From an uncultured Alphaproteobacteria bacterium (GTDB taxonomy: Bacteria; Pseudomonadota; Alphaproteobacteria; Micavibrionales; UBA1664), in NCBI GenBank assembly GCA_943789475.1, contig CALSUG010000003.1, positions 1 through 64,000 of the forward strand: a stretch of 64,000 bases of DNA, in the 5' to 3' direction. Both the position numbers and the translations under genes were made by a program. This document shows, in pieces, positions 1 through 64,000 of the stretch. Under the pieces are notes generated by a model. It was given only the letters and a program-made list of their open reading frames with translations. It made no database searches and was not told the origin of the DNA. The stretch's first letter is position 1. Each line of letters starts with the position of its first letter.

Positions 1-1
1 T

Positions 2-564
2 TGGATTCGTGAAAAATCACAAAGTGAAAGCATGATCGAACCGTTTATGGAGAAACAAAAAGGCCAAGGCATCATTTCTTATGGCCTGTCATCATACGGG
101 TATGACGCACGTTTGGCCGACGAATTTATGATTTTCACTAACATTGATTAATGCCATTGTTGACCCGAAAAATTTTGACGAAAAGTTCATTCGTTGAACG
201 TAAAACCGATGTGTGTATCATCCCACCAAACAGTTTTGCCCTGTGCCGTACGGGTTGAATATTTCAAAATCCCTGATGATGGTTTTGGTTATTTGCCTTG
301 GTAAATCAACATACGCACGCTGCGGATTGATCGTGAACGTCACACCGTTGGAACCAGGTTGGGAAGGCCAAGTAACATTGGAAAATTTCAAACACAACGC
401 CATTGCCGGCAAAGGTCTATGCCAACGAAGGCATTTGCCAATTCTTGTTCTATAAAGGCGACAGCCCATGTGAAACCACATATGCCGATCGCGCTGGAAA
501 ATATATGGGACAAAAAGGTGTCACCCTACCCCGCCTCAAAACCGATGCAGACGAAGCGGCGTAA
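2..564 (+). pseudogene. dcd: dCTP deaminase, frameshifted and cut by the window edge
   Basis: Deaminates dCTP to dUTP in pyrimidine deoxynucleotide synthesis. Pieces in all three forward frames line up end to end with Dcd: [15 protein letters not shown], then [62 protein letters not shown] and [19 protein letters not shown], stopping at TAA 562-564. About seven N-terminal residues lie left of the window. I count at least four single-base frame changes (near 150, 190, 260 and 385). Because the residues between breaks are excellent matches and neighbouring genes are broken the same way, I think these are consensus errors at a contig end rather than true decay, but the sequence as given encodes no full-length enzyme. 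Confidence 0.85.
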
Positions 565-1101
565 ATGTTTTACCGAATATTATTGTTAGGAATACTGACC
601 TTACTTTCTCACAATAATAAAACGTACGCAAAAAAACATCAACATCCCCCCAACAATACAAGAAACCATATTATCTTTAGAGAAGGATGTGGTTTCTACG
701 CAAAAACTTAACGACAATTGGAAACAGTCTTTTAATAAAATACAAAATTCTTCCATATTTGACCGTTTTAAAAATTTTAATGAAACCGACATTAATAAAG
801 ATGGAAAATATGATTATGTGGTAAACGATACAAACAAAAATATATCTTGTGGTTCTACTCATGGAGCATCAGGAGAAGGTATTATCATTTTTATGAATAT
901 CGATGGAAAAATGAAAAAGGTATACTCTCAAGAAGTCATTTCTTTTACTGTGCAAGGCAATAACGTTTACATCATTGTGGTGGTAAATTTTGTAATCAAC
1001 CTAATTTTCTAATAAAGTATACTGCGACAATATGCCGACGGAAAATATTGTGGAATGATGTAAAAAAAATAGTAACACTTGGCAAAATAAATGAAATATA
1101 A
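565..1101 (+). pseudogene. Small exported protein with a calcium-loop-like repeat, frameshifted
   Basis: Begins at ATG 565, directly after the dcd stop. The first 22 codons read as a signal peptide (hydrophobic RILLLGILTLLS, then TYA). The frame shifts near 640, continues through 1000 and shifts again near 970 into a C-terminal stretch with two cysteines (HHCGGKFCNQ) ending at TAA 1099-1101. The middle has DINKDGKYDYVV, a DxNxDGxxD loop as in VCBS/FG-GAP or EF-hand-like calcium sites. Function is not recognised; it is probably periplasmic or secreted. The breaks match the pattern of its neighbours. Confidence 0.55.
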
Positions 1102-1145
1102 CTCGGCATTTTTAAGTTATAATGATCCTATTCAACACTACAAAA

Positions 1146-1171
1146 CTATTTTGGTAACGCTACCAAAATAG
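1146..1171. repeat. Perfect 11-bp inverted repeat, 4-base loop
   Basis: CTATTTTGGTA, loop ACGC, TACCAAAATAG. It sits 45 bases after the small exported gene. Neither side carries a proper T-run, so it is not a classical intrinsic terminator. It could be an operator or an RNA hairpin. The rest of 1102-1406 holds the dispersed hairpin repeat and the aspC leader, with no gene I can support. Confidence 0.5.
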
Positions 1172-1181
1172 AAATTAAAAA

Positions 1182-1253
1182 CCTAAGTCGCTTAAGTCGG
1201 AATCAATAATATCAATCACTTAGCCATGATCATTTAACTTAACCGACTTAAAT
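1182..1253 (-). repeat. 72-bp dispersed hairpin repeat, copy 1
   Basis: Read on the minus strand it starts ATTTAAGTCGGTTAAGTT and ends CGACTTAAGCGACTTAGG. It matches copy 2 (8476-8548) across the whole length: the first 18 bases are identical, the last 19 differ at two positions, and the internal block ATTGATATNATTGATT is shared. The two ends pair to form a stem of about 14 bp with one mismatch. A T-rich run (TTTTTAATTTC) follows, as it does after copy 2. Confidence 0.75.
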
Positions 1254-1382
1254 ACATATAATAAATGTAAAATCGTCAAACGAACTAAGTAACTCGTGTT
1301 TTTTCTCTATTTTTCAAGATGTTAAGAACTCTCAATTATTACGTGACCGATATATCAATCTGCGCTAACAATATAAGGGTAA

Positions 1383-2628
<1,246 letters not shown>

Positions 2629-2629
2629 A

Positions 2630-3899
2630 TTACTGAATAATCAGACCTTGTGATTTAGGTGTTTTGAAACGCCCTCCCCACGATGGTATCATTCTAGAAA
2701 AAAGTGATGCCCCCTGCTCTATCACAACAGCTTTCTCTGTCGGTTTTGAAGTTGAATTTGCAACACATATAAAACTAGACAGCGGATCAATTGGCTTAAC
2801 CTTATCTTCCATGATTTGTTCTGCAACACGCATTCGTTCGTCATGGTGTACTTTTGCCTCTATTTGTCGCAATCTCCACTTTCCATTCAAGATGCTCGCG
2901 GTTTCCGCTAAATCCATCATGTGGGTTTTTAATTGTTTTTGGTGCTGTGTATTTTGCTGTATCAACATCCCACATATGTACATCCAAACGATCTTGAAAA
3001 TCCGCCTTAAGTGATCTCAAACTACTATGTGCGTTAGCCATAGAAGGATGCTTAATTAAATCTGACATATTAAATAATGTGCCCTCTGTATCCATTTTAT
3101 CAATATCAAATTTACTTTGAGAATTATACCCTGTACCGACAACAACCAGTCGTACATTCGGTAAATTAACAGCACCAATCAAACGCCCTATTTGCCTTTG
3201 CTCTCATATCTGCCATACGAAATATATCACGTACAGATTCTGCAATATTAAAAGCATGTGCATAATCAATAAACTTTCCTACGCCCCTCAATTTCATAAG
3301 AAGGAAATGTTAGAGGCGCTGGTGTCGAGGCCATAATGGCATCTGTCACAGATATATCACCACCCAAATTATTCATGCTTGCCATACCCGCGATATCAAA
3401 TAATCGAGGATTTAATTTTGAAAAACAAACATTGCGCTCATGATCAACATGATGTGTTGGAATAATATGAGATCCATCTAATTCATTGAGGCCTAAATCA
3501 CCAATAGAATCTGTCAAAGACTGTTTATAGATTCCAGGAATCATATCGTGATGATGCTGCTTTTTTACCTACAAATCTTCCTAGGCAACGCCTAACATCA
3601 TCAAAACTCAGGCCTTTATAGTGTTTGTCTGTCGTTGTATGTCCACACATCTGAATGGCAACATCAATCATCGGGTCAATTAAATCACCCGCTGAAAATA
3701 AAAAAGCCCCATCCGTTCGAGGGGCCCGTATCTTTGTTAAACATCCATGATTAGATCCTATTGAACACGACACATTAACCTGAGATAACTCGCCACTTTG
3801 AACCCCCAGAGATTTTTCAATTTCTCTCTCCGTTGCCAATTGGAACAATCCATGTGTTCCACCGCCTGGGCGGTAAAATACTGTTATCGTTTTTGTCAT
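2630..3899 (-). pseudogene. Patatin-like protein, frameshifted, with a degenerate active site
   Basis: Four overlapping pieces in different frames assemble into about 420 residues, paralogous to the intact patatin next door: both start MTK..ITV with a GGG-x-x-G loop (here GGGTHG) and share DAIMAS.PAP..FPS.E. The nucleophile elbow is poor: where the neighbour has GPSTG this one reads IGSNHG, and the region of the DG motif reads IDYAHAFN. Even without the frameshifts near 3535, 3275, 3185 and 2940 the lipase site looks degenerate, so this may be a non-catalytic paralogue. Frameshifts may be sequence errors, as in the three genes to its left. Confidence 0.7.
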
Positions 3900-4007
3900 T
3901 AAATCCCCGTTAAAGATTTGAATATATTGTTTTTATTAAATTAAGCTTAGAGAGTCGAAAGTATCTTTGTCACGATTTTTGTATGATGCAATGCATCATA
4001 TTGTGGA

Positions 4008-5249
4008 TTAATCACCAAATATATTCTTACGAAGGATATCTAAAATACCATCTTCACTTTCGTTAGTTTGCTTTCTTTTCGCTTCATAGTTCTGAACAAG
4101 CATATGGCAGACATCATCCAACTGTGGTGCATTTTCTTCTAATATAGTTTCAGCAAATCTCTTTAACTTTTGAATGTTTTCATCACTTGCATCATCAATT
4201 TGTGTTGATGGTAATTCTGGCGAATTCAATCCCGCATCGTCATACATAGACTTATTAAAAATATAGAGATTATCTTCCCCTAATTCTTCTGCAAATGATT
4301 GCATCAATGCGCTTTCCGATGCGTGGAAAAATATATTAATCAATGGATAATCGTTTACAGGATCAACAACACCCAATGCACCAAACTGATTCCATTCATC
4401 CTTTGTAATCGATTTACTTGTTCGTCCTGTTCCAAAACATAACATTGTAAGTTCCTGATCCGCAGGGACATGAGGACGAATGGCACCATGATAGCTAATA
4501 CATGGGTTATCAAATATTGATCCATCAATCGCGTGATAATGGCGTGTTATATTTTTATTTGAATCATGTGCTGAAAATTCATGACACGGAAAATAAGACG
4601 GTGCCGCGCAACTGGCCATTACCGCATCATACATGGTCACACCAATTGTTTTATGTTGAAGTGGATTATATGCTCCTTCACGTAAATGACGTATCCATAC
4701 CGATCGTCCACCATCATCCATGACATTATTCATTGTGTGGGCAGGTGAATTTTCATCCTCGCCTAATTCTTCAATCAACTCTAATGCCGTTCCTGCAATA
4801 TTATACGTTGGAATAATAATAGAACTAATTGCATCTTCTAACTTTGAATCTCCCAATAAACGATATAAAGCATTTGCCAAATAGGATGGGTCATAATGTC
4901 CATGACTAAACACCTTAGACAACGTCCCAATTTTCACCGTGCGATTATTAAAATCATGTACAAGACCACGAAAATCACGAAAACGATCAATAGGAAAAAT
5001 ACTTCGTCCTTCACGTTCGTAAAAACGAACCATATGACGGGCTTTATATTGAGAAATCCCCACACGGCGACGATGAGGGCGTGTTAACGCCGCATTCAAA
5101 ATCGATCCCGTTGAAGGCCCCGTAAACATGTCGACCATTTGTGCCATACGGAGTCCCGTACGAGACTCGATTTCCGCCATCATCGCCGCAGGTACGATTC
5201 CACGTATTCCACCACCATAATTATAAACCGTTATGAATTTTTTTGTCAT
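4008..5249 (-). CDS. Patatin-like phospholipase
   Basis: 413-residue patatin-family acyl hydrolase, expected to cleave acyl esters of membrane lipids with a Ser-Asp dyad. Oxyanion loop GGGIRG at 12-17, nucleophile elbow GPSTG at 44-48 (Ser46), catalytic Asp242 in DGS (usually DGG/DGA). No signal peptide or membrane segment, so probably cytosolic or delivered by another route. Its tandem partner at 2630-3899 is a diverged copy. No cyclase, sensor or CBASS-like gene is adjacent, so a defence role is not supported here. No clear Shine-Dalgarno precedes ATG 5249; the small RNA gene at 5283-5379 lies immediately upstream on the same strand. Confidence 0.88.
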   Translation of the reverse strand: MTKKFITVYNYGGGIRGIVPAAMMAEIESRTGLRMAQMVDMFTGPSTGSILNAALTRPHRRRVGISQYKARHMVRFYEREGRSIFPIDRFRDFRGLVHDFNNRTVKIGTLSKVFSHGHYDPSYLANALYRLLGDSKLEDAISSIIIPTYNIAGTALELIEELGEDENSPAHTMNNVMDDGGRSVWIRHLREGAYNPLQHKTIGVTMYDAVMASCAAPSYFPCHEFSAHDSNKNITRHYHAIDGSIFDNPCISYHGAIRPHVPADQELTMLCFGTGRTSKSITKDEWNQFGALGVVDPVNDYPLINIFFHASESALMQSFAEELGEDNLYIFNKSMYDDAGLNSPELPSTQIDDASDENIQKLKRFAETILEENAPQLDDVCHMLVQNYEAKRKQTNESEDGILDILRKNIFGD

Positions 5250-5282
5250 GAGTCCATATCGTATCTGATTTGCATGAATGAA

Positions 5283-5379
5283 AAATATAAAAAAAACCGG
5301 ACCACAAGGATCCGGCAGTTGAACAGGGAGGTTTCACGTCTGGGTGACGTAAAAACATCAAGGCTTTCGCCTCAACGGG
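5283..5379 (-). ncRNA. Freestanding small structured RNA, about 95 nt, family unknown
   Basis: Bounded by a good promoter (5384-5413) and a strong intrinsic terminator (5289-5315), with no ORF of note inside. From the predicted 5' end: GTTGA, a hairpin AGGC-GAAA-GCCT with a GNRA-type loop, a second hairpin ACGTC-ACCCA-GACGT, then GAAACCTCCC (resembling an anti-Shine-Dalgarno), TCAAC that can pair back with GTTGA to close a three-way junction, and the terminator stem. I could not match it to SRP RNA, 6S, SAM-II or other families I know. The CCUCCC segment suggests a riboregulator, which is inference. Confidence 0.6.
5289..5315 (-). terminator. Intrinsic terminator of the small RNA
   Basis: Minus strand CCGGATCC, loop TTGT, GGTCCGG, followed by eight T. 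Stem of about 7 bp with one bulged base, G+C rich in an A+T rich region. It ends transcription 40 bases before the patatin start codon. Confidence 0.85.
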
Positions 5380-5383
5380 TATG

Positions 5384-5413
5384 TTTATAAGTGATTTTAA
5401 AGGTAGCATGCAA
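5384..5413 (-). promoter_or_regulatory. Promoter of the small RNA
   Basis: Minus strand TTGCAT (5413-5408) and TATAAA (5389-5384), spacing 18 (17 to the overlapping TTATAA). Predicted start at about 5377-5379, a few bases before the first stem. Bases 5414-5562 are A+T rich spacer without further recognisable features. Confidence 0.65.
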
Positions 5414-5562
5414 CTTTTTTCGTCACATAATTTTCCGTATAAAAAATACAGCGGTCATAAAAAACGCGTATAATAAAATATACGCAATAAAATCAACACA
5501 TTAGAGAAAACTATTCTTACCAGCTATTTATTTTACACAGTATTAAATAAATACGTATGTAT

Positions 5563-6024
5563 TTATTCTGTGCTATCTTCCTTTTTCTTTCGACGCGGAC
5601 GACGTGCAGGCTTTTTTTCTTCTACAGTAGATTCCTCAGCGTTATCCGATACAGAAACATCATTATGATCTTCTGCATTATTTTCATCTTTAGAAGCCTT
5701 AGCCTCAGCAATCGCAATTTTACGTTTTTCACCAGATTCTCTTAATTCAGCAACTGGCAAAATTTCAGATAATGGTTTTTGATTTTTACGCTCCATTTTA
5801 GATTTATGCTCTGGAATTGGAATTGGTTTTGCATTAACCGCCTTACGATCATTCATCGCAATATCAATTTCCAAACGAGATGTCACTTTACGAAGTTCAT
5901 GAACAGCCTCCAACAAAGTTTCACGCGCTTCTGTGTTTTTCAGATCACCATTCCACGCATCAAGAGAAGATAGACATTTTGCTGCTGTTTCTTGTAATCT
6001 TTGCGCTGTATTCTCATTTGTCAT
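5563..6024 (-). CDS. Unrecognised protein with a highly charged, lysine-rich tail
   Basis: 153 residues. N-terminal 55 are helical (TAAKCLSSLDAWNG, LHELRKVTSRLEIDI); the second half is low-complexity and charged, ending KKPARRPRRKKKED, which could bind nucleic acid or be disordered. No signal peptide. Its ATG lies three bases after the guaC stop, so the two are almost surely one transcript. No domain recognised; a link to purine salvage is only by position. Confidence 0.7.
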   Translation of the reverse strand: MTNENTAQRLQETAAKCLSSLDAWNGDLKNTEARETLLEAVHELRKVTSRLEIDIAMNDRKAVNAKPIPIPEHKSKMERKNQKPLSEILPVAELRESGEKRKIAIAEAKASKDENNAEDHNDVSVSDNAEESTVEEKKPARRPRRKKKEDSTE

Positions 6025-6027
6025 CTT

Positions 6028-7080
6028 TTAACTTTCACCAAAAACGTTATTAATTTGTTGCCCTACCATAATGAAGGTGGTGCGTTTTGACAATTCTTTT
6101 AACTGAGTCGCACCAACATAGGTACATGTAGAACGCAATCCGCCCAAAATATCTTGCATTGTGCGATCATTAACATCGCCACGATGACGAACACGCACTG
6201 TTTTACCTTCTGATGCTCTATATTCCGCAACACCACCTGAGTGACGTTCCATTGCCGTATCGCTACTCATTCCATAAAAAGTACAAAATTTTTGGCCTGT
6301 TTCCGTTGCAACAATTTCACCTTCACATTGATCATGCCCCGCAAGCATACCACCAAGCATAACAAAATCAGCACCAGCACCAAATGCCTTGGCAATATCA
6401 CCGGGAACAGTACATCCACCATCAGCACACACAAGGCCACCAAGCCCGTGCGCCGCATCCGCACACTCAATCGTCGCCGACAATTGTGGATACCCAACAC
6501 CTGTCATTTTACGTGTTGTACAAACAGATCCAGGTCCTATACCAACTTTAACAATATCAGCACCACACAAAATAAGCTCTTCTGTCATTTCACCAGTCAC
6601 AACATTACCCGCCATAATTGTTTTGTTCGGGTATTTTTCACGCATTGTTTTTAAAAAATCACCAAAGCGTTCACTGTATCCATTAGCAACATCAATACAT
6701 AACTTGTTGATGTTTTCACTTGGAAGTTTTTTCAAAACAGCCTCTAATTTTTCCATATCACGCTCGGCAATCCCTACAGAATACCACGCACTATCCGCAG
6801 CATCGCTTGTAAAAAAATCAACCAATTGATCAACTGAATAGTGCTTGGTCAAACATACCCCTAAACCATCGCCTTGCTTATGAAAGGCACGTGCCATAGA
6901 TAATGTGCCAACTCCATCCATATTGGCCGCCATAATTGGCACACCGTCAAACGATTGCCCTGACCATTTAAAATCAAAGTGACGTTTAATATCGACTTCA
7001 CTTCTTGACCCTAACGTCGATCGTTTTGGACGAATAAGAACATCTTTAAAATCAAGTTTAGGATCAGATTCAATACGCAT
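6028..7080 (-). CDS. guaC: GMP reductase
   Basis: Converts GMP to IMP with NADPH, returning guanine nucleotides to the purine pool. 350 residues, the usual length (E. coli 347). IMPDH/GMPR barrel; catalytic Cys187 lies in [11 protein letters not shown], followed by the flap [12 protein letters not shown]. The CBS pair typical of IMP dehydrogenase is absent, which decides for GuaC. First gene of a two-gene unit with the 153-residue protein downstream. A promoter is visible at 7129-7157. Confidence 0.92.
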
Positions 7081-7128
7081 GGAAATTTACCTTTTTTATT
7101 TAATAACTTTTATTAATAAACCGCCCGC

Positions 7129-7157
7129 ACTATACGAACTTTCGACAAAAAATACAA
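7129..7157 (-). promoter_or_regulatory. Promoter of guaC
   Basis: Minus strand TTGTAT, 17 bases, TATAGT. Predicted start is near 7122, giving a leader of about 40 bases to ATG 7080. Confidence 0.5.
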
Positions 7158-7253
7158 AGAGAAAAACGTAATAAAATTACAATTTTATAATTCCAACATG
7201 CACACCTCATTTTCCCTCTTTCCAACACTTAAAAATCTGTTATTTGTCGTCAT

Positions 7254-8471
7254 ATGAAACAAACTTTTTCAAAAACATGGCCTCTATTTTTTGGCCTCGG
7301 CATGATGATGATTGGAAACGGTCTACAAGGAACTTTATTAGGTGTTCGCGCATCTATTGAAAACTTCTCTGTTTTCACAACAGGACTAATCATGTCATCC
7401 TACTACTTTGGGTTCTTGGTCGGGTCATTAAAGGTTCCCTCACTTATTGCAAATGTCGGACATATTCGCGTTTTTGCGGCACTTGCGTCCGTTGCATCCA
7501 CAACCGTTCTTCTTCATGGTGTTTTTGTGGATCCCATTATATGGTTTATCGTTCGCGCAATTACTGGATTTGCTTATGCTGGCCTATATTTAGTTGTTGA
7601 AAGCTGGCTGAACGATGCCTCTACAAATAAAAATAGAGGCACCATTCTTGGTGTTTACATGGTGGTGACATTTATTGGAATGGCCATTGGACAAGCATTA
7701 TTAAACGTTGCAGATCCAAGCGACGTTGAACTATTTGTTATTACATCGGTTCTTGTATCCCTTGCCCTACTCCCGATATCTTTATCACGTCGTCCTGCCC
7801 CCGATTTTAGCGTTAGTGAAACAATATCCATTATCACGATTTGGAAACGATCTCCGCTTGGGGTTCTTGGTATTCTCCTCAACGGTTTTGCTGCGGCTTG
7901 TTTATTCGCGATTGCCCCTATCTTTGGACTTGAAATCGGCCTAAATACGGCCTCTGTATCTGGAATGATGATCGCATTTACAATGGGGTCCATGATCATG
8001 CAAATCCCAATTGCGTGGATATCTGACCGTATTGATCGCCGTAAAGTCATTATTACTCTCGGCGCATTTTCCGCAGGTGCCTCAATGTTGTTGGTTTTGG
8101 CGTCCTCGGACAGGCTGATCTTATTATTCGCTATTATGGGATTACTTGGTGGTCTTTCTACACCAATATACAGTCAATGTATCTCGCACGTTAATGACCA
8201 TCTTGTCCCACGACAATTTGTTGCGGCAAGTGGAACCTTGCTCATGCTAAATGGTCTTGGCGCGGCATGCGGTCCATTGATCGTAACAACATTGATGCAA
8301 GTGTTTGGATCGCACGGGTTTACAGGTGTTCTTGTCCTCAGCTTTGCAACAACAGCCCTATTTGGCATCTACCGTTCATTCCGTACAGATGCCGTCCCGT
8401 TGGAAGATCAAGGGGACGCTATCATTATGCCCGCACGTGGGTCAGGTATGGAAATTTATAACGAAGATTAA
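7254..8471 (+). CDS. MFS transporter
   Basis: 405 residues with about 12 hydrophobic segments. The motif-A region between helices 2 and 3 is loose, while SDRIDRRKVI between helices 8 and 9 is a clear second copy. VVESWLNDASTNKNRGTILG is typical of the YcaD-like branch of MFS permeases, whose substrates are mostly unknown. Inner-membrane secondary transport is expected. ATG 7254 is the first in-frame Met and places the first helix correctly. The dispersed hairpin repeat copy 2 starts four bases after its stop and could act as its terminator. Confidence 0.85.
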   Translation: MKQTFSKTWPLFFGLGMMMIGNGLQGTLLGVRASIENFSVFTTGLIMSSYYFGFLVGSLKVPSLIANVGHIRVFAALASVASTTVLLHGVFVDPIIWFIVRAITGFAYAGLYLVVESWLNDASTNKNRGTILGVYMVVTFIGMAIGQALLNVADPSDVELFVITSVLVSLALLPISLSRRPAPDFSVSETISIITIWKRSPLGVLGILLNGFAAACLFAIAPIFGLEIGLNTASVSGMMIAFTMGSMIMQIPIAWISDRIDRRKVIITLGAFSAGASMLLVLASSDRLILLFAIMGLLGGLSTPIYSQCISHVNDHLVPRQFVAASGTLLMLNGLGAACGPLIVTTLMQVFGSHGFTGVLVLSFATTALFGIYRSFRTDAVPLEDQGDAIIMPARGSGMEIYNED

Positions 8472-8475
8472 CGTG

Positions 8476-8548
8476 ATTTAAGTCGGTTAAGTTTAAACAA
8501 TGGCATCTAACATATTGATATCATTGATTGCGACTTAAACGACTTAGG
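8476..8548 (+). repeat. 73-bp dispersed hairpin repeat, copy 2
   Basis: ATTTAAGTCGGTTAAGTT ... ATTGATATCATTGATT ... CGACTTAAACGACTTAGG. TAAGTCGGTTAAGT pairs with ACTTAAACGACTTA with one mismatch, enclosing a loop of about 40 bases that contains the conserved ATTGATATNATTGATT. A T-rich stretch follows. Opposite orientation to copy 1 at 1182-1253. Confidence 0.75.
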
Positions 8549-8680
8549 ATTGTTATTTTTCAATCATTCAACGTATTTATGGCGTTGATAAAAATATCAT
8601 ACATCAAAATCGTCGTTTTATGTTGATTTTTTCACGAAAAATATATTGTCATATAAATTTAAATCTTTGGAGATATAAAA

Positions 8681-9091
8681 ATGAAAAAAGCGTTTATTGA
8701 TGAATTAGGTTCTGGCAATAAGAAAGCGTGGTTTATTATTTCTGTTCCTTTAATTACAGTTGGTGCAATCTTAGCCACAGGAGCGGAAGCGCTACGTAAT
8801 ATCGGTGAAACAGTAAGAACACAAGAACTATCCTCTGAATATGATAGCTTCCTAGATGCACATGCAAGACAAGCATTATCAACAAATGAACCTACTGAAT
8901 TATTTGGAGCAAGCCACACAATCACCTCTTTTGACAGTGACAAACGAACATTAGCAGTTCTCCATTTTAATGCGATGGATATATCAAGCTCAAAAGAAGT
9001 TTGCGCAAAATATAACGCAAGCGGCAGCCCAGATATTCCATTAAGCACGGACGAACAAGCGACACAAAGAAGTGTTTGCACCCCTCGCTAA
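8681..9091 (+). CDS. Small single-span membrane protein, unknown
   Basis: 136 residues; GGAG eight bases before ATG 8681. One membrane helix at about 15-36 (AWFIISVPLITVGAILATGAE), then a soluble domain with two cysteines (VCAKY, SVCTPR) that may form a disulfide outside the cytoplasm. No family recognised. Convergent with the LdtR-like regulator, five bases apart. Confidence 0.65.
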   Translation: MKKAFIDELGSGNKKAWFIISVPLITVGAILATGAEALRNIGETVRTQELSSEYDSFLDAHARQALSTNEPTELFGASHTITSFDSDKRTLAVLHFNAMDISSSKEVCAKYNASGSPDIPLSTDEQATQRSVCTPR

Positions 9092-9096
9092 ACCAT

Positions 9097-9573
9097 CTAA
9101 TCCCACTCGAGGGAATCCAGGCCAGTGAAGTTTGTTTGGGACGCCCAAAAACGCTCCATCATTTTCATTGTTTCATTGAAATCGGTAATACGTGCATCAG
9201 TCAAATCCGTTATTTGAATTTGTTCTTCGTGACGCGCGAACATTTTATAAAGTTGAGCAAACAAATCCAATCCCTTATCCGACAAACGCACACGAATTGA
9301 ACGTTTATCATGAACAGAGCGTTCTTGGATAATATAGTCGTTCTCAACCATTTTTTTAACGTTATAAGACACATTTGAGCCAAGATAATATCCACGCAAT
9401 GTCAATTCACCCACAGTCATATCGTCTTCACCAATATTATACAAAATCATGGCTTGTACGTTATTGATATCTTGAATTTGAAGTTTATCTAGCTCAAGCT
9501 TTACAACATCCATAAAACGACGGTGAAGTCGTTCGATCAATTGAATGGCATCATGGTATGCGGTTGGTAACAT
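9097..9573 (-). CDS. ldtR: MarR-family regulator, LdtR type
   Basis: 158-residue winged-helix repressor. The stretch around 38-75 (NNVQAMILYNIGEDD, TVGELTLRGYYLGSNVSYN) is characteristic of the alphaproteobacterial LdtR group, which controls peptidoglycan L,D-transpeptidase genes and stress tolerance in Liberibacter and Sinorhizobium. The wing contains ERSVHDKRSIRVRLSDKG. No L,D-transpeptidase is adjacent here. It lies 26 bases downstream of the acyl-CoA hydrolase on the same strand. Confidence 0.82.
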   Translation of the reverse strand: MLPTAYHDAIQLIERLHRRFMDVVKLELDKLQIQDINNVQAMILYNIGEDDMTVGELTLRGYYLGSNVSYNVKKMVENDYIIQERSVHDKRSIRVRLSDKGLDLFAQLYKMFARHEEQIQITDLTDARITDFNETMKMMERFWASQTNFTGLDSLEWD

Positions 9574-9599
9574 TTATGTATCCCCTTAATAAAATATAT

Positions 9600-10568
9600 T
9601 CACCCATTATCGTGGCTGAATCGAAAGTAATAATCAATATCTGCCTGAGAAATGTTAAAAATTGATGAAGATGCCCATTTTGGATTGCGATCTTTATCCA
9701 CCACCGCAGCACGCACACCCTCATAAAAATCATCCTGAGACAGGCAGGCACAAGCCAATTGATAATCTCGTGCAATCGATTGTTCATATGTTTCATGCAT
9801 GCACGTCTTAAGATGATTGAACGTTATATGTAGGCTAGCCGGTGATTTTGATTGTAAGACACTCAACGCTTCACGTGCAAAATCACTATTATCATTTTCC
9901 AGCGCATGAAAAATATCTTCTAACGTATCCTTGTTAAAGAACGTTTCAATCAATTCATGATTTTCGATACCAGTCACAGGCAGGGAATTCTCAAACACAC
10001 CTTGTTCAAAATCATCATCAGTAACCTTACAGGTGGCAAGTCCTGCACTCACCATTTCATCTGCCGTTAGAATATTACCTGTTAAGGCGATATACATGCC
10101 CATTGCGTCTAATTTTGCCAATTTCCACCCAATGCCAACATCAGGGAAAAAACCTATCCCCGTTTCGGGCATCGCAAATTTTGTATCTTCGCGAACCACA
10201 ACATGCGATCCGTTACCCGCAATACCATATCCACCGCCCATCACATACCCATGACAAAATGATAATATTGTTTTTGGATACGTATGCATGATTTGGTTCA
10301 TTGCATATTCATCTGCGAAATATTGCCTTCCCTTTTCAACGTCATCTTGTGCATCAAAATAAACGGCCTTTATATCGCCTCCTGCGCAAAAGGCACGATC
10401 CCCTGCCCCACGAAATATAATGTTTTCGATATCATCACGTGTTTTATACACACCCAATAAACGTGTAATTTCTAGAACCATTCTGTGGTTCAAGGCATTC
10501 AATGCCTTTGGACGGTTCAGTGTGATATGGACACTTCCACCTTTTTCATCTACCAATATATCATTCAT
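9600..10568 (-). CDS. 3-hydroxyisobutyryl-CoA hydrolase (crotonase family)
   Basis: 322 residues. Crotonase fold with FCAGGDIKAV and MGGGYGIAGNGSHVV forming the oxyanion hole, and PETGIGFFPDVG, the block that separates HIBYL-CoA hydrolases from ordinary enoyl-CoA hydratases. Expected to release free 3-hydroxyisobutyrate in valine breakdown; related hydroxyacyl-CoAs are possible. Slightly short for the family (about 340-360). No other valine pathway gene is adjacent. Divergent from hemB with only 24 bases between start codons, so each promoter must overlap the other gene's 5' end. Confidence 0.83.
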   Translation of the reverse strand: MNDILVDEKGGSVHITLNRPKALNALNHRMVLEITRLLGVYKTRDDIENIIFRGAGDRAFCAGGDIKAVYFDAQDDVEKGRQYFADEYAMNQIMHTYPKTILSFCHGYVMGGGYGIAGNGSHVVVREDTKFAMPETGIGFFPDVGIGWKLAKLDAMGMYIALTGNILTADEMVSAGLATCKVTDDDFEQGVFENSLPVTGIENHELIETFFNKDTLEDIFHALENDNSDFAREALSVLQSKSPASLHITFNHLKTCMHETYEQSIARDYQLACACLSQDDFYEGVRAAVVDKDRNPKWASSSIFNISQADIDYYFRFSHDNG

Positions 10569-10592
10569 ATTTAAACTATAAGGGAAGACATT

Positions 10593-11603
10593 ATGATCAA
10601 CAATCTGGATATTCCAAAACCTGAAAAACGTTTACGCCGTTTGCGCGTTAATGACACCATGCGTCGTTTTGTCCGTGAAACAACATTATCCGTTAACGAT
10701 TTGATCTATCCTATTTTCGTCGAAGAAAACACGAATGAACGTGCTGAAATCGCATCCATGCCTGGTGTTTTTCGCGAAACCGAAGAAACATTGGTTGATA
10801 AGGTCAAAGAATGCGACACCGCAGGCATACCCGCAATCATCCTATTTGGTGTATCAAAACACAAAGATGCGATTGGATCCGATTCAATGCACAGAAACGG
10901 CCTTCTCCACCGTATGATTAAAATTTCAAAGGAAGCCGCACCAAACATTTTGGTAATCGCCGATGTTTGTTTTTGTGAATATACAGACCACGGCCATTGT
11001 GGCCCATTAAATGATGATAGCACGGACGTTGATAATGATCGTACATTAGAAAACTTGGCTATTCAGGCCGTCAATTGTGCCGAGGCTGGCGCAGACATCA
11101 TTGCACCATCAGGGATGATGGATGGTGGTATCGAAGCAATTCGCGCAGGGCTAGATCAATCCGGATTTAAAAACCTGCCAATCATGGCCTATTCATCCAA
11201 ATTTGCATCTGGATTTTATGGGCCATTCCGTGATGCCGCGGGATGCTCTTTGGGTGGCTCACAAGGCCCCAAAGATCGTAAAACATATCAAATGGACCCT
11301 GCAAACGCTCGTGAAGCATTACGCGAGACAGAGCAAGATATATTGGAAGGCGCGGATATGGTTATGGTAAAACCTGGTATGCCGTATCTTGATATTATCC
11401 GTGACGTCAAAGACACATTCCAAATGCCGACCTTTGCCTATAACGTCAGTGGCGAATACGCGATGATTAAATTCGCAGCACAGGCCGGTGCAATTGATCA
11501 CGATGTTGCCATGATGGAATCATTAATGTGTTTTAAACGTGCCGGTGCCGATGGAATACTAACCTATTTCGCGCTAGAGGCCGCCCAATTATTAAATAGT
11601 TAA
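10593..11603 (+). CDS. hemB: Delta-aminolevulinic acid dehydratase
   Basis: Condenses two 5-aminolevulinate molecules to porphobilinogen in heme synthesis; cytosolic octamer. 336 residues. Schiff-base lysines Lys203 (MAYSSKFASGFYGPF) and Lys260 (MVKPGMPYLD). The metal loop DVCFCEYTDHGHCG has three cysteines (126, 128, 136), the zinc-dependent form, whereas many alphaproteobacterial enzymes carry the Asp-rich magnesium form. AAGGGA precedes ATG 10593. Confidence 0.95.
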   Translation: MINNLDIPKPEKRLRRLRVNDTMRRFVRETTLSVNDLIYPIFVEENTNERAEIASMPGVFRETEETLVDKVKECDTAGIPAIILFGVSKHKDAIGSDSMHRNGLLHRMIKISKEAAPNILVIADVCFCEYTDHGHCGPLNDDSTDVDNDRTLENLAIQAVNCAEAGADIIAPSGMMDGGIEAIRAGLDQSGFKNLPIMAYSSKFASGFYGPFRDAAGCSLGGSQGPKDRKTYQMDPANAREALRETEQDILEGADMVMVKPGMPYLDIIRDVKDTFQMPTFAYNVSGEYAMIKFAAQAGAIDHDVAMMESLMCFKRAGADGILTYFALEAAQLLNS

Positions 11604-11703
11604 CGCCCGACATAATCGATTCATACTTTTTTAACTCTTTATCGGCATAATAGGTGATATGAAAACTATATGGTGAAAATTCATATATTTAAGGGTAAAA
11701 AAT

Positions 11704-12054
11704 ATGGCGATGTACGACCTTCAACCTGACCTATACGGCACACCAATTAATGGTGGGGAAGATCACGCAGATATGCGCATCGAGGTTTATATGGCATTAG
11801 GTGACGATGACAACATCTATATCATCCATGATAAGCCCTTTCAAAAAACATTATCATGGATTGAGTATGATTCCGAAGAACACAAACTTGATTTTATCAT
11901 GGAAGATGGTGATTTAAGGGATTTTGGCATTCCAGTGAGTCCAAATTTTAAACCACATTTAACAAACACAGAAACAATTGCCGTTGCCGAAGTCGAAAAT
12001 GGCGTTTTAAAAAATGGGGGCATGTTCCCATTAATGAAACATGGAGGGCATTAA
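11704..12054 (+). CDS. Unrecognised small acidic protein
   Basis: 116 residues, strongly acidic, no membrane segment or signal peptide. Ends ...GGMFPLMKHGGH; no domain recognised. AAGGG six to nine bases before ATG 11704. The next small gene begins one base after its stop, so the two are co-transcribed. Confidence 0.65.
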   Translation: MAMYDLQPDLYGTPINGGEDHADMRIEVYMALGDDDNIYIIHDKPFQKTLSWIEYDSEEHKLDFIMEDGDLRDFGIPVSPNFKPHLTNTETIAVAEVENGVLKNGGMFPLMKHGGH

Positions 12055-12055
12055 G

Positions 12056-12343
12056 ATGCATTTACCAAGTAACGCAATTTCACAAATTGGAAAAATAATT
12101 GAACAACGCGAAAACAAAACTGGCCCTCGACTTTTTGAAGGCCTTTCAACACCTGCGGTAAAGGCCATTCAGAACCAAGGGCAACAACCAGGTATTTCTG
12201 GTACGACATTCCAAAAACAAATGAAGAGCATGTTTAATGATGCCGTCAAACCAGAAGCGAATATCAATGCACGTCCTTCACTTTATGCTGACAACACAAA
12301 CAGCACACCAGCAGCTAAGAATGATAAATTCAAACTTGGATAG
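12056..12343 (+). CDS. Unrecognised small protein
   Basis: 95 residues from ATG 12056, preceded by GGAGG inside the previous gene's last codons; an upstream in-frame start at 12041 lacks a ribosome site. Polar, Gln/Asn-rich (NQGQQPGISG), probably soluble or partly disordered. No function recognised. It sits just before lepA. Confidence 0.6.
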   Translation: MHLPSNAISQIGKIIEQRENKTGPRLFEGLSTPAVKAIQNQGQQPGISGTTFQKQMKSMFNDAVKPEANINARPSLYADNTNSTPAAKNDKFKLG

Positions 12344-12392
12344 GCGTTAAACCCACTTCTCAAAATAACCGTGTCATGATAAACAATTGAGC

Positions 12393-14201
12393 ATGACAAC
12401 ACATCCGCTAGACCATATTCGTAACTTTGCCATTATTGCCCATATTGACCACGGGAAATCTACCCTTGCCGATCGTTTAATCCAAACATGTGGTGGATTG
12501 GCCGAACGCGAGATGAGCGAACAAGTTCTGGATAATATGGAGATCGAGCAAGAACGCGGTATAACGATTAAATCGCAAACGGTTCGCCTGTCATACACGG
12601 GACAAGACGGTATTCAATATCAATTAAACATCATGGATACACCTGGTCACGTTGATTTTGCATACGAGGTATCAAGATCACTTGCATCATGTGAAGGATC
12701 TCTCCTTATCGTTGATGCAACACAAGGGGTTGAGGCTCAAACATTGGCCAATGTGTATCAAGCGATGGATAATGATCATGAAATCATTCCCGTGATTAAC
12801 AAAATTGACCTACCCGCGGCGGATGTCGACCGTGTAAAAGAACAAATCGAAGATGTCATCGGTATCGATGCATCCAACGCGTTGGAAGTATCTGGTAAAT
12901 CAGGAATTGGTATTGAGGATTTATTAGAAGCCATCGTGCAACGCCTGCCCGCGCCAAAGGCAACGGAAGAAGAACCAGCAAAAGCCCTCCTCGTTGATTC
13001 ATGGTATGACGCATATTTGGGCGTTATGATCCTTGTACGTGTGTTCGAAGGCTACCTTAAAAAAGGGCAAAAGGTTAAATTTATGCGTGCGGGCACAACG
13101 CGCGAATTGGACCGTGTTGGTGTCTTTTCACCAAAAATGGAAATGACCGATGTTTTGGGCCCGGGCGAAATGGGTTTTATCACGGCATCAATCAAGGACA
13201 TCACCGATACAAAGGTGGGTGACACAATCACGGATGAAAAATACCCGACCGCAACGGCATTGGATGGATTTAAACCATCGATCCCTATGGTTTTTTGTTC
13301 CCTATTCCCCGTGGACGCATCCGATTTTGAACATCTACGCGATAGTTTGGGTAAATTGGCGCTTAACGATGCGTCACTCCATTACGAACCTGAAAATTCA
13401 CAAGCCCTAGGTCTTGGTTTCCGTTGTGGTTTCCTTGGCCTTTTGCACATGGAAATTATTCAAGAACGTTTAAGTCGTGAATTTGATCTTGATTTGATCC
13501 CAACCGCACCATCGGTTGTATATAAAATCCATATGACAGACGGTACAGTGACCGAATTATATAACCCTGCTGACATGCCCGACGTGGTTAAAATTGCCCA
13601 TATCGAAGAACCATTAATCAAGGCAACAATCCTTGTCCCTGATGAATATGTTGGTGGCCTGCTTCAATTATGCGAAGAACGCCGTGGGCGTCAGGTGACA
13701 TTAACCTATGTCGGGACACGCGCCATGTTGGTATACATGTTGCCATTGAACGAGGTTGTGTTTGATTTTTATGATCGTCTTAAATCAATCTCTCGTGGAT
13801 ATGCGTCATTCGATTATGAATTGGACGGATATCAAGAAGAAGATTTGGTGAAAATGGACATTCGCGTGAATGACGAAGCCGTCGATGCGTTGGCCATGGT
13901 TGTGCATAGATCACAAGCCGAACGCCGCGGCCGTCAATTGTGCGAACGTTTGAAAGAACTCATCCCACGGCAAATGTTTAAAATCGCTATCCAAGCCGCG
14001 ATCGGTGGTAAAATTATTGGTCGTGAAACGCTGTCCGCACTACGCAAAGACGTGACCGCGAAATGTTATGGTGGCGATATTTCTCGTAAGAAAAAACTGT
14101 TGGAAAAACAGAAAAAAGGTAAAGCCAAAATGCGCCAATACGGGAATGTCGAAATCCCACAAAGCGCATTCATCAACGCCCTTAAAATGGGTGATGGGTA
14201 A
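12393..14201 (+). CDS. lepA: Elongation factor 4 (LepA)
   Basis: Ribosome-associated GTPase acting in translation under stress and in initiation. About 602 residues, standard. G1 AHIDHGKST, switch [11 protein letters not shown]4 NKID; the LepA-specific C-terminus includes [19 protein letters not shown] chose ATG 12393 because homologues start just before [15 protein letters not shown]; a TTG six bases earlier is in frame. No strong Shine-Dalgarno is seen before either. Confidence 0.95.
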
Positions 14202-14214
14202 ATCTAATTTAAAC

Positions 14215-15075
14215 TTATCCTATAACAAATTGATCCGCCATCATACGTTGGACAAATTTTTGTTGCCCATATCGCGCCAATCGTTCAGATGGTGATGCAC
14301 GATAAACATCATATGCAAGATCACGAAAATCAGCATCCATACGCACTAGGTATTTTGAAGTCAAGAGTTGAGCATCATTATCACTGGCAAATCGCTTGCG
14401 CCCCATTGTCATTGCATTATGACGTGCATAAATTGCCTCCATCCCATGGAAATTTTCATGCCACTGCCTCCCCAGCCATTCAATAGGATCATGAATAGAA
14501 TTCGCAGGGTGCGGATACATATTACGCTTTAACGTTTCAAATTGTGTTGGTCCTGTAATTTTGTGTGAATTTGATGACGGAGGATTAACTGATGACAACA
14601 TACTACCCCGTAAAATACGCTCAATCCCTTTTGCATCACGGCGTGGTTTTTGATTGATAATAACGACATCAGTCACACGATCGTATTCACCATAGAAATC
14701 ATGCTTTGCGATTTGATGTGCCATATGTCTTTGTGCCGTTTTTGCAATAGTATGAAGATCACCTTTATTTTTACTGACCGCATCCCATTGACGGCGCGCT
14801 TTTGAAATGAGTGGGTCTTGTAATATAGATTCTGCGGATGCCATTGCCGCGGCTTGTACCGTAGATAGCAAATTAGATGAATATGAAAGGCTGTCCATAA
14901 GGCCTGCCATAAATGCAGCCTCTGCATCGTAATTCAAACATTCATTAGGCACACCCTGTTGCATCTGATCTTTTCGATCTTGAGAGATTTTTCTATATAT
15001 TTCAGAAACTGCCCGAAAATGCTCTTTAACAGGTTCTGTTTTCCAGTTTCGACGCTTGTATTGCGATAATTTCAT
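14215..15075 (-). CDS. Unrecognised protein with an HExxH motif
   Basis: 286 residues, no signal peptide. HENFH at 206-210, followed by GMEAIYARH, fits a zinc metallopeptidase helix with nearby Glu/His that could supply a third ligand. The N-terminal half is helical with many Lys/Arg/Gln. I do not recognise the family; HExxH alone occurs by chance, so enzymatic activity is a hypothesis. Convergent with lepA, 13 bases apart. Confidence 0.6.
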   Translation of the reverse strand: MKLSQYKRRNWKTEPVKEHFRAVSEIYRKISQDRKDQMQQGVPNECLNYDAEAAFMAGLMDSLSYSSNLLSTVQAAAMASAESILQDPLISKARRQWDAVSKNKGDLHTIAKTAQRHMAHQIAKHDFYGEYDRVTDVVIINQKPRRDAKGIERILRGSMLSSVNPPSSNSHKITGPTQFETLKRNMYPHPANSIHDPIEWLGRQWHENFHGMEAIYARHNAMTMGRKRFASDNDAQLLTSKYLVRMDADFRDLAYDVYRASPSERLARYGQQKFVQRMMADQFVIG

Positions 15076-15115
15076 AATGATTTTTAAATCATTATGTTAA
15101 TGATATCAAGTTATT

Positions 15116-15442
15116 TTAACATTGGACCCGTAAAATTGTGCGGTCACCATCCAACATAACCGTTTTCGATGCCTTTCGTGGCAATGGTATCCCCACCCCA
15201 CGACAGTACATCATCAACGCAGCTGCAATAAAGTCACGAGAATATGTTACCATCGCCTTATCTCCTTCCTGAGGATTCACGAGATAAATATTAATTTTAT
15301 TGGCATCAAGGCCATCTTCTTCAATCTTTTGAATAGCACCGGGTATCATCGTTGGCGCGCCATCTTGCTTAAGCGACAATTTATAAAGTGCGTTATAGGT
15401 TTCCCCCATATCAAAAATAACGCGTCGATCTTCACGTGGCAT
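15116..15442 (-). CDS. Unrecognised small protein
   Basis: 108 residues, soluble, beta-rich at the C-terminus (KTVMLDGDRTILRVQC). No domain recognised. Divergent from the CheZ-like gene; 90 A+T rich bases between them should hold both promoters. Confidence 0.6.
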   Translation of the reverse strand: MPREDRRVIFDMGETYNALYKLSLKQDGAPTMIPGAIQKIEEDGLDANKINIYLVNPQEGDKAMVTYSRDFIAAALMMYCRGVGIPLPRKASKTVMLDGDRTILRVQC

Positions 15443-15532
15443 AAAAATATCCTTGTATGTAGTTAGAGTTACTAATTGTTAAACTAACGTGAGTATATTA
15501 AACTATAAGTATATTAAAAAGAATTTTGAATT

Positions 15533-16141
15533 ATGACACAAGCCCCTGCAGAAACAACATCACCAGAAAAATCAGAAGTCGATGAAAAGTTAGATAGTTT
15601 AGAACAATTTATTGCACGTCGTTTTGATGAAATTTCAATGGAGATCGAGGCAACATCACAATTAATGGAAATGGCCGAGGAAGATGCTGGGAAAAGATTT
15701 CAAGATATGTTGGGTATGCTATCCGCAATATCTGCCGTAGGCGATGGATCATCGCCTGCAAATTCTGGCTTAGAATTGAAGGCCGTTGTTAAAGAAACAG
15801 AAGAGGCCGCGACAACAATTATGGATGCTGCCGATAAAATAAAAACAACCATTGATACTCATGATGATGATTTAACATCTGATATGCATTTGGCGCCAAT
15901 GGCCGAAATAATTCATGAACAAGTTCAAAATATTATTCTCGCTTGTGGTTTCCAAGACTTGGTTTCACAACGGGTGACAACGTCACTGGAAAACATTAAA
16001 AGTATTGAAGAACGTCTCTCATCGACTTTATCCAAATTCGGTATTGAAATACCAACTTCTGAAGACAACACCGCATCAAATGATACCCCTGTTGTTAATG
16101 AACTTTCTTCACAAGGGGACATTGACGCATTATTTGATTAA
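15533..16141 (+). CDS. cheZ: CheZ-like phosphatase
   Basis: 202 residues. The helix ACGFQDLVSQRVTTSLENIK matches the CheZ catalytic region (FQDLxxQR with the Gln that positions water on phospho-CheY), and the C-terminal tail SSQGDIDALFD resembles the CheY-binding peptide. The rest is a long helical hairpin (residues 15-65 and 85-155). Family role: dephosphorylation of CheY, so control of flagellar switching. No chemotaxis gene lies in the window, so its partner is unknown. Confidence 0.75.
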   Translation: MTQAPAETTSPEKSEVDEKLDSLEQFIARRFDEISMEIEATSQLMEMAEEDAGKRFQDMLGMLSAISAVGDGSSPANSGLELKAVVKETEEAATTIMDAADKIKTTIDTHDDDLTSDMHLAPMAEIIHEQVQNIILACGFQDLVSQRVTTSLENIKSIEERLSSTLSKFGIEIPTSEDNTASNDTPVVNELSSQGDIDALFD

Positions 16142-16219
16142 TTCGAATTCGAAACATCGTTAAAACTATCTTTATCTTTCCCCTCTATAATCAAAGGAGT
16201 AAAAAAATAAGGATATTGA

Positions 16220-16819
16220 ATGTCACATTTCGCCCAAAACATGCAAGAAGCCATGAACGAAAATTTCACAACACTGCGTGTTGACGGAATGATCGAACAG
16301 GTCGAACGTCAAATGATCTCGACCGCTGAAAACATTGAAAGACGTCCATCCGTTGATGGTTGTGATGCCTTAAAGAAAACTCAAAACAGTTCCGTTGTAA
16401 AAAGAAACAAAGACGATAGTGGATTCCAATTAATGCAAATGGCCGCTGGTGGCGGATCAATGGCAAGTATGGCCGCCGACATGGCCGTCGACAGCTATGC
16501 CAACCGCAAGGCAACGCGCGCACGTCCACAAGACAAAAAACAATTATCTACAAAACAAAAAAATGAAATAAAGATCGCTAATCAAACAGATTTGCGTTTA
16601 TTTCAAAATTTAGAACAACGCCTTCTAACGTTACAGGCTTTTCAAAGTTGTGGTGTAACGGACGTTCGACTTAACAAAAAAACAGATCAAATCATTCCAT
16701 TGGATGAAATGACTACACCTGAATTTAATAAAAAACTAACACCTGAAGAACAGAAAGAACTGGCAAAAACATTGAGTTTTGCAAATACCCCATCTGCGCC
16801 CCCCAAAATGGCGATGTAA
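16220..16819 (+). CDS. Unrecognised protein
   Basis: 199 residues, soluble. A Met/Ala/Gly-rich segment (MAAGGGSMASMAADMAVD) at about 74-91 splits charged helical halves. No signal peptide. It follows the CheZ-like gene by 78 bases on the same strand, with GGAG well upstream of the start. Function unknown. Confidence 0.6.
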   Translation: MSHFAQNMQEAMNENFTTLRVDGMIEQVERQMISTAENIERRPSVDGCDALKKTQNSSVVKRNKDDSGFQLMQMAAGGGSMASMAADMAVDSYANRKATRARPQDKKQLSTKQKNEIKIANQTDLRLFQNLEQRLLTLQAFQSCGVTDVRLNKKTDQIIPLDEMTTPEFNKKLTPEEQKELAKTLSFANTPSAPPKMAM

Positions 16820-16885
16820 TCCCTACAAAACTTCTGCGCATTTGTTATAGACCTGTTAACCAATATCGTAAATAATGGGGGTATC

Positions 16886-17782
16886 ATGTTGATTAACACG
16901 TCCCTACTCAGAGAACGATTTGTCATTAAAAAAAGCGGATTAAAAGAAGATCCTCTTGTTGCATTAGGCAATCGCATTCTACTTCCTCTGACCTCAAAAA
17001 ATGGTGAATTAACAGAACGTTTTGTTGTACGTGCGCACTCTATGCATACTGCATTACGTATGGCATCATACATTACACAAGAATTTTATAAATCTGGCCC
17101 AATTATTAATCGTCCAAAGGCACTCGATTGGAAAAACATTTGGTTCGACATCACAACCGATTTTGAACGTCCACATACACCAGAAACGTGGATATGCGTC
17201 TATCATAATGGTAAAATAATTTTTAAAAATGGTGAGCATCATCCTTTTTTAGATGTCATTGAACAATGCGATATTAAAAATCGCGAAGAATATGATCGTG
17301 CTATAAAAATAGCAGAAGATATTTTTATGCAGGCTGGTAAAACAGTCAAAATTGATCACGAAATCAATATTGCTTTTGTTATTGGTGCCATGGAGAAACA
17401 AGCCAGATGTGGATTAATTATGCGCATTCCTGAAAGCACCTCAACTTTCAATTTTCAATTAAAATCACTTAAAACAGATGATAATTCAGAAAATAAAATC
17501 GCGTTTCCAGAACATATTGGATTTGAATTAGCGGCTGACTTCCTTGAGGGCATCCAACTGTCGGTTACTGCCGCCTTCACTGAACAACAGATTAAAAATG
17601 GGCATTTATCCCCCCTATCACCACAAGCAAAAAAAATGCACTCTTCATTTAAACGCATAGGGCGATTAAATGCTTCTATCAGCGCCTTCGAAAATATGTA
17701 TGCGATTAAATATCGTCCGGAACGTCCCGATTTCACACAAATTTTAGAAAATATTCGTAACAATGCACCTGATGAATTTTAA
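16886..17782 (+). CDS. Unrecognised protein, first of a tandem pair
   Basis: 298 residues. Clearly paralogous to the next gene: both begin SLLRE(R/K)F, share ALGNR, a HSMH block, F(L/F)DVIEQC, the F(N/I)IAADF-type block LAADFLEGI and the C-terminal YRPE(R/K)PDF. No membrane segment or known domain. Three bases separate the two genes, so they form one operon produced by local duplication. Confidence 0.7.
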   Translation: MLINTSLLRERFVIKKSGLKEDPLVALGNRILLPLTSKNGELTERFVVRAHSMHTALRMASYITQEFYKSGPIINRPKALDWKNIWFDITTDFERPHTPETWICVYHNGKIIFKNGEHHPFLDVIEQCDIKNREEYDRAIKIAEDIFMQAGKTVKIDHEINIAFVIGAMEKQARCGLIMRIPESTSTFNFQLKSLKTDDNSENKIAFPEHIGFELAADFLEGIQLSVTAAFTEQQIKNGHLSPLSPQAKKMHSSFKRIGRLNASISAFENMYAIKYRPERPDFTQILENIRNNAPDEF

Positions 17783-17785
17783 ACT

Positions 17786-18658
17786 ATGACATCCATATCA
17801 CTCCTTCGTGAAAAATTTACGGTTCGTGATATAGCAATGGATTCAACTCCTGTTATTGCACTTGGTAACCGTTTACGCCTTTCACTCCCAAAGGAAAAAG
17901 AACCTCTTATCATTCGTGGTCACTCGATGCACATGACCCTACGTTATGGCGCTGAATTATTACGCCAACTTTCCTATGTAAGTCATATCGAAGACATTGA
18001 AACACTATTTCAATGGGAAGATATTTGGGAAAAACTGATTCAGTCATTTGAAAAAGAAAGCACCCCCAATACATGGGTAGCGATATATTACAAGGGTAAA
18101 CCTATTTTTGAATACAACCCACGCCACATGTTTTTTGATGTTATTGAGCAGTGCGAACACAAAAACAGTCACGCACAAGAAAAATACGAAAAATCTATAA
18201 TCATGGCACAAAATGCCTTTCGTAAGGGAGGACGCGATGTCCTTATTGAAGAAGAATCACATGTTGGCTTTATTTTGGATGACGCTGGAGCAGAGAAAAG
18301 GTTTGCCGTCATCCTTCGTATTCCCGGCGAAAAAGCAACCTTCATCACCCGCATGAATATCGATAAAGACATCAAAAAAGTTCCTTATTCACACATATGT
18401 ATGAACATTGCTGCGGATTTCATAGAGGCCATTAACATGGCTGTACGTATAGGATTCATGGAAGATGATTTCCGGAATGGAAAAATAGATAAAAATTCAG
18501 ACAGAATGAAACTTTATAAAAACATTCAACATCGTCTAAGAACATTGGATCAATCAATCAATCAAATTGAAAGACAATACGATGTTCGATATAGGCCTGA
18601 AAAACCCGATTTTGAATATATTCAAAATACCTGTATGGAATTTTCAATGAAGGATTAA
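17786..18658 (+). CDS. Unrecognised protein, second of a tandem pair
   Basis: 290 residues, paralogue of the preceding gene (conserved blocks listed there). Retains every shared block but has its own insertions, so the duplication is not recent. Its TAA overlaps the stop of the TyrA-like gene on the other strand by four bases. Function unknown. Confidence 0.7.
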   Translation: MTSISLLREKFTVRDIAMDSTPVIALGNRLRLSLPKEKEPLIIRGHSMHMTLRYGAELLRQLSYVSHIEDIETLFQWEDIWEKLIQSFEKESTPNTWVAIYYKGKPIFEYNPRHMFFDVIEQCEHKNSHAQEKYEKSIIMAQNAFRKGGRDVLIEEESHVGFILDDAGAEKRFAVILRIPGEKATFITRMNIDKDIKKVPYSHICMNIAADFIEAINMAVRIGFMEDDFRNGKIDKNSDRMKLYKNIQHRLRTLDQSINQIERQYDVRYRPEKPDFEYIQNTCMEFSMKD

Positions 18659-19392
18659 CCCTCCCCCTCAAACATTTTTTCTAAATTTCGAACAGATTCA
18701 AAAAACCGTTCCCTGACCATATCCGAATATGGATTATCATGCTGAATTGAAATAAATAAATCGTCGCTGTCATTTTTGACATTATCCGCCATTTGTTGAA
18801 GCAAAGAAAAACTGTGCGTTGATTGTGTGATCTCTGGCAAATTCATATTCTGAAACGCTTTACCAATCATATGTGATAATCCCTGAACATAGGCCATCTG
18901 TTGGTCATGTTCTTCGGCCGTTGTTTGAAAAACATTCAACTTTAATTTTTGCTCTAGAAATTTAGAAAAGCATTCTTTTAAATCATCATCCTGTCCCGTG
19001 ACCGTAATATTCAACCCTTCGATACTATCCTTACCACTTTCCGGTCCAAACAACGGATGAAGGCCAATGTAATCAACACCATCAGGAATAGATGCCGTAA
19101 TAATATCACGCGGCTTACATTTAACGGATGCGACATCAATCAATACCTGTTCTGATTTTAATTGTGGAGCAATAGCATCCACTACATTTTGTAAGCATTT
19201 AACAGGAACAGCAAACACAACATAATCAGCCGTCGCAGCCTCCATCAACGCTCCAACATGAGCCATATTATTCAAATGACTCAAATCTCGATGAGGGTCA
19301 TGTAACATAACATCGAAATGATCATACAGGTGCGAGGCCATGAATTCACCAAACGCCCCCACGCCAATAATGGATAATGTTTTTTTAAGCAT
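18655..19392 (-). CDS. Prephenate dehydrogenase-like protein
   Basis: 245 residues from ATG 19392. N-terminal Rossmann loop IIGVGAFGEFMA (GxGxxG), then GLHPLFGPESGKD, the substrate-side block of TyrA enzymes. Expected to make 4-hydroxyphenylpyruvate from prephenate with NAD for tyrosine synthesis. It is shorter than typical TyrA (about 280 or more) and lacks an ACT domain. A longer in-frame start reaching 19845 runs across a promoter and another gene, so I rejected it. Confidence 0.78.
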   Translation of the reverse strand: MLKKTLSIIGVGAFGEFMASHLYDHFDVMLHDPHRDLSHLNNMAHVGALMEAATADYVVFAVPVKCLQNVVDAIAPQLKSEQVLIDVASVKCKPRDIITASIPDGVDYIGLHPLFGPESGKDSIEGLNITVTGQDDDLKECFSKFLEQKLKLNVFQTTAEEHDQQMAYVQGLSHMIGKAFQNMNLPEITQSTHSFSLLQQMADNVKNDSDDLFISIQHDNPYSDMVRERFFESVRNLEKMFEGEG

Positions 19393-19437
19393 ATGACTTT
19401 TTATAGGAGGTAGAGTATAGAAACAACAAAAATAATA

Positions 19438-19466
19438 TTGACATATTTTTAAATTATTACTATAAT
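19438..19466 (+). promoter_or_regulatory. Perfect sigma-70 consensus promoter
   Basis: TTGACA, 17 bases, TATAAT, identical to the textbook consensus. Predicted start is near 19473, with CAGGAAA before the ATG at 19499. It implies strong constitutive expression of the small exported protein downstream. Confidence 0.85.
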
Positions 19467-19498
19467 TCAAATAACAACAGACACTAACAGGAAATATA

Positions 19499-19885
19499 AT
19501 GAACAAACTAGCAACAACCACTGCACTAGCACTAGCATTAACAACAACCAACGTATTTGCAGAATCCGCCAGTGATAAGTTCCCTAATATTAATGGTGCT
19601 ATAGATCTAAAAGAAGCAACAATGTTCATGAATGGAAAAACTGCAATTAGAATAACAGATGCTGCCGAGCAAGGAATTATAAGTTGCGAAGAAACTTTAA
19701 CCGATAATGCGACTGCTTTCTTAACTTTCGGTGCAGGGCCTGAATTAATTGAACGAAATTTCGCTAGCAGTATGATCGACGTTAACGGGACATTTGGTTT
19801 AGTAGTAAACAATAAAGATGGTAAAGCTGTAGCTATCATTCCCAAAAGTGAAATTAAAGGCCATTGCTCAAATCTAAAGCTTTAA
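19499..19885 (+). CDS. Small exported protein, strongly expressed
   Basis: 128 residues with a clear Sec signal peptide (NKLATTTALALALTTTNVFA, cleavage before ES). The mature part of about 107 residues has two cysteines (ISCEE, GHCS) that could form a disulfide. Driven by a perfect consensus promoter. No domain recognised; periplasmic or secreted. The next gene has a very similar signal peptide but an unrelated mature part. Confidence 0.72.
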   Translation: MNKLATTTALALALTTTNVFAESASDKFPNINGAIDLKEATMFMNGKTAIRITDAAEQGIISCEETLTDNATAFLTFGAGPELIERNFASSMIDVNGTFGLVVNNKDGKAVAIIPKSEIKGHCSNLKL

Positions 19886-20022
19886 CCTATTCTTTCGCGA
19901 TATCGCGTAGAACATAGTGAAAAACAAATCTTTGGCTAAACAATTGTCACATCATTAAAATTAACATATTTATAATTGCGTATTTTAAATACCAATATAT
20001 TTTTTCTAAAAAAGGTACAAAG

Positions 20023-20418
20023 ATGAATAAATTTAAAAGAGCAGTTGCCGCGACTGCATTAGCACTATCAGCATCCAGTGCGTTTGCAGAATCAACAGAA
20101 GAAACATCTACACATATTCGTTTTTCTCACCTTGAAATGGACGATATTGGTCTCTGGCGTCCAAATGAATTTACAAGAGGAACAATGAAACCATTTGCCG
20201 TTTTTGTTTACTGTCCCAATGATCCAAATGAGCCTATAACAGGGGGACGAACAGAACCAATGTACAGCATACGTAGTAACCCTCTTAATCCAGAAGTCAT
20301 TCCTGAAGCAGAAATTGTACGTGCAGAAAGCCAGCTCCGCAGTGGAAATGTAGAATCACAACGAATTCGTGCAAGAGAAGATGTCTGTGGCCATCCACAG
20401 GAACCGTTAATATCTTAA
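20023..20418 (+). CDS. Small exported protein
   Basis: 131 residues, signal peptide ending SSAFA-ES, mature domain with two cysteines (VYCPN, VCGHP). Own upstream region with TTGTCA and TATTTA 17 bases apart. GG(T/A)-type ribosome site AAAGG precedes ATG 20023. Unknown function. Its stop overlaps the aconitase stop by four bases. Confidence 0.68.
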
Positions 20419-23084
20419 ACGGCCATATCACGTAAAACGTAATGCAAGATACCACCAGCGCGGTAATAATCCACCTCGTCCGCGGTATCTAAGCGCACAA
20501 GCAATGTGACTTCTTTCATTGAACCATCGGCATAAGTAATTTTTAACTGTGCATCTTGTGCAGGTTTCAAATCACCATCAACACCTGTGATATCAAATGT
20601 TTCATCACCAGTAATACCCAATGTTTCACGGTTATCACCATCTTTAAATTGTAATGGCAGCACGCCCATTCCAACTAAATTAGATCTGTGAATACGTTCA
20701 AAACTTTCCGTGATCACGGCCTGAACACCCAATAAACGTGTTCCCTTTGCGGCCCAATCACGCGATGATCCTGTACCATATTCCGCACCACCAATAACAA
20801 CCAATGGTGTGCCATCGGCCTTGTGTCTCATCGCAGCATCATAGATCGGCATTTGTTCACCGTTATAAAGTGTTTCACCACCTTCGACACCATCAAGCAT
20901 CAAGTTTTTAATACGGATATTGGCAAATGTTCCACGTGTCATCACACGATCATTTCCACGGCGTGAACCGTATGAATTAAAGTCACGTGCATGCACCTGA
21001 TGCGATTGTAAATATTCACCGGCTGGTGAATCCATCTTAATCGCGCCCGCTGGCGAAATGTGATCGGTTGTCACCGACACACCCAAAACCGCCAATGCTT
21101 TTGCACCACTTACATTACCACCGTGTGATCCTTCAAGGGTCATGCCCTCGAAAAATGGTGGGTTTTGAATATATGTTGATGCATCCGACCATGCATATGT
21201 TTGCCCCGTTGCGTTATCAACGGCTTGCCATTCTTCTGGCCCTTTAAACACATCCGCATAACGGTCTTTAAACATTTGTGGTGTTAATGCCTTTTCAACC
21301 TCGGCTTGAACCTCGGCATTTGATGGCCAGATGTCTTTCAAATAAACATCATTTCCGTCTTTATCCTTACCCAAACTATCCTTGTAAACATCAATTTTCA
21401 TTGATCCCGCAAGGGCATATGCAACAACCAATGGAGGTGAAGCCAAATAGTTAGCCTTAATATCAGGGCTAATCCGCCCTTCAAAATTACGGTTCCCTGA
21501 CAATACAGATGTCACGGTTAAATCACCTTCATTCACCGCCTTTGAAATTGGTGCGGGCAACGGCCCTGAATTACCAATACATGTCGTACAACCATATCCA
21601 ACAAGGTTAAAACCCATTGCGTCCAAATCATCTTGTAACCCTGCATTTTCAAGGTAATCCGTCACAACCTTTGACCCAGGTGCCAATGATGTTTTCACCC
21701 ATGGCTTGACCTTCATACCCAATTTATGAGCATTACGTGCGACCAAACCTGACGCAATCATCACAGATGGATTTGATGTATTTGTACATGATGTAATCGC
21801 GGCGATCACAACATCACCATCAGTGATTGTATAATCTTCGCCTTCAACGATCATATCTTTACCACCCTGCCCTAACACTTCAAGGTCAGTGTCAAATTGA
21901 CTTGCTGCATTCGATAATAAAATTTTATCTTGTGGACGTTTTGGACCGGCAATTGATGGTTCAACATCCGCCATATCCAATCCTAATGTATCTGTGAACA
22001 CAGGATCAGGTGTATCCGCATCACGCCACATACCTTGTGCCTTTGCATACTCGCGCACCAACGCAACGCGATCGGCATCACGACCTGTAAATTCTAAATA
22101 ACGGCATGTTTCCTCATCAACGGGGAAGAAACCACATGTTGCACCATATTCAGGCGCCATGTTTGAAATTGTTGCACGATCGGCCAACGACATGTTGTCC
22201 AAACCATCACCATAAAATTCAACAAATTTACCCACGACACCACGCGCGCGAAGCATGTTTGTGACCGTTAAAACAAGGTCAGTCGCCGTTGCGCCTTCCT
22301 TCAACTTACCGCTTAATTTAAATCCGATAACTTCGGGAATTAACATTGATACAGGTTGTCCCAACATCGCGGCCTCAGCCTCGATACCACCAACACCCCA
22401 ACCAAGAACACCAAGGCCGTTAATCATTGTTGTATGAGAATCCGTTCCAACCAATGTATCGGGATATGCGATCGCATTGCCGTCCTTATCATCCGTTGTC
22501 CAAACCGTTTGTCCCAAATATTCTAAATTCACTTGGTGACAAATACCCGTTCCAGGAGGAACAACACGGAAATTATCAAAGGCCTGTTGCCCCCATTTCA
22601 AAAATTCATATCGTTCGGCATTACGTTCAAATTCACGTTCAACATTATTTTGGAATGCCTGCACACTACCGAATTCATCAACCATCACCGAATGGTCAAT
22701 GACAAGGTCAACCGCAGATAGAGGATTAATCTTTTTCGCATCACCACCAAGCTTTACAATCGCTTCACGCATTGCGGCCAAATCAACAACGGCGGGCACG
22801 CCCGTAAAATCTTGTAACAACACGCGTGCGGGGCGATAGGCAATTTCTTGTTTCGATGATTTGTTTTCTAACCATTCTTTAAATGCCTCAACATCAGGAA
22901 CAGTAACACTACGCCCATCTTCGTTTCGAAGAAGATTTTCCAACAAAACTTTCAATGAAAATGGCAGACGGGATATATCGCCTAATTTTTCTTCCACAGC
23001 CTTTAATGAAAAATAATCATAGGCCTTACCACCCACGTTAAGCGTGTTTCGTGTTTGTAATGTATCCAGACCAGTTCGTGACAT
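20415..23084 (-). CDS. acnA: Aconitate hydratase A
   Basis: Citrate to isocitrate isomerisation in the TCA cycle through a [4Fe-4S] cluster. 889 residues, normal for AcnA/IRP-type enzymes. Cluster cysteines are in [13 protein letters not shown] and [13 protein letters not shown]; the substrate-site block [16 protein letters not shown] lies in the C-terminal swivel domain. Together with icd at 27593-29056 the window supplies two successive TCA steps, though not in one operon. Confidence 0.96.
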
Positions 23085-23209
23085 ATGAAAATTCCCCTTG
23101 CGTTAAGACATAATATTTTGCTACGACTAAAAGTGTATCAGAGAACATAATCTTTGAAAAATAATAAAAAAACATTAACGGCAGTTGTATTTACAGGGAG
23201 ATAATACAA

Positions 23210-23995
23210 ATGAGTAAAATCTTAACGCTTGAACAAGCAAGAGGAGAGGCAATGTTTCTTCTTACCGTCCTTGAAAAAGCATGGCCGAACCATTCCGATC
23301 AGTATGATATAGAAGATACAGTACAAGCACGCGCAGAAGTTGATGAACTCGCATCACAATTTGATGACAGTTTTGATGCATATCTCGAAGATAAAGGCTT
23401 AGAATCTACAGAAGATCACTTCTATGATTTCATTACCCAAACAACATTTGCAATGAGGCAAGATCGCTTACTTCAATCCATAGAACTTTACCATCAACTC
23501 AATCTTGCTGCACAATACGGAAAAAACACAGATACATCACTCGCACGAAAATTTTCAACTCTATCTACTGGAAAAGATCGTGTTTTACTCCACGATTATA
23601 TTCTTCTTGAATTACAAGATTACGAAGAAAGCATTGCACGCAATCCAAACACGCCTGATTCACAAACGAAATATCATGTCCTAAGAAAATGCCGTCAAGA
23701 AATGAACCAAACTTTTGACGCCCCTACCAGTTCTAATGCACAAAAAATTGACTTTTCCATTGATACAGTGATTGCACAAACATTAGGTATAGCAACACAA
23801 GAATTAGAATTTGCAACACAACTTGCCGTGAAATTTGGATCTGATAGCGATGATAGCTTTAAAATGAGGAAGAACTACCTCTCTCATTTCATTCAACATA
23901 TTGGAAAAATATCCGATGTACATATGTCCGATAATTCATGGAACACTTCCCATGACCTTCCTCAAAGATCAACACAAGCGGTGAGGTTAAATTAA
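23210..23995 (+). CDS. Unrecognised protein
   Basis: 261 residues, acidic and almost entirely helical, no signal peptide or membrane span. AGGGAG precedes ATG 23210. Two bases separate it from the next gene, so they are co-transcribed. No domain recognised. Confidence 0.65.
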   Translation: MSKILTLEQARGEAMFLLTVLEKAWPNHSDQYDIEDTVQARAEVDELASQFDDSFDAYLEDKGLESTEDHFYDFITQTTFAMRQDRLLQSIELYHQLNLAAQYGKNTDTSLARKFSTLSTGKDRVLLHDYILLELQDYEESIARNPNTPDSQTKYHVLRKCRQEMNQTFDAPTSSNAQKIDFSIDTVIAQTLGIATQELEFATQLAVKFGSDSDDSFKMRKNYLSHFIQHIGKISDVHMSDNSWNTSHDLPQRSTQAVRLN

Positions 23996-23997
23996 AA

Positions 23998-24930
23998 ATG
24001 AACAATAAAATCGTTGTTTCTGATACATTTTTGCGTGCAATCGCACTTGGCAAAAACAGACAATCCTTTAATGCACGCTCTCACCACCTTGAGAGATCCG
24101 AGGATCAAGCCTTTGCACGAGATTTGCTCGCACTTTTCCAAACCATTCCCCATTTTGTATACGGCGTTCAAGATTTTATTTTTACGGGATATGTAGGTAA
24201 AAATAATAAAATCCATATCAACTATCACGCTGACAAAAAAAGCCCCGATCACGCATTCACTTCTGCTTGCGTACAATCACTCAACGATGAGTTATCTATT
24301 GCTAGGGAATGTGGTATAGATTGCCGTTGGGATGAACAAACTCAAACTTATACCCTCAAAGATATTGATGAACTTTTTCGAGTTGCAATATACCTGCACG
24401 ATGAATTAAAGCTCGTCTCCCCAGAGGCCGAAGAAGCGTTTACGTCATCCGCCTGTAGCATTCGTGAAGCATACAGACCACATATATGTGATTTAGATTC
24501 CCTAACACGTACAGAAAGCCAAATGGCCATATTAAGGGGGCTGAAAGGAATCCTTAGCCAGTATAAAGGAGCTGAAAATTTTACAATTACACCACTTGAA
24601 ATAAATGACAGTTTTTTCTTTGTCTTGGGATGCAATGATGATCCATCCCTTCCCCAACCAGATAATGCAGAAACGGTGTTAACAAATATTTATCACGATT
24701 TGCACGCAATGGAAGCCATGGCCCCGTTTGTCAGTTTCGAAATGTGGCCTTGTGGAAATAATTTAGCACTTGGTGTAGATGAATTAGAAGATATCATTCC
24801 TTTATTGAACAAAGCTTATAATGAATTAAAAATAGAGCCATCAACAGGCTTTATCACCCCTAGTGAAATTTTATCTATCACAAGGCAAGAGGAATATCAG
24901 ATAAAAGCTAAAAAATTAAGCATAAATTAA
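23998..24930 (+). CDS. Unrecognised protein
   Basis: 310 residues, mixed alpha/beta, soluble. Cysteines are scattered; no motif I can name. Second gene of a two-gene unit with 23210-23995. Its last four bases overlap the stop of the exported HEMKH protein on the opposite strand. Confidence 0.65.
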   Translation: MNNKIVVSDTFLRAIALGKNRQSFNARSHHLERSEDQAFARDLLALFQTIPHFVYGVQDFIFTGYVGKNNKIHINYHADKKSPDHAFTSACVQSLNDELSIARECGIDCRWDEQTQTYTLKDIDELFRVAIYLHDELKLVSPEAEEAFTSSACSIREAYRPHICDLDSLTRTESQMAILRGLKGILSQYKGAENFTITPLEINDSFFFVLGCNDDPSLPQPDNAETVLTNIYHDLHAMEAMAPFVSFEMWPCGNNLALGVDELEDIIPLLNKAYNELKIEPSTGFITPSEILSITRQEEYQIKAKKLSIN

Positions 24931-25607
24931 CGACACTGGCGTGATATGCGCTCATACTCTTCCAATGTATCTACGCCTTGCTGTTTTACCTTACGCTCGG
25001 CATACATTTTTTCAGTAATAGATCTGAGTTGTTTATCCATATATTCCGTTATTTTTTTCTGGTACTTATCTGCATCACGATCTTGTTTTGGGCCTACAAT
25101 TCCAACCTTACGCACCGAAATTTCCAGTTGTCGTTTTATTATTGGCATATATTTTTTAACGGCCTCGCGATCAACAAAGATATGTTTCATTTCATGATTT
25201 AAAATTGCTTTGTGTTTACAACTTCCCTGCTTATGGTCACGTGCAATATAAATTTTAGGATCAATATTAATATTCACATCCATGCGATCAATCCATTGGC
25301 AAATTTGACGTGATCGTGGATAGGTCAGGGTCATGACCTGAACTTGTGAATTAACGGAAATTCCACCTTTCATCAATCCACCTACGTGTGTTTTAACCGA
25401 TCTGTCATAGGGACTATCCGTGTCCACATCCACCCGATCCAATTGTGCTTGTGATTTTGTAAAATCATATGCGATATTATCGCTTCCCCAGACAATATTA
25501 ATTTTACCTGCTGGTTTTGAGGGGCATGTAATTGCAGCCATCACAATTGATGGAACAAACACATAAAATGCTAATATGACTGTAAAAACTTTAAACATAC
25601 TTTTCAA
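24927..25607 (-). CDS. Exported HExxH protein, putative zinc protease
   Basis: 226 residues with a signal peptide (FKVFTVILAFYVFVPSIVMA). HEMKH at 138-142 within AILNHEMKHIFVDREAV, plus cysteines at 28, 103 and 130 that could form disulfides. The layout resembles periplasmic DUF922-type predicted proteases, but I am not sure of the family. The C-terminal third is a charged helix. Expected to act in the periplasm. Confidence 0.65.
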   Translation of the reverse strand: MKSMFKVFTVILAFYVFVPSIVMAAITCPSKPAGKINIVWGSDNIAYDFTKSQAQLDRVDVDTDSPYDRSVKTHVGGLMKGGISVNSQVQVMTLTYPRSRQICQWIDRMDVNINIDPKIYIARDHKQGSCKHKAILNHEMKHIFVDREAVKKYMPIIKRQLEISVRKVGIVGPKQDRDADKYQKKITEYMDKQLRSITEKMYAERKVKQQGVDTLEEYERISRQCR

Positions 25608-25667
25608 AATATTGATTCTTCATGTATAAGGATAACAGGTTAAACCTTAACAGGAATTAAAAATATC

Positions 25668-25946
25668 ATGGCAATTTTTGGACAATTTTTATACATGGCA
25701 ATTGATATTTATATGTTTATCATCATTGCCAGTATTATCGTAAGCTGGCTTATCGCCTTCAACGTTCTATCTATGGAACATCCCGCAGCCCGCAATCTAG
25801 TGTCGTTCCTTGGACGCGCCACAGATCCTGTTATGCGTCCCGTTCAACGCTTTATCCCTCCATTAGGCGGCATTGATATTACACCTATTATTGTCATTTT
25901 TGGATTAACGATCCTACAAGGTTTTGTATTAAGGGTTTTCGTTTAA
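25668..25946 (+). CDS. yggT: YggT family membrane protein
   Basis: 92 residues with two hydrophobic blocks around a conserved centre (DPVMRPVQRFIPPLGGIDITPI), the YggT signature. Members affect envelope or ion homeostasis and division/plastid-nucleoid functions; the molecular role is unclear. Its TAA overlaps the folD start (TAATG), so the two are translationally coupled. Confidence 0.88.
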   Translation: MAIFGQFLYMAIDIYMFIIIASIIVSWLIAFNVLSMEHPAARNLVSFLGRATDPVMRPVQRFIPPLGGIDITPIIVIFGLTILQGFVLRVFV

Positions 25947-26779
25947 TGAATACACGTATCATTGATGGTAAAGCCATTGCCAAGGCAAAACGCAACAAAC
26001 TTGCACAAGAGGTTAAGGATCAGAACTTATCGCCATCACTTGCCATTATCTTGGCTAATGATTTAGATGCCTCTGCCATCTATGTGAACAAAAAAATGCA
26101 GGCATGCGACGAGGTTGGTATAAAACATCAACTACACCGTATACCCCGTAATGCATCACAAGATGACATTATTTCACTCATAGAACAGTTGAATAACGAT
26201 AGCACCGTTCATGGTATTTTTTTACAATTACCTGTTGAGAATCATTTAGACAGCAATACTCTCATTCAATCCATATCACCTAACAAAGATGTCGATGGAT
26301 TAACACATGTAAATGTCGGGCGTCTAGTTGCCGGTGATCATGGACTTGTCGCATGCACACCACAAGGTGTAATGGAAATATTGGCACATGAAAAAATAGA
26401 CCTGAGCGGCAAACATGCGGTTATCATTGGACGATCTCTCCTATTTGGAAAACCAATGGGACAATTATTGTTGCAGGCCAATTGCACGGTCACACAATGC
26501 CACTCACGCACAATCGATCTACCCTCAATCACACGTCAGGCGGATATCCTCATCGCCGCAACTGGACAGGCCAAAATGGTCAAAAGTGATTGGGTGAAAA
26601 ATGGCGCAACCGTCATTGATGTCGGTATATCAAAAAACAGCGATGGAAAAATGTGTGGCGATGTTGATTGCGAAGAAGTTAAAAACGTTGCCGGTGCGAT
26701 CACCCCAGTCCCTGGTGGTGTTGGCCCCATGACTGTTGTAAACCTTTTATCAAATACGGTTAAGGCTGCAAAAAAATAA
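25946..26779 (+). CDS. folD: Methylenetetrahydrofolate dehydrogenase/cyclohydrolase
   Basis: Interconverts 5,10-methylene- and 10-formyl-tetrahydrofolate, supplying one-carbon units. 277 residues, standard. Catalytic Tyr and Lys in SAIYVNKKMQAC, VHGIFLQLPVE, cofactor loop IGRSLLFGKPM, and C-terminal ITPVPGGVGPMTV. Coupled to yggT by a one-base overlap. Confidence 0.95.
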   Translation: MNTRIIDGKAIAKAKRNKLAQEVKDQNLSPSLAIILANDLDASAIYVNKKMQACDEVGIKHQLHRIPRNASQDDIISLIEQLNNDSTVHGIFLQLPVENHLDSNTLIQSISPNKDVDGLTHVNVGRLVAGDHGLVACTPQGVMEILAHEKIDLSGKHAVIIGRSLLFGKPMGQLLLQANCTVTQCHSRTIDLPSITRQADILIAATGQAKMVKSDWVKNGATVIDVGISKNSDGKMCGDVDCEEVKNVAGAITPVPGGVGPMTVVNLLSNTVKAAKK

Positions 26780-26802
26780 CATATCAGCATCAAAACTAAA
26801 AA

Positions 26803-26832
26803 TTGACATATATAATGTGTGTATGCTATTTT
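26803..26832 (+). promoter_or_regulatory. Promoter giving a leaderless glycosyltransferase mRNA
   Basis: TTGACA at 26803-26808, 18 bases, TATTTT at 26827-26832. The predicted start falls at about 26838-26839, on the ATG. No Shine-Dalgarno is present. Confidence 0.45.
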
Positions 26833-26837
26833 TTTGT

Positions 26838-27590
26838 ATGGCAAGTGTCAATGTAATTTTACCTGTATTTAACCGTGAAGCAGTACTTCGGCGCGCTGTA
26901 GAATCCGTGATAAATCAAACGCACAACGATTGGAAATTAATCATCGTCGATGATGCGTCCACAGATGGCACCTATCAAATTGCATGTTCCTTTGCAGATA
27001 CGCACCCTCAAATAGAAACATTCTGCTTTAATGAAAATTCAGGCAATCCTGCGAAACCGCGCAACTATGCAATGAAACAATCATATGGTGAATTCATTGC
27101 GTTTTTAGATAGTGATGATGAGTGGCACCCAGAAAAATTAGAAACCCAAATCCATAGAATGCAAAAAATACAAAGTCCGTTTAGTTTCACAGCCTATAAC
27201 AGAATTCAATCTGACAATTCAACAAAAAGTATCTTCAATAATTTTCCTATCGAATTATCATTCCTGGATTATCTAAAAAACACATGTATTGCACCATCAA
27301 CAGTAATGATTGATCGTCAAAAATTCGAACACATCTCATTTCCTGAAAATTACGGTCAAGGTGAAGATTTTGTTTATTTCTGCAGCATTTTACGCGAAAC
27401 AAATGCCCTTGGTATAAAACGCGCACTCACCAACTATCATGTCTCACATGACGCAATTTCATCAACACCTATAAAATCAGCATTCAATAATGCAAAAAGA
27501 TACTGGAATTTACGACATGAGGTCGGCATTTCAACGGTCGCAAAATCATATGCCGGTTATGCTATTCACGCTCTTAAAAAAAGGATGTAG
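26838..27590 (+). CDS. Family 2 glycosyltransferase
   Basis: 250 residues, GT-A fold. NVILPVFNREAVLRRAVESV at the N-terminus, IIVDDASTDGT for the nucleotide, and the DxD-like FLDSDDEW near 94-101. Cytosolic and without membrane segments; sugar and acceptor unknown, probably envelope polysaccharide. ATG 26838 gives the family's normal N-terminus and lies at the predicted transcription start; the longer start at 26817 lies inside the promoter. Three bases from the icd stop on the opposite strand. Confidence 0.82.
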   Translation: MASVNVILPVFNREAVLRRAVESVINQTHNDWKLIIVDDASTDGTYQIACSFADTHPQIETFCFNENSGNPAKPRNYAMKQSYGEFIAFLDSDDEWHPEKLETQIHRMQKIQSPFSFTAYNRIQSDNSTKSIFNNFPIELSFLDYLKNTCIAPSTVMIDRQKFEHISFPENYGQGEDFVYFCSILRETNALGIKRALTNYHVSHDAISSTPIKSAFNNAKRYWNLRHEVGISTVAKSYAGYAIHALKKRM

Positions 27591-27592
27591 CT

Positions 27593-29056
27593 TTATTCAC
27601 CTTGCGCTTTTGTAAAGCCAGGCTTTCCATTTTCAAATTCGTACAGTTTTTCAACCTTCACAAATGGCAATCCAACAGAATACAAATTATCCAATAACTT
27701 TGTAATTTGGGTACTGCTCAAACTTCCTGATTTTGCCTTGTAACGAAGCCTCCACATTGGGGCACAGAATGTTTCCGCGCCACCGTCTGGCCAAACCTTT
27801 GTTCCACGGTTTGAAATGATTGAGAGATCAATTCCATCAACCAATGCCTTGCGCGCGATATCCGCCAATGCATCTGCACCACTTGCACGATCCGCCTCGC
27901 GCCATTCAACAAACACATCCGCACCGATCAATTCTTTTGATACTGCAGCACGTTCTTTTAATGGAGGAAGGACAAGTCCACCCTCGCCCTTTGGATATGA
28001 TCGTGCTGGCAATTGTTCTGGTTTTTGCCCCATGCGCTCAATCACGGCCTTGGTAAAATCGTCGGTACCCACGCGTTCTTTACTGACACCTTCTTTATAA
28101 ATATCACCAGTGTGAATACCGTCTTCGATTGTTTTTAACCATGCGTTATGAACCTTTTCTGCAACGTCACCTTGACCAATATGAGTCAACATCATGATAG
28201 AGCCAAGCAACAATCCCGATGGGTTTGCAATGCCCTGTCCCGCGATATCAGGTGCAGTGCCGTGCATTGCCTCGAACATTGCACATGTTTCACCGATATT
28301 GGCTGAAATACCAAGACCAACTGATCCTGTTACCTCCGCTGCGATGTCGGACACGATATCACCGTATAAATTTTCGGTTACAATGATATCAAATTCATTT
28401 GGATTTGCCGCAACGCGCGCCATTCCAATATCAACGATATAACGCTCATTTTCGATTTCTGGATATTCTGCCGCGATTTCTTGGAACACCTCATAAAACA
28501 AGCCATCGGCCATTTTCATGATGTTGTCTTTCACCATACATGTCACCTTTTTACGGCCATTTGCCTTCGCATATTCAAATGCGTAACGGCAAATGCGTTC
28601 CGATCCCGCGCGTGTGATCATTTTGATGGATTGAACCGCACCATCGACTTGTGAATATTCTATCCCTGCGTATAAATCTTCCTCGTTTTCACGAACAACA
28701 ACCAAATCCATATTTGGGAAATTTGTATCAATGAATGGGTGGTATGCAACCGATGGACGCACATTGGCATATAGCCCCAATGTTTTACGCACCGTCACGT
28801 TTAATGATTTAAAACCACCGCCCATTGGGGTGAAAATTGGTGCCTTTAAGAATACCTTTGTATCGCGGAGCGTATCCCAACTCTCATCCGAGATACCGTT
28901 CATTATACCTTTTTCATACAGCTTTTCACCGATTTCAATTTCATTAATATCCAATCGTGCGCCCGCGACTTCCAAAATGCGAAGTGTCGCATCCATGATC
29001 TCTGGACCAATTCCATCGCCACGTGCAACCGTAATAGGTGTGTTTTTTATTGACAT
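27593..29056 (-). CDS. icd: Isocitrate dehydrogenase, Rickettsia/Thermus type
   Basis: Oxidative decarboxylation of isocitrate to 2-oxoglutarate. 487 residues: a core of about 340 (RGDGIGPEIMD, SLNVTVRKTLGLYANVRP, ENEEDLYAGIEY, NLYGDIVSDIAA, HGTAPDIAGQGIANPSG) plus the extra C-terminal domain of about 140 residues found in the Rickettsia/Thermus enzymes and not in E. coli Icd or monomeric IDH. Whether it uses NAD or NADP cannot be fixed by eye. Monocistronic. Confidence 0.92.
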   Translation of the reverse strand: MSIKNTPITVARGDGIGPEIMDATLRILEVAGARLDINEIEIGEKLYEKGIMNGISDESWDTLRDTKVFLKAPIFTPMGGGFKSLNVTVRKTLGLYANVRPSVAYHPFIDTNFPNMDLVVVRENEEDLYAGIEYSQVDGAVQSIKMITRAGSERICRYAFEYAKANGRKKVTCMVKDNIMKMADGLFYEVFQEIAAEYPEIENERYIVDIGMARVAANPNEFDIIVTENLYGDIVSDIAAEVTGSVGLGISANIGETCAMFEAMHGTAPDIAGQGIANPSGLLLGSIMMLTHIGQGDVAEKVHNAWLKTIEDGIHTGDIYKEGVSKERVGTDDFTKAVIERMGQKPEQLPARSYPKGEGGLVLPPLKERAAVSKELIGADVFVEWREADRASGADALADIARKALVDGIDLSIISNRGTKVWPDGGAETFCAPMWRLRYKAKSGSLSSTQITKLLDNLYSVGLPFVKVEKLYEFENGKPGFTKAQGE

Positions 29057-29132
29057 ATTTTATATCTTTCGTTATTAATGAATAAATATAATTAAAGATG
29101 AATTGCGCACATTTGGCAATCAGGGAGTTTTT

Positions 29133-29783
29133 ATGCAAGATTTTGATAATGCCGCCAAATTTCAGAATGATTTTGGAACAGGCCAAAACGGAGTATTGTT
29201 AAAACAACTCGATAATGCGTTAAAATCAGATACCCCAAAATCAAATCAAATGTTACGATCTTTCGCTAACTTCCATGCAACAGAACTAACAAAAGCATCA
29301 AACAAATTTCCATTATACGCGTTAATCCTTATGAGCATTGCAGATAGAGTGGATTCACAATCATTATTTGATCAGTCTTTTGAAATTGCACAAGAGAACA
29401 AGCACCCTTGGGAAGATTATCCCGATGGTCATTCGAGTTATCAAAAATTAGCCAAGCAAGAATGGATAAAAATTGCTAGAAAATCTTCCTTTGCATCACA
29501 CCTATCCAATTGTGAAAAAATCGATTTTACTGCTCATTTACTTTTTAGAGGAAAAGATTCGTATGCAACAAGAGATATAGAAGAACTAAGTAAAAAGTAT
29601 GACCAAAGACCATATGGAAGACAAATCGTGCGCGCTGCCTTAGATAAATTCCCTGATGACGGTAATATTGCCGCATCTTATGTCGCCTTATCTCCACTTA
29701 GAGGGCGTAAAGAACTTGTCAAACAATACGCCTCGCAATTTCCAGATATCAATCGTTTTACACAATTACCCGTTTTAAATTGA
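29133..29783 (+). CDS. Unrecognised helical protein
   Basis: 216 residues from ATG 29133 (CAGGGAG upstream; a TTG at 29103 has none). Helical, soluble, no known domain. The TGA stop (29781-29783) is embedded in the -35 box of the next gene's promoter, so that gene can be transcribed both from here and independently. Confidence 0.65.
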   Translation: MQDFDNAAKFQNDFGTGQNGVLLKQLDNALKSDTPKSNQMLRSFANFHATELTKASNKFPLYALILMSIADRVDSQSLFDQSFEIAQENKHPWEDYPDGHSSYQKLAKQEWIKIARKSSFASHLSNCEKIDFTAHLLFRGKDSYATRDIEELSKKYDQRPYGRQIVRAALDKFPDDGNIAASYVALSPLRGRKELVKQYASQFPDINRFTQLPVLN

Positions 29784-29808
29784 CATATGAAAAAATTATT
29801 TCTATAAA
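29780..29808 (+). promoter_or_regulatory. Strong promoter, leaderless start
   Basis: TTGACA, 17 bases, TATAAA. The predicted start, about seven bases after the -10 box, falls on ATG 29814. The -35 box contains the preceding gene's stop codon. Confidence 0.7.
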
Positions 29809-29813
29809 TAATC

Positions 29814-31421
29814 ATGAAAATTTTACGGAAAAATTATTTTAGCGCCCAACTATTCGAACAGTTTGAAGGTTACGACGGAACATCAAAGCCAGATACAAAG
29901 CTTGTTGAAATTGTCGATATTTTAAAAAAAGCGCAAATCAAACACCGACAAAATGACGAATTTTTAATATGGTCCTATTGGTTTTTAATTAATAACAAAC
30001 CTGGGAAACATGTTGGCTATTCAAGCCGCTTAGTAGAGTTAGAAATTTTTTTCGATTATCAAAAAGAACTTTGGACCCGTAAAGATAAAATTCCTGACCG
30101 ACTAGATGACTGGATTGAAGCACACTGCTTCGAGAAGGTTGTTTCAAACACCGCTTCCCATGTTTTAGTTGATGGGGGTAACAACGTCTTTATTAACCCC
30201 GAAAAAGTTAGAAATATTAGATCTGCTGATAAGCACGACGTTGATAAACTTGAAGCACTCAAAAAATGGCACGAGATCTCCGTCAAAACATTTAAAGATG
30301 CAAAAAAGGTCAAAATCGAAACTGTTCTCGATTTCATCGCAAATCCTAAATGGCCAGAAACAAAAAAGAAAAATGTAAATTTACCTTCTGAATATGAAGT
30401 TGACATTCTGCAACTCCCTATCCCTGAAATTGACGAAGAATCCATTGAAAAACTAGCGCAAAATGTAGATACATCCGATTATGATTCAATTTCTGGATTT
30501 GGCAGCCAGATACAATTGCAAACAAAAAAGGCTCTCGCACAACTGGCTCACTATTTCACAACACAAGCAACAAAACCAAACCACACAATTGCATTAGTTG
30601 AAAACATTATTGAAGAAGCCCACGCCATAGATACGGCATCACTGGTTCATGATGATCCCTCTGGTTTTTCAAAATTATTACACCTTGTTCGCTCACCTCA
30701 ACTCACAAAACCAGAAGATATGCCAACGGCCATTATTGTTGAGAAAGCACAACATTTGCCAGATATGGCAATACAAGATGATGGAGCCTACTCAAAAGAT
30801 CTAGCAATATTGCAACATGGCATAAAAATACTTGATGCCTATTACACATCTCTTGATCTTCATCACAAGGCATTACAAAAACGCGCCGAGGCAGAAAAAG
30901 AAAAAAAAGAAGAATCTTTATCCCTTGGCGGTGAAATCGCACGATATAAAACAGAACATACACTTGAAGATAAAGTAAATGCACTAGAAGCCAGTTTGCA
31001 TTTTGCAAAGGCACACGCTTTCAATTTTGGAACTATTGCGGCAACAATTGCAAAAACGCGTATTGATCTAGACAGTGTTGCAGGAATCGCAACAACTGTA
31101 CAGATTCCAGCGCTTAGCGCCATCCGTCAATTTCACGCTTATCAGCATCGTCGTTTTAAGTTACTTGGTAAGGTTGTTGGTGAATCCGCTATGGCACAAT
31201 CAGGTGGACAGTCACCGAACATCATCGACATCAAAAATGCGACGCCCGAGGCAACGCGTCAATCCATGGCGAAATCAATGAAACATTTAATCGAAGGATT
31301 ACAAGGTCTCAATACGCAATTGATTGAAGATATGACCAATCAGGATAAGATTATAACAAGCATCGAAGGATCATTAGCATCAGGAAAAGCTGTTGAGATC
31401 GAAAAACCTACCCCCTCCTAA
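29814..31421 (+). CDS. Unrecognised large helical protein
   Basis: 535 residues, no signal peptide or membrane span. Strongly charged coiled-coil-like stretch at about 355-390 (KALQKRAEAEKEKKEES), then a conserved-looking helical C-terminal region (ALSAIRQFHAYQHRRFKLLG). No family recognised. Likely leaderless mRNA. Ends in a four-base stop overlap with nhaA. Confidence 0.65.
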   Translation: MKILRKNYFSAQLFEQFEGYDGTSKPDTKLVEIVDILKKAQIKHRQNDEFLIWSYWFLINNKPGKHVGYSSRLVELEIFFDYQKELWTRKDKIPDRLDDWIEAHCFEKVVSNTASHVLVDGGNNVFINPEKVRNIRSADKHDVDKLEALKKWHEISVKTFKDAKKVKIETVLDFIANPKWPETKKKNVNLPSEYEVDILQLPIPEIDEESIEKLAQNVDTSDYDSISGFGSQIQLQTKKALAQLAHYFTTQATKPNHTIALVENIIEEAHAIDTASLVHDDPSGFSKLLHLVRSPQLTKPEDMPTAIIVEKAQHLPDMAIQDDGAYSKDLAILQHGIKILDAYYTSLDLHHKALQKRAEAEKEKKEESLSLGGEIARYKTEHTLEDKVNALEASLHFAKAHAFNFGTIAATIAKTRIDLDSVAGIATTVQIPALSAIRQFHAYQHRRFKLLGKVVGESAMAQSGGQSPNIIDIKNATPEATRQSMAKSMKHLIEGLQGLNTQLIEDMTNQDKIITSIEGSLASGKAVEIEKPTPS

Positions 31422-32641
31422 CCCTCATCCTTACTTGGGCCAAAACGAAGGATCAGATATCCCAATATTGCGGCACCTAAAGATCCGATGATAACCCCCA
31501 TACGCACAGCCGCAGCTTGATCACGTGTATCAAACGCCAATTCACCCACAAATAATGACATGGTAAATCCAACACCACATAATAATGAGACCGCATATAT
31601 TTGAATCCAATTTGTATTTTTCGGCATAGGCGATAACCCCAATTTAATCACAACAAATAATGTGATAAAAATCCCCAATTGCTTACCAAAAAACAATCCT
31701 TGCGCAATCCCCATTGTCACAGGATTAAACACATCATTCCATGTCATTCCATGAAAACTCACCCCCGCATTGGCAAAGGCAAACACAGGTAAAACCATAA
31801 AGGCAACCCATGGGTGAAGACCATGTTCAAGATGTTTCAACGGTGAATGCTTTGGGTCACCAGGACAACGCAACGGAATAAACAATGCCGTTATAACCCC
31901 CGCCAACGTGGCATGAATTCCCGATTTCAAAACCGCAAACCACAACACAAATCCCAATAAAATATATGGTGCAATTGAGATAACACGCCAACGGTTAACA
32001 GCAATCAACCCAACAAAAGCTGCCCCCGCAAACAACAAGGGAATTATATTGATCGTATCTGTATAAAACAAAGCGATCACAACAATCGCGCCAAGGTCAT
32101 CAATAATCGCAATTGCCGTCAATAATATTTTCAATGATATAGGTGCGCGCGATCCAACCAATCCTAATATACCTAATGCAAATGCAATATCAGTTGCCGC
32201 AGGAATGGCCCACCCACGAACCAATGTAGGGTCATCTTGATTGATAAAATAATAGATTAAAGCAGGAACAACCATTCCTCCAATCGCCGCAAGTGCAGGA
32301 AGTAATGCCCGATCACGAGAGGATAGCTCCCCCTCTAAAAATTCTCGTTTAATTTCTAAACCAACAAGGAAGAAAAATATCGCCATCAAACCATCATTGA
32401 TCCAAAGCAATAATGGTTTACTCAATTTTAATGCCGAAAATCCATCTACCGATGAAAACCCAACGGTCAAATAAACCTTTTCCAAGATATATTCGTAATA
32501 TTCATGCAATGGTGTGTTGGCGATGACAACAGCCAAAAATGCCGCCATCATCAACAAGATACCACCTGACGCTTCTAACTTTAAAAATTGATTTGCCGCG
32601 GTTAATAGGCCAGTTTGAGATTTTTTTAGACGATTTTTCAT
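31418..32641 (-). CDS. nhaA: Na+/H+ antiporter NhaA
   Basis: Exchanges internal Na+ for external H+ in pH and sodium homeostasis. 407 residues, about 12 helices. Signature stretches LEIKREFLEGELSSRDRALL and PAATDIAFALGILGLVGSR, with the Na+-site aspartates in AIAIIDDLGAIVVIALFY. Begins with a short cytosolic basic tail. Confidence 0.94.
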   Translation of the reverse strand: MKNRLKKSQTGLLTAANQFLKLEASGGILLMMAAFLAVVIANTPLHEYYEYILEKVYLTVGFSSVDGFSALKLSKPLLLWINDGLMAIFFFLVGLEIKREFLEGELSSRDRALLPALAAIGGMVVPALIYYFINQDDPTLVRGWAIPAATDIAFALGILGLVGSRAPISLKILLTAIAIIDDLGAIVVIALFYTDTINIIPLLFAGAAFVGLIAVNRWRVISIAPYILLGFVLWFAVLKSGIHATLAGVITALFIPLRCPGDPKHSPLKHLEHGLHPWVAFMVLPVFAFANAGVSFHGMTWNDVFNPVTMGIAQGLFFGKQLGIFITLFVVIKLGLSPMPKNTNWIQIYAVSLLCGVGFTMSLFVGELAFDTRDQAAAVRMGVIIGSLGAAILGYLILRFGPSKDEG

Positions 32642-32696
32642 GGAAAATAGTATAGGGTCATTTCATTCTTAAACAAAGTTAAAAGACAAAAATATC

Positions 32697-33608
32697 ATGC
32701 TTCGCGCACTTCTTCTTGAACGTCACCTTACACATTTTCAGGCTGCCTTTTACGCATGCTTTGCATATCTTATGTTTTCCTTATCCGATGCCATGGGAAA
32801 ATGGTTGATGGCCGAAGGATTTGATAAAAGCACAATTATCGTGCTTAATTCTATTCCTGCATGTATCGCACTTATCGCCCTCATGGCAAAACGGCATGGG
32901 ATAAAGCGTGCACTTCATACACGGTATAAATTTTTACATCTTATTCGCGCCGTTGTATTAATCGCCATTACATTTTTTATGTTTCAGGCGGTTAAACATC
33001 TTCCCCTTACTGATTTTTATGGTGTTGTTTTTGCAACACCCTTTGTTGTCACCATTGGTGCTTATTTCTTGTTAAAAGAACGCGCCGACATTCGTGAATG
33101 GTTGGCCATTATTGTCGGTTTTATCGGCGTTATGATTGTTATTCAACCTGACTATAATAATTTCAACATTGGATATTTGTTTGCTATTGGTGTGGTGATA
33201 AGCATCACCGCGGCAACATTTATTGTACGAAAAATTGGCCGTGACGAAGATCCATACCTGTTCGTTATATTTGGAAATATCGGTTTGATCGCCGCCAACA
33301 TGATACCCGCAATCCACATTGGAATACCGGATTTCAACTGGCAACATATCCTTGTTTTAGCGGTCTATTCATTCACGATCCCAACCGCAGTTTTAACAAT
33401 GAGTGCCGTTTTTGCCCGTGCACCATCCGTAACATCCGTAACACCATTTCAATATTCTCAAATCATTTGGGGAACATTATTTGGTTATTTCGTATTCAAC
33501 GACATTCCACAAATGAATACAATCATAGGAAGCGTGATCATCATCGCGTGTGGATTATATGTAATGTTCCACCATCATTCGTTACAGAAGAAAAACAATA
33601 AAAATTGA
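32697..33608 (+). CDS. EamA-family DMT transporter
   Basis: 303 residues, ten hydrophobic helices in two EamA repeats (about 15-145 and 160-293). Typical end-of-repeat stretches are VVFATPFVVTIGAYFLLKER and FQYSQIIWGTLFGYFVF. Inner-membrane exporter or permease of unknown metabolite. Its TGA (33606-33608) lies inside the TTGACA box of the next gene. It marks the left border of the phage-like island. Confidence 0.85.
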   Translation: MLRALLLERHLTHFQAAFYACFAYLMFSLSDAMGKWLMAEGFDKSTIIVLNSIPACIALIALMAKRHGIKRALHTRYKFLHLIRAVVLIAITFFMFQAVKHLPLTDFYGVVFATPFVVTIGAYFLLKERADIREWLAIIVGFIGVMIVIQPDYNNFNIGYLFAIGVVISITAATFIVRKIGRDEDPYLFVIFGNIGLIAANMIPAIHIGIPDFNWQHILVLAVYSFTIPTAVLTMSAVFARAPSVTSVTPFQYSQIIWGTLFGYFVFNDIPQMNTIIGSVIIIACGLYVMFHHHSLQKKNNKN

Positions 33609-33633
33609 CATATTTTAAAATTTTATTTATAAT
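33605..33633 (+). promoter_or_regulatory. Perfect consensus promoter
   Basis: TTGACA, 17 bases, TATAAT. Predicted start near 33640, 26 bases before ATG 33667. The -35 box contains the EamA gene's stop codon. Confidence 0.8.
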
Positions 33634-33666
33634 ACTCTCAATTTAATGACAACAAGGATCAACTCT

Positions 33667-34557
33667 ATGACGTTATATCTTCCTCACCATTTTTGCGATC
33701 AACAAACTGATCCTTTAAAGCCTGAGCAAATAATAGAGAACCTATCTACCTTTGAACAAATTGAACAATCTCTCTCTGATCCTAACCTTCTTCTCAACAC
33801 GCCATCAATTCGCAATCAAGATAATAAAAAATTGCTCCTCATTGGTGGTGCACCATCCGTTCGTAAAAATATAGATCCCTTGAATGATGAAAATTATCGT
33901 CGTGTTTTTACAGGTGGTGCAGTTAAATTTTTAGGTGAAACTAATGTAACACAACCTCGTAAAGGGGATATAGTTTTCCTTTCAAATCCACAAAGCACAT
34001 ACGATGTGACAATGCCCGACAATTTAGAAGGTGTTGATGTAATTATTGCTACACACTGCACACCAGAAACTTTTTCCGCGTTACAGTCGGCAAACGCGAA
34101 CATCATCCCATTTAATGGATATATTAAAGACAAATCACCTGACCATGTAAGAACGGAAAACGATACTGTTTTCAATATTGCGTATAGTGCCTTACCAACC
34201 GCATTCGCAATGATGGTTGAACATTTTGGGTATAATCATGTGGCAACACTTGGTTGGGATGGTGGTGATATGAACGATGTTGATCCAGCAATTTTAGCGG
34301 CACTTCGTGATATTCACAAAACTGGAAATCCATATCATTACGGTAACGAACCTATGGAACTTGCCATGGCGTTAGAGGGAATAAAAACAAAACCTGAAAT
34401 TACAAACTCTCTTGTCATTGAATTTATAAGTGAAGGTCAAAACACAGGACTGTTAACTGAAATTTCTGTAAATTCATCCGCACCATTATTTGATGCTATA
34501 AGAAGAGGTCAAGGATCCCTTCCTCAACCAAATTCTGCACCAAAATTAAAACGGTAA
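33667..34557 (+). CDS. Putative DUF115/MptE-like protein at the island edge
   Basis: 296 residues from ATG 33667, which has AAGGA upstream; ATG 33646 (303 residues) is possible but would have a leader of only about five bases. LLLIGGAPSV at about 64 and VATLGWDGGDMND at about 198-210 recall the DUF115/MptE-like fold, sometimes linked to sugar or pterin transfer, but the match is weak. Convergent with the holin gene with a 12-base overlap of coding ends. Its promoter is of the same TTGACA type as the extra genes inside the island, so it may be island cargo. Confidence 0.55.
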   Translation: MTLYLPHHFCDQQTDPLKPEQIIENLSTFEQIEQSLSDPNLLLNTPSIRNQDNKKLLLIGGAPSVRKNIDPLNDENYRRVFTGGAVKFLGETNVTQPRKGDIVFLSNPQSTYDVTMPDNLEGVDVIIATHCTPETFSALQSANANIIPFNGYIKDKSPDHVRTENDTVFNIAYSALPTAFAMMVEHFGYNHVATLGWDGGDMNDVDPAILAALRDIHKTGNPYHYGNEPMELAMALEGIKTKPEITNSLVIEFISEGQNTGLLTEISVNSSAPLFDAIRRGQGSLPQPNSAPKLKR

Positions 34558-35025
34558 TTTTTTATCCTCGCTGCGCTTATAAACGTAAATGCCGAGGACA
34601 GATAAACCAACCGTCCAAATGGCGGATAGGGATTCAATGGCTTCAATAACGATTGAGGCTTTATCCGTTTCAAAAACCATAATATACGCCACGCCAAACA
34701 TTTGCGCGGCCCATGTCATCGCCATCAAATATCCAAATGTTGGGCGCATACGTCGCACGTATAAATCTTGCGATAAAATTTCCGCACGCAGTGATGTGTT
34801 AATTTCCGCCAATGCCTTTGCATCCATTTCGGACAATGTTTCCAAATGACGATTTACCTCCTTCACCTCATCCAAGGTAATAGCACCCTTTGCAATTTCA
34901 TCCTCTACATTTTTTAACGCCTTTGATGCGTCACGCGCAAAATCATTATCAATAGATGATAATATTTTTGATAACGTTCCCGTTAAAAATGACAATCCCA
35001 TTTTCCCTAAAATTACTTCCAACAT
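34546..35025 (-). CDS. GTA-type holin (three-TM family)
   Basis: 159 residues. N-terminal amphipathic region (ILGKMGLSFLTGTLSKIL), long central helix, then RRMRPTFGYLMAMTWAAQMF and a second hydrophobic block WTVGLSVLGIYVYKR. This arrangement is that of the holin family named for gene-transfer-agent release. Expected to open the inner membrane for the SleB hydrolase encoded immediately upstream. Last gene of the leftward island operon. Confidence 0.72.
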   Translation of the reverse strand: MLEVILGKMGLSFLTGTLSKILSSIDNDFARDASKALKNVEDEIAKGAITLDEVKEVNRHLETLSEMDAKALAEINTSLRAEILSQDLYVRRMRPTFGYLMAMTWAAQMFGVAYIMVFETDKASIVIEAIESLSAIWTVGLSVLGIYVYKRSEDKKLPF

Positions 35026-35505
35026 CTACACCTCCAACTTAAAAAACACATGTGTGCCAAATTGCGCGATCGGGGTTTTACTGATAGACCATTTTGGTGC
35101 GACGGCGGTCGTGTGATAGTGGTTCGCCCCATGTGTAATATCCTCGTCCAATTGTCCATACACCGCACGGCGAGCAATCCGCAAACATGTGGCAAATTTT
35201 TTATTGTCCGCCGTCACCGTCATTAATTTTGGACGGTTCGGGTCACCCGGATTCCAACATGAAAATTGATACGGCGTTTGGCACACACTAACGATATCGT
35301 TGCCCCACCAAAATTGTTCGTTTGATTTTTCTGCCTGCGCCACGCGGTTTAAAATCACATGCGCCACGGCTTCTATCCCCTGTCGTGTTTCCGATCTTGC
35401 CTCGCCATAAAGTGTGCGCGCCAACACATCAATTTCCAATTCATGCAAGAATTCTTTTGTGTCTTTTTCATTCGCGGGTGAAAGTGTTTTATCAATTGTT
35501 CCCAT
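35026..35505 (-). CDS. SleB-type cell-wall hydrolase (endolysin)
   Basis: 159 residues. Hydrolase_2 domain: LARTLYGEARSETRQGIEAV with the catalytic Glu35, AHVILNRV, and QTPYQFSCWNPGDPNRP. Cleaves peptidoglycan. No signal peptide, so it depends on the holin. TAG stop directly abuts the holin start. Overlaps the spanin-like gene by 14 bases. Confidence 0.88.
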   Translation of the reverse strand: MGTIDKTLSPANEKDTKEFLHELEIDVLARTLYGEARSETRQGIEAVAHVILNRVAQAEKSNEQFWWGNDIVSVCQTPYQFSCWNPGDPNRPKLMTVTADNKKFATCLRIARRAVYGQLDEDITHGANHYHTTAVAPKWSISKTPIAQFGTHVFFKLEV

Positions 35506-35809
35506 CGTTTAATTCTCTTTCAATTTGTTTATCCAATTTTGATTCAATACGCAGAAGGTGCGAAACCAATCGCCCTTCCAACATTCGCATTTCATGTTGT
35601 GTGGAATATGTTTTTGCGACTTCTAATTTATAAGCCGACAACGCATCGCGCAGTTGCGTGCTTCGCGTTTCGATCAGACGGTGAAGTTGATCCACCTGCG
35701 TATCAACTTCTTTCCGCCCCTTATAAATCATCCAAAATAATGTCGTTGTGATCGGGATGTCGATCACCGTCACCCACCATGTCATGTGGGATGGAAATGT
35801 CATGTCCAT
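35492..35809 (-). CDS. Small membrane-anchored coiled-coil protein, spanin-like
   Basis: 105 residues: one N-terminal membrane helix (about 10-28) and a long coiled coil (EVDTQVDQLHRLIETRSTQL onwards). By position, between large terminase and endolysin as in T7-like phages, it could be an inner-membrane spanin; sequence does not prove it. Confidence 0.6.
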   Translation of the reverse strand: MDMTFPSHMTWWVTVIDIPITTTLFWMIYKGRKEVDTQVDQLHRLIETRSTQLRDALSAYKLEVAKTYSTQHEMRMLEGRLVSHLLRIESKLDKQIERELNDGNN

Positions 35810-35968
35810 TGTTGAGCTCCTGATATTTTAAGTTTTTGCTTTGAAAATTTTTGCCGATGGTTGCCAATTTTGACGGTGCCCTTTGACCTTGCCCATCGCC
35901 ATAATAATTGGTTCTTGCGCAAGCGCACCCGCGACCGCATCCAAACCATCATCACGGCCATTTTTCGC

Positions 35969-37306
35969 CTATGGATTCCATTCACGCATTTCGGTGAGGA
36001 ACGGCGTTGCCTTTACAGCCTCATTAATATTAAGCGCCTGCGCCGCCATCACAGCATCAAAAGCTTCCAAAATGCGTTGTGATTTATTCGTGCGTGATGT
36101 GTGCTCAACCACCGCGCAATTCACACCTGCACCTCGTAATTCTCGACGTAAAATTGACGGTAAAAATTTTCCAATACCATTTATTTCAATCGTGATTGAA
36201 GGCACAAAAAAATGACTTATTAAGTCGCTAATTTTTTTGCATTGCTGTGTTGCCTCGTCATCATGATCATGCGCCTTGACCCGAATATATTCGATATGGT
36301 GCAAATAATATTGGCCATCTTCGTCCGTAAACACCAATGCCCAAACGGACGCATCACCATTTGCGGAACCAAACGCCGGATCCCACCACGCGGAACATGA
36401 AATCATTTGTTTTCCATTCAAAAATAAAATCGGTTTTTGCATCACTTCCTTGTAATCCAAATCCCCTTGATAAAAATGAAGCCTGCCCACATCCAATCGC
36501 CCCTCGGCAATATTAACGGGCTGTAACATCATTTGTGATGAAAATTTATTTGGCCCAACTTGTTTTTTCATGGCGTTAATTTCATTAATCGGAAAGCGTT
36601 CAGGCCACGCGCTCGTGCTTCCCGAATTCAAAATCGGCACGATGCATGATTTAAAATCATTGAGGAAAGCGTCCCCCTGATCAACATTTTGCGTGTCATT
36701 ATCAGTGGTATAAATCGTGTCATATGTGTGGGGCGTTCCAACATAAATTTGAAACCCTTGCGGTGTTAAAATAAATCTAGATTCGGTTAAGCGTTCGCGT
36801 AATTCTGCGCGCGCCTCTGTCGTGCTTGACGTGTTGGGCACCTCAACATCATCATAAATAATCATGTCCGCACGCGCGCCCGTAATGTTGGATGTTATAC
36901 CACGCGCCAACATCGATGGGTCGCGTAATTCTTGCCAACGTCGGACCGTGAAACGATCACTCCCCCATTGATCTGCCTCTTGTGGTTTTAACCCTGCGGT
37001 CAATGGGTGACGTTCAATAATGCGTTTAACATTACGCACCATTTTGCGCGCCAATGCATCATCGGCGGCCAACACCATCATCCGCATATTGGGATTGCGA
37101 TATAAAACCCATGCGCAAAAAATACCCACCAATGTTGATTTACCGCATGACCGAAACGCCATCAGTAACAGACGTGTATCCAATTTTTCGTACGAGGTTT
37201 CTAACCAATTTAATATCCGCAAATGGATGGAGGGCGTCGTCTGATTTTGCATTTGATTCCACATCACCGCAAAAATTGGTAAAGATAGTTGAGAGATTTT
37301 TTTCAT
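35969..37306 (-). CDS. Large terminase subunit, truncated by an in-frame amber codon
   Basis: 445 residues as written. ATPase motor: Walker A FRSCGKST (51-58), Walker B DMIIYDDVE (147-155). Nuclease: Asp309 in AWWDPAFGSANGDAS. The ORF stops at TAG 35971-35969 after EMREWNP. Translation of the same frame continues AKNGRDDGLDAVAGALAQEP and ends at TAA 35828-35830, adding 46 residues that contain the DDxxDA motif carrying the last nuclease acid. The stop is therefore a nonsense mutation in a conserved domain. Other island genes (endolysin, 49299 and 49706 genes) use TAG as a genuine stop, so recoding is unlikely. DNA packaging is probably impaired. Confidence 0.88.
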   Translation of the reverse strand: MKKISQLSLPIFAVMWNQMQNQTTPSIHLRILNWLETSYEKLDTRLLLMAFRSCGKSTLVGIFCAWVLYRNPNMRMMVLAADDALARKMVRNVKRIIERHPLTAGLKPQEADQWGSDRFTVRRWQELRDPSMLARGITSNITGARADMIIYDDVEVPNTSSTTEARAELRERLTESRFILTPQGFQIYVGTPHTYDTIYTTDNDTQNVDQGDAFLNDFKSCIVPILNSGSTSAWPERFPINEINAMKKQVGPNKFSSQMMLQPVNIAEGRLDVGRLHFYQGDLDYKEVMQKPILFLNGKQMISCSAWWDPAFGSANGDASVWALVFTDEDGQYYLHHIEYIRVKAHDHDDEATQQCKKISDLISHFFVPSITIEINGIGKFLPSILRRELRGAGVNCAVVEHTSRTNKSQRILEAFDAVMAAQALNINEAVKATPFLTEMREWNP

Positions 37307-37596
37307 TCATTAATCCCTCCTAATTCTCTTTTTGCCTCAGCGATGAGAGTGTCAAGATGACTCAAATCACTATCATCAACCGCGTCCACCATACCGGCAA
37401 GTTTTATTAAAAGTTCAATATGCGCGAGCGCAGCCTTTGCCGCCATGTGACGATTTTTGAAATCTGTAGCCTCTTCCGCACTCTCTTGATCAACAAAATC
37501 ATGATAAGAGTTAATCGTCTTTTCCATTGCGACAGGCAATGTTTGTACAATTTGGGCACGCGCCTGCGCACCAATTTCAGGTGTTTTTTGTTTCAT
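37303..37596 (-). CDS. Probable small terminase subunit
   Basis: 97 residues, helical, acidic. The start of the large terminase overlaps its TGA by four bases, the usual arrangement of TerS and TerL. Sequence alone does not show a recognised DNA-binding fold; the call rests on position and size. Confidence 0.55.
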   Translation of the reverse strand: MKQKTPEIGAQARAQIVQTLPVAMEKTINSYHDFVDQESAEEATDFKNRHMAAKAALAHIELLIKLAGMVDAVDDSDLSHLDTLIAEAKRELGGINE

Positions 37597-37613
37597 TATT
37601 TATCCTGTAAATT

Positions 37614-39656
37614 TTAAGAATTAAATTTATTCACGATGTACCATTCAGCACCATTGGAAACGACGGTGATAGCATTATAACGTGATAAAAGGTTCTGCGT
37701 GTATTGATCCGGACCCGCTCCACCCTGTTCACTTACATAAACAGGATTATTTGATACATCTGTTTTTTTAATCGTGATTGTACGCCCGATGGCTTTGGCG
37801 GCATTAGCAGGTGGCAGACGACATGTGACCGTACCGCCATAGGAGCTGATCAAGTATGTATCGACCGACATGTCGATATCCAATTGACCATTCGTATCAT
37901 AATATTTTGTATTCCCCGCCATACGGTTGGAGGATGTCACAAACCATTCCGCACCGTTCGATAAGATCGTCACATAATCATATGGCCCGCCCAAAATAAT
38001 TTCCGCTTTACGATCAATACCCAATCCATTGGGTTCGGAAACACGCACGACATTACCCGTAAAATCGATCTTCTTAATCGTATAAGTCGCCCCCTGAACC
38101 GTTGAGGCCAATGGCAAATCAACCGTAATTTCGCCTTGTGAGGCTGAAACTAAATGCACAGATCGTTCAGTAGATAACGCGACATTTTGTGCCGATGGTG
38201 CCTCAACAAAAACTGTATCTGCACGTGTTAATGTCGCGGTCAAATCATCGACCTGCATTGAACCAAATTTATTCGTGGTGGGGTATCCTGCATTAATCGC
38301 CTGATATTGCCCACCCGATTGATCATCGATCGCTACACCGTTCGACATTGCCAAAAGATTAGTCAAAAATGTACGTGTCGAACCTGAACTAAAAACCACA
38401 TTCGGCACACTATTTGTGGATTCTGTATAAAGATTATCAATCACCGTTTCATTCGCATTGCCACCAATTATCAAACAAGATTGCGCCGAACCATCAACAT
38501 TGATTTCACAATTTACGATGCGATTATAGAATGATCCGTGTTCGATATTGATCCCATGACCACTGATCGGTTGACCATTCGAACACACACGACATCCATC
38601 AAAAATATTCGCGTTTGGCGTATCTCCGTTCACTCCTGATTTTGTCAAAACAATCCCATTTTCGGATGGAGAGAGAACAAGGAAGCTTTTAAAAATATTC
38701 CAATAACATGGTTTGTTCGTATCATTTCCACCATCAAGAACAATGCCGTTTCGTGCATTTTCAATGATCAAGTTTTCAAATCGATTTTGAACACAAGGTG
38801 AATCTTGCCCACTTAAAAAAACACCCGTTTTTCCACCCTCAATTTTAAAATCGGACACAATGCAATATCCAGAACGCAGTGAAAAAACATCGAATAAATT
38901 GCTATCAGCTTTGATGATAGAGCTCTGCCCTGCACCATAAATTCTTTTGCCAAACCCAACCGAAATCGTATTTGTAATGCGATATATTCCCGTAGGGATA
39001 TAGATTGCATCATGGGCATGAAGAGCCTGTGCAACTGCAGAAGTATCATCAGAAACACCGTCCCCCATCGCACCAAAATCACGGATCGAAATCACATCAG
39101 TCATCTTATCATTCATAGAACGGTTTACCGCTCCAACACCGCTTGCAGTGAAAGATGGTGCACTTTGCGTTAGCCCATAATCAACCGCAATAGGATTTCC
39201 ATTTTCATCAAAACCAAGAGCTTTATTCGCACGATTTTGCGCATCGGGAAGGATTGCATTTTTTCCCTGTTCATCGGTAGAAAAAGTAAGCATGTTTTTT
39301 TGATCTCGCGAGATTTGTTGAACGCTCGCCGTGAGATAATCCAATTCGTTATTTAACGCCTTTGCTGAAAAATCTCCGCTTTCTAAAAAGTCCGTGTAAC
39401 GCTCATACGGCACTTGACGTAGGCTTGTGATAACAACTCCCGATGCAGGGGCGGTATCAAAAATCACTTCACCACCACCCGTTTCACCCACGCCCATAAC
39501 GCTATAACCTTGAACCTGTTCAACACCATCAAGACGAACAACAATGTCTTCGGTTGCAAAAATCGGGAACGGAAATTCATAGGACATATCAACCCCGTTT
39601 GCAGTATATTGCACACGCGGCGATACATCCGGTATTTTTATATGCTGGTTTGGCAT
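37614..39656 (-). CDS. Tail spike with T7-fibre-like N-terminus and pectate-lyase-like helix
   Basis: 680 residues. Residues 1-120 match the particle-binding N-terminus of T7-type tail fibres (FPFPIFATEDIVVRLDG, RQVPYERYTDFLESGDFSAK, LNNELDYL). From about 188 (ISIRDFGAMGDGVSDDT) a pectate-lyase superfamily right-handed beta helix runs to about 450, typical of depolymerising receptor-binding spikes. The C-terminus has two related modules (about 498-582 and 599-680), each with TIKK-D, V-VSE, and SNGAEW(F/Y)(V/I). Expected to bind or cut a surface polysaccharide. Confidence 0.85.
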   Translation of the reverse strand: MPNQHIKIPDVSPRVQYTANGVDMSYEFPFPIFATEDIVVRLDGVEQVQGYSVMGVGETGGGEVIFDTAPASGVVITSLRQVPYERYTDFLESGDFSAKALNNELDYLTASVQQISRDQKNMLTFSTDEQGKNAILPDAQNRANKALGFDENGNPIAVDYGLTQSAPSFTASGVGAVNRSMNDKMTDVISIRDFGAMGDGVSDDTSAVAQALHAHDAIYIPTGIYRITNTISVGFGKRIYGAGQSSIIKADSNLFDVFSLRSGYCIVSDFKIEGGKTGVFLSGQDSPCVQNRFENLIIENARNGIVLDGGNDTNKPCYWNIFKSFLVLSPSENGIVLTKSGVNGDTPNANIFDGCRVCSNGQPISGHGINIEHGSFYNRIVNCEINVDGSAQSCLIIGGNANETVIDNLYTESTNSVPNVVFSSGSTRTFLTNLLAMSNGVAIDDQSGGQYQAINAGYPTTNKFGSMQVDDLTATLTRADTVFVEAPSAQNVALSTERSVHLVSASQGEITVDLPLASTVQGATYTIKKIDFTGNVVRVSEPNGLGIDRKAEIILGGPYDYVTILSNGAEWFVTSSNRMAGNTKYYDTNGQLDIDMSVDTYLISSYGGTVTCRLPPANAAKAIGRTITIKKTDVSNNPVYVSEQGGAGPDQYTQNLLSRYNAITVVSNGAEWYIVNKFNS

Positions 39657-39693
39657 TTTATTATCTTTCTATTATTTCTTAAAATTCAGACAC

Positions 39694-39719
39694 AAAAAAA
39701 CCGCCATAGAAGGCGGTTT
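39694..39719 (-). terminator. Terminator of extra-gene cassette 1
   Basis: Minus strand AAACCGCC, loop TTCTAT, GGCGGTTT, then T. Same stem as the terminators at 42539 and 43878. It lies between the cassette gene's stop and the spike start codon. Confidence 0.85.
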
Positions 39720-39725
39720 ATATTT

Positions 39726-40043
39726 TTATGAAGGGAAAAGAGTATCAAAACTTTTTCTATAAGGCTTTGCAGAGGGAGGTAAAGACTCACTTAAATCCTT
39801 TAAAGCAGTATCAAAAGATTTATCATCTTTAAATCGCAAATGATACTGTCCACCCTTCCCATCATCAACAGTGACATATTGCCCACCAGGTGATCTGGTA
39901 AAAGATGATCCTTCCACAGATAAATCAATAAATGTTGAAAATTCATGACCAGGGAAAGATGGGTTATCACCTTTAATATCCAACATATGGGATTCCGAAT
40001 AACCTTTTTCAATAACTGCATTGTTAATCATGTTTGTAATCAT
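39726..40043 (-). CDS. Extra gene (moron) 1, unknown
   Basis: 105 residues from ATG 40043 (GAGGAT nine bases upstream); a longer reading to 40202 runs through the promoter. Small beta-rich protein (SPGGQYVTVDDGKGGQYHLR). It is flanked by its own TTGACA promoter and terminator inside the phage structural operon, the build of a moron. More A+T rich than the phage genes around it. No function recognised. Confidence 0.7.
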   Translation of the reverse strand: MITNMINNAVIEKGYSESHMLDIKGDNPSFPGHEFSTFIDLSVEGSSFTRSPGGQYVTVDDGKGGQYHLRFKDDKSFDTALKDLSESLPPSAKPYRKSFDTLFPS

Positions 40044-40073
40044 AAGAATATCCTCTTTAATTTTTATATTAAA

Positions 40074-40102
40074 AACATATACACTCAATAAATCTATGTC
40101 AA
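40074..40102 (-). promoter_or_regulatory. Promoter of extra gene 1
   Basis: Minus strand TTGACA, 17 bases, TATGTT. The -35 box lies eight bases beyond the preceding phage gene's stop. Confidence 0.65.
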
Positions 40103-40110
40103 ATTTTAAA

Positions 40111-40605
40111 TCAATACCCGCTTGTTGCACGTTGTAATCGTTGCTGTTCGGCGAGCTGTGATTGCTCCAAAATATTACGTTCCGATAATGTATAGATATC
40201 ATTATTGAGTGCGTTATAGCGGATCTTGTCTAACTCCTCCCTTTGTTTTGCCTCCTCATCGCTTTCGTTATACAGGCCCAATAATACAGCTTCGCCACTT
40301 CCCCCTGAACTTGTTCCACTTGCCCCACGCGCAGCATTTTGTTTGGCCATCGCACGTTTGAGTGCTTTACGACGACGTGTCGAATCTTGTTCCGCTTGCA
40401 AGGTAATGCTTTCGCGTTCTAATTTTGCGTTCCGTTCGGCCTGCGCTTTTTCTTGCGCTTGACTGGCTTGCAATTGCTTCATCGCAAGATCCTGAGATTT
40501 TCGTTGCGTATTATCACCCGTTAATTGTTGTACACCTTGCGATATGGTGTTGAGAGTGCCGAGCGTGCTGCTCACTTGTGTTAATGTTGATGCGAGAGTT
40601 CCCAT
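40111..40605 (-). CDS. Phage internal or minor virion protein, T7 gp14-like
   Basis: 164 residues, mostly a charged helix rich in Gln/Glu/Lys/Ala with a glycine/serine hinge (ARGASGTSSGGSGEAV). Size, position after the nozzle gene and helical build recall the internal core protein gp14 of T7-like phages. Overlaps the nozzle stop by one base. Confidence 0.5.
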   Translation of the reverse strand: MGTLASTLTQVSSTLGTLNTISQGVQQLTGDNTQRKSQDLAMKQLQASQAQEKAQAERNAKLERESITLQAEQDSTRRRKALKRAMAKQNAARGASGTSSGGSGEAVLLGLYNESDEEAKQREELDKIRYNALNNDIYTLSERNILEQSQLAEQQRLQRATSGY

Positions 40606-42506
40606 TAGTCATTTACCTTTAGTTCAGTTGTTACAGAAAGAAGTGTGAAGGGCAGAGGGATATCTTGTTCAATCCGCCATAGAGATTTTGTTAAATCCTT
40701 ACTCCACCCGAATGATTTAACCGTGATATCGCGACTGACCGGATTTATCGGTGCGTCCAATATTTGCCCATCGTCAAAATCACGCAAGGGAACATCATCC
40801 AATCCACGCCCCATATCAAGACGAAGTGCCGCAGTATCCTCGACACGATAAATTGCCTCAATCAACCTTGTCGCACGACCCGCGCCCGTACCCGAAATAT
40901 TCGATGGCGGTAATGGTTCAATAATATGGGTATAGGGTAAACCGATTTCCACCATATTTGCAGGGTCGCCCAAAACAACCGTTCCATTCACAACCTCCAC
41001 CGATGGTCGCACGATATCATCCGCCTTAACCGTCACGGTTAAACCATCCAAATGATCCAACCCCGACCATGTTGTGGTGGCTGTAACGGCCTCACCCTTT
41101 AACGTTGAATCCGAATAAATTGTATCGTCAAAATATTCGATCATGTACTGACCACTACGATGAACAAGAACATAAACATCATCCCCCGTCACCGCGACGG
41201 ATAAAAATTGCCCGTCCGTTTTTTGCAATGTCCATGCCGATACCTTTTCAACACGGTAATTGGTGAGCGTCGCCATATCACCATTATCCAAAACAAAATG
41301 AAGTAACCTATTCCGTTTATCAAATGCCTGATCAATCGGATTTTCAATCAAATGTTGCGCCAACAATGACACGTCCGTTGCCTGATACGCGGCCTCCAAA
41401 TCCGTATATAAAAATTCACGAATTTCACGACCATTACGTGCAACGAAAATTGTCGCCCCCTCAATATCAACGGGTAAAACAGTACGATCGGTCAAAGATC
41501 CAATTCGTGTTTGTCGTTCAATTTGAACACTTGCAGGTGTGAGTGGAGAACCTGTGACTTGCCATTCCGCACCACTGGTAAATACCTGCAAATCACGACC
41601 GCTAAACACCGCACGAATGGCATTCACCTGATCGGACAAAATTGAAAATTCAATTGATTCATCGTCCAATCCTTTACCCAAATCAAAATTCCAAATATCA
41701 CCCGTTTTTGACATCCATAACCGATTGGGTAAATCACGTGATCCACCAATGATCAAACGGTCCTGATGAAAACATACCGTTGTTGGCCACCCACGAAATT
41801 GTGAAAACACTTCTTCTTCCCAATCACTTGTCGCATCTGTGCTATCCAAATCTTCTACAACATTTCCATCCACGATGGTTGGGGATGCATATGATGTGAT
41901 GTCAATTTCGCGACCGCCAACGCGCATTCGCGTTCCCGCATGTAATGGGTCAAACACATCCGATGATGCAGTTAATGTTACCGTACCACTTGTCCCATTT
42001 GGGGTAATTGTCACACCATCATCGGCAAATTTGAAATAGGGTTGGTGTTTTACACCTTCATCATCAATCAAAAATTCCCACGGGTTAATTGACCATGCAC
42101 CCGCACCATCACGCGTAATTTTTTGTGGTCGTACATCAGGGTGACAAATCAACAAAGTATCCGCGCTTTGCGTCCAATATAATTGTTCAATGTGTGCCAA
42201 TGTCCATGGCGTGACAAGTGTCGTTATTTTTACACCATTTTGATACACATCAATTTGTAAATCGGTAAGGACAAGCAAATATGTTTGTTCTGTATTAAAT
42301 TCAAAGTCAATCAAACGACCTGCGCCCGCAACCGTATCAACATAGGCCAATCCCGAACGACGTGTTAACCCACCCGTTGGATGAATAAAAACATTACGCA
42401 ATGATAACGCGCCATTTCCGTATGACCGTAAATCCCCACGACCAAGAAGACGACGTGAAATTTCACCACTTGTAAAAGTGGTTTTGGTTTGTCTTATGCG
42501 ACTCAT
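40605..42506 (-). CDS. Tail nozzle protein (tail tubular protein B-like)
   Basis: 633 residues. N-terminal FTSGEISRRLLGRGDLRSYGNG and LRNVFIHPTGGLTRRSGLAYV are the family's hallmark, followed by beta-propeller-like sequence with FRGWPTTVCFHQDRLIIGGS and RLWMSKTGDIWNF. It forms the distal tail tube in short-tailed phages. Preceded by the terminator of extra gene 2. Confidence 0.85.
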   Translation of the reverse strand: MSRIRQTKTTFTSGEISRRLLGRGDLRSYGNGALSLRNVFIHPTGGLTRRSGLAYVDTVAGAGRLIDFEFNTEQTYLLVLTDLQIDVYQNGVKITTLVTPWTLAHIEQLYWTQSADTLLICHPDVRPQKITRDGAGAWSINPWEFLIDDEGVKHQPYFKFADDGVTITPNGTSGTVTLTASSDVFDPLHAGTRMRVGGREIDITSYASPTIVDGNVVEDLDSTDATSDWEEEVFSQFRGWPTTVCFHQDRLIIGGSRDLPNRLWMSKTGDIWNFDLGKGLDDESIEFSILSDQVNAIRAVFSGRDLQVFTSGAEWQVTGSPLTPASVQIERQTRIGSLTDRTVLPVDIEGATIFVARNGREIREFLYTDLEAAYQATDVSLLAQHLIENPIDQAFDKRNRLLHFVLDNGDMATLTNYRVEKVSAWTLQKTDGQFLSVAVTGDDVYVLVHRSGQYMIEYFDDTIYSDSTLKGEAVTATTTWSGLDHLDGLTVTVKADDIVRPSVEVVNGTVVLGDPANMVEIGLPYTHIIEPLPPSNISGTGAGRATRLIEAIYRVEDTAALRLDMGRGLDDVPLRDFDDGQILDAPINPVSRDITVKSFGWSKDLTKSLWRIEQDIPLPFTLLSVTTELKVND

Positions 42507-42538
42507 ATTTAATTTTCCTTGTTATTTATTTCAGGCAC

Positions 42539-42563
42539 AAAAAAAACCGCCTCAATGGGCGGT
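42539..42563 (-). terminator. Terminator of extra-gene cassette 2
   Basis: Minus strand ACCGCC, loop CATTGA, GGCGG, then eight T. Nearly identical to the terminator at 43878-43904. Confidence 0.85.
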
Positions 42564-42586
42564 ATTTAATGAATGTATTTCCTAGA

Positions 42587-43195
42587 TTACAATCTTTTAC
42601 TAATTGAAATAGCTCCTAAAGTAGGACGAACTTCGACACTTTGTTCAATAGCTTCTTGATCTAAAATATTTAATAATTTTTCACCACGCACCGACATTAT
42701 ACCTTTGAGTACTGAACGCTCGTATTCCATCGTGTCTTCTCGGTCACAAATTTGCACTAAACTGCAATATAAATCATCAAACATAAAAATACTCTCATAT
42801 GCTGGATCAATATCTTTAAAAACATGTTCTTTTGTTACAGACAGACCAAAAAATTCACCATCAAGCCCCCAAGAATTTTCACAAGGTTGTTCTTCTCCTC
42901 CATACGCAACAGGAATGAAATGACTAGGAAGAACATAAACATTCGTTCCCTCATACTTTTCTTCTCTTTCTTGTTGATCACTTTCAATAATACGATTTAC
43001 GATCATGCCATGAATAGCAGCTCTTTGACTATCTGTCAGAGCGGGATGGTCTTTGAGATCACTTAAATTATCTGCAATATACTTTTCAACGCTCTGTTCA
43101 TTTTGATGGTCATTCAAGATCATCTTTCTTACTGCAGATCTAAATGCCTCAGTTAATTCGTTGCCTAGATTATTTTGTTTAGCAAAAGTTTTCAT
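42587..43195 (-). CDS. Extra gene (moron) 2, unknown
   Basis: 202 residues, acidic, soluble, no signal peptide. Helical N-terminal 75 residues, then a mixed domain (VYVLPSHFIPVAYGGEEQP, MFDDLYCSLVQICDRED). Inserted between the adaptor and nozzle genes with its own promoter and terminator. No family recognised. Confidence 0.7.
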   Translation of the reverse strand: MKTFAKQNNLGNELTEAFRSAVRKMILNDHQNEQSVEKYIADNLSDLKDHPALTDSQRAAIHGMIVNRIIESDQQEREEKYEGTNVYVLPSHFIPVAYGGEEQPCENSWGLDGEFFGLSVTKEHVFKDIDPAYESIFMFDDLYCSLVQICDREDTMEYERSVLKGIMSVRGEKLLNILDQEAIEQSVEVRPTLGAISISKRL

Positions 43196-43226
43196 TTTTA
43201 ATTACTCTTAATAAATTATTTTATCA

Positions 43227-43255
43227 AAGATACCTTATCATTAAAAATATGTCAA
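43227..43255 (-). promoter_or_regulatory. Promoter of extra gene 2
   Basis: Minus strand TTGACA, 17 bases, TATCTT. The -35 box begins seven bases beyond the adaptor gene's stop codon. Confidence 0.65.
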
Positions 43256-43261
43256 TAATCC

Positions 43262-43831
43262 TTATTCCCTCACATCCGTTAATGGGAATGATCGCAATCG
43301 TTGTGGTTTATCTTGTTGCGCATCAATTTGGCGGGCCTTTGAAAATTCGGTTTCGGCAATTCGCATCATCACATCAAAACGTGATGTATTTTCCGTGAGT
43401 GGTATGCACAATTCTGCCGCCAGACGCATAATTAATGCCGTTTCAAAAAATGGTGGAAATTCATGTTCATCCGCGCGGTAAACATATGTCAGGATTATTT
43501 TTTCGCTGTTGCTGTATAAATTGCCACGCATGATACGATAATCAATCCCGTGGGATAATACATCCGACCCCGCCGATAATGCCCGCAAAAAATCATTCGG
43601 CAATCCGTATGCATATTTATGTCCACCAATGGGTGTTTCGGCCAATTGCGCCAATTCAATTTGCGCGGTGGCAAACCCCCAACCATAGGCCGACAACAAC
43701 GCATCACGTGATTGCGGATATAACGCACCACAAATTTCGGCCTCGGCCGAACCATCGTCAAATGATGTAATTGGTTGAGCACCAAGTCGTATAAGCGCAC
43801 GCGCGCATAATCCAATGTCATTGAATGCCAT
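43262..43831 (-). CDS. Head-tail adaptor (tail tubular protein A-like)
   Basis: 189 residues. LCARALIRLGAQPITSFDDGSAE and YPQSRDALLSAYGWGFATA are typical of the adaptor that links portal and nozzle in short-tailed phages. AAGGAAAAATAAA precedes the ATG. Terminator of extra gene 3 lies just upstream. Confidence 0.83.
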   Translation of the reverse strand: MAFNDIGLCARALIRLGAQPITSFDDGSAEAEICGALYPQSRDALLSAYGWGFATAQIELAQLAETPIGGHKYAYGLPNDFLRALSAGSDVLSHGIDYRIMRGNLYSNSEKIILTYVYRADEHEFPPFFETALIMRLAAELCIPLTENTSRFDVMMRIAETEFSKARQIDAQQDKPQRLRSFPLTDVRE

Positions 43832-43877
43832 TTTATTTTTCCTTTATTTATTTTCTTAAAATTGAAATTCCAGATAC

Positions 43878-43904
43878 AAAAAAAACCGCCTCAATGGGCG
43901 GTTT
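43878..43904 (-). terminator. Terminator of extra-gene cassette 3
   Basis: Minus strand AAACCGCC, loop CATTGA, GGCGG, then eight T. Confidence 0.85.
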
Positions 43905-43924
43905 AATATCTCTTTAATGCGTTT

Positions 43925-44134
43925 TTATAGTCTTGCTAATCGTGGCGGACATGCCTTCACCGCTTTTAAACTTGGAATTTTTTTATCCATACCAGGCCTA
44001 ATCTCTATTCCCTCTGCTCTTAAACCGAACTCTGATAATCCAGGTACTTTTGAAGAAGTTGACGCTATAAAAAGAGCATCATTATTTGGCTGTGTACGCC
44101 CACTTGATTTATAATAATTATATGTATCTGTCAT
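43925..44134 (-). CDS. Extra gene (moron) 3, very small, unknown
   Basis: 69 residues from ATG 44134 (AAAGGAATG upstream); a longer reading to 44182 would run into its promoter. Basic, no membrane segment. Inserted between the putative decoration protein and adaptor genes with its own promoter and terminator. No function recognised. Confidence 0.6.
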   Translation of the reverse strand: MTDTYNYYKSSGRTQPNNDALFIASTSSKVPGLSEFGLRAEGIEIRPGMDKKIPSLKAVKACPPRLARL

Positions 44135-44153
44135 TTTGCATTCCTTTAAAGAC

Positions 44154-44182
44154 ACACTATATTTAAAATTAAAATATGTCAA
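44154..44182 (-). promoter_or_regulatory. Promoter of extra gene 3
   Basis: Minus strand TTGACA at 44182-44177. The -10 is TAGTGT at 17 bases or TATAGT at 15. A 6-bp hairpin (CGCCAT...ATGGCG) without T-run lies at about 44195-44215, between the decoration gene and this promoter. Confidence 0.5.
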
Positions 44183-44231
44183 TTTTTTATTCCCCCGCCA
44201 TATATTTCAATGGCGAGAGAACGAATATTTT

Positions 44232-44474
44232 TTAAGCCGTGAAGGCCGCGACAGTGACCGCACCATCCGTTACATCACTCACGATATAAAATGATGTGGA
44301 TGGCGAACCGTCCGTATCCAAACTGGTAATGATCAGGTCATTTGCACGCACCATGTCGGATGCAATGTTCAAATATCCTGTGCCGGTTACATCGGCGTCT
44401 GTGGTTGTGTAATGCCACAATGTGAAATTATTGGCATACGCCAACACACTTAAATCATTTGGTTTAAAAGCCAT
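44232..44474 (-). CDS. Small phage protein, possible capsid decoration
   Basis: 80 residues, beta-rich (TLWHYTTTDADVTGTGYLN, FYIVSDVTDGAVTVAAF). It lies immediately after the major capsid gene and overlaps it by 11 bases, a common position for head decoration or stabilising proteins. Assignment by position and composition. Confidence 0.55.
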   Translation of the reverse strand: MAFKPNDLSVLAYANNFTLWHYTTTDADVTGTGYLNIASDMVRANDLIITSLDTDGSPSTSFYIVSDVTDGAVTVAAFTA

Positions 44475-45333
44475 GATAAAAATCCTTATATGTTATGAAT
44501 GAATTATGTTCCTGGTGTTTCGTCACATGGAATTTCAACAACCCCATCGCATCAATTAACCCTGCACCTTGCGACATCATGTTGTTTACAAAATGCGCTG
44601 CACGGTCACCATGCCATGTAATATCCGTTGAAACATCGGCCGCAATCACATGACCAATTGATGTTTTATGGAACCAGAAGCATGAACGAACACCACTGCT
44701 GTCAACTGGTAATCCCGAATGCACCATAAATGTTGTGCCAAGGAATTTTTTCGCCTGTGATCCCTGCCATGGTAATTCATCATTACCGACATAATCGGCG
44801 CTGCTAAATTCATCCATTTGCAACAATTCTGACCATTGTTTTACACCAACAATACAAAAACGTTGTCCGTCATCAGGGATTTCGTTTTCACCCAAAATTT
44901 CATAGGCCTCTAACAATTTTGCCTTTGTCATACCCGTTGTATTATCGGCAACAGATGTCGTTGTTGATGCCAATGCATTGATAATCATTTCATCGGTTTT
45001 ACGTCCCAATGCATATGCACCTGCGGATGCAATCACCTGACGTTCATCATGGTTGATTTTGATTTCATCCATTTTATCAATCCAATCACCAGCGTAATAA
45101 TCGGCCAATGCGACCTCAACCGCCGTATGTTCCAAATTCATTACAGGCACCATACCGCCAGATGATTTTGTCATGGCCGTGCCTTTTCCAACCTTTTGGA
45201 AAACACATGTTGCGCCCTTGGCATTATTAGATACGCGCACCGTATTGCGTAATTTTGACCCCATACGTTGGTACGCGGTATGCACCTCTTGTTCAAATTG
45301 TTTGACAAAGGCCGTTTCAATAGTCGTCGACAT
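44464..45333 (-). CDS. Major capsid protein
   Basis: 289 residues, GAGGAG before ATG 45333. HK97-type coat-like sequence; QFEQEVHTAYQRMGSKLRNT, ADYYAGDWIDKMDEIKINHD and a C-terminal MSQGAGLIDAMGLLKF. Position between scaffold and adaptor genes supports the call. The coding end reads through the ribosome site of the next gene. A repressor-type operator and a terminator lie in its 5' region. Confidence 0.8.
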   Translation of the reverse strand: MSTTIETAFVKQFEQEVHTAYQRMGSKLRNTVRVSNNAKGATCVFQKVGKGTAMTKSSGGMVPVMNLEHTAVEVALADYYAGDWIDKMDEIKINHDERQVIASAGAYALGRKTDEMIINALASTTTSVADNTTGMTKAKLLEAYEILGENEIPDDGQRFCIVGVKQWSELLQMDEFSSADYVGNDELPWQGSQAKKFLGTTFMVHSGLPVDSSGVRSCFWFHKTSIGHVIAADVSTDITWHGDRAAHFVNNMMSQGAGLIDAMGLLKFHVTKHQEHNSFITYKDFYHGF

Positions 45334-45420
45334 GATATCGATCTCCTCTTATTTAAAAATGTTAATGTGAAAATAAAGAAAGGTTATCGCCAGAGGTGAA
45401 TGCTCGACGGCCTAATGCAT

Positions 45421-45455
45421 AAAAAAACGCCCAAGCGGGATATCCCGTTATTTGG
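45421..45455 (-). terminator. Terminator upstream of the capsid gene
   Basis: Minus strand CCAA, spacer, a 12-base palindrome CGGGATATCCCG, TTGG, GCG then seven T. It may end the glycosyltransferase transcript, or act as an attenuator for the operator-bearing promoter 26 bases upstream. Confidence 0.7.
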
Positions 45456-45480
45456 ATGTTATTATGGCTTTGATAAAATC

Positions 45481-45509
45481 AATTTAGGATATTATTCCTA
45501 TATTGTCAA
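45481..45509 (-). promoter_or_regulatory. Promoter with operator O3 in its spacer
   Basis: Minus strand TTGACA (45509-45504), 17 bases, TAAATT (45486-45481). The palindrome TAGGATATTATTCCTA at 45485-45500 nearly fills the spacer. It matches O1 (14 of 16) and O2 (13 of 16) beside the repressor gene, so binding would block RNA polymerase. Confidence 0.7.
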
Positions 45510-45512
45510 TGG

Positions 45513-46412
45513 TTATTTTTGATCTTCTTGTAATGTGTGGTGATTTTCACGAAATGATCCATCATAACGTACGTGGGTGAATACGCCCTGTCCCTGCAAA
45601 ATTTTAAATCCACTATTCCGCCACCACGGACCATTAATGCATAATTCTGGCGCTTGAAACCCATTGGATGATCGTGTCGATGCAGGATTATTTTCAACAA
45701 ACGGTACAAAAACATTCAACCACATATCACGCGAAATAAGTAAGCATTGATCGGTAAAATCGATAGCCGAACTGTCGATAATCAAAAAATCATCTTTGCG
45801 CTCAATAACATCGGGATGGATATTTTCTGGATTTTCCTCGATAAAAACACTACGCCCTTTAAATCGTTTTGCGTTATTTGGCTTTAACATTCTCTTTATT
45901 TTTTTGCCAAAACCATCACTATAATCAAGTGATCTTGAACCATGTTCCTCGACAATAAAGTTATTCGATTTATTTTGAACGCCGTAATATTTCAAATATT
46001 TTGTGACATCTGCAAACCCCTCACCAACTTTCCAACGGTGACGCATTCGGGCAAGGTTAGCATCACCATTTTCCATCAATTCAACGGCTTTTTTGATATA
46101 ATTTATTGAAAAACCATCGCCTTCACAAATTGGATTATCATTTTGTAATAACAAAATATAATCAGTTTTCAAATTTTCAGATAATCGTTTCATACCACCG
46201 GCAATCCCCTCATTAGGACCACCCGCGAATTCCCATCCAAATTCGGCTGCAATTTTTCTATCTTCATCCGATATATCCGAAAAATAAATGAGCGTTTGAT
46301 CAAATGATTTTAGAAACTCTTGCGAATAACTTTCTAATGATTTTCGTAATGTATCATGCGCCTTCCATGATAAAATCCCAAGACCGATAGTTTTTTTTGA
46401 TTTTTGAGGCAT
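45513..46412 (-). CDS. Glycosyltransferase-like extra gene
   Basis: 299 residues from ATG 46412. GLGILSWKAHDTLRKSLESY and DYILLLQNDNPICEGDGFSI fit a GT-A-type transferase with an acidic metal motif replaced by QNDNP. Positioned between scaffold and capsid genes, divergent from the PilZ gene. Many phages carry such genes to alter host surface sugars; that role is inference. The start lies at the predicted transcription start of a shared palindromic promoter, so it may be leaderless. Confidence 0.68.
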   Translation of the reverse strand: MPQKSKKTIGLGILSWKAHDTLRKSLESYSQEFLKSFDQTLIYFSDISDEDRKIAAEFGWEFAGGPNEGIAGGMKRLSENLKTDYILLLQNDNPICEGDGFSINYIKKAVELMENGDANLARMRHRWKVGEGFADVTKYLKYYGVQNKSNNFIVEEHGSRSLDYSDGFGKKIKRMLKPNNAKRFKGRSVFIEENPENIHPDVIERKDDFLIIDSSAIDFTDQCLLISRDMWLNVFVPFVENNPASTRSSNGFQAPELCINGPWWRNSGFKILQGQGVFTHVRYDGSFRENHHTLQEDQK

Positions 46413-46426
46413 GTTTATGTTATAAC
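46397..46426. promoter_or_regulatory. Shared divergent promoter with palindromic -10 box
   Basis: Only 21 bases separate the two start codons. GTTATAAC (46419-46426) is its own reverse complement and offers TATAAC as a -10 box in both directions. Forward, TTGATT stands 18 bases upstream. Predicted starts fall at 46433 (+) and 46412 (-), next to or on each ATG. Confidence 0.5.
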
Positions 46427-46433
46427 CATAATT

Positions 46434-46814
46434 ATGAATGATGCACCAAATTATAACCCTCATGGGGCTAATGACAATACAACAATTCAACGCCGTCGTT
46501 TTCCACGTCGTGATCATGATGTCTGTATGATTAATGTTGATGGTCATCCATACCCTGTTGTAGATTGGAGCATGTGTGGTGTTTTATTTAAAGGTGACAC
46601 ACGCACATTCAACGAAGGCCAACATGTCAATATGGTTTTACGTTTTAAAACAAAAGATACGATTGAAGATGTTAAAATATCTGGTGAAGTTATTCGCACA
46701 AAAGGAATGGCCATCGCAACACAATTTGGCGATCTACCTAACAAGATCGAACAAACACTTAACAAGATTATTGATATGAACCCTGCGCCATCAACAAAGA
46801 CCGCGCAGAGCTAA
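46434..46814 (+). CDS. PilZ-domain protein
   Basis: 126 residues from ATG 46434. RRRFPRR at 20-26 and DWSMCG at 44-49 match the RxxxR and (D/N)xSxxG c-di-GMP-binding motifs of PilZ. A single-domain receptor, cytosolic. The only rightward gene inside the structural operon; its stop is six bases from the scaffold gene's stop. Probably links island cargo, or the adjacent glycosyltransferase, to host c-di-GMP signalling, which is inference. Confidence 0.8.
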   Translation: MNDAPNYNPHGANDNTTIQRRRFPRRDHDVCMINVDGHPYPVVDWSMCGVLFKGDTRTFNEGQHVNMVLRFKTKDTIEDVKISGEVIRTKGMAIATQFGDLPNKIEQTLNKIIDMNPAPSTKTAQS

Positions 46815-46820
46815 AAACAA

Positions 46821-47525
46821 TTATTCCGTATACAGGTTTTTAAATCCGTCCGTGACCTTTGCAATAAATGCAGGATCTTTATCACGCCAATATTTGGGAT
46901 CACTCATCATTGATTGCAAATCTTTATCCGCATTCGACGATACCATTTTACCTTGCGCACCCAATGTTTGCGGTTCATCCGATTGCATCATTTGATACAG
47001 GGCCATAATACCTTCATAGGATGAACTCATCCCTTTCAAAACCTCTGGTGACAGATTTTTTTGGCCATAGGATAACATTTGTCGTGACATCTCTTTCCAT
47101 TGATCATCACCACCAAAATGATTTTTCAAACGATCAATTTCACGATCTGCCTGAAATTCCGCGGCAACATCCAAAATCATTGGAATCATTTTCTCCACGG
47201 CCAGATCATAAACCTCTTGCACCTGATCACAGGTGAACCCCTTCGCATGAAGACGAGCGTGCATATCCGCATCAGGTTCAAATAAATTATCCTTCACCGC
47301 GATTTCATAGTCATCTGGCGAATTTGGCACATCACTATTTAATAATGATGACGAAGATGTCGACATTTTCTTTTCCAACTCACCATACGATTTGACCAAC
47401 GCATCCATGCGCACTTCGCCTTTTTCATGATCCCAAAATTTATCGGGCAGACCGTCTGGCTTTGCCAACACGCCTTGTGCAATTTCATCGAGCAGGTTTG
47501 TTGTTTCATTCTGATCTTCGCTCAT
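46821..47525 (-). CDS. Capsid assembly scaffold
   Basis: 234 residues, acidic. KPDGLPDKFWDHEKGEVRMD and ALVKSYGELEKK are typical of T7-like capsid assembly proteins; the rest is helical. Directs procapsid assembly and is absent from the mature head. Two bases downstream of the portal gene. Confidence 0.83.
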   Translation of the reverse strand: MSEDQNETTNLLDEIAQGVLAKPDGLPDKFWDHEKGEVRMDALVKSYGELEKKMSTSSSSLLNSDVPNSPDDYEIAVKDNLFEPDADMHARLHAKGFTCDQVQEVYDLAVEKMIPMILDVAAEFQADREIDRLKNHFGGDDQWKEMSRQMLSYGQKNLSPEVLKGMSSSYEGIMALYQMMQSDEPQTLGAQGKMVSSNADKDLQSMMSDPKYWRDKDPAFIAKVTDGFKNLYTE

Positions 47526-47527
47526 AA

Positions 47528-49027
47528 TTATAAATCTCCTTGTTGAGTGTTAGATTGTTGAAGGTCGGTTTCGTTTAGTGACGGTAGAGGTACATCCTCG
47601 CGGATAAGATCGCTTGGTACGCCCAACGCCTTACCCAAATGACGCGTTGCCGCCGCCAAATCAACGGCCGTTGCTGCCTCCGGCCCCATGGATAACGCCG
47701 TATTAATCCAATATAGTGTGTTTTGAACATGGCTTTGCGCCTGTCCACGCGCCATCGGCGATCGATAATCCAACGACACCATGCGCCCATCAATATCAAT
47801 GTCAGGCACCTCACCACGACGGCGTAAAATCGCATAGGCGCGTTGGATGAGTGGCGTTAATAATTCAGACTGCAATCGCCCATAGGTGGCACCTAACAAC
47901 ATTGCCATGTCGGATGATCGCTCCAACACCTCGGTCGCCGTCATTTGACGTTGCCCAATCATGCCCAAACGATCCACCATCATCGCATGACGAATACGGT
48001 CACGCATATCTTGTAAAACAATTTGTGAAATATCAAAATTGGATGGCATTTCAAGCGGTGTTAGACCTTTCGACCCGACTGCTTTTGGAATAATTGTACC
48101 GGGTGTTAGATCCACATTTTCAAGATTAATCACACCATCATCATCAGCCTGCCAAACACCACTGACAGCAATTGATGCATTTTTTAGGGTGAGCTCAACG
48201 ATTTTATTCGCCGTTTTAATATCAGGTAACGCCTTCATCACTGGCGATCTACCATAATATTCACCTGGTGATTTCATCCAACGGAATGAAATAAATGGCG
48301 AATGCACAAACGATCCTTGGGTTAACAATAGCGGTTCACTCACCCCTTCAATCAAGAACGCGATATAATCATAGGACAAACCATTAGGGTGAACCGTTTC
48401 CAAAACATCAAATGTAGTTTGCGAATTTTTTAATCCTTGCTCCATAATTTTGGGTGGCAATTCAACATTCGCAAAACGGCTTTGCATTTCGGCCAATGTC
48501 ATTTTGACCTCGCGATATGTCGTATCCAACCGCCCTGTGCGTGCGCCTTCACTTAATGATACTTGCGACAAGGGAATCGATTTAAATTTGAACGCTGAAA
48601 AACCACCAGGTTGTGCCTCTTCAAATAATAAAGTAGCTGTACCGCCCGTGACCAAATCCAAAAACGTTTGATGAATTTCGGTTGTAAAATTTGATCGATC
48701 CAAATGCGATTGCACCAATCGTCCTGCCTTTTCCAATGCCGGTGACAATGCCTGCGCATCCTCGGGTGACATTTCAGGCCCCGGCGCAAAACCAAACCAT
48801 TGTGACCATGGCGGCGTTAAATTACCAAGCAGGCTAGCCGATAATTGTTCAACCGCATCCATCGCCGTACCGTCATAGAGGTGATCCGTGCGCGCACCAC
48901 CAATCGTGCTATCGCCTTCCCGTTGAGGAAACGCATAATTATAACAATCCTGCCATAAATTTTCCCATGATCCACGGCGTTTCTTTGCCATTTCATAATC
49001 ATCAAATAATGTTTTTATATGATCCAT
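47528..49027 (-). CDS. Portal (head-to-tail connector), T7 gp8-like
   Basis: 499 residues. WENLWQDCYNYAFPQREGD, LYDGTAMDAVEQLSASLLGN and RSPVMKALPDIKTANKIVE are hallmarks of the podoviral head-tail connecting family. It forms the dodecameric DNA gate at one capsid vertex and docks the terminase. Full length, no sign of damage. Confidence 0.92.
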   Translation of the reverse strand: MDHIKTLFDDYEMAKKRRGSWENLWQDCYNYAFPQREGDSTIGGARTDHLYDGTAMDAVEQLSASLLGNLTPPWSQWFGFAPGPEMSPEDAQALSPALEKAGRLVQSHLDRSNFTTEIHQTFLDLVTGGTATLLFEEAQPGGFSAFKFKSIPLSQVSLSEGARTGRLDTTYREVKMTLAEMQSRFANVELPPKIMEQGLKNSQTTFDVLETVHPNGLSYDYIAFLIEGVSEPLLLTQGSFVHSPFISFRWMKSPGEYYGRSPVMKALPDIKTANKIVELTLKNASIAVSGVWQADDDGVINLENVDLTPGTIIPKAVGSKGLTPLEMPSNFDISQIVLQDMRDRIRHAMMVDRLGMIGQRQMTATEVLERSSDMAMLLGATYGRLQSELLTPLIQRAYAILRRRGEVPDIDIDGRMVSLDYRSPMARGQAQSHVQNTLYWINTALSMGPEAATAVDLAAATRHLGKALGVPSDLIREDVPLPSLNETDLQQSNTQQGDL

Positions 49028-49028
49028 T

Positions 49029-49295
49029 TTATTCTCCTAATAAACTTTTTCGTTGAGGAACAATGGATGTCAAAGATCCCTCATCTTCATCTAAAACACC
49101 GCGATAGGATGTTTGAATTGTTGCGCTTCGGCTTCGTGTCGATTTACGTACAAAATCGCGAATATCGTTTTCTTCACTTGAAGTATCATCTGCTTTCACC
49201 TCATCTTTATCCGTTACCGTTTGCATTATCGGACTTACCACCGTTGATTGGGTCGGGGCATAACTTGGCGTGTTTGTTGAAAATAATGATCCCAT
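49029..49295 (-). CDS. Small phage protein
   Basis: 88 residues, low complexity at the start, ending IVPQRKSLLGE. Short proteins ending in RK(S/T)LLGE commonly precede the portal in podovirus-type clusters. Role unknown. One base before the portal start. Confidence 0.62.
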   Translation of the reverse strand: MGSLFSTNTPSYAPTQSTVVSPIMQTVTDKDEVKADDTSSEENDIRDFVRKSTRSRSATIQTSYRGVLDEDEGSLTSIVPQRKSLLGE

Positions 49296-49298
49296 GAC

Positions 49299-49712
49299 CT
49301 AAGAACCTTTCTTTTGAATTTTTAATAATGATCGATATAGTTGATGTGGTGTCACCACAAACCAACGATGAAGACCAAGAAAACGTTTAATGATTTCGAC
49401 ACACGAAATCGGCAATACAGACGCTATTTTTCGTGGTGTTTGGATTGACGGAACCTTCATAACTGTCTTTCCCTGCTCCATAAAAAATCGAGGAAAATTA
49501 AAATGATGGGGGTGAGGCAGAATTTGGATATCCGTTTTGTCCGCACGTGGATCAATCAAAACCCAACGGTTATCTTGCTGCATAATAATAAAACAATGAC
49601 GAAATCCTGTTTTTAAGATTTTTAAAAACCACAAATCCGTTTCATTCGAAAACACCACCCACGTTGTTTGTGTCACATTTTCCTCAGGTGATAACATAGC
49701 TGTTTCTACCAT
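49299..49712 (-). CDS. Phage-cluster protein, possible NlpC/P60-like fold
   Basis: 137 residues from ATG 49712. LKTGFRHCFIIMQQDNRW and PISCVEIIKRFLGLH place a cysteine and a histidine pair in an order seen in NlpC/P60-type proteins, but catalysis is uncertain. Found beside portal genes in related podoviral clusters (family recollection). TAG stop. A longer reading to 49844 would overlap the next gene deeply and was rejected. Confidence 0.55.
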   Translation of the reverse strand: MVETAMLSPEENVTQTTWVVFSNETDLWFLKILKTGFRHCFIIMQQDNRWVLIDPRADKTDIQILPHPHHFNFPRFFMEQGKTVMKVPSIQTPRKIASVLPISCVEIIKRFLGLHRWFVVTPHQLYRSLLKIQKKGS

Positions 49713-50098
49713 CGTGACACCGCCTCGCGACGTTGTTGAAAATCGATTATTTCTGCGGACAATTTTGATATAACAATATCTTTTGCAATTAAGACGTCTT
49801 CCAAGATTTCCATCGCTTCCCCCCAAAGAGTCGACGCATGCCATTCCTTTGCATGATATGGATCGGGTGCCAACATACGATCACCGTAATGACGCATGAC
49901 ACGAAAATGATTCATATCTAACCGACGGTGACGGCGTAGGCGTTCTAATATTTTTAAAATATCCGTGGGTTCACACGGGCGAATAACATCCCCTTGATTT
50001 GCACTTTGTTTCGCGCCTGACTGACGCGCTTTATGCGATTGCATAAACCAAAACCATGCCTCCTCTGCCGAATTAAATAACGTTATATTCATTCCCAT
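49706..50098 (-). CDS. First gene of the island operon, conserved phage-type protein
   Basis: 130 residues, helical. NSAEEAWFWFMQSHKARQSGA, RPCEPTDILKILERLRRHRRL and MNHFRVMRHYGDRMLAPDP form a recognisable alphaproteobacterial phage-associated family of unknown role. TAG stop, seven-base overlap with the next gene. Its promoter should lie among the operators at 50186-50237. Confidence 0.62.
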   Translation of the reverse strand: MGMNITLFNSAEEAWFWFMQSHKARQSGAKQSANQGDVIRPCEPTDILKILERLRRHRRLDMNHFRVMRHYGDRMLAPDPYHAKEWHASTLWGEAMEILEDVLIAKDIVISKLSAEIIDFQQRREAVSRW

Positions 50099-50185
50099 TT
50101 TGTTTATCTCGCTCTCCCTTTTGTTCCACTTATGTTCTAATCATCATTAACTAAACACGGATATTTCGGCTCGTCAATATAAAAA

Positions 50186-50201
50186 TAGGATTTTATTCTT
50201 A
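50186..50201. promoter_or_regulatory. Operator O1
   Basis: TAGGATTTTATTCTTA, matching O3 at 14 of 16 positions. It lies in the divergent region between the repressor gene and the island operon. Minus-strand TTGACG at 50175-50170 and TTAGTT 17 bases on may be the island promoter. Confidence 0.65.
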
Positions 50202-50221
50202 TATTATTATTAATATTTATA

Positions 50222-50237
50222 TGGGATAATAATCCTA
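50222..50237. promoter_or_regulatory. Operator O2
   Basis: TGGGATAATAATCCTA, matching O3 at 13 of 16. It overlaps an extended -10-like TGGGATAAT on the plus strand, 26 bases before the repressor ATG, as expected for autoregulation. Spacing from O1 is 36 bases centre to centre. Confidence 0.65.
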
Positions 50238-50262
50238 ATCGAACAACAGGAAGCGCACGAAC

Positions 50263-50907
50263 ATGTTCAAACATAATGAAATTTGGATCGCCATTGATCG
50301 ACTAGCCAATACCGCAGGATATTCAACATCAGGGTTAGCAAAAAAGGCAGGGTTGGATCCAACATCATTTAACAAAAGCAAACGAATGAGCCCAGAGGGC
50401 AAGCCACGTTGGCCATCGACAGAATCGTTATCAAAAATTTTATCCGTAACCAACGTCACGATGAACGATTTCATCACCCTCATTCATATTGAAACCCCAC
50501 AATCCAATAATCAACGTCATACCATTCCTGTTGTTGGATGCGCACAAGCCGGACAACACGGATATTTTGATGATGCCGGATACCCCCAAGGTGAAGGGTG
50601 GGATTATGTTGATTTACCCGGCGTTACACCAAAGGATGAAAGCACATATGCGTTAGAAGTCAGCGGCAATTCAATGGAACCATTGTACCGTCACGGTGAT
50701 ATCATTGTAGTCAGTCCAGAAAAAAATATCCGTAAAGGCGATCGCGTTGTCGCAAAAACAACAGACGGACAAGTCATGGTTAAAGAGCTCATCCGTCAAA
50801 CAACATCTAAAATTGAGTTAAAATCCATCACCCCCGATCATGATAATATTATTTTAGAACCATCACAGATGACGTGGATAGCGCGCGTTTTGTGGGTGAG
50901 TCAGTAA
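50263..50907 (+). CDS. S24/LexA-like repressor
   Basis: 214 residues. N-terminal HTH around 20-45 (SGLAKKAGLDPTSFNKSKRM, then WPSTESLSKIL), a C-terminal S24 peptidase with cleavage pair Ala96-Gly97, catalytic Ser137 (SGNSMEPL) and Lys174 (VMVKEL). RecA-stimulated self-cleavage would lift repression. Relatives with this HTH are also found as ordinary chromosomal regulators in alphaproteobacteria, so it may be host-derived. The three palindromic operators fit it as ligand. Confidence 0.88.
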   Translation: MFKHNEIWIAIDRLANTAGYSTSGLAKKAGLDPTSFNKSKRMSPEGKPRWPSTESLSKILSVTNVTMNDFITLIHIETPQSNNQRHTIPVVGCAQAGQHGYFDDAGYPQGEGWDYVDLPGVTPKDESTYALEVSGNSMEPLYRHGDIIVVSPEKNIRKGDRVVAKTTDGQVMVKELIRQTTSKIELKSITPDHDNIILEPSQMTWIARVLWVSQ

Positions 50908-50974
50908 AAGACAGATCTTCCATTTTTCATCTCATATGGTACAAAAGACAAACTAATACATAAGGAACATCGTC

Positions 50975-51676
50975 ATGGCATTTTCAACACCGTATTTTGA
51001 CAAGCAGACAATCGCGCGCGAGGCATCAAAAATCCTCATCGAAACCGAGGCGGTTTTATTTAATGCAAAGGAACCATACACATATACGTCAGGTCGCAAA
51101 GGCCCAGTTTATGTTGATTGTCGTAAATTAATCGCCTTTCCACGTGCACGCGGTGTGCTGATGGATATGGCCGCGTCAATGCTCGCTCAAAATGTTGGAT
51201 TGGAATCACTCGATGTTATTGCAGGTGGTGAAACCGCAGGTATCCCATACGCGGCATTTTTGTCTGAACGCATGAACCTGCCCATGGCCTATGTCCGTAA
51301 AAAACCAAAAGGTTTTGGTCGTATGGCACAAATCGAAGGGGTTGTCGAAGAAGGCGATAAAGTTATTTTAGTCGAAGACTTACAAACCGATGGCGGATCA
51401 AAACAAATTTTTGTTAATGCCCTGCGTGAAGCGGGTGCACAAGTTGACCATGCCTTTGTTGTATTTCATTACGGTATTTTCGAAGCCAGCCAGAAAAACA
51501 TGGATGATTTGGGTATCACACTTCACTCATTAACCGATTGGCCAACTGTTTTAGAAACTGCACAAAAAAATCAATATTTTGATAGTGAAACATTGGATAG
51601 TGTCCGCATGTTCCTTAACGATCCCGTGCAATGGTCTGTCGACCACGGCGGAAAAGGTGAAGAGGACGCGGCATAA
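50975..51676 (+). CDS. pyrE: Orotate phosphoribosyltransferase
   Basis: Makes OMP from orotate and PRPP in pyrimidine synthesis. 233 residues; PRPP loop VILVEDLQTDGGS at 130-142, and YTSGRKGPVYVDCRK near the N-terminus. AAGGAAC precedes the ATG. It marks the right border of the island. Three bases from nadK. Confidence 0.93.
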   Translation: MAFSTPYFDKQTIAREASKILIETEAVLFNAKEPYTYTSGRKGPVYVDCRKLIAFPRARGVLMDMAASMLAQNVGLESLDVIAGGETAGIPYAAFLSERMNLPMAYVRKKPKGFGRMAQIEGVVEEGDKVILVEDLQTDGGSKQIFVNALREAGAQVDHAFVVFHYGIFEASQKNMDDLGITLHSLTDWPTVLETAQKNQYFDSETLDSVRMFLNDPVQWSVDHGGKGEEDAA

Positions 51677-51679
51677 ATC

Positions 51680-52444
51680 GTGGATACAAAATTACATTTC
51701 ATCGCCAGTGATACCGAGGACGCGCAAGATGCATTGCGTGGCCTAATCGATCATTACGGGCAATATGATATCGATGAATGCGACATCATTGTCCCCCTTG
51801 GTGGTGATGGATTTTTGTTAGAATGTTTACACAAACATCATGTTCATAAAAAAGCATTCTATGGCGTGAACAAGGGATCGGAAGGATTCCTTCTTAATCA
51901 ATCTCTATCAGAACGTTTGTCCGAACGCATTCCACGATCACATGCAATTACCCTTCGCGCCCTAACGATGAAGGTTGTCACGACCAATGGTGAAACACAC
52001 GAGGCCTATGCGTTTAACGAGGTCGCCCTATTCCGTCAAACAAGGCAAACTGCCCATATAAAGGTGACGATTGATGGTATTGAACGTTTAGAAGAACTTG
52101 TCGCCGACGGTGTTATGATTGCAACACCTGCGGGAAGCACGGCATATAATCTATCCGCGCATGGCCCGATCATTCCATTAAATTCCCCTCTATTGGCATT
52201 AACACCAATCAGTCCATTTAGACCACGTCGGTGGAACGGTGCATTATTACCCGAAAATGCCAAAGTCGAATTTGATGTTATCGACACGAAAAAACGTCCA
52301 ACAAGCGTATCTGCCGATTTTACCGAAATCCGTAACATTAAACATGTTCACGTTTGTCAATGTGATGATGTAAAGGTCAAATTATTATTCGATCCAGATC
52401 ACGCATTAGAAGAACGCATCATGCGCGAACAATTTATCGTGTAG
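51680..52444 (+). CDS. nadK: NAD kinase
   Basis: Phosphorylates NAD to NADP. 254 residues from GTG 51680, the only start between the pyrE stop and the family N-terminus. GGDG at 41-44 (PLGGDGFLLECLH), FNEVALFR, and ATPAGSTAYNLSAHGPIIPL. Probably translated by coupling with pyrE. Overlaps the purC stop by 11 bases. Confidence 0.92.
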   Translation: MDTKLHFIASDTEDAQDALRGLIDHYGQYDIDECDIIVPLGGDGFLLECLHKHHVHKKAFYGVNKGSEGFLLNQSLSERLSERIPRSHAITLRALTMKVVTTNGETHEAYAFNEVALFRQTRQTAHIKVTIDGIERLEELVADGVMIATPAGSTAYNLSAHGPIIPLNSPLLALTPISPFRPRRWNGALLPENAKVEFDVIDTKKRPTSVSADFTEIRNIKHVHVCQCDDVKVKLLFDPDHALEERIMREQFIV

Positions 52445-53264
52445 TGTTTTTACGTGTAGGCAATTTAGTGATAGAACGAATTTTACGTGTTTTATCATTG
52501 GCTAAAATATTTTCAATACTGTCTAAATTTTCTGCTAATTCTTCGTTCAAATCACCGCTTTTGACCAATCCTTCACGTGGAATAATTCCTAATCGCACCG
52601 CGATTTCTTGGTAAGATTCAATATCCGTTGCAAATGGTTTATTCGTTTCACGATCCCAAAAACGCATAGAGTCAGGTGACAATTCATCCATAATCATCAG
52701 GTATAGTTCACCATATTGCCCCCACAAACGACCAAGTTCGATCTGAAAATCAACCAATCGAACGCCAATTGCGGAAAATACACCATTCAAAAAATCATTC
52801 GCACGATAGGCAATCATCATCATTTCTTCCATCTCGCTGGGGTCTGCCCATTGGAATGCCATGATATGATCATCACTAACCAACATGTATTCGCCAGATT
52901 TTTTCTTATGATAAAATTCAATAATCGGGCGAGGTAAAATTGTTCCCTCATCCAATTCAAAACGTTTTGCCAATGATCCTGCGACAACATTACGAACACG
53001 AAAAACCAAATTCATTGGTTCCAGCAATTTTACTTCCTGTTCACGCATATTTAATGACTTTAAAAAATGTGTTGGCAGGCCAATACCTTCCAAACACGTC
53101 ATCAAATGTGCCGAAATTCGGTTATTCAAAACCCCTTTACCAGATAGCATTTCCTCACCACGCCTCTCATCTCCAAACGAAAGTATAGCCTTCCCCTCAT
53201 CTCCACTTTTGAACAAGGATTTTGTTGTGCCTGAGGCCAATTTTTGCTGTCTTATTTTTATCAT
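52434..53264 (-). CDS. purC: SAICAR synthase, diverged N-terminus
   Basis: Ligates aspartate to CAIR in purine synthesis. 276 residues from ATG 53264; in-frame ATGs at 53282 and 53300 are possible and none has a Shine-Dalgarno. SGKGVLNNRIS, VVAGSLAKRFELDEGTILPRPIIEFYHK, VSDDH and VDFQIELGR match PurC. The usual YEGKTKxLY and DDITAFN elements are reduced to ASGTTKSLF and FGDERRGEE, so activity is likely but the N-lobe is unusual. Divergent from bolA. Confidence 0.82.
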   Translation of the reverse strand: MIKIRQQKLASGTTKSLFKSGDEGKAILSFGDERRGEEMLSGKGVLNNRISAHLMTCLEGIGLPTHFLKSLNMREQEVKLLEPMNLVFRVRNVVAGSLAKRFELDEGTILPRPIIEFYHKKKSGEYMLVSDDHIMAFQWADPSEMEEMMMIAYRANDFLNGVFSAIGVRLVDFQIELGRLWGQYGELYLMIMDELSPDSMRFWDRETNKPFATDIESYQEIAVRLGIIPREGLVKSGDLNEELAENLDSIENILANDKTRKIRSITKLPTRKNTTR

Positions 53265-53343
53265 GATGCGCCATATAATCATGGAAATATAAAAATGCAA
53301 GTTTTACCTTTATTTTCACGATCCAAATCACTATCGTACCCTT

Positions 53344-53574
53344 ATGGCAGTTGACATGAACACATTGAAAGAATTATTGGAAACAGGTTTACCAAATGCG
53401 GATATTCGCATTGATGATTTGCGCGGCGATGGCGAACATTATGCCGCCCACATCGAAAGCGAATTATTCACCGGTAAAAACCGTGTCCAACAACATCAAA
53501 TGGTTTATCAGGCCCTACAGGGAAAAATGGGTGGTGAACTGCACGCATTACAGATCCACACAAAAGAAAAATAA
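53344..53574 (+). CDS. bolA: BolA family protein
   Basis: 76 residues; partner of CGFS glutaredoxins in [2Fe-2S] trafficking. Invariant His in RVQQHQMVYQALQGKMGGELHALQI. Followed 20 bases later by grxD, the standard pairing. Start at 53344; Met at 53356 is an alternative. Confidence 0.88.
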   Translation: MAVDMNTLKELLETGLPNADIRIDDLRGDGEHYAAHIESELFTGKNRVQQHQMVYQALQGKMGGELHALQIHTKEK

Positions 53575-53594
53575 AAATAGGAGAGAGTATACAC

Positions 53595-53933
53595 ATGGAA
53601 AATATAGTTTTTGATCGCATCAAAGCAGAATTAGAAAAAGACGATGTTGTTTTGTTCATGAAGGGCACGCCAATATTCCCACAATGTGGTTTTTCGGCAG
53701 CTGTCGCCCAAATTATGGGCATTCTTGGTCTTACATACCATTCAATTGATGTCCTACAAGATTCCGACATTCGCCAAGGTATTAAGGATTTTACGAATTG
53801 GCCAACAATTCCACAATTATATATCAAACAAGAATTTGTTGGCGGTTGTGACATCATTCGTGAAATGTATGAAAGTGGCGAATTGCAACAAATGTTGGAT
53901 GACAGGGGTGTTGCCTATAACAAGGCGGCGTAG
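53595..53933 (+). CDS. grxD: Monothiol glutaredoxin
   Basis: 112 residues. CGFS active site at 31-34 after MKGTPIFPQ, WPTIPQLYI and GGCDIIREM for glutathione. Binds and transfers a [2Fe-2S] cluster with BolA. GGAGAG upstream. Confidence 0.94.
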   Translation: MENIVFDRIKAELEKDDVVLFMKGTPIFPQCGFSAAVAQIMGILGLTYHSIDVLQDSDIRQGIKDFTNWPTIPQLYIKQEFVGGCDIIREMYESGELQQMLDDRGVAYNKAA

Positions 53934-53938
53934 TAAAT

Positions 53939-53965
53939 AAAAAAGGGTTCTAGAATTAGAACCCT
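53939..53965 (-). terminator. Terminator overlapping a stop codon
   Basis: Minus strand AGGGTTCTA, loop ATTC, TAGAACCCT, then six T. The last sense codons and the TAA of the 53956 gene form the 5' arm. Confidence 0.85.
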
Positions 53966-54474
53966 GCGCCTATACCTTTACGGTCATACATCAATTTACT
54001 TGCATCAATTTTCGGCTGTTTATTTGAACCATCACCACCACGTCCACCGTAACGAGAACTATCTTTCATCTCTTTTGAAAGAATCTCATCAATATCAGGA
54101 ATTTTATCCGTCTTGATATCACGAACACAGGCACGAAAAAAGTTGCATGATTTTGTTTCCCAATCATATATTTTACCATTCCAACTTTCACCACGAATGA
54201 CACAGTCAACAACGGCGTATTTCTTATCTATTCCCTTACGCAATTCACACTTTATTAAACATACTTGCTCAACAGGTGCTGCATTATCCATCGGTGTATC
54301 TGGCATTAATTGGATTTCAGCTTCAATTTCAGACTGATCATGGTTGCAACGCACCTCAGCCTCGCATGTCATGTTTTTATCCATATCATACGTCAACCAT
54401 GGTTGGGTTTCATACACATTTAACGGACGCCCAACACCCAACTTGTTCATCAGCTCTTTATAATCAATCTTCAT
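53956..54474 (-). CDS. Unrecognised soluble protein
   Basis: 172 residues, seven cysteines, no signal peptide. A central beta-rich domain (about 25-130) and a Gly-rich basic tail (RYGGRGGDGSNKQPK). No family recognised. Ends inside its own terminator stem. Confidence 0.65.
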   Translation of the reverse strand: MKIDYKELMNKLGVGRPLNVYETQPWLTYDMDKNMTCEAEVRCNHDQSEIEAEIQLMPDTPMDNAAPVEQVCLIKCELRKGIDKKYAVVDCVIRGESWNGKIYDWETKSCNFFRACVRDIKTDKIPDIDEILSKEMKDSSRYGGRGGDGSNKQPKIDASKLMYDRKGIGAGF

Positions 54475-54556
54475 ATCAAATTAACTTATACCCTGTTTAA
54501 TCTTCAAAAATCAAATCTTTTGCATTTTTATTTTTACTGTATGATAGTTTTGTATT

Positions 54557-55654
54557 ATGAAACATTTTGCCTTCTTTATCTTCTTGATGTTTTTGAGTTC
54601 TGTTGCCATCAGTCAAGATAGCACTCAAATTCGATTATCATCCGTCTACACAAGCGGAACAAATTCTATTGTAAAAGGTAAAAGCACCAATGATCAGGAT
54701 ATTTTTGTAAAAATTTTGGGAATACAGCCTTTTTCAAAAGAGCAAAAATCGTATCAAATCTTCATGAATACAATCATTCAAGATAAAGCCATCACATGCA
54801 AAATATCCAATAAGTCTCAGCGTCCACCTCTTGGTCAATGCCTTAATCATCAAGATCAAGATATAGCCCTATCTTTAATTGAAAACGGTATTGCACTCGT
54901 CAATCGAGACAATTTATCTAATAACAATCTAAAGAATATTTATGTTGATGCAGAAACCAGCGCAAGAAACGATTCCTTAGGTGAGTGGAAAACCATTATA
55001 AATACAATAAACGCTACAGATACCACACACAAAAAGACACAAAACAGAGGTGATTCCTTATTCGACGATTCATCACTTCATATAATTCTTATTGCGATTA
55101 TCCTTGGTCCACTTTCTGGAATGCTTATCGTTTCAATGATTATGTATGGTGGATTTAACAAACTAATTAAATTGCAAAAGCATCAAATAGCCAGCGCCCA
55201 AAAACGAGATAGATCACTACGTGAAAAAGAAAAATTTATTGTTGCAGCATCCTTAGAGGGAGAGATGAATGCAAATCGTGCAAAACTGGATGCTTTCATA
55301 ATGATTTATGAGGAATTATTATCTAATTTACGAGACCCCTCAAAAGAGCCCAAATACAAAAAATCTGGTGATATTATTCACGAAACTCCAGCACTTTCAC
55401 GAAATATATTTGATACGAACGCAGATAAAATGGATCTACTAGGACCATCAATTGTTACTGACTTGACCAAACTGTACATCAATATCGAACAAAATCCAAA
55501 ATACAAAACCTTCGAACCGGAAACACCCGTCAATGATGTAATTGAATTTGTCTCTGAAATCGTACGTAATGCTGAACACTTGCTAGAACCTATTGATAGA
55601 ATAGCCGGAGCACTAGGCACCATTGTACGACACAAAAAACAGTATAACAAATGA
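54557..55654 (+). CDS. SNase-like membrane protein lacking catalytic residues
   Basis: 365 residues: signal peptide (about 1-19), a thermonuclease-like domain (VKILGIQPFSKEQ, IALSLIENGIALVN, YVDAETSARNDSLGEW, about 50-145), one membrane helix at about 175-200 (IILIAIILGPLSGMLIVSMI) and a cytosolic helical region. The Arg/Glu residues needed for nuclease activity are not evident, so it is probably a binding or structural derivative. Overlaps uppP by four bases. Confidence 0.65.
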   Translation: MKHFAFFIFLMFLSSVAISQDSTQIRLSSVYTSGTNSIVKGKSTNDQDIFVKILGIQPFSKEQKSYQIFMNTIIQDKAITCKISNKSQRPPLGQCLNHQDQDIALSLIENGIALVNRDNLSNNNLKNIYVDAETSARNDSLGEWKTIINTINATDTTHKKTQNRGDSLFDDSSLHIILIAIILGPLSGMLIVSMIMYGGFNKLIKLQKHQIASAQKRDRSLREKEKFIVAASLEGEMNANRAKLDAFIMIYEELLSNLRDPSKEPKYKKSGDIIHETPALSRNIFDTNADKMDLLGPSIVTDLTKLYINIEQNPKYKTFEPETPVNDVIEFVSEIVRNAEHLLEPIDRIAGALGTIVRHKKQYNK

Positions 55655-56487
55655 TATTCCTCCCAATTATCGTTCTTGCCATTATTCAGGGCATTACAGA
55701 ATTTTTACCGATCAGCAGTAGCGGTCACCTTGTGTTGGGTCATACCATCTTTGACGGCGCACTGTCTCTCAACAATTTAGATAAGAAACGATTGGATATC
55801 GCTGTTCACATTGGCACATTAATCGCTGTCATATTTTATTTTAAACATGATTTCATAACGCTTGTTAAAGGCGGAATAGACATTTTACGGTGCAAATTCA
55901 AAACACCTAACGCCACAATTGCATTGCATGTTTTAATCGCGTCTATACCCGTCATCGCCTGTGGTCTGGCCATGTTTATTGTTGATGTGACTATTTTCGA
56001 CTCATTAATCCTTATTTGTTGGGCAACATTAATTTTTGGAATCATTTTATACATCGCGGATAAACGCCCTCAATCAAAAGACAGTATTGAAAATATTACA
56101 ATCAAACACGCTCTTATTTACGGATTTTTTCAATGTATCGCCCTGATTCCTGGAGTAAGCCGATCTGGTATCACAATGACCGCAGGTCGTTTTATGGGAT
56201 ATTCACGTGCACAATCAGCCCGGTTCTCGTTGTTAATGGGTATTGTGACAATCACATCAGCAGGCCTACTTGTTGGCACATCCACGTTTCAAGATGGTAA
56301 TTTAACAGGTGAATTTTTGATGATTTTAGGTGTTGGTATTGTGACATCATTTATCACGGCCTATATCGCCATCACAGTCATGATGAAATGGTTTGCACGC
56401 GAAGGCACAATGACACCATTTGTCATTTACCGCATTTTATTAGGCGGAGGATTGCTCCTCTATATCTATTGGCCTGTTTTATTATAA
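55651..56487 (+). CDS. uppP: Undecaprenyl-diphosphatase
   Basis: Dephosphorylates undecaprenyl-PP to recycle the lipid carrier for peptidoglycan. 278 residues, about eight helices. ITEFLPISSSGHL near the N-terminus and GVSRSGITMTAGRFMG are the two catalytic signatures. Translationally coupled to the SNase-like gene (ATGA overlap). Coding end overlaps rsmD by 22 bases. Confidence 0.94.
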   Translation: MIFLPIIVLAIIQGITEFLPISSSGHLVLGHTIFDGALSLNNLDKKRLDIAVHIGTLIAVIFYFKHDFITLVKGGIDILRCKFKTPNATIALHVLIASIPVIACGLAMFIVDVTIFDSLILICWATLIFGIILYIADKRPQSKDSIENITIKHALIYGFFQCIALIPGVSRSGITMTAGRFMGYSRAQSARFSLLMGIVTITSAGLLVGTSTFQDGNLTGEFLMILGVGIVTSFITAYIAITVMMKWFAREGTMTPFVIYRILLGGGLLLYIYWPVLL

Positions 56488-57017
56488 CGAAAAAAATACA
56501 AATCTGATTGTGATTGAGATCTTGTATCCAACAGTTCAAAGTCACAATTAATATCCAAACCTTTTTCACACTCGACAATAACGATGGCTTTATCCAACAG
56601 CCACTGGTTATCAATTAATTTTTGTAACGTTGGCTCTACAAAATTTTGACGGTATGGCGGATCCATAAAAACCAAGCCAATATCACTGTTCCCTTGTTTA
56701 AGGGAAAGTGCACTAGATTGTATGACTTCAAAACCACCCTCAGGCACAAACCCTGTGTTATTGCGAACCGTGCGCACATCTTGATCAATAAAAGTACAAT
56801 GTGATGCACCATTCGATAGTGCCTCTAACCCCAATGACCCTGATCCACAAAAAATATCTAATACTCTTGCACCATCAAGATCAAATGTATCATCCCATTT
56901 TGGGTGACGCAGAATATTAAAGATCGATTGACGCATACGATCACTGGTTGGGCGAATAAAATCCCCCTCTGGGACAAATAATTGTCTGTTTTTATATTCC
57001 CCTGACGTTATTCTCAT
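56466..57017 (-). CDS. rsmD: 16S rRNA (guanine966-N2)-methyltransferase
   Basis: 183 residues. AdoMet loop VLDIFCGSGSLGLEALSNGA, catalytic DPPY at 119-122. Methylates G966 in the small subunit. Start overlaps the rluB-like gene's stop by four bases, as in many alphaproteobacteria. Confidence 0.93.
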   Translation of the reverse strand: MRITSGEYKNRQLFVPEGDFIRPTSDRMRQSIFNILRHPKWDDTFDLDGARVLDIFCGSGSLGLEALSNGASHCTFIDQDVRTVRNNTGFVPEGGFEVIQSSALSLKQGNSDIGLVFMDPPYRQNFVEPTLQKLIDNQWLLDKAIVIVECEKGLDINCDFELLDTRSQSQSDLYFFRYNKTGQ

Positions 57018-57760
57018 TTTTTGAAAAATCCACTTAGTTGTTCTTTTAAAACCTTACCCTTGATTTCCTCAACTTTTCCCTCGGCCAAATTACCCAATTG
57101 AAACGGACCATAGGATAGACGAATAAGACGGTTAACACGCAACCCCAAATATTCCATCACACGACGAATTTCTCTGTTTTTTCCCTCTTTCAAGGTAATC
57201 GACATCCACGCATTGTCGCCCTGTTGTTTTTCAAGTGTTGCATCGATCCCTGCGTATTTAACACCCTCGATCGTCACACCTTTTTTCAAATCATCCAAAC
57301 GCTCTTGTGAGACATGTCCATATGCGCGCACCTTATATCGGCGCGCCCATCCGGTTGATGGCAACTCCATAAATCGTGATAATTCACCATCATTGGTCAA
57401 CAACAATAACCCTTGCGTATTCAAATCCAATCGTCCAACCGAAATAAGGCGTGGTAAATTATCAGGTAACGATTCAAAAACCGTCTGTCGCCCCTGCTCA
57501 TCTTTATGTGATGTGACAAGACCAACAGGCTTGTTATAACGAAACAATCGCGTTTCACGCATATTTTCCTTATTCATCGGTTTCCCATCAACAATAATGC
57601 GATCCGATGGCAATACATTTAATGCGGGGCTATCTATCGCCTTACCATTTACACTTACGCGTCCATCCGCGATCCATCTTTCGGCATCACGACGTGAACA
57701 TAATCCCGCGCGTGCCATGACCTTGGCAATTCGATCGCCTTGCTTTACAACTTTATCCAT
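57014..57760 (-). CDS. rluB: Large-subunit rRNA pseudouridine synthase (RluB/RsuA family)
   Basis: 248 residues from ATG 57760. N-terminal S4 domain (IAKVMARAGLCSRRDAERWI), catalytic GRLDLNTQGLLLLTNDG with the Asp, and LKEGKNREIRRVM. The ATG shares two bases with the tadA ATG on the other strand. A longer in-frame reading into tadA was rejected. Confidence 0.9.
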   Translation of the reverse strand: MDKVVKQGDRIAKVMARAGLCSRRDAERWIADGRVSVNGKAIDSPALNVLPSDRIIVDGKPMNKENMRETRLFRYNKPVGLVTSHKDEQGRQTVFESLPDNLPRLISVGRLDLNTQGLLLLTNDGELSRFMELPSTGWARRYKVRAYGHVSQERLDDLKKGVTIEGVKYAGIDATLEKQQGDNAWMSITLKEGKNREIRRVMEYLGLRVNRLIRLSYGPFQLGNLAEGKVEEIKGKVLKEQLSGFFKK

Positions 57761-58214
57761 GACGCATGATATATCACCAATGGGACAAGCAATCAAACAA
57801 GCAATTTTAGCCGAAGAAAACGGAGAAATTCCTGTTGGATCTGTTTTGGTTGATATCAACACTGGTGAAATCGTTGCCAGCGCAGGCAACGAAACGATCA
57901 CAAACAATGACCCCACCGCTCATGCCGAAATCAATGTTATTCGTGCACGGTGTAATGAATTAGGCACAAAACGCATTCCCAACCATGATTTATATGTGAC
58001 ACTAGAACCCTGCCCTATGTGCGCCAGCGCGATCTCAAATGCACGCATCCGCAAGGTAATATTTGGCGCATATGATCCCAAATCAGGCGGCGTCGAACAT
58101 GGGCCAAAAATATATACCCATGATACGTGCCATCATGCACCTGAAATCATCGGCGGCGTAATGGAAGAGACATGCGCAAAATTATTAAAGGATTTCTTTG
58201 AAGATAGGCGTTAA
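57759..58214 (+). CDS. tadA: tRNA adenosine deaminase
   Basis: Converts A34 to inosine in tRNA-Arg(ACG). 151 residues from ATG 57759; Met at 57780 is an alternative that fits homologues equally. Zinc site His55-Ala-Glu57 and PCPMC with Cys85 and Cys88. Neither start has a Shine-Dalgarno. Confidence 0.92.
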   Translation: MTHDISPMGQAIKQAILAEENGEIPVGSVLVDINTGEIVASAGNETITNNDPTAHAEINVIRARCNELGTKRIPNHDLYVTLEPCPMCASAISNARIRKVIFGAYDPKSGGVEHGPKIYTHDTCHHAPEIIGGVMEETCAKLLKDFFEDRR

Positions 58215-58282
58215 TAATTTTTATTTGCATATTGCTGGATGCTGTTGTGCAAATATGTAAATCAACAAGGGAACACGATAAT

Positions 58283-58678
58283 ATGAGCATCGGAATTACT
58301 ACAGACATGGATTTTCTAAAATCTTTTAATCCATTTTCAAAAGTGATTACCGATGCTTTTGGTGAAATTGATCAAGGGCGCCACCTCTCGCTATATCGGA
58401 ACGTATGCGAATCTTTCAGAAAATATAAGATAATTACCACGGATATTTCCGATAATAAAAAAAACATAGAAGTGTGTGGAGTATTAGAAAGGCAATCTCA
58501 TTTATCCACGGAAGAGGTTGATCTTCTTACAGGAGAAGAACAACCTAAAAACGTAACAGGACAAGTTCTATCTATTGAAGACCTTGAAGAAATGGGATTA
58601 GTTCATACAACCACAGAACAAAATCGACAAGGGACAACCACAGGCCAAACAACAAGTTTACTGCGCCTTAGGCCATAG
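58283..58678 (+). CDS. Unrecognised small protein
   Basis: 131 residues from ATG 58283 (AAGGGAA upstream; a TTG at 58232 lacks a site). Acidic, Thr/Gln-rich C-terminus. No domain. TAG stop; its coding end overlaps that of the ROK kinase by 21 bases on the other strand. Confidence 0.6.
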   Translation: MSIGITTDMDFLKSFNPFSKVITDAFGEIDQGRHLSLYRNVCESFRKYKIITTDISDNKKNIEVCGVLERQSHLSTEEVDLLTGEEQPKNVTGQVLSIEDLEEMGLVHTTTEQNRQGTTTGQTTSLLRLRP

Positions 58679-59656
58679 CCACGCCGCACCACGAACACCC
58701 GATGAATCACCATGACGTGGCCGCACCAATTGTGTTCGCACATCATCGGCATACACGTAATCACCCCACATTTGTGGGACGATTTTGTAAATTTGATCAA
58801 CGTTACTCATTCCACCGCCAAGCACGATAACTTCTGGATCAATCAAGTTAATCACAAATGATAAACATCGTGCCATACGGTCACAATAACGCTCCATCGC
58901 GGCCAAGGCCTTTTCTTCACCACGGATTGAATTTTCAACAATATCATGTGTTGATAGGTTTTCACCCGTAACGCGGTGATAATCCATTTTAAACCCTGTA
59001 CCCGAAATCCACGTTTCCCACGTTCCACGGCGACCACATTTCCATGCCTCGCCTGGATATTCTGACCATGCAGGGTCATCCGTTGTATAATGTGGTGCGC
59101 CATCCTTTTCCACATCACCCGACATTTTAAATTCGCTATCAATACCACTAGGCACATATACACGCGGATAAGGTAATGGTACATGTCCACATTCCCCCGC
59201 AAGACCGTTTAGGCCACTCACCACCTGTCCATTAATATAAAAACCACCACCGCATCCCGTGCCAATAATCATACCAAATACGTTGTTTTTACCCGCCGCG
59301 GCACCGTCTGTTGCCTCGCTCACGACAAAACAATTTGCATCATTTTCAATACGTATTTCACGACCTAATGCACGTTCTAAATCCGCCTTAAACGGGCGAT
59401 CATTGATCCAAGGTGTATTTGGACAACCCGTTAAACCCGTGGAGGGAAAAATTGGCCCAGGAACACAAATACCAACCGTACCTGCCTGCCCTGTTGCATC
59501 CTCTGCTGTTAATACAAGATCAACCATTGTTTTGATTGTCGCGTCATAATCCCCCTTTTTTGTCGGAACACGGTGACGATATAATTCTTTACCATTACGG
59601 GCGTGAAGCGCTACGACTTCTGTTTTTGTGCCACCAAAATCAATTCCAATTCTCAT
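58658..59656 (-). CDS. ROK-family sugar kinase (fructokinase-like)
   Basis: 332 residues. ATP loop DFGGTKTE at 6-13, IENDANCFVVSEA, GTGCGGG, GECGHVPLP and CGRRGTWETWISGTG, the ROK signature with zinc-binding His/Cys. Closest in build to Mak-type fructokinases; the exact hexose is uncertain. Monocistronic. Confidence 0.85.
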   Translation of the reverse strand: MRIGIDFGGTKTEVVALHARNGKELYRHRVPTKKGDYDATIKTMVDLVLTAEDATGQAGTVGICVPGPIFPSTGLTGCPNTPWINDRPFKADLERALGREIRIENDANCFVVSEATDGAAAGKNNVFGMIIGTGCGGGFYINGQVVSGLNGLAGECGHVPLPYPRVYVPSGIDSEFKMSGDVEKDGAPHYTTDDPAWSEYPGEAWKCGRRGTWETWISGTGFKMDYHRVTGENLSTHDIVENSIRGEEKALAAMERYCDRMARCLSFVINLIDPEVIVLGGGMSNVDQIYKIVPQMWGDYVYADDVRTQLVRPRHGDSSGVRGAAWLWPKAQ

Positions 59657-59731
59657 AATATTTATCCACTTATTAAAAAATCTCCCCTTTTTTCTATTGC
59701 CTTTACCCTTAAAAATCCAGTATAAACTTAC

Positions 59732-59760
59732 TTGACTTCAATTAATAAACATAATATAAA
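59732..59760 (+). promoter_or_regulatory. Strong promoter, leaderless start
   Basis: TTGACT, 17 bases, TATAAA. The start predicted seven bases after the -10 box is exactly ATG 59767; no Shine-Dalgarno is present. Confidence 0.7.
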
Positions 59761-59766
59761 AACAAT

Positions 59767-60621
59767 ATGTCAAATATAATTAGCGCTTTTCAAGCAAGAG
59801 GGATACAACTAGATCGATTTGGCGGACTGATCGATGTTGACGGATGTATTGTGGAAGCCAATCAACATCATCTTTCCTCAGAGCGTCTAAAAATAGCACA
59901 AGAACTGCACCACCTGACTGGCGGATCAATCGCCCTATTTAGCGATAATGATATGCGCCTCCTCCACCCTATGGCTCCTTTTTTACCCATGATTTCAGAA
60001 GGCGGTGCAGTTACATTAATCGACAACTCCAGAGATTTAAACGACGCTAAAATAATCACCCCCAAGGTAAACATCTCTGCCATGGTTGACTTTGCAGAGG
60101 CAACCTTAACTGACCTAGGTATTTCTAATTTTAGAGAACATACAGCAGAGACAATAAAAAACAGAAATCGTATTATTGTTGAAACAAAACAAACGCGTAT
60201 GGGACTAAACTGGGGTGGTGAAAATCAAGAATTAAAGAACATCGCGGTAAAAATCGGAAAAGAAGCGCTCGCCGACCAAGGATTATCCAGCCAGTTTAAC
60301 GTTGTCGCCGAAAGTTATGATTGCGCCGAAATAACACCAATTGGCTTCACAAAACCTGATCGCATATTGGATATAGTGACCCATGAACGATTTAAGAATT
60401 TAACCATGGTGATGTTTGGCGATTCCCCTATAGACAGCATGGCTGGTAAAAAGGTTGCAGGATGTGTCGCGCTAAACAATAGGATTGCCCCTGCCGATCA
60501 CATTATAACACAACTTAGCGCACCTGATGAATTGTGGAAAAATTTAGAAACGTTACGCGATTATTATAAGAAAAATAGACATATCAATTACGGTCGCACA
60601 TCCATGGCATTAGCCGCCTAA
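59767..60621 (+). CDS. HAD-superfamily phosphatase, subclass IIB-like
   Basis: 284 residues. DxD motif LIDVDGCIVE (Asp23, Asp25), motif IV MFGDSPIDSMAG (Asp219, Asp223) and a middle cap of about 60-190, similar to trehalose- or sucrose-phosphate phosphatases. Substrate unknown. Coding end overlaps hdaA by 12 bases. Confidence 0.78.
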   Translation: MSNIISAFQARGIQLDRFGGLIDVDGCIVEANQHHLSSERLKIAQELHHLTGGSIALFSDNDMRLLHPMAPFLPMISEGGAVTLIDNSRDLNDAKIITPKVNISAMVDFAEATLTDLGISNFREHTAETIKNRNRIIVETKQTRMGLNWGGENQELKNIAVKIGKEALADQGLSSQFNVVAESYDCAEITPIGFTKPDRILDIVTHERFKNLTMVMFGDSPIDSMAGKKVAGCVALNNRIAPADHIITQLSAPDELWKNLETLRDYYKKNRHINYGRTSMALAA

Positions 60622-61221
60622 AACGCCCCGCACTAAAGGCACAGTAACTGATCGCTTTTCTGACAAAGAGCTCTCATCAATTTTTCGAACAAGATTTTGC
60701 ACACTTTCAAATGAACGCTCAATCCGCGGTAAAATATAGGCAACAACACCTGGTTCAACATTCAATTGACGATCATAAAATAATTTTACCAATATCGCTT
60801 GCAAGGATATTTCATCTGGGGATTCAATTTCAACGGATGGCGCTGCACGCAATCTTGACGCCAAATCAGGAAGATTAATATTTTGCTGCATCATATTTTT
60901 TGACACGGCCAACACAATGAAATTTCCGCTTTCCTTTGCCTGATTAAATCGATGAAATAAATCTATCTCGGCATCCTCATTACCAAAAATTTCATCCGCA
61001 TCATCAACAACAAGGTCATTGTCACTGATTTTATCTTGCAATAAATTTAACAAATGCGTTTTACCAGACCCCTTTTCACCATAAATAACCAACGCAGGAT
61101 AATGCCAGATTGGGTATCTATTAACGAATTCAACCGCATCCTCATTACACGGTAAAATCATAAAATCATTGGCATGCAACGATTCATTAATCGGAAAAGA
61201 CAGAGGAATTTGTGCACTCAT
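60610..61221 (-). CDS. hdaA: DnaA-like replication regulator HdaA
   Basis: 203 residues. QIPLSF at 4-9 is the DNA clamp-binding peptide, Walker A GEKGSGKT at 48-55, Walker B VVDDADEIF. DnaA-type AAA+ without the DNA-binding domain IV. With the loaded beta clamp it stimulates DnaA-ATP hydrolysis to prevent re-initiation. Two bases from the permease gene. Confidence 0.88.
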   Translation of the reverse strand: MSAQIPLSFPINESLHANDFMILPCNEDAVEFVNRYPIWHYPALVIYGEKGSGKTHLLNLLQDKISDNDLVVDDADEIFGNEDAEIDLFHRFNQAKESGNFIVLAVSKNMMQQNINLPDLASRLRAAPSVEIESPDEISLQAILVKLFYDRQLNVEPGVVAYILPRIERSFESVQNLVRKIDESSLSEKRSVTVPLVRGVLGG

Positions 61222-61223
61222 CT

Positions 61224-62291
61224 CTATTTTTTACCTTTATAATACGAACTTTGCTTGTAATAGCCAATTCCGTGACGAATAAACACAGCAATCACCGCAG
61301 CAACAGGAACAGCCAAAACCATCCCCATTAAACCTAGAAGTGTTCCACCAGCCATTAATGCAAATATCACCCATAATGGATGCAATCCAACAGATTCACC
61401 CACCAATTTTGGTGTTAAATAATTCCCCTCTACCAATTGACCCGCGACAAAAATCCCCAATGCCATGGCCGGATATTCCCACCCACCAAATTGATAAAAC
61501 GCCAAACCAACACTTGCAACAAGACCAAATATTGACCCTACATAAGGGATAACGGCCAACACACCTGAAGCCACTCCAACAAAAAATCCGTATTGAAGCC
61601 CCAACAGACTCAATGCAATTGCATAAAACAATCCCAATAAAAAACAAACGGTTAATTGTCCACGAATAAATCCAGAAAGAGATTTGTCAATATCACTTAA
61701 GATAGATTCAATTCCTCCTGCATTCTTCCGTGGCATTAAATCATTAACTTTCTCACTCAAACGCACCCAATCGATCATCAAATAAAATGCAACAATCGGC
61801 ATCAACACAACAAAAGAAACAAAACCGACGACAGCAAGGCCACCTGCAAAAATGTTTCCTATAATATTTTTTCCCAACTGCAATATAGAACCAGCCTTAC
61901 TAGACCATGCACTGACATCAAAACCACCAATACCTTCAAAATACTGTGGAACATCCAACATAGGCAATGCATCGTGTATCCAATCTTCACTCCATGCCAA
62001 TGCAACAGGGATCAACGATGTAAAATCCAACATCTCACGAAATAATATTGGTACAGCCATTAACAAGCCAAGGACAACAATCGCAAAAAATATAATTAAA
62101 ATGACAAGCGCGGACAACCAACGCGGAATCGATCTTTTTTGTAACTTTGTAACAAGAGGATTTAAGAGATATGCAACAGCAAAACCAACAACGAACGGCG
62201 CCATAATGCCTCCGAACAACCATACAAAAGTAATAATGCCAAAAACAACAAATCCCCAAAATTGGAACGATTTTTCCTGTAAATACGACAT
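61224..62291 (-). CDS. AI-2E family permease (PerM-like)
   Basis: 355 residues, about eight helices, with the VVGFVSFVVLMPIVAFYLMID and LGIFVAGQLVEGNYLTPKLVG blocks of the family. Transport role unknown; perM-hda adjacency is widespread. Co-directional with hdaA and the exported protein. Confidence 0.88.
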   Translation of the reverse strand: MSYLQEKSFQFWGFVVFGIITFVWLFGGIMAPFVVGFAVAYLLNPLVTKLQKRSIPRWLSALVILIIFFAIVVLGLLMAVPILFREMLDFTSLIPVALAWSEDWIHDALPMLDVPQYFEGIGGFDVSAWSSKAGSILQLGKNIIGNIFAGGLAVVGFVSFVVLMPIVAFYLMIDWVRLSEKVNDLMPRKNAGGIESILSDIDKSLSGFIRGQLTVCFLLGLFYAIALSLLGLQYGFFVGVASGVLAVIPYVGSIFGLVASVGLAFYQFGGWEYPAMALGIFVAGQLVEGNYLTPKLVGESVGLHPLWVIFALMAGGTLLGLMGMVLAVPVAAVIAVFIRHGIGYYKQSSYYKGKK

Positions 62292-62310
62292 GAATTTTTC
62301 TCTCTATTAT

Positions 62311-63003
62311 TTAACGATATGCAGCCAAAACATATGGAACAACGCCCATATTACCCGTTCTATTCGGTAATAATTGCAGACCACGGCGCATCAAGCCTGT
62401 TTTCAAACTTTCGACATCACCATCATATTGTATTTCAACAATCGCACGATTTGATTTAATCGATGACAATAAAATTTTATCCAACATTGGAATACTGGTC
62501 ATATTATTTTTTAAATTAACAAAATGAGATAAATTATTAATTTTCACCTCGGCCTTATATAAAGACAAATGCTTGCTTTGCTGCATATTTCTTGCAGGCG
62601 TAAAACGATCATTATTATGGCCCGAGTTGCTCAATACATCGTTATTCACAGCCAAATTCGTATTTCGACCAACATAAGCCTGAACTGCATTTTTATTAAA
62701 CATCACATTAACGCTGGCCAAATATCTGTTCTTCGATGATTTTTCACGATTAATCTCAAAACTATTCACCATCGTGGCTATTGAGCGATCACTCACCGAA
62801 GCAAAAGACGCATCAACACCTAAACGTTTTAACATCGTTTCAAACCCATTACGTCGCGCGCGTGTTAAGGCATTATCTTTCGCCTCAATAGCATTTTCAC
62901 CGCCGGCATCCACCGCAATATCGCGCACTACATACAGATCTTCCGCAAAAACGGATACTGTTATTAGAAAAAAACACATAAAGACAAGAAAAAAACATTT
63001 CAT
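62311..63003 (-). CDS. Exported DUF2066-like protein
   Basis: 230 residues with signal peptide (CFFLVFMCFFLITVSVFA). VRDIAVDAGGENAIEAKDNA, LTRARRNGFETMLKRL resembles the start of DUF2066 proteins, also found next to perM/hda. Periplasmic, unknown role. Confidence 0.68.
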   Translation of the reverse strand: MKCFFLVFMCFFLITVSVFAEDLYVVRDIAVDAGGENAIEAKDNALTRARRNGFETMLKRLGVDASFASVSDRSIATMVNSFEINREKSSKNRYLASVNVMFNKNAVQAYVGRNTNLAVNNDVLSNSGHNNDRFTPARNMQQSKHLSLYKAEVKINNLSHFVNLKNNMTSIPMLDKILLSSIKSNRAIVEIQYDGDVESLKTGLMRRGLQLLPNRTGNMGVVPYVLAAYR

Positions 63004-63109
63004 ATTTACATTATATAAACCATTTCATGCGCACCCTTCAACGGAATTGATTCATCGATAGGATTCATACACAATAAAACTATCTTTAACATTACTTTGG
63101 AGAACACTC

Positions 63110-63253
63110 ATGGCGTCACACGACAATTCAAAAGCAAGCACCTCTGCTATCAAGGATGCAAACAACATGTGGAATAATTTTACGTATGCATCTACAATCT
63201 GTGGTGGAATTGCAGCAGCAACATTAGTTTTAATGGCGATATTCCTTGTATAA
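63110..63253 (+). CDS. aa3-type cytochrome c oxidase subunit IV
   Basis: 47 residues, GGAG upstream. Short polar N-terminus, AxxMWxxFTYAS, then a single membrane helix (IAAATLVLMAIFLV), the pattern of the bacterial small subunit IV family. Stabilises the oxidase; not near other cox genes here. Overlaps the next gene by eight bases. Confidence 0.75.
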   Translation: MASHDNSKASTSAIKDANNMWNNFTYASTICGGIAAATLVLMAIFLV

Positions 63254-64000
63254 AAACATCATAAGCATTTTTATTCTTTTGATCTCCTTATTTATAGGGA
63301 GAATAACACATGCCAATGACCATATTATTACCCTAAAAGAAACCAGCGACTTTGTTAACATTGCAAAGCACGCGCGGATCATCCCTGATCCTGATGGAGA
63401 ATACAGTGCACAAGATATCATTTTACGTTATCGCAACAACATTCGCGGAACACAAAACGAAAAAGATACAATATCAATAACCTCCCCCACGGTCCCGACA
63501 TGGATTGTTTTTGAAGTTTTGAACAAATCAAATACAGAACAGTGGCTTCTTAATTTTGGCCGTCACGACACACAAAGATCCGGAATTTTAAGCAATCTTT
63601 ATATCTATGAGGCCAATAAACGAAAAATTATATATGATGGAATGGCCAACGCCTCCTCCGTCACTCCAATAAAAAACGATCTATCTGTTAACATTCAGAA
63701 ACGTTCACGTGCGCTCTATGTTATGTACGTTTCTCCCACTCAATATAAAACTTTTCGTTTTACACCACACATACAAAAATCAAATTCCACAATCGTACAA
63801 ATATCCATAGCGGACAAAATTTTTAATTTTCTTATTTCTCAGACTAATTTAATTATTATTGCCTCCATATCTATCACCCTAATCGCTCTATTAATCACCA
63901 AATTTATAGGTCTTATTCCCGTATTGTTCTATTATGGAATCCTTTACGCTTGGTATAATTTTTACGAAATGCCTTTTTTTAGTGCCATGATGGGCACAAA
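63246..64000 (+). CDS. 7TM-DISM-type sensor, partial
   Basis: First 251 residues, cut by the window end. TTG 63246 is the only plausible start that includes the signal peptide (NIISIFILLISLFIG...THA). A periplasmic beta domain (about 25-185; RNNIRGTQNEKDTIS, LLNFGRHDTQRSGIL) is followed by membrane helices (FLISQTNLIIIASISITLIA, LFYYGILYAWYNF). This is the 7TMR-DISM layout; the output domain, kinase or cyclase, is outside the window. Confidence 0.7.
   Translation, partial: MYKNIISIFILLISLFIGRITHANDHIITLKETSDFVNIAKHARIIPDPDGEYSAQDIILRYRNNIRGTQNEKDTISITSPTVPTWIVFEVLNKSNTEQWLLNFGRHDTQRSGILSNLYIYEANKRKIIYDGMANASSVTPIKNDLSVNIQKRSRALYVMYVSPTQYKTFRFTPHIQKSNSTIVQISIADKIFNFLISQTNLIIIASISITLIALLITKFIGLIPVLFYYGILYAWYNFYEMPFFSAMMGT

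Follow-up and report, generated by a model that had tools for sequence, protein, structure and literature searches.

The nearest described counterpart of the repressor analyzed here, judging by its architecture and the core of its site and without an alignment to the RogA sequence, is RogA of Caulobacter crescentus, which binds a GGAA-N4-TTCC inverted repeat upstream of the activators of a gene transfer agent (GTA) (PMC9632790). RogA is a LexA-like protein of ~213 residues that combines an HTH with an S24-like domain. Its effect on an RcGTA-type (siphovirus-derived) cluster is indirect, via gafYZ, and the protein has no S24 catalytic residues. An S24 repressor, paired operators at the repressor's own promoter (OR2 and OR3), and a DNA-damage logic are also found in phage lambda and other SOS-induced prophage switches, and host LexA takes a direct or indirect part in the control of CTX-phi, coliphage 186, and RcGTA. 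As for the particles, Rhodogtaviriformidae and Bartogtaviriformidae are vertically inherited caudoviricete-derived clusters of Alphaproteobacteria (PMC9662315), whereas FpGTA of Faecalibacterium, a member of a different phylum, is a podovirus-like head/portal/terminase cluster without replication genes that is found across its host group, forms two operons in some strains, and has no repressor of this kind mentioned in the text of PMC12946183. What triggers GTAs and how often viruses have been domesticated remain open questions.

The window (the whole 64-kb stretch of DNA that was analyzed, from an uncultured alphaproteobacterium) carries a T7-like cluster of head, tail, packaging, and lysis genes, followed by a RogA-like repressor gene and pyrE:

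34546..35025, minus strand: holin, GTA type (PF11351, GTA_holin_3TM, 8.3e-8, over cut-off)
35026..35505, minus strand: endolysin, SleB type (phrog_938, 3.6e-19)
35969..37306, minus strand: large terminase, T7 type (NF033889, 2.3e-120)
37303..37596, minus strand: probable small terminase subunit, adjoining the large terminase (phrog_31793, unknown function)
37614..39656, minus strand: tail spike/fiber (phrog_1640, PF12708)
40605..42506, minus strand: tail nozzle, tubular B-like (phrog_376, 6.4e-146)
43262..43831, minus strand: tail tubular protein A-like (phrog_394, 7.8e-46)
44464..45333, minus strand: major capsid protein (PF19821, 8.9e-80)
46404..46814, plus strand: PilZ-domain protein (PF07238, 3.2e-6)
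46821..47525, minus strand: scaffolding protein, T7 capsid assembly family (PF05396, 1.6e-10)
47528..49027, minus strand: portal, T7-like head-tail connector (PF12236, 7.9e-131)
49299..49844, minus strand: portal operon gene 2, conserved, unknown function
49706..50098, minus strand: portal operon gene 1, conserved, unknown function
50263..50907, plus strand: RogA-like repressor, 214 aa, with an HTH (residues 1 to 80) and an S24 domain (PF00717, 4.8e-26)
50975..51676, plus strand: orotate phosphoribosyltransferase, pyrE (NCBIfam NF001729, 2.9e-103)

No integrase, integration/excision, or replication genes were found in this 16-kb cluster (34.5 to 50.9 kb). The gene order nadK-pyrE-repressor/portal...capsid...terminase-lysin-holin is fixed across the order at the same locus, with the essential pyrimidine gene pyrE directly downstream of the repressor gene; the PilZ-domain gene, on the opposite strand, stays between the scaffold and capsid genes throughout. 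Within the order, the cluster is vertically inherited and co-diversifies with its hosts: distances for host LepA correlate with those for the capsid, portal, nozzle, and terminase (Mantel r of 0.63 to 0.76, against null maxima of 0.36 to 0.42), and the host and cluster-gene trees concur in the main groups. The structural genes evolve under purifying selection, with dN/dS values mostly of 0.01 to 0.13 among pairs whose dS is below saturation; where dS is >1, the values are unreliable and served only as a lower-weight indication. Related clusters are found across Alphaproteobacteria, including genomes of ~0.9 Mb; the repressor and the capsid occur together in 385 genomes of the class, and 50 of 60 capsid-bearing genomes also encode the repressor (Fisher P value of 4e-20).

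A temperate podovirus prophage of the ordinary kind, partly defective and governed by a CI-type repressor, would account for an S24 repressor adjoining structural genes, for the IMG/VR entries that list such clusters as viral contigs of ~18 kb, and for the capsid relatives in Pelagibacter and Vibrio podoviruses. Against it stand the fixed site beside pyrE, the co-diversification with LepA, the strong purifying selection, the identity of <60% in all phage matches, and the lack of a close relative of the repressor in the phage records examined. We regard this explanation as unlikely, and as the main one it is rejected because integrase and replication genes are absent and inheritance is vertical.

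The cluster fits the GTA definition of PMC9662315 in its caudoviricete-derived particle proteins (portal, scaffold, capsid, tail, T7-type terminase, holin, and endolysin), in its full endogenization at one locus without integrase or replication genes, and in its mostly vertical inheritance within the order. Because gene content, fixed locus, co-diversification, purifying selection, and class-wide relatives all match the GTA profile, this podovirus-derived particle cluster is probably an undescribed GTA, although packaging, particle production, and DNA transfer are inferred. It differs from Rhodogtaviriformidae and Bartogtaviriformidae in its T7-type terminase, portal, and nozzle, a distinction made without direct sequence comparison to RcGTA or BaGTA. 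A possible alternative is a phage-derived particle with the same regulation but another use, such as killing related cells or delivering protein, like PBSX. The conserved lysis and tail-spike genes are compatible with this, as is the PBSX precedent discussed in PMC12946183; however, the T7-type large terminase, portal, scaffold, and capsid, needless for a tail-only device, have all been kept, and the terminase and capsid are under purifying selection. Should the preferred GTA reading be correct, Alphaproteobacteria would have a further, podovirus-derived GTA type, spread through the class and listed as prophages in viral databases. The literature searched here contains no description of the element; the vertical descent reported in PMC10386132 is that of other, dual-tubeA podoviruses and not of the pyrE-linked element.

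Two regions of the cluster carry the putative control sites:

45485..45500, minus strand: operator O1, TAGGAATAATATCCTA, occupying the capsid promoter's spacer
45481..45509, minus strand: capsid promoter P_cap, with TTGACA (45509-45504), a 17-bp spacer, and TAAATT (45486-45481)
50123..50137, minus strand: LexA (SOS) box, GAACATAAGTGGAAC, in the start region of P_L
50149..50177, minus strand: portal operon promoter P_L, with TTGACG (50177-50172), N17, and TTAGTT (50154-50149)
50186..50201, no strand assigned: operator O2, flanked by the promoters of the repressor and the portal operon
50222..50237, plus strand: operator O3, 36 bp from O2

An earlier note, made from the sequence alone, had claimed that three matching 16-bp near-palindromes occur here, that one of them fills the 17-base TTGACA/TAAATT spacer ahead of the capsid gene, and that the other two flank the divergent promoters of the repressor. 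The first two claims held: all three 16-mers are present as listed and share the palindrome TAGGA-W6-TCCTA, and the capsid ATG (45333) follows ~150 bp downstream of O1/P_cap. The third held only in part. O3 covers the −10 element (GATAAT, 50225-50230) and the start (+1) of the repressor promoter, whereas O2, centered at approximately −44, lies just upstream of the −35 element of that promoter and also upstream of the divergent portal operon promoter.

Chance matches in AT-rich spacers are a natural objection, given the AT-rich core and the abundance of degenerate matches. Within the window, a search with O1 allowing three mismatches returned 4 matches versus 0.66 expected, a number reached in none of 100 shuffles. 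A genome scan, proposed in the earlier note with many random matches as the refuting outcome, gave 55 matches to the degenerate motif (≤2 mismatches) versus 54 for the reversed control, i.e., no excess; therefore, a single-genome scan can neither prove nor refute the motif, and we did not count it as evidence. The discriminating test is conservation at the promoters, which was assessed by applying a matrix built from only the three window sites to homologous upstream regions (scoring those three sites against their own matrix would be circular and was not used). The palindrome recurs in ~50 related genomes. Among capsid-upstream regions, 36/43 scored ≥12, nearly all within the TTGAC spacer, and 35 of the 43 had P values of <0.005 against first-order Markov shuffles; the TTGAC-N3-operator-WWWT arrangement of P_cap is kept among relatives. 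Two or three sites are present in the repressor's own promoter region at nearly all loci; in 33 of 54 repressor-upstream regions, two copies are exactly 36 bp apart, between the repressor and portal operons. This conservation extends to genomes that have diverged in the flanking DNA and at most codons. Conservation in place, and not rarity of the motif, sets the operators apart from chance, which is all but excluded. The capsid operator was absent from genus g26 and from genomes G008, G038, and G080 in the scan of 43 regions, and 15 of 20 class-level loci examined had no capsid site at P < 0.005, so that in those loci the capsid would be controlled by other means.

It could also be argued that the palindromes belong to a different, genome-wide regulator and that the repressor is a bystander, since the same composite promoter recurs elsewhere in many genomes, with up to ~40 strand-counted matches in one. 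We consider this very unlikely. The repressor's own promoter region carries the sites; their core is shared with the RogA site reported from SPR data; and composite sites track the presence of the repressor, being found in 28/31 genomes of families with it versus 5/24 without it (one site each), a comparison that is confounded by ancestry. Degenerate matches are common, but those that are conserved are confined to the promoters described here and to a restricted group of further composite promoters. A P22-like gene cluster in the same genome (C8:96 kb) has a weak operator-like site but shows no sign of belonging to this set.

Assignment of the capsid-promoter operator to the RogA-like repressor, another claim of the earlier note, is strongly supported by phylogenetic footprinting in ~50 genomes, although there are no binding data. 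The published RogA site matches the core of the window palindrome, which in the predicted operator reads GGAW-N4-WTCC. The window protein shares the size and architecture of RogA and would likewise control a GTA. Unlike RogA, it abuts the particle genes, which are T7-like, and has a predicted site inside the capsid promoter. Its S24 dyad is intact, with the cleavage site A96-G97, Ser137, and Lys174 all aligned; the absence of catalytic residues noted for RogA is not seen here and does not define the whole family. Among 55 repressors, the HTH is near invariant and the C termini vary; S24 catalytic residues are missing in genomes G008, G014, G031, G038, G046, G050 (Lys), G051, and G053. The presence of a RogA-like gene beside genes under its inferred control suggests a possible origin of RogA-type repressors.

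The DNA-damage link raised by the earlier note is supported through a feature that it missed, the LexA box at the portal operon promoter; also missed were the vertically inherited GTA-like island, the relationship to RogA, and the sensor swaps described below. The TTGAC of P_L is at the same position in 39 of 44 aligned loci, and GAAC-N7-GAAC is found in the P_L interval in 42/49 relatives (0.0026 expected per 200 bp), which satisfies the SOS-regulon criterion of such a box at the promoter. The recA and lexA genes of the window's genome have boxes of this form upstream. Counting against the proposed LexA control, the lexA frame itself appears broken in this assembly.

These data make it likely that the GTA-like cluster is under a two-key switch, with LexA on the portal/scaffold operon and the RogA-like repressor on the capsid; binding, autoregulation, cleavage, and induction are inferred. 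The repressor would bind TAGGA-W6-TCCTA at three places. On O3 it would repress its own gene by covering the −10 element and start, and on O1 it would shut the capsid promoter by filling its spacer. O2 is placed like the site from which lambda CI activates PRM (OR2), but whether its effect is activation or repression cannot be told from position. LexA would additionally hold the portal-scaffold promoter via the SOS box. Upon DNA damage, activated RecA would clear LexA from that promoter (the first key) and, where the S24 repressor is intact, promote its cleavage and free the capsid promoter (the second key). With LexA on the portal operon and a cleavable repressor on the capsid, DNA damage would therefore turn both keys and switch on shell, portal, packaging, and lysis genes together. 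Lambda differs in its adjacent operator triplets, as opposed to single sites 36 bp apart, and in lacking a distal operator inside a capsid promoter and LexA on another operon; the cluster, in turn, has no lytic replication module. CTX-phi, 186, and RcGTA are not known to place a conserved LexA box and particle-repressor operators on separate structural operons of one cluster. The proposed switch brings the trigger within reach of experiment. The SOS response is plainly one of its keys, and the other can be traced in lineages where nature has exchanged the sensor domain while the operator set stayed the same.

In ~18 genomes, PyrE has taken the place of the S24 domain, fused in frame to the DNA-binding domain, with the operators retained; the literature search returned no description of an HTH-PyrE fusion. 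In lineages that have lost S24, whether by decay or by exchange for PyrE, the LexA key would remain and the second would be read by another sensor, whose input in the PyrE fusions, a specific metabolic one, is presumably pyrimidine or PRPP status. A bolder reading, which as a joint claim could as readily fail as hold, is that of a class-wide, anciently domesticated podovirus-like GTA of Alphaproteobacteria, distinct from the RcGTA and BaGTA types, with a RogA-type repressor directly on the capsid promoter and a tie into the pyrE operon. A complete PyrE would, in one lineage, have taken over from the DNA-damage sensor, and pyrimidine metabolism would therefore gate particle production. PurR of Bacillus subtilis likewise joins an HTH to a sensor domain of the phosphoribosyltransferase fold; unlike PurR, the HTH-PyrE fusion carries a full-length orotate phosphoribosyltransferase of an apparently active type. 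The PyrE encoded in the window is a weak match to the NCBIfam model purR_Bsub.

All three 16-mers singled out in the earlier note were found as described, and its placement of one of them in a capsid promoter also held: TAGGAATAATATCCTA (minus strand) takes up the 17-bp spacer between the two hexamers of TTGACA-N17-TAAATT, 150 bp upstream of the capsid ATG. The remaining pair, separated by 36 bp, is located between the portal operon and the divergent repressor gene. The elements concerned are as follows.

45485-45500, operator O1, in the capsid promoter
50123-50137, GAAC-N7-GAAC box, GAACATAAGTGGAAC
50186-50201, operator O2
50222-50237, operator O3
50263-50907, plus strand, repressor gene (helix-turn-helix [HTH] and S24 domains)
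50975-51676, plus strand, pyrE

The genome scan with the operator motif, proposed in that note as a check, returned two-mismatch matches as often as a reversed control. The motif is thus not distinctive within a single genome, and conservation at homologous positions is therefore the required test. With a matrix built from the window's three sites alone, an O1-type site was detected in 36 of 43 capsid-upstream regions (35 at p < 0.005), nearly always arranged as TTGAC-N4-operator and overlapping the -10. A pair spaced exactly 36 bp is found in 33 of 54 repressor-upstream regions, and most of the remainder contain two or three sites spaced 20, 30, or 46 bp. Beyond Micavibrionales, 5 of 20 loci still have a recognizable capsid operator, and 8 of 10 have an operator beside the repressor. 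The operators are very likely genuine conserved sequence and, in the absence of binding data, very likely also the binding sites for the neighbouring repressor.

The promoter of the repressor gene has the form TTTAC-N17-GAYWAT; its -10 falls within O3, and O2 is centred near -44. In many genomes the repressor ATG directly follows O3, which suggests a leaderless message. The model for this arrangement is OR2/OR3 of phage lambda, by analogy with which occupancy of O3 would repress the repressor promoter and occupancy of O2 may activate it.

On the other side, 39 of the 44 loci that were aligned have the TTGAC of the portal promoter 6 to 9 bp beyond O2; its -10 is followed by GAAC-N7-GAAC (present in this interval in 42 of 49 loci; expected, 0.0026 per 200 bp). 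Boxes of like form precede recA and lexA in the window's genome, identifying this one as a host SOS box. Without binding data, we infer that the capsid and portal operons have separate regulatory keys. The lexA gene of this genome (C5:304997-305850, L285) carries an apparent frameshift, possibly an assembly error; its SOS boxes are intact.

The composite promoter-operator also precedes dispersed genes, both in the window's genome (C5:72059-72074, L142; C8:342458-342473, L144) and, many times over, in relatives G001, G019, G025, and G048. An ATG lies 4 to 7 nt past the -10 at 24 of 41 inspected sites (chance, 7%), as in leaderless messages, and several of these genes encode small proteins weakly resembling Phd/YefM antitoxins. 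At each of two paralogous loci beside serine-recombinase genes in the window's genome (C1:68407-68441, L138; C4:1274-1308, L141), a LexA box and an operator copy are five bases apart; judging by this arrangement, they may represent a mobile element using the same two keys.

Across 55 repressors, the HTH (around AGLDPTSFNKSKR..p.GKPRWPSTES) hardly changes, and the C-terminus varies. The Ala-Gly, Ser, and Lys residues are retained in the window's repressor and most S24-type relatives; the catalytic residues are gone in seven genomes (G008, G014, G031, G038, G046, G051, and G053), and the lysine alone in G050. In about 18 genomes, the HTH is fused in frame to PyrE (stop-free, 303 to 316 residues), and one such fusion aligns along its entire C-terminus to solved orotate phosphoribosyltransferases. 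Where the repressor is of S24 type, pyrE lies a short way downstream of the repressor gene, usually within ~10 to 100 bp, and in the window no promoter or terminator is evident between them, so that the fusion could have arisen by deletion. On the LepA tree the fusions require two changes, which does not rule out a single origin. Fusion genomes still have the operators and LexA boxes.

The cluster (34.5-50.9 kb of the window, in a 1.97-Mb genome) encodes T7-like portal, scaffold, capsid, tail tube A, nozzle, spike, terminases, and endolysin, along with a holin assigned to PF11351 ("Holin of 3TMs, for gene-transfer release"); genes for an integrase, polymerase, or primase are absent from this interval. 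Of 94 related genomes, the capsid gene is present in 61 and the repressor gene in 65, mostly in single copy. The ~50 fetched loci share the order nadK-pyrE-repressor and, on the opposite strand, two small genes, portal, scaffold, capsid, tail, terminases, lysin, and holin, usually with nhaA next; a reversed PilZ gene separates scaffold and capsid order-wide. The cluster is split in a few loci (G050 and G036) and reduced to remnants in G005, G006, G028, G057, and G071, some keeping repressor and PilZ. Remnant loci L085, L088, L095, L128, and L137 have lost particle genes mostly or partly and retain these two, whose retention hints at a role of their own.

Distances of capsid, portal, nozzle, and terminase track those of LepA, a host marker remote from the cluster (Mantel r, 0.63 to 0.76; null maxima, 0.36 to 0.42), the trees share their main groups with the LepA tree, and the structural genes are under purifying selection. 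In a sample of 385 alphaproteobacterial genomes, the capsid is found in 60, from many families and some only ~0.9 Mb in size (identity outside the window's genus, 33 to 70%), and a repressor relative in 119, including 50 of those 60 (Fisher p, 4e-20). In inspected loci with both, the repressor is divergent and adjoins the same small genes. Such clusters are entered in IMG/VR as viral contigs, and named phages have only distant capsids (< 60% identity). Of the criteria that define a gene transfer agent (GTA), the element satisfies all three that can be checked from sequence, and it is likely to be one; DNA packaging and transfer are inferred, with no experimental data.

The Caulobacter repressor RogA is LexA-like and represses GTA activators, and the fragments it binds contain GGAA-N4-TTCC repeats (PMC9632790). 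The window's repressor resembles it in size, domains, and predicted site, although orthology is not established. Neither this element nor any HTH-PyrE fusion is described in the open-access literature searched, which is weak evidence, as only openly licensed papers were covered.

Three further observations concern cluster content. Only in the window's genus does a glycosyltransferase-like gene (45513-46421, minus strand), which matches no Pfam family, lie between scaffold and capsid. In G076 the whole cluster is duplicated (L111 and L112), with an HTH-PyrE fusion in each copy. The window's genome also has a second phage-like cluster (C8:96-105 kb, L219), with terminase and tail-like genes and a weak operator-like site.
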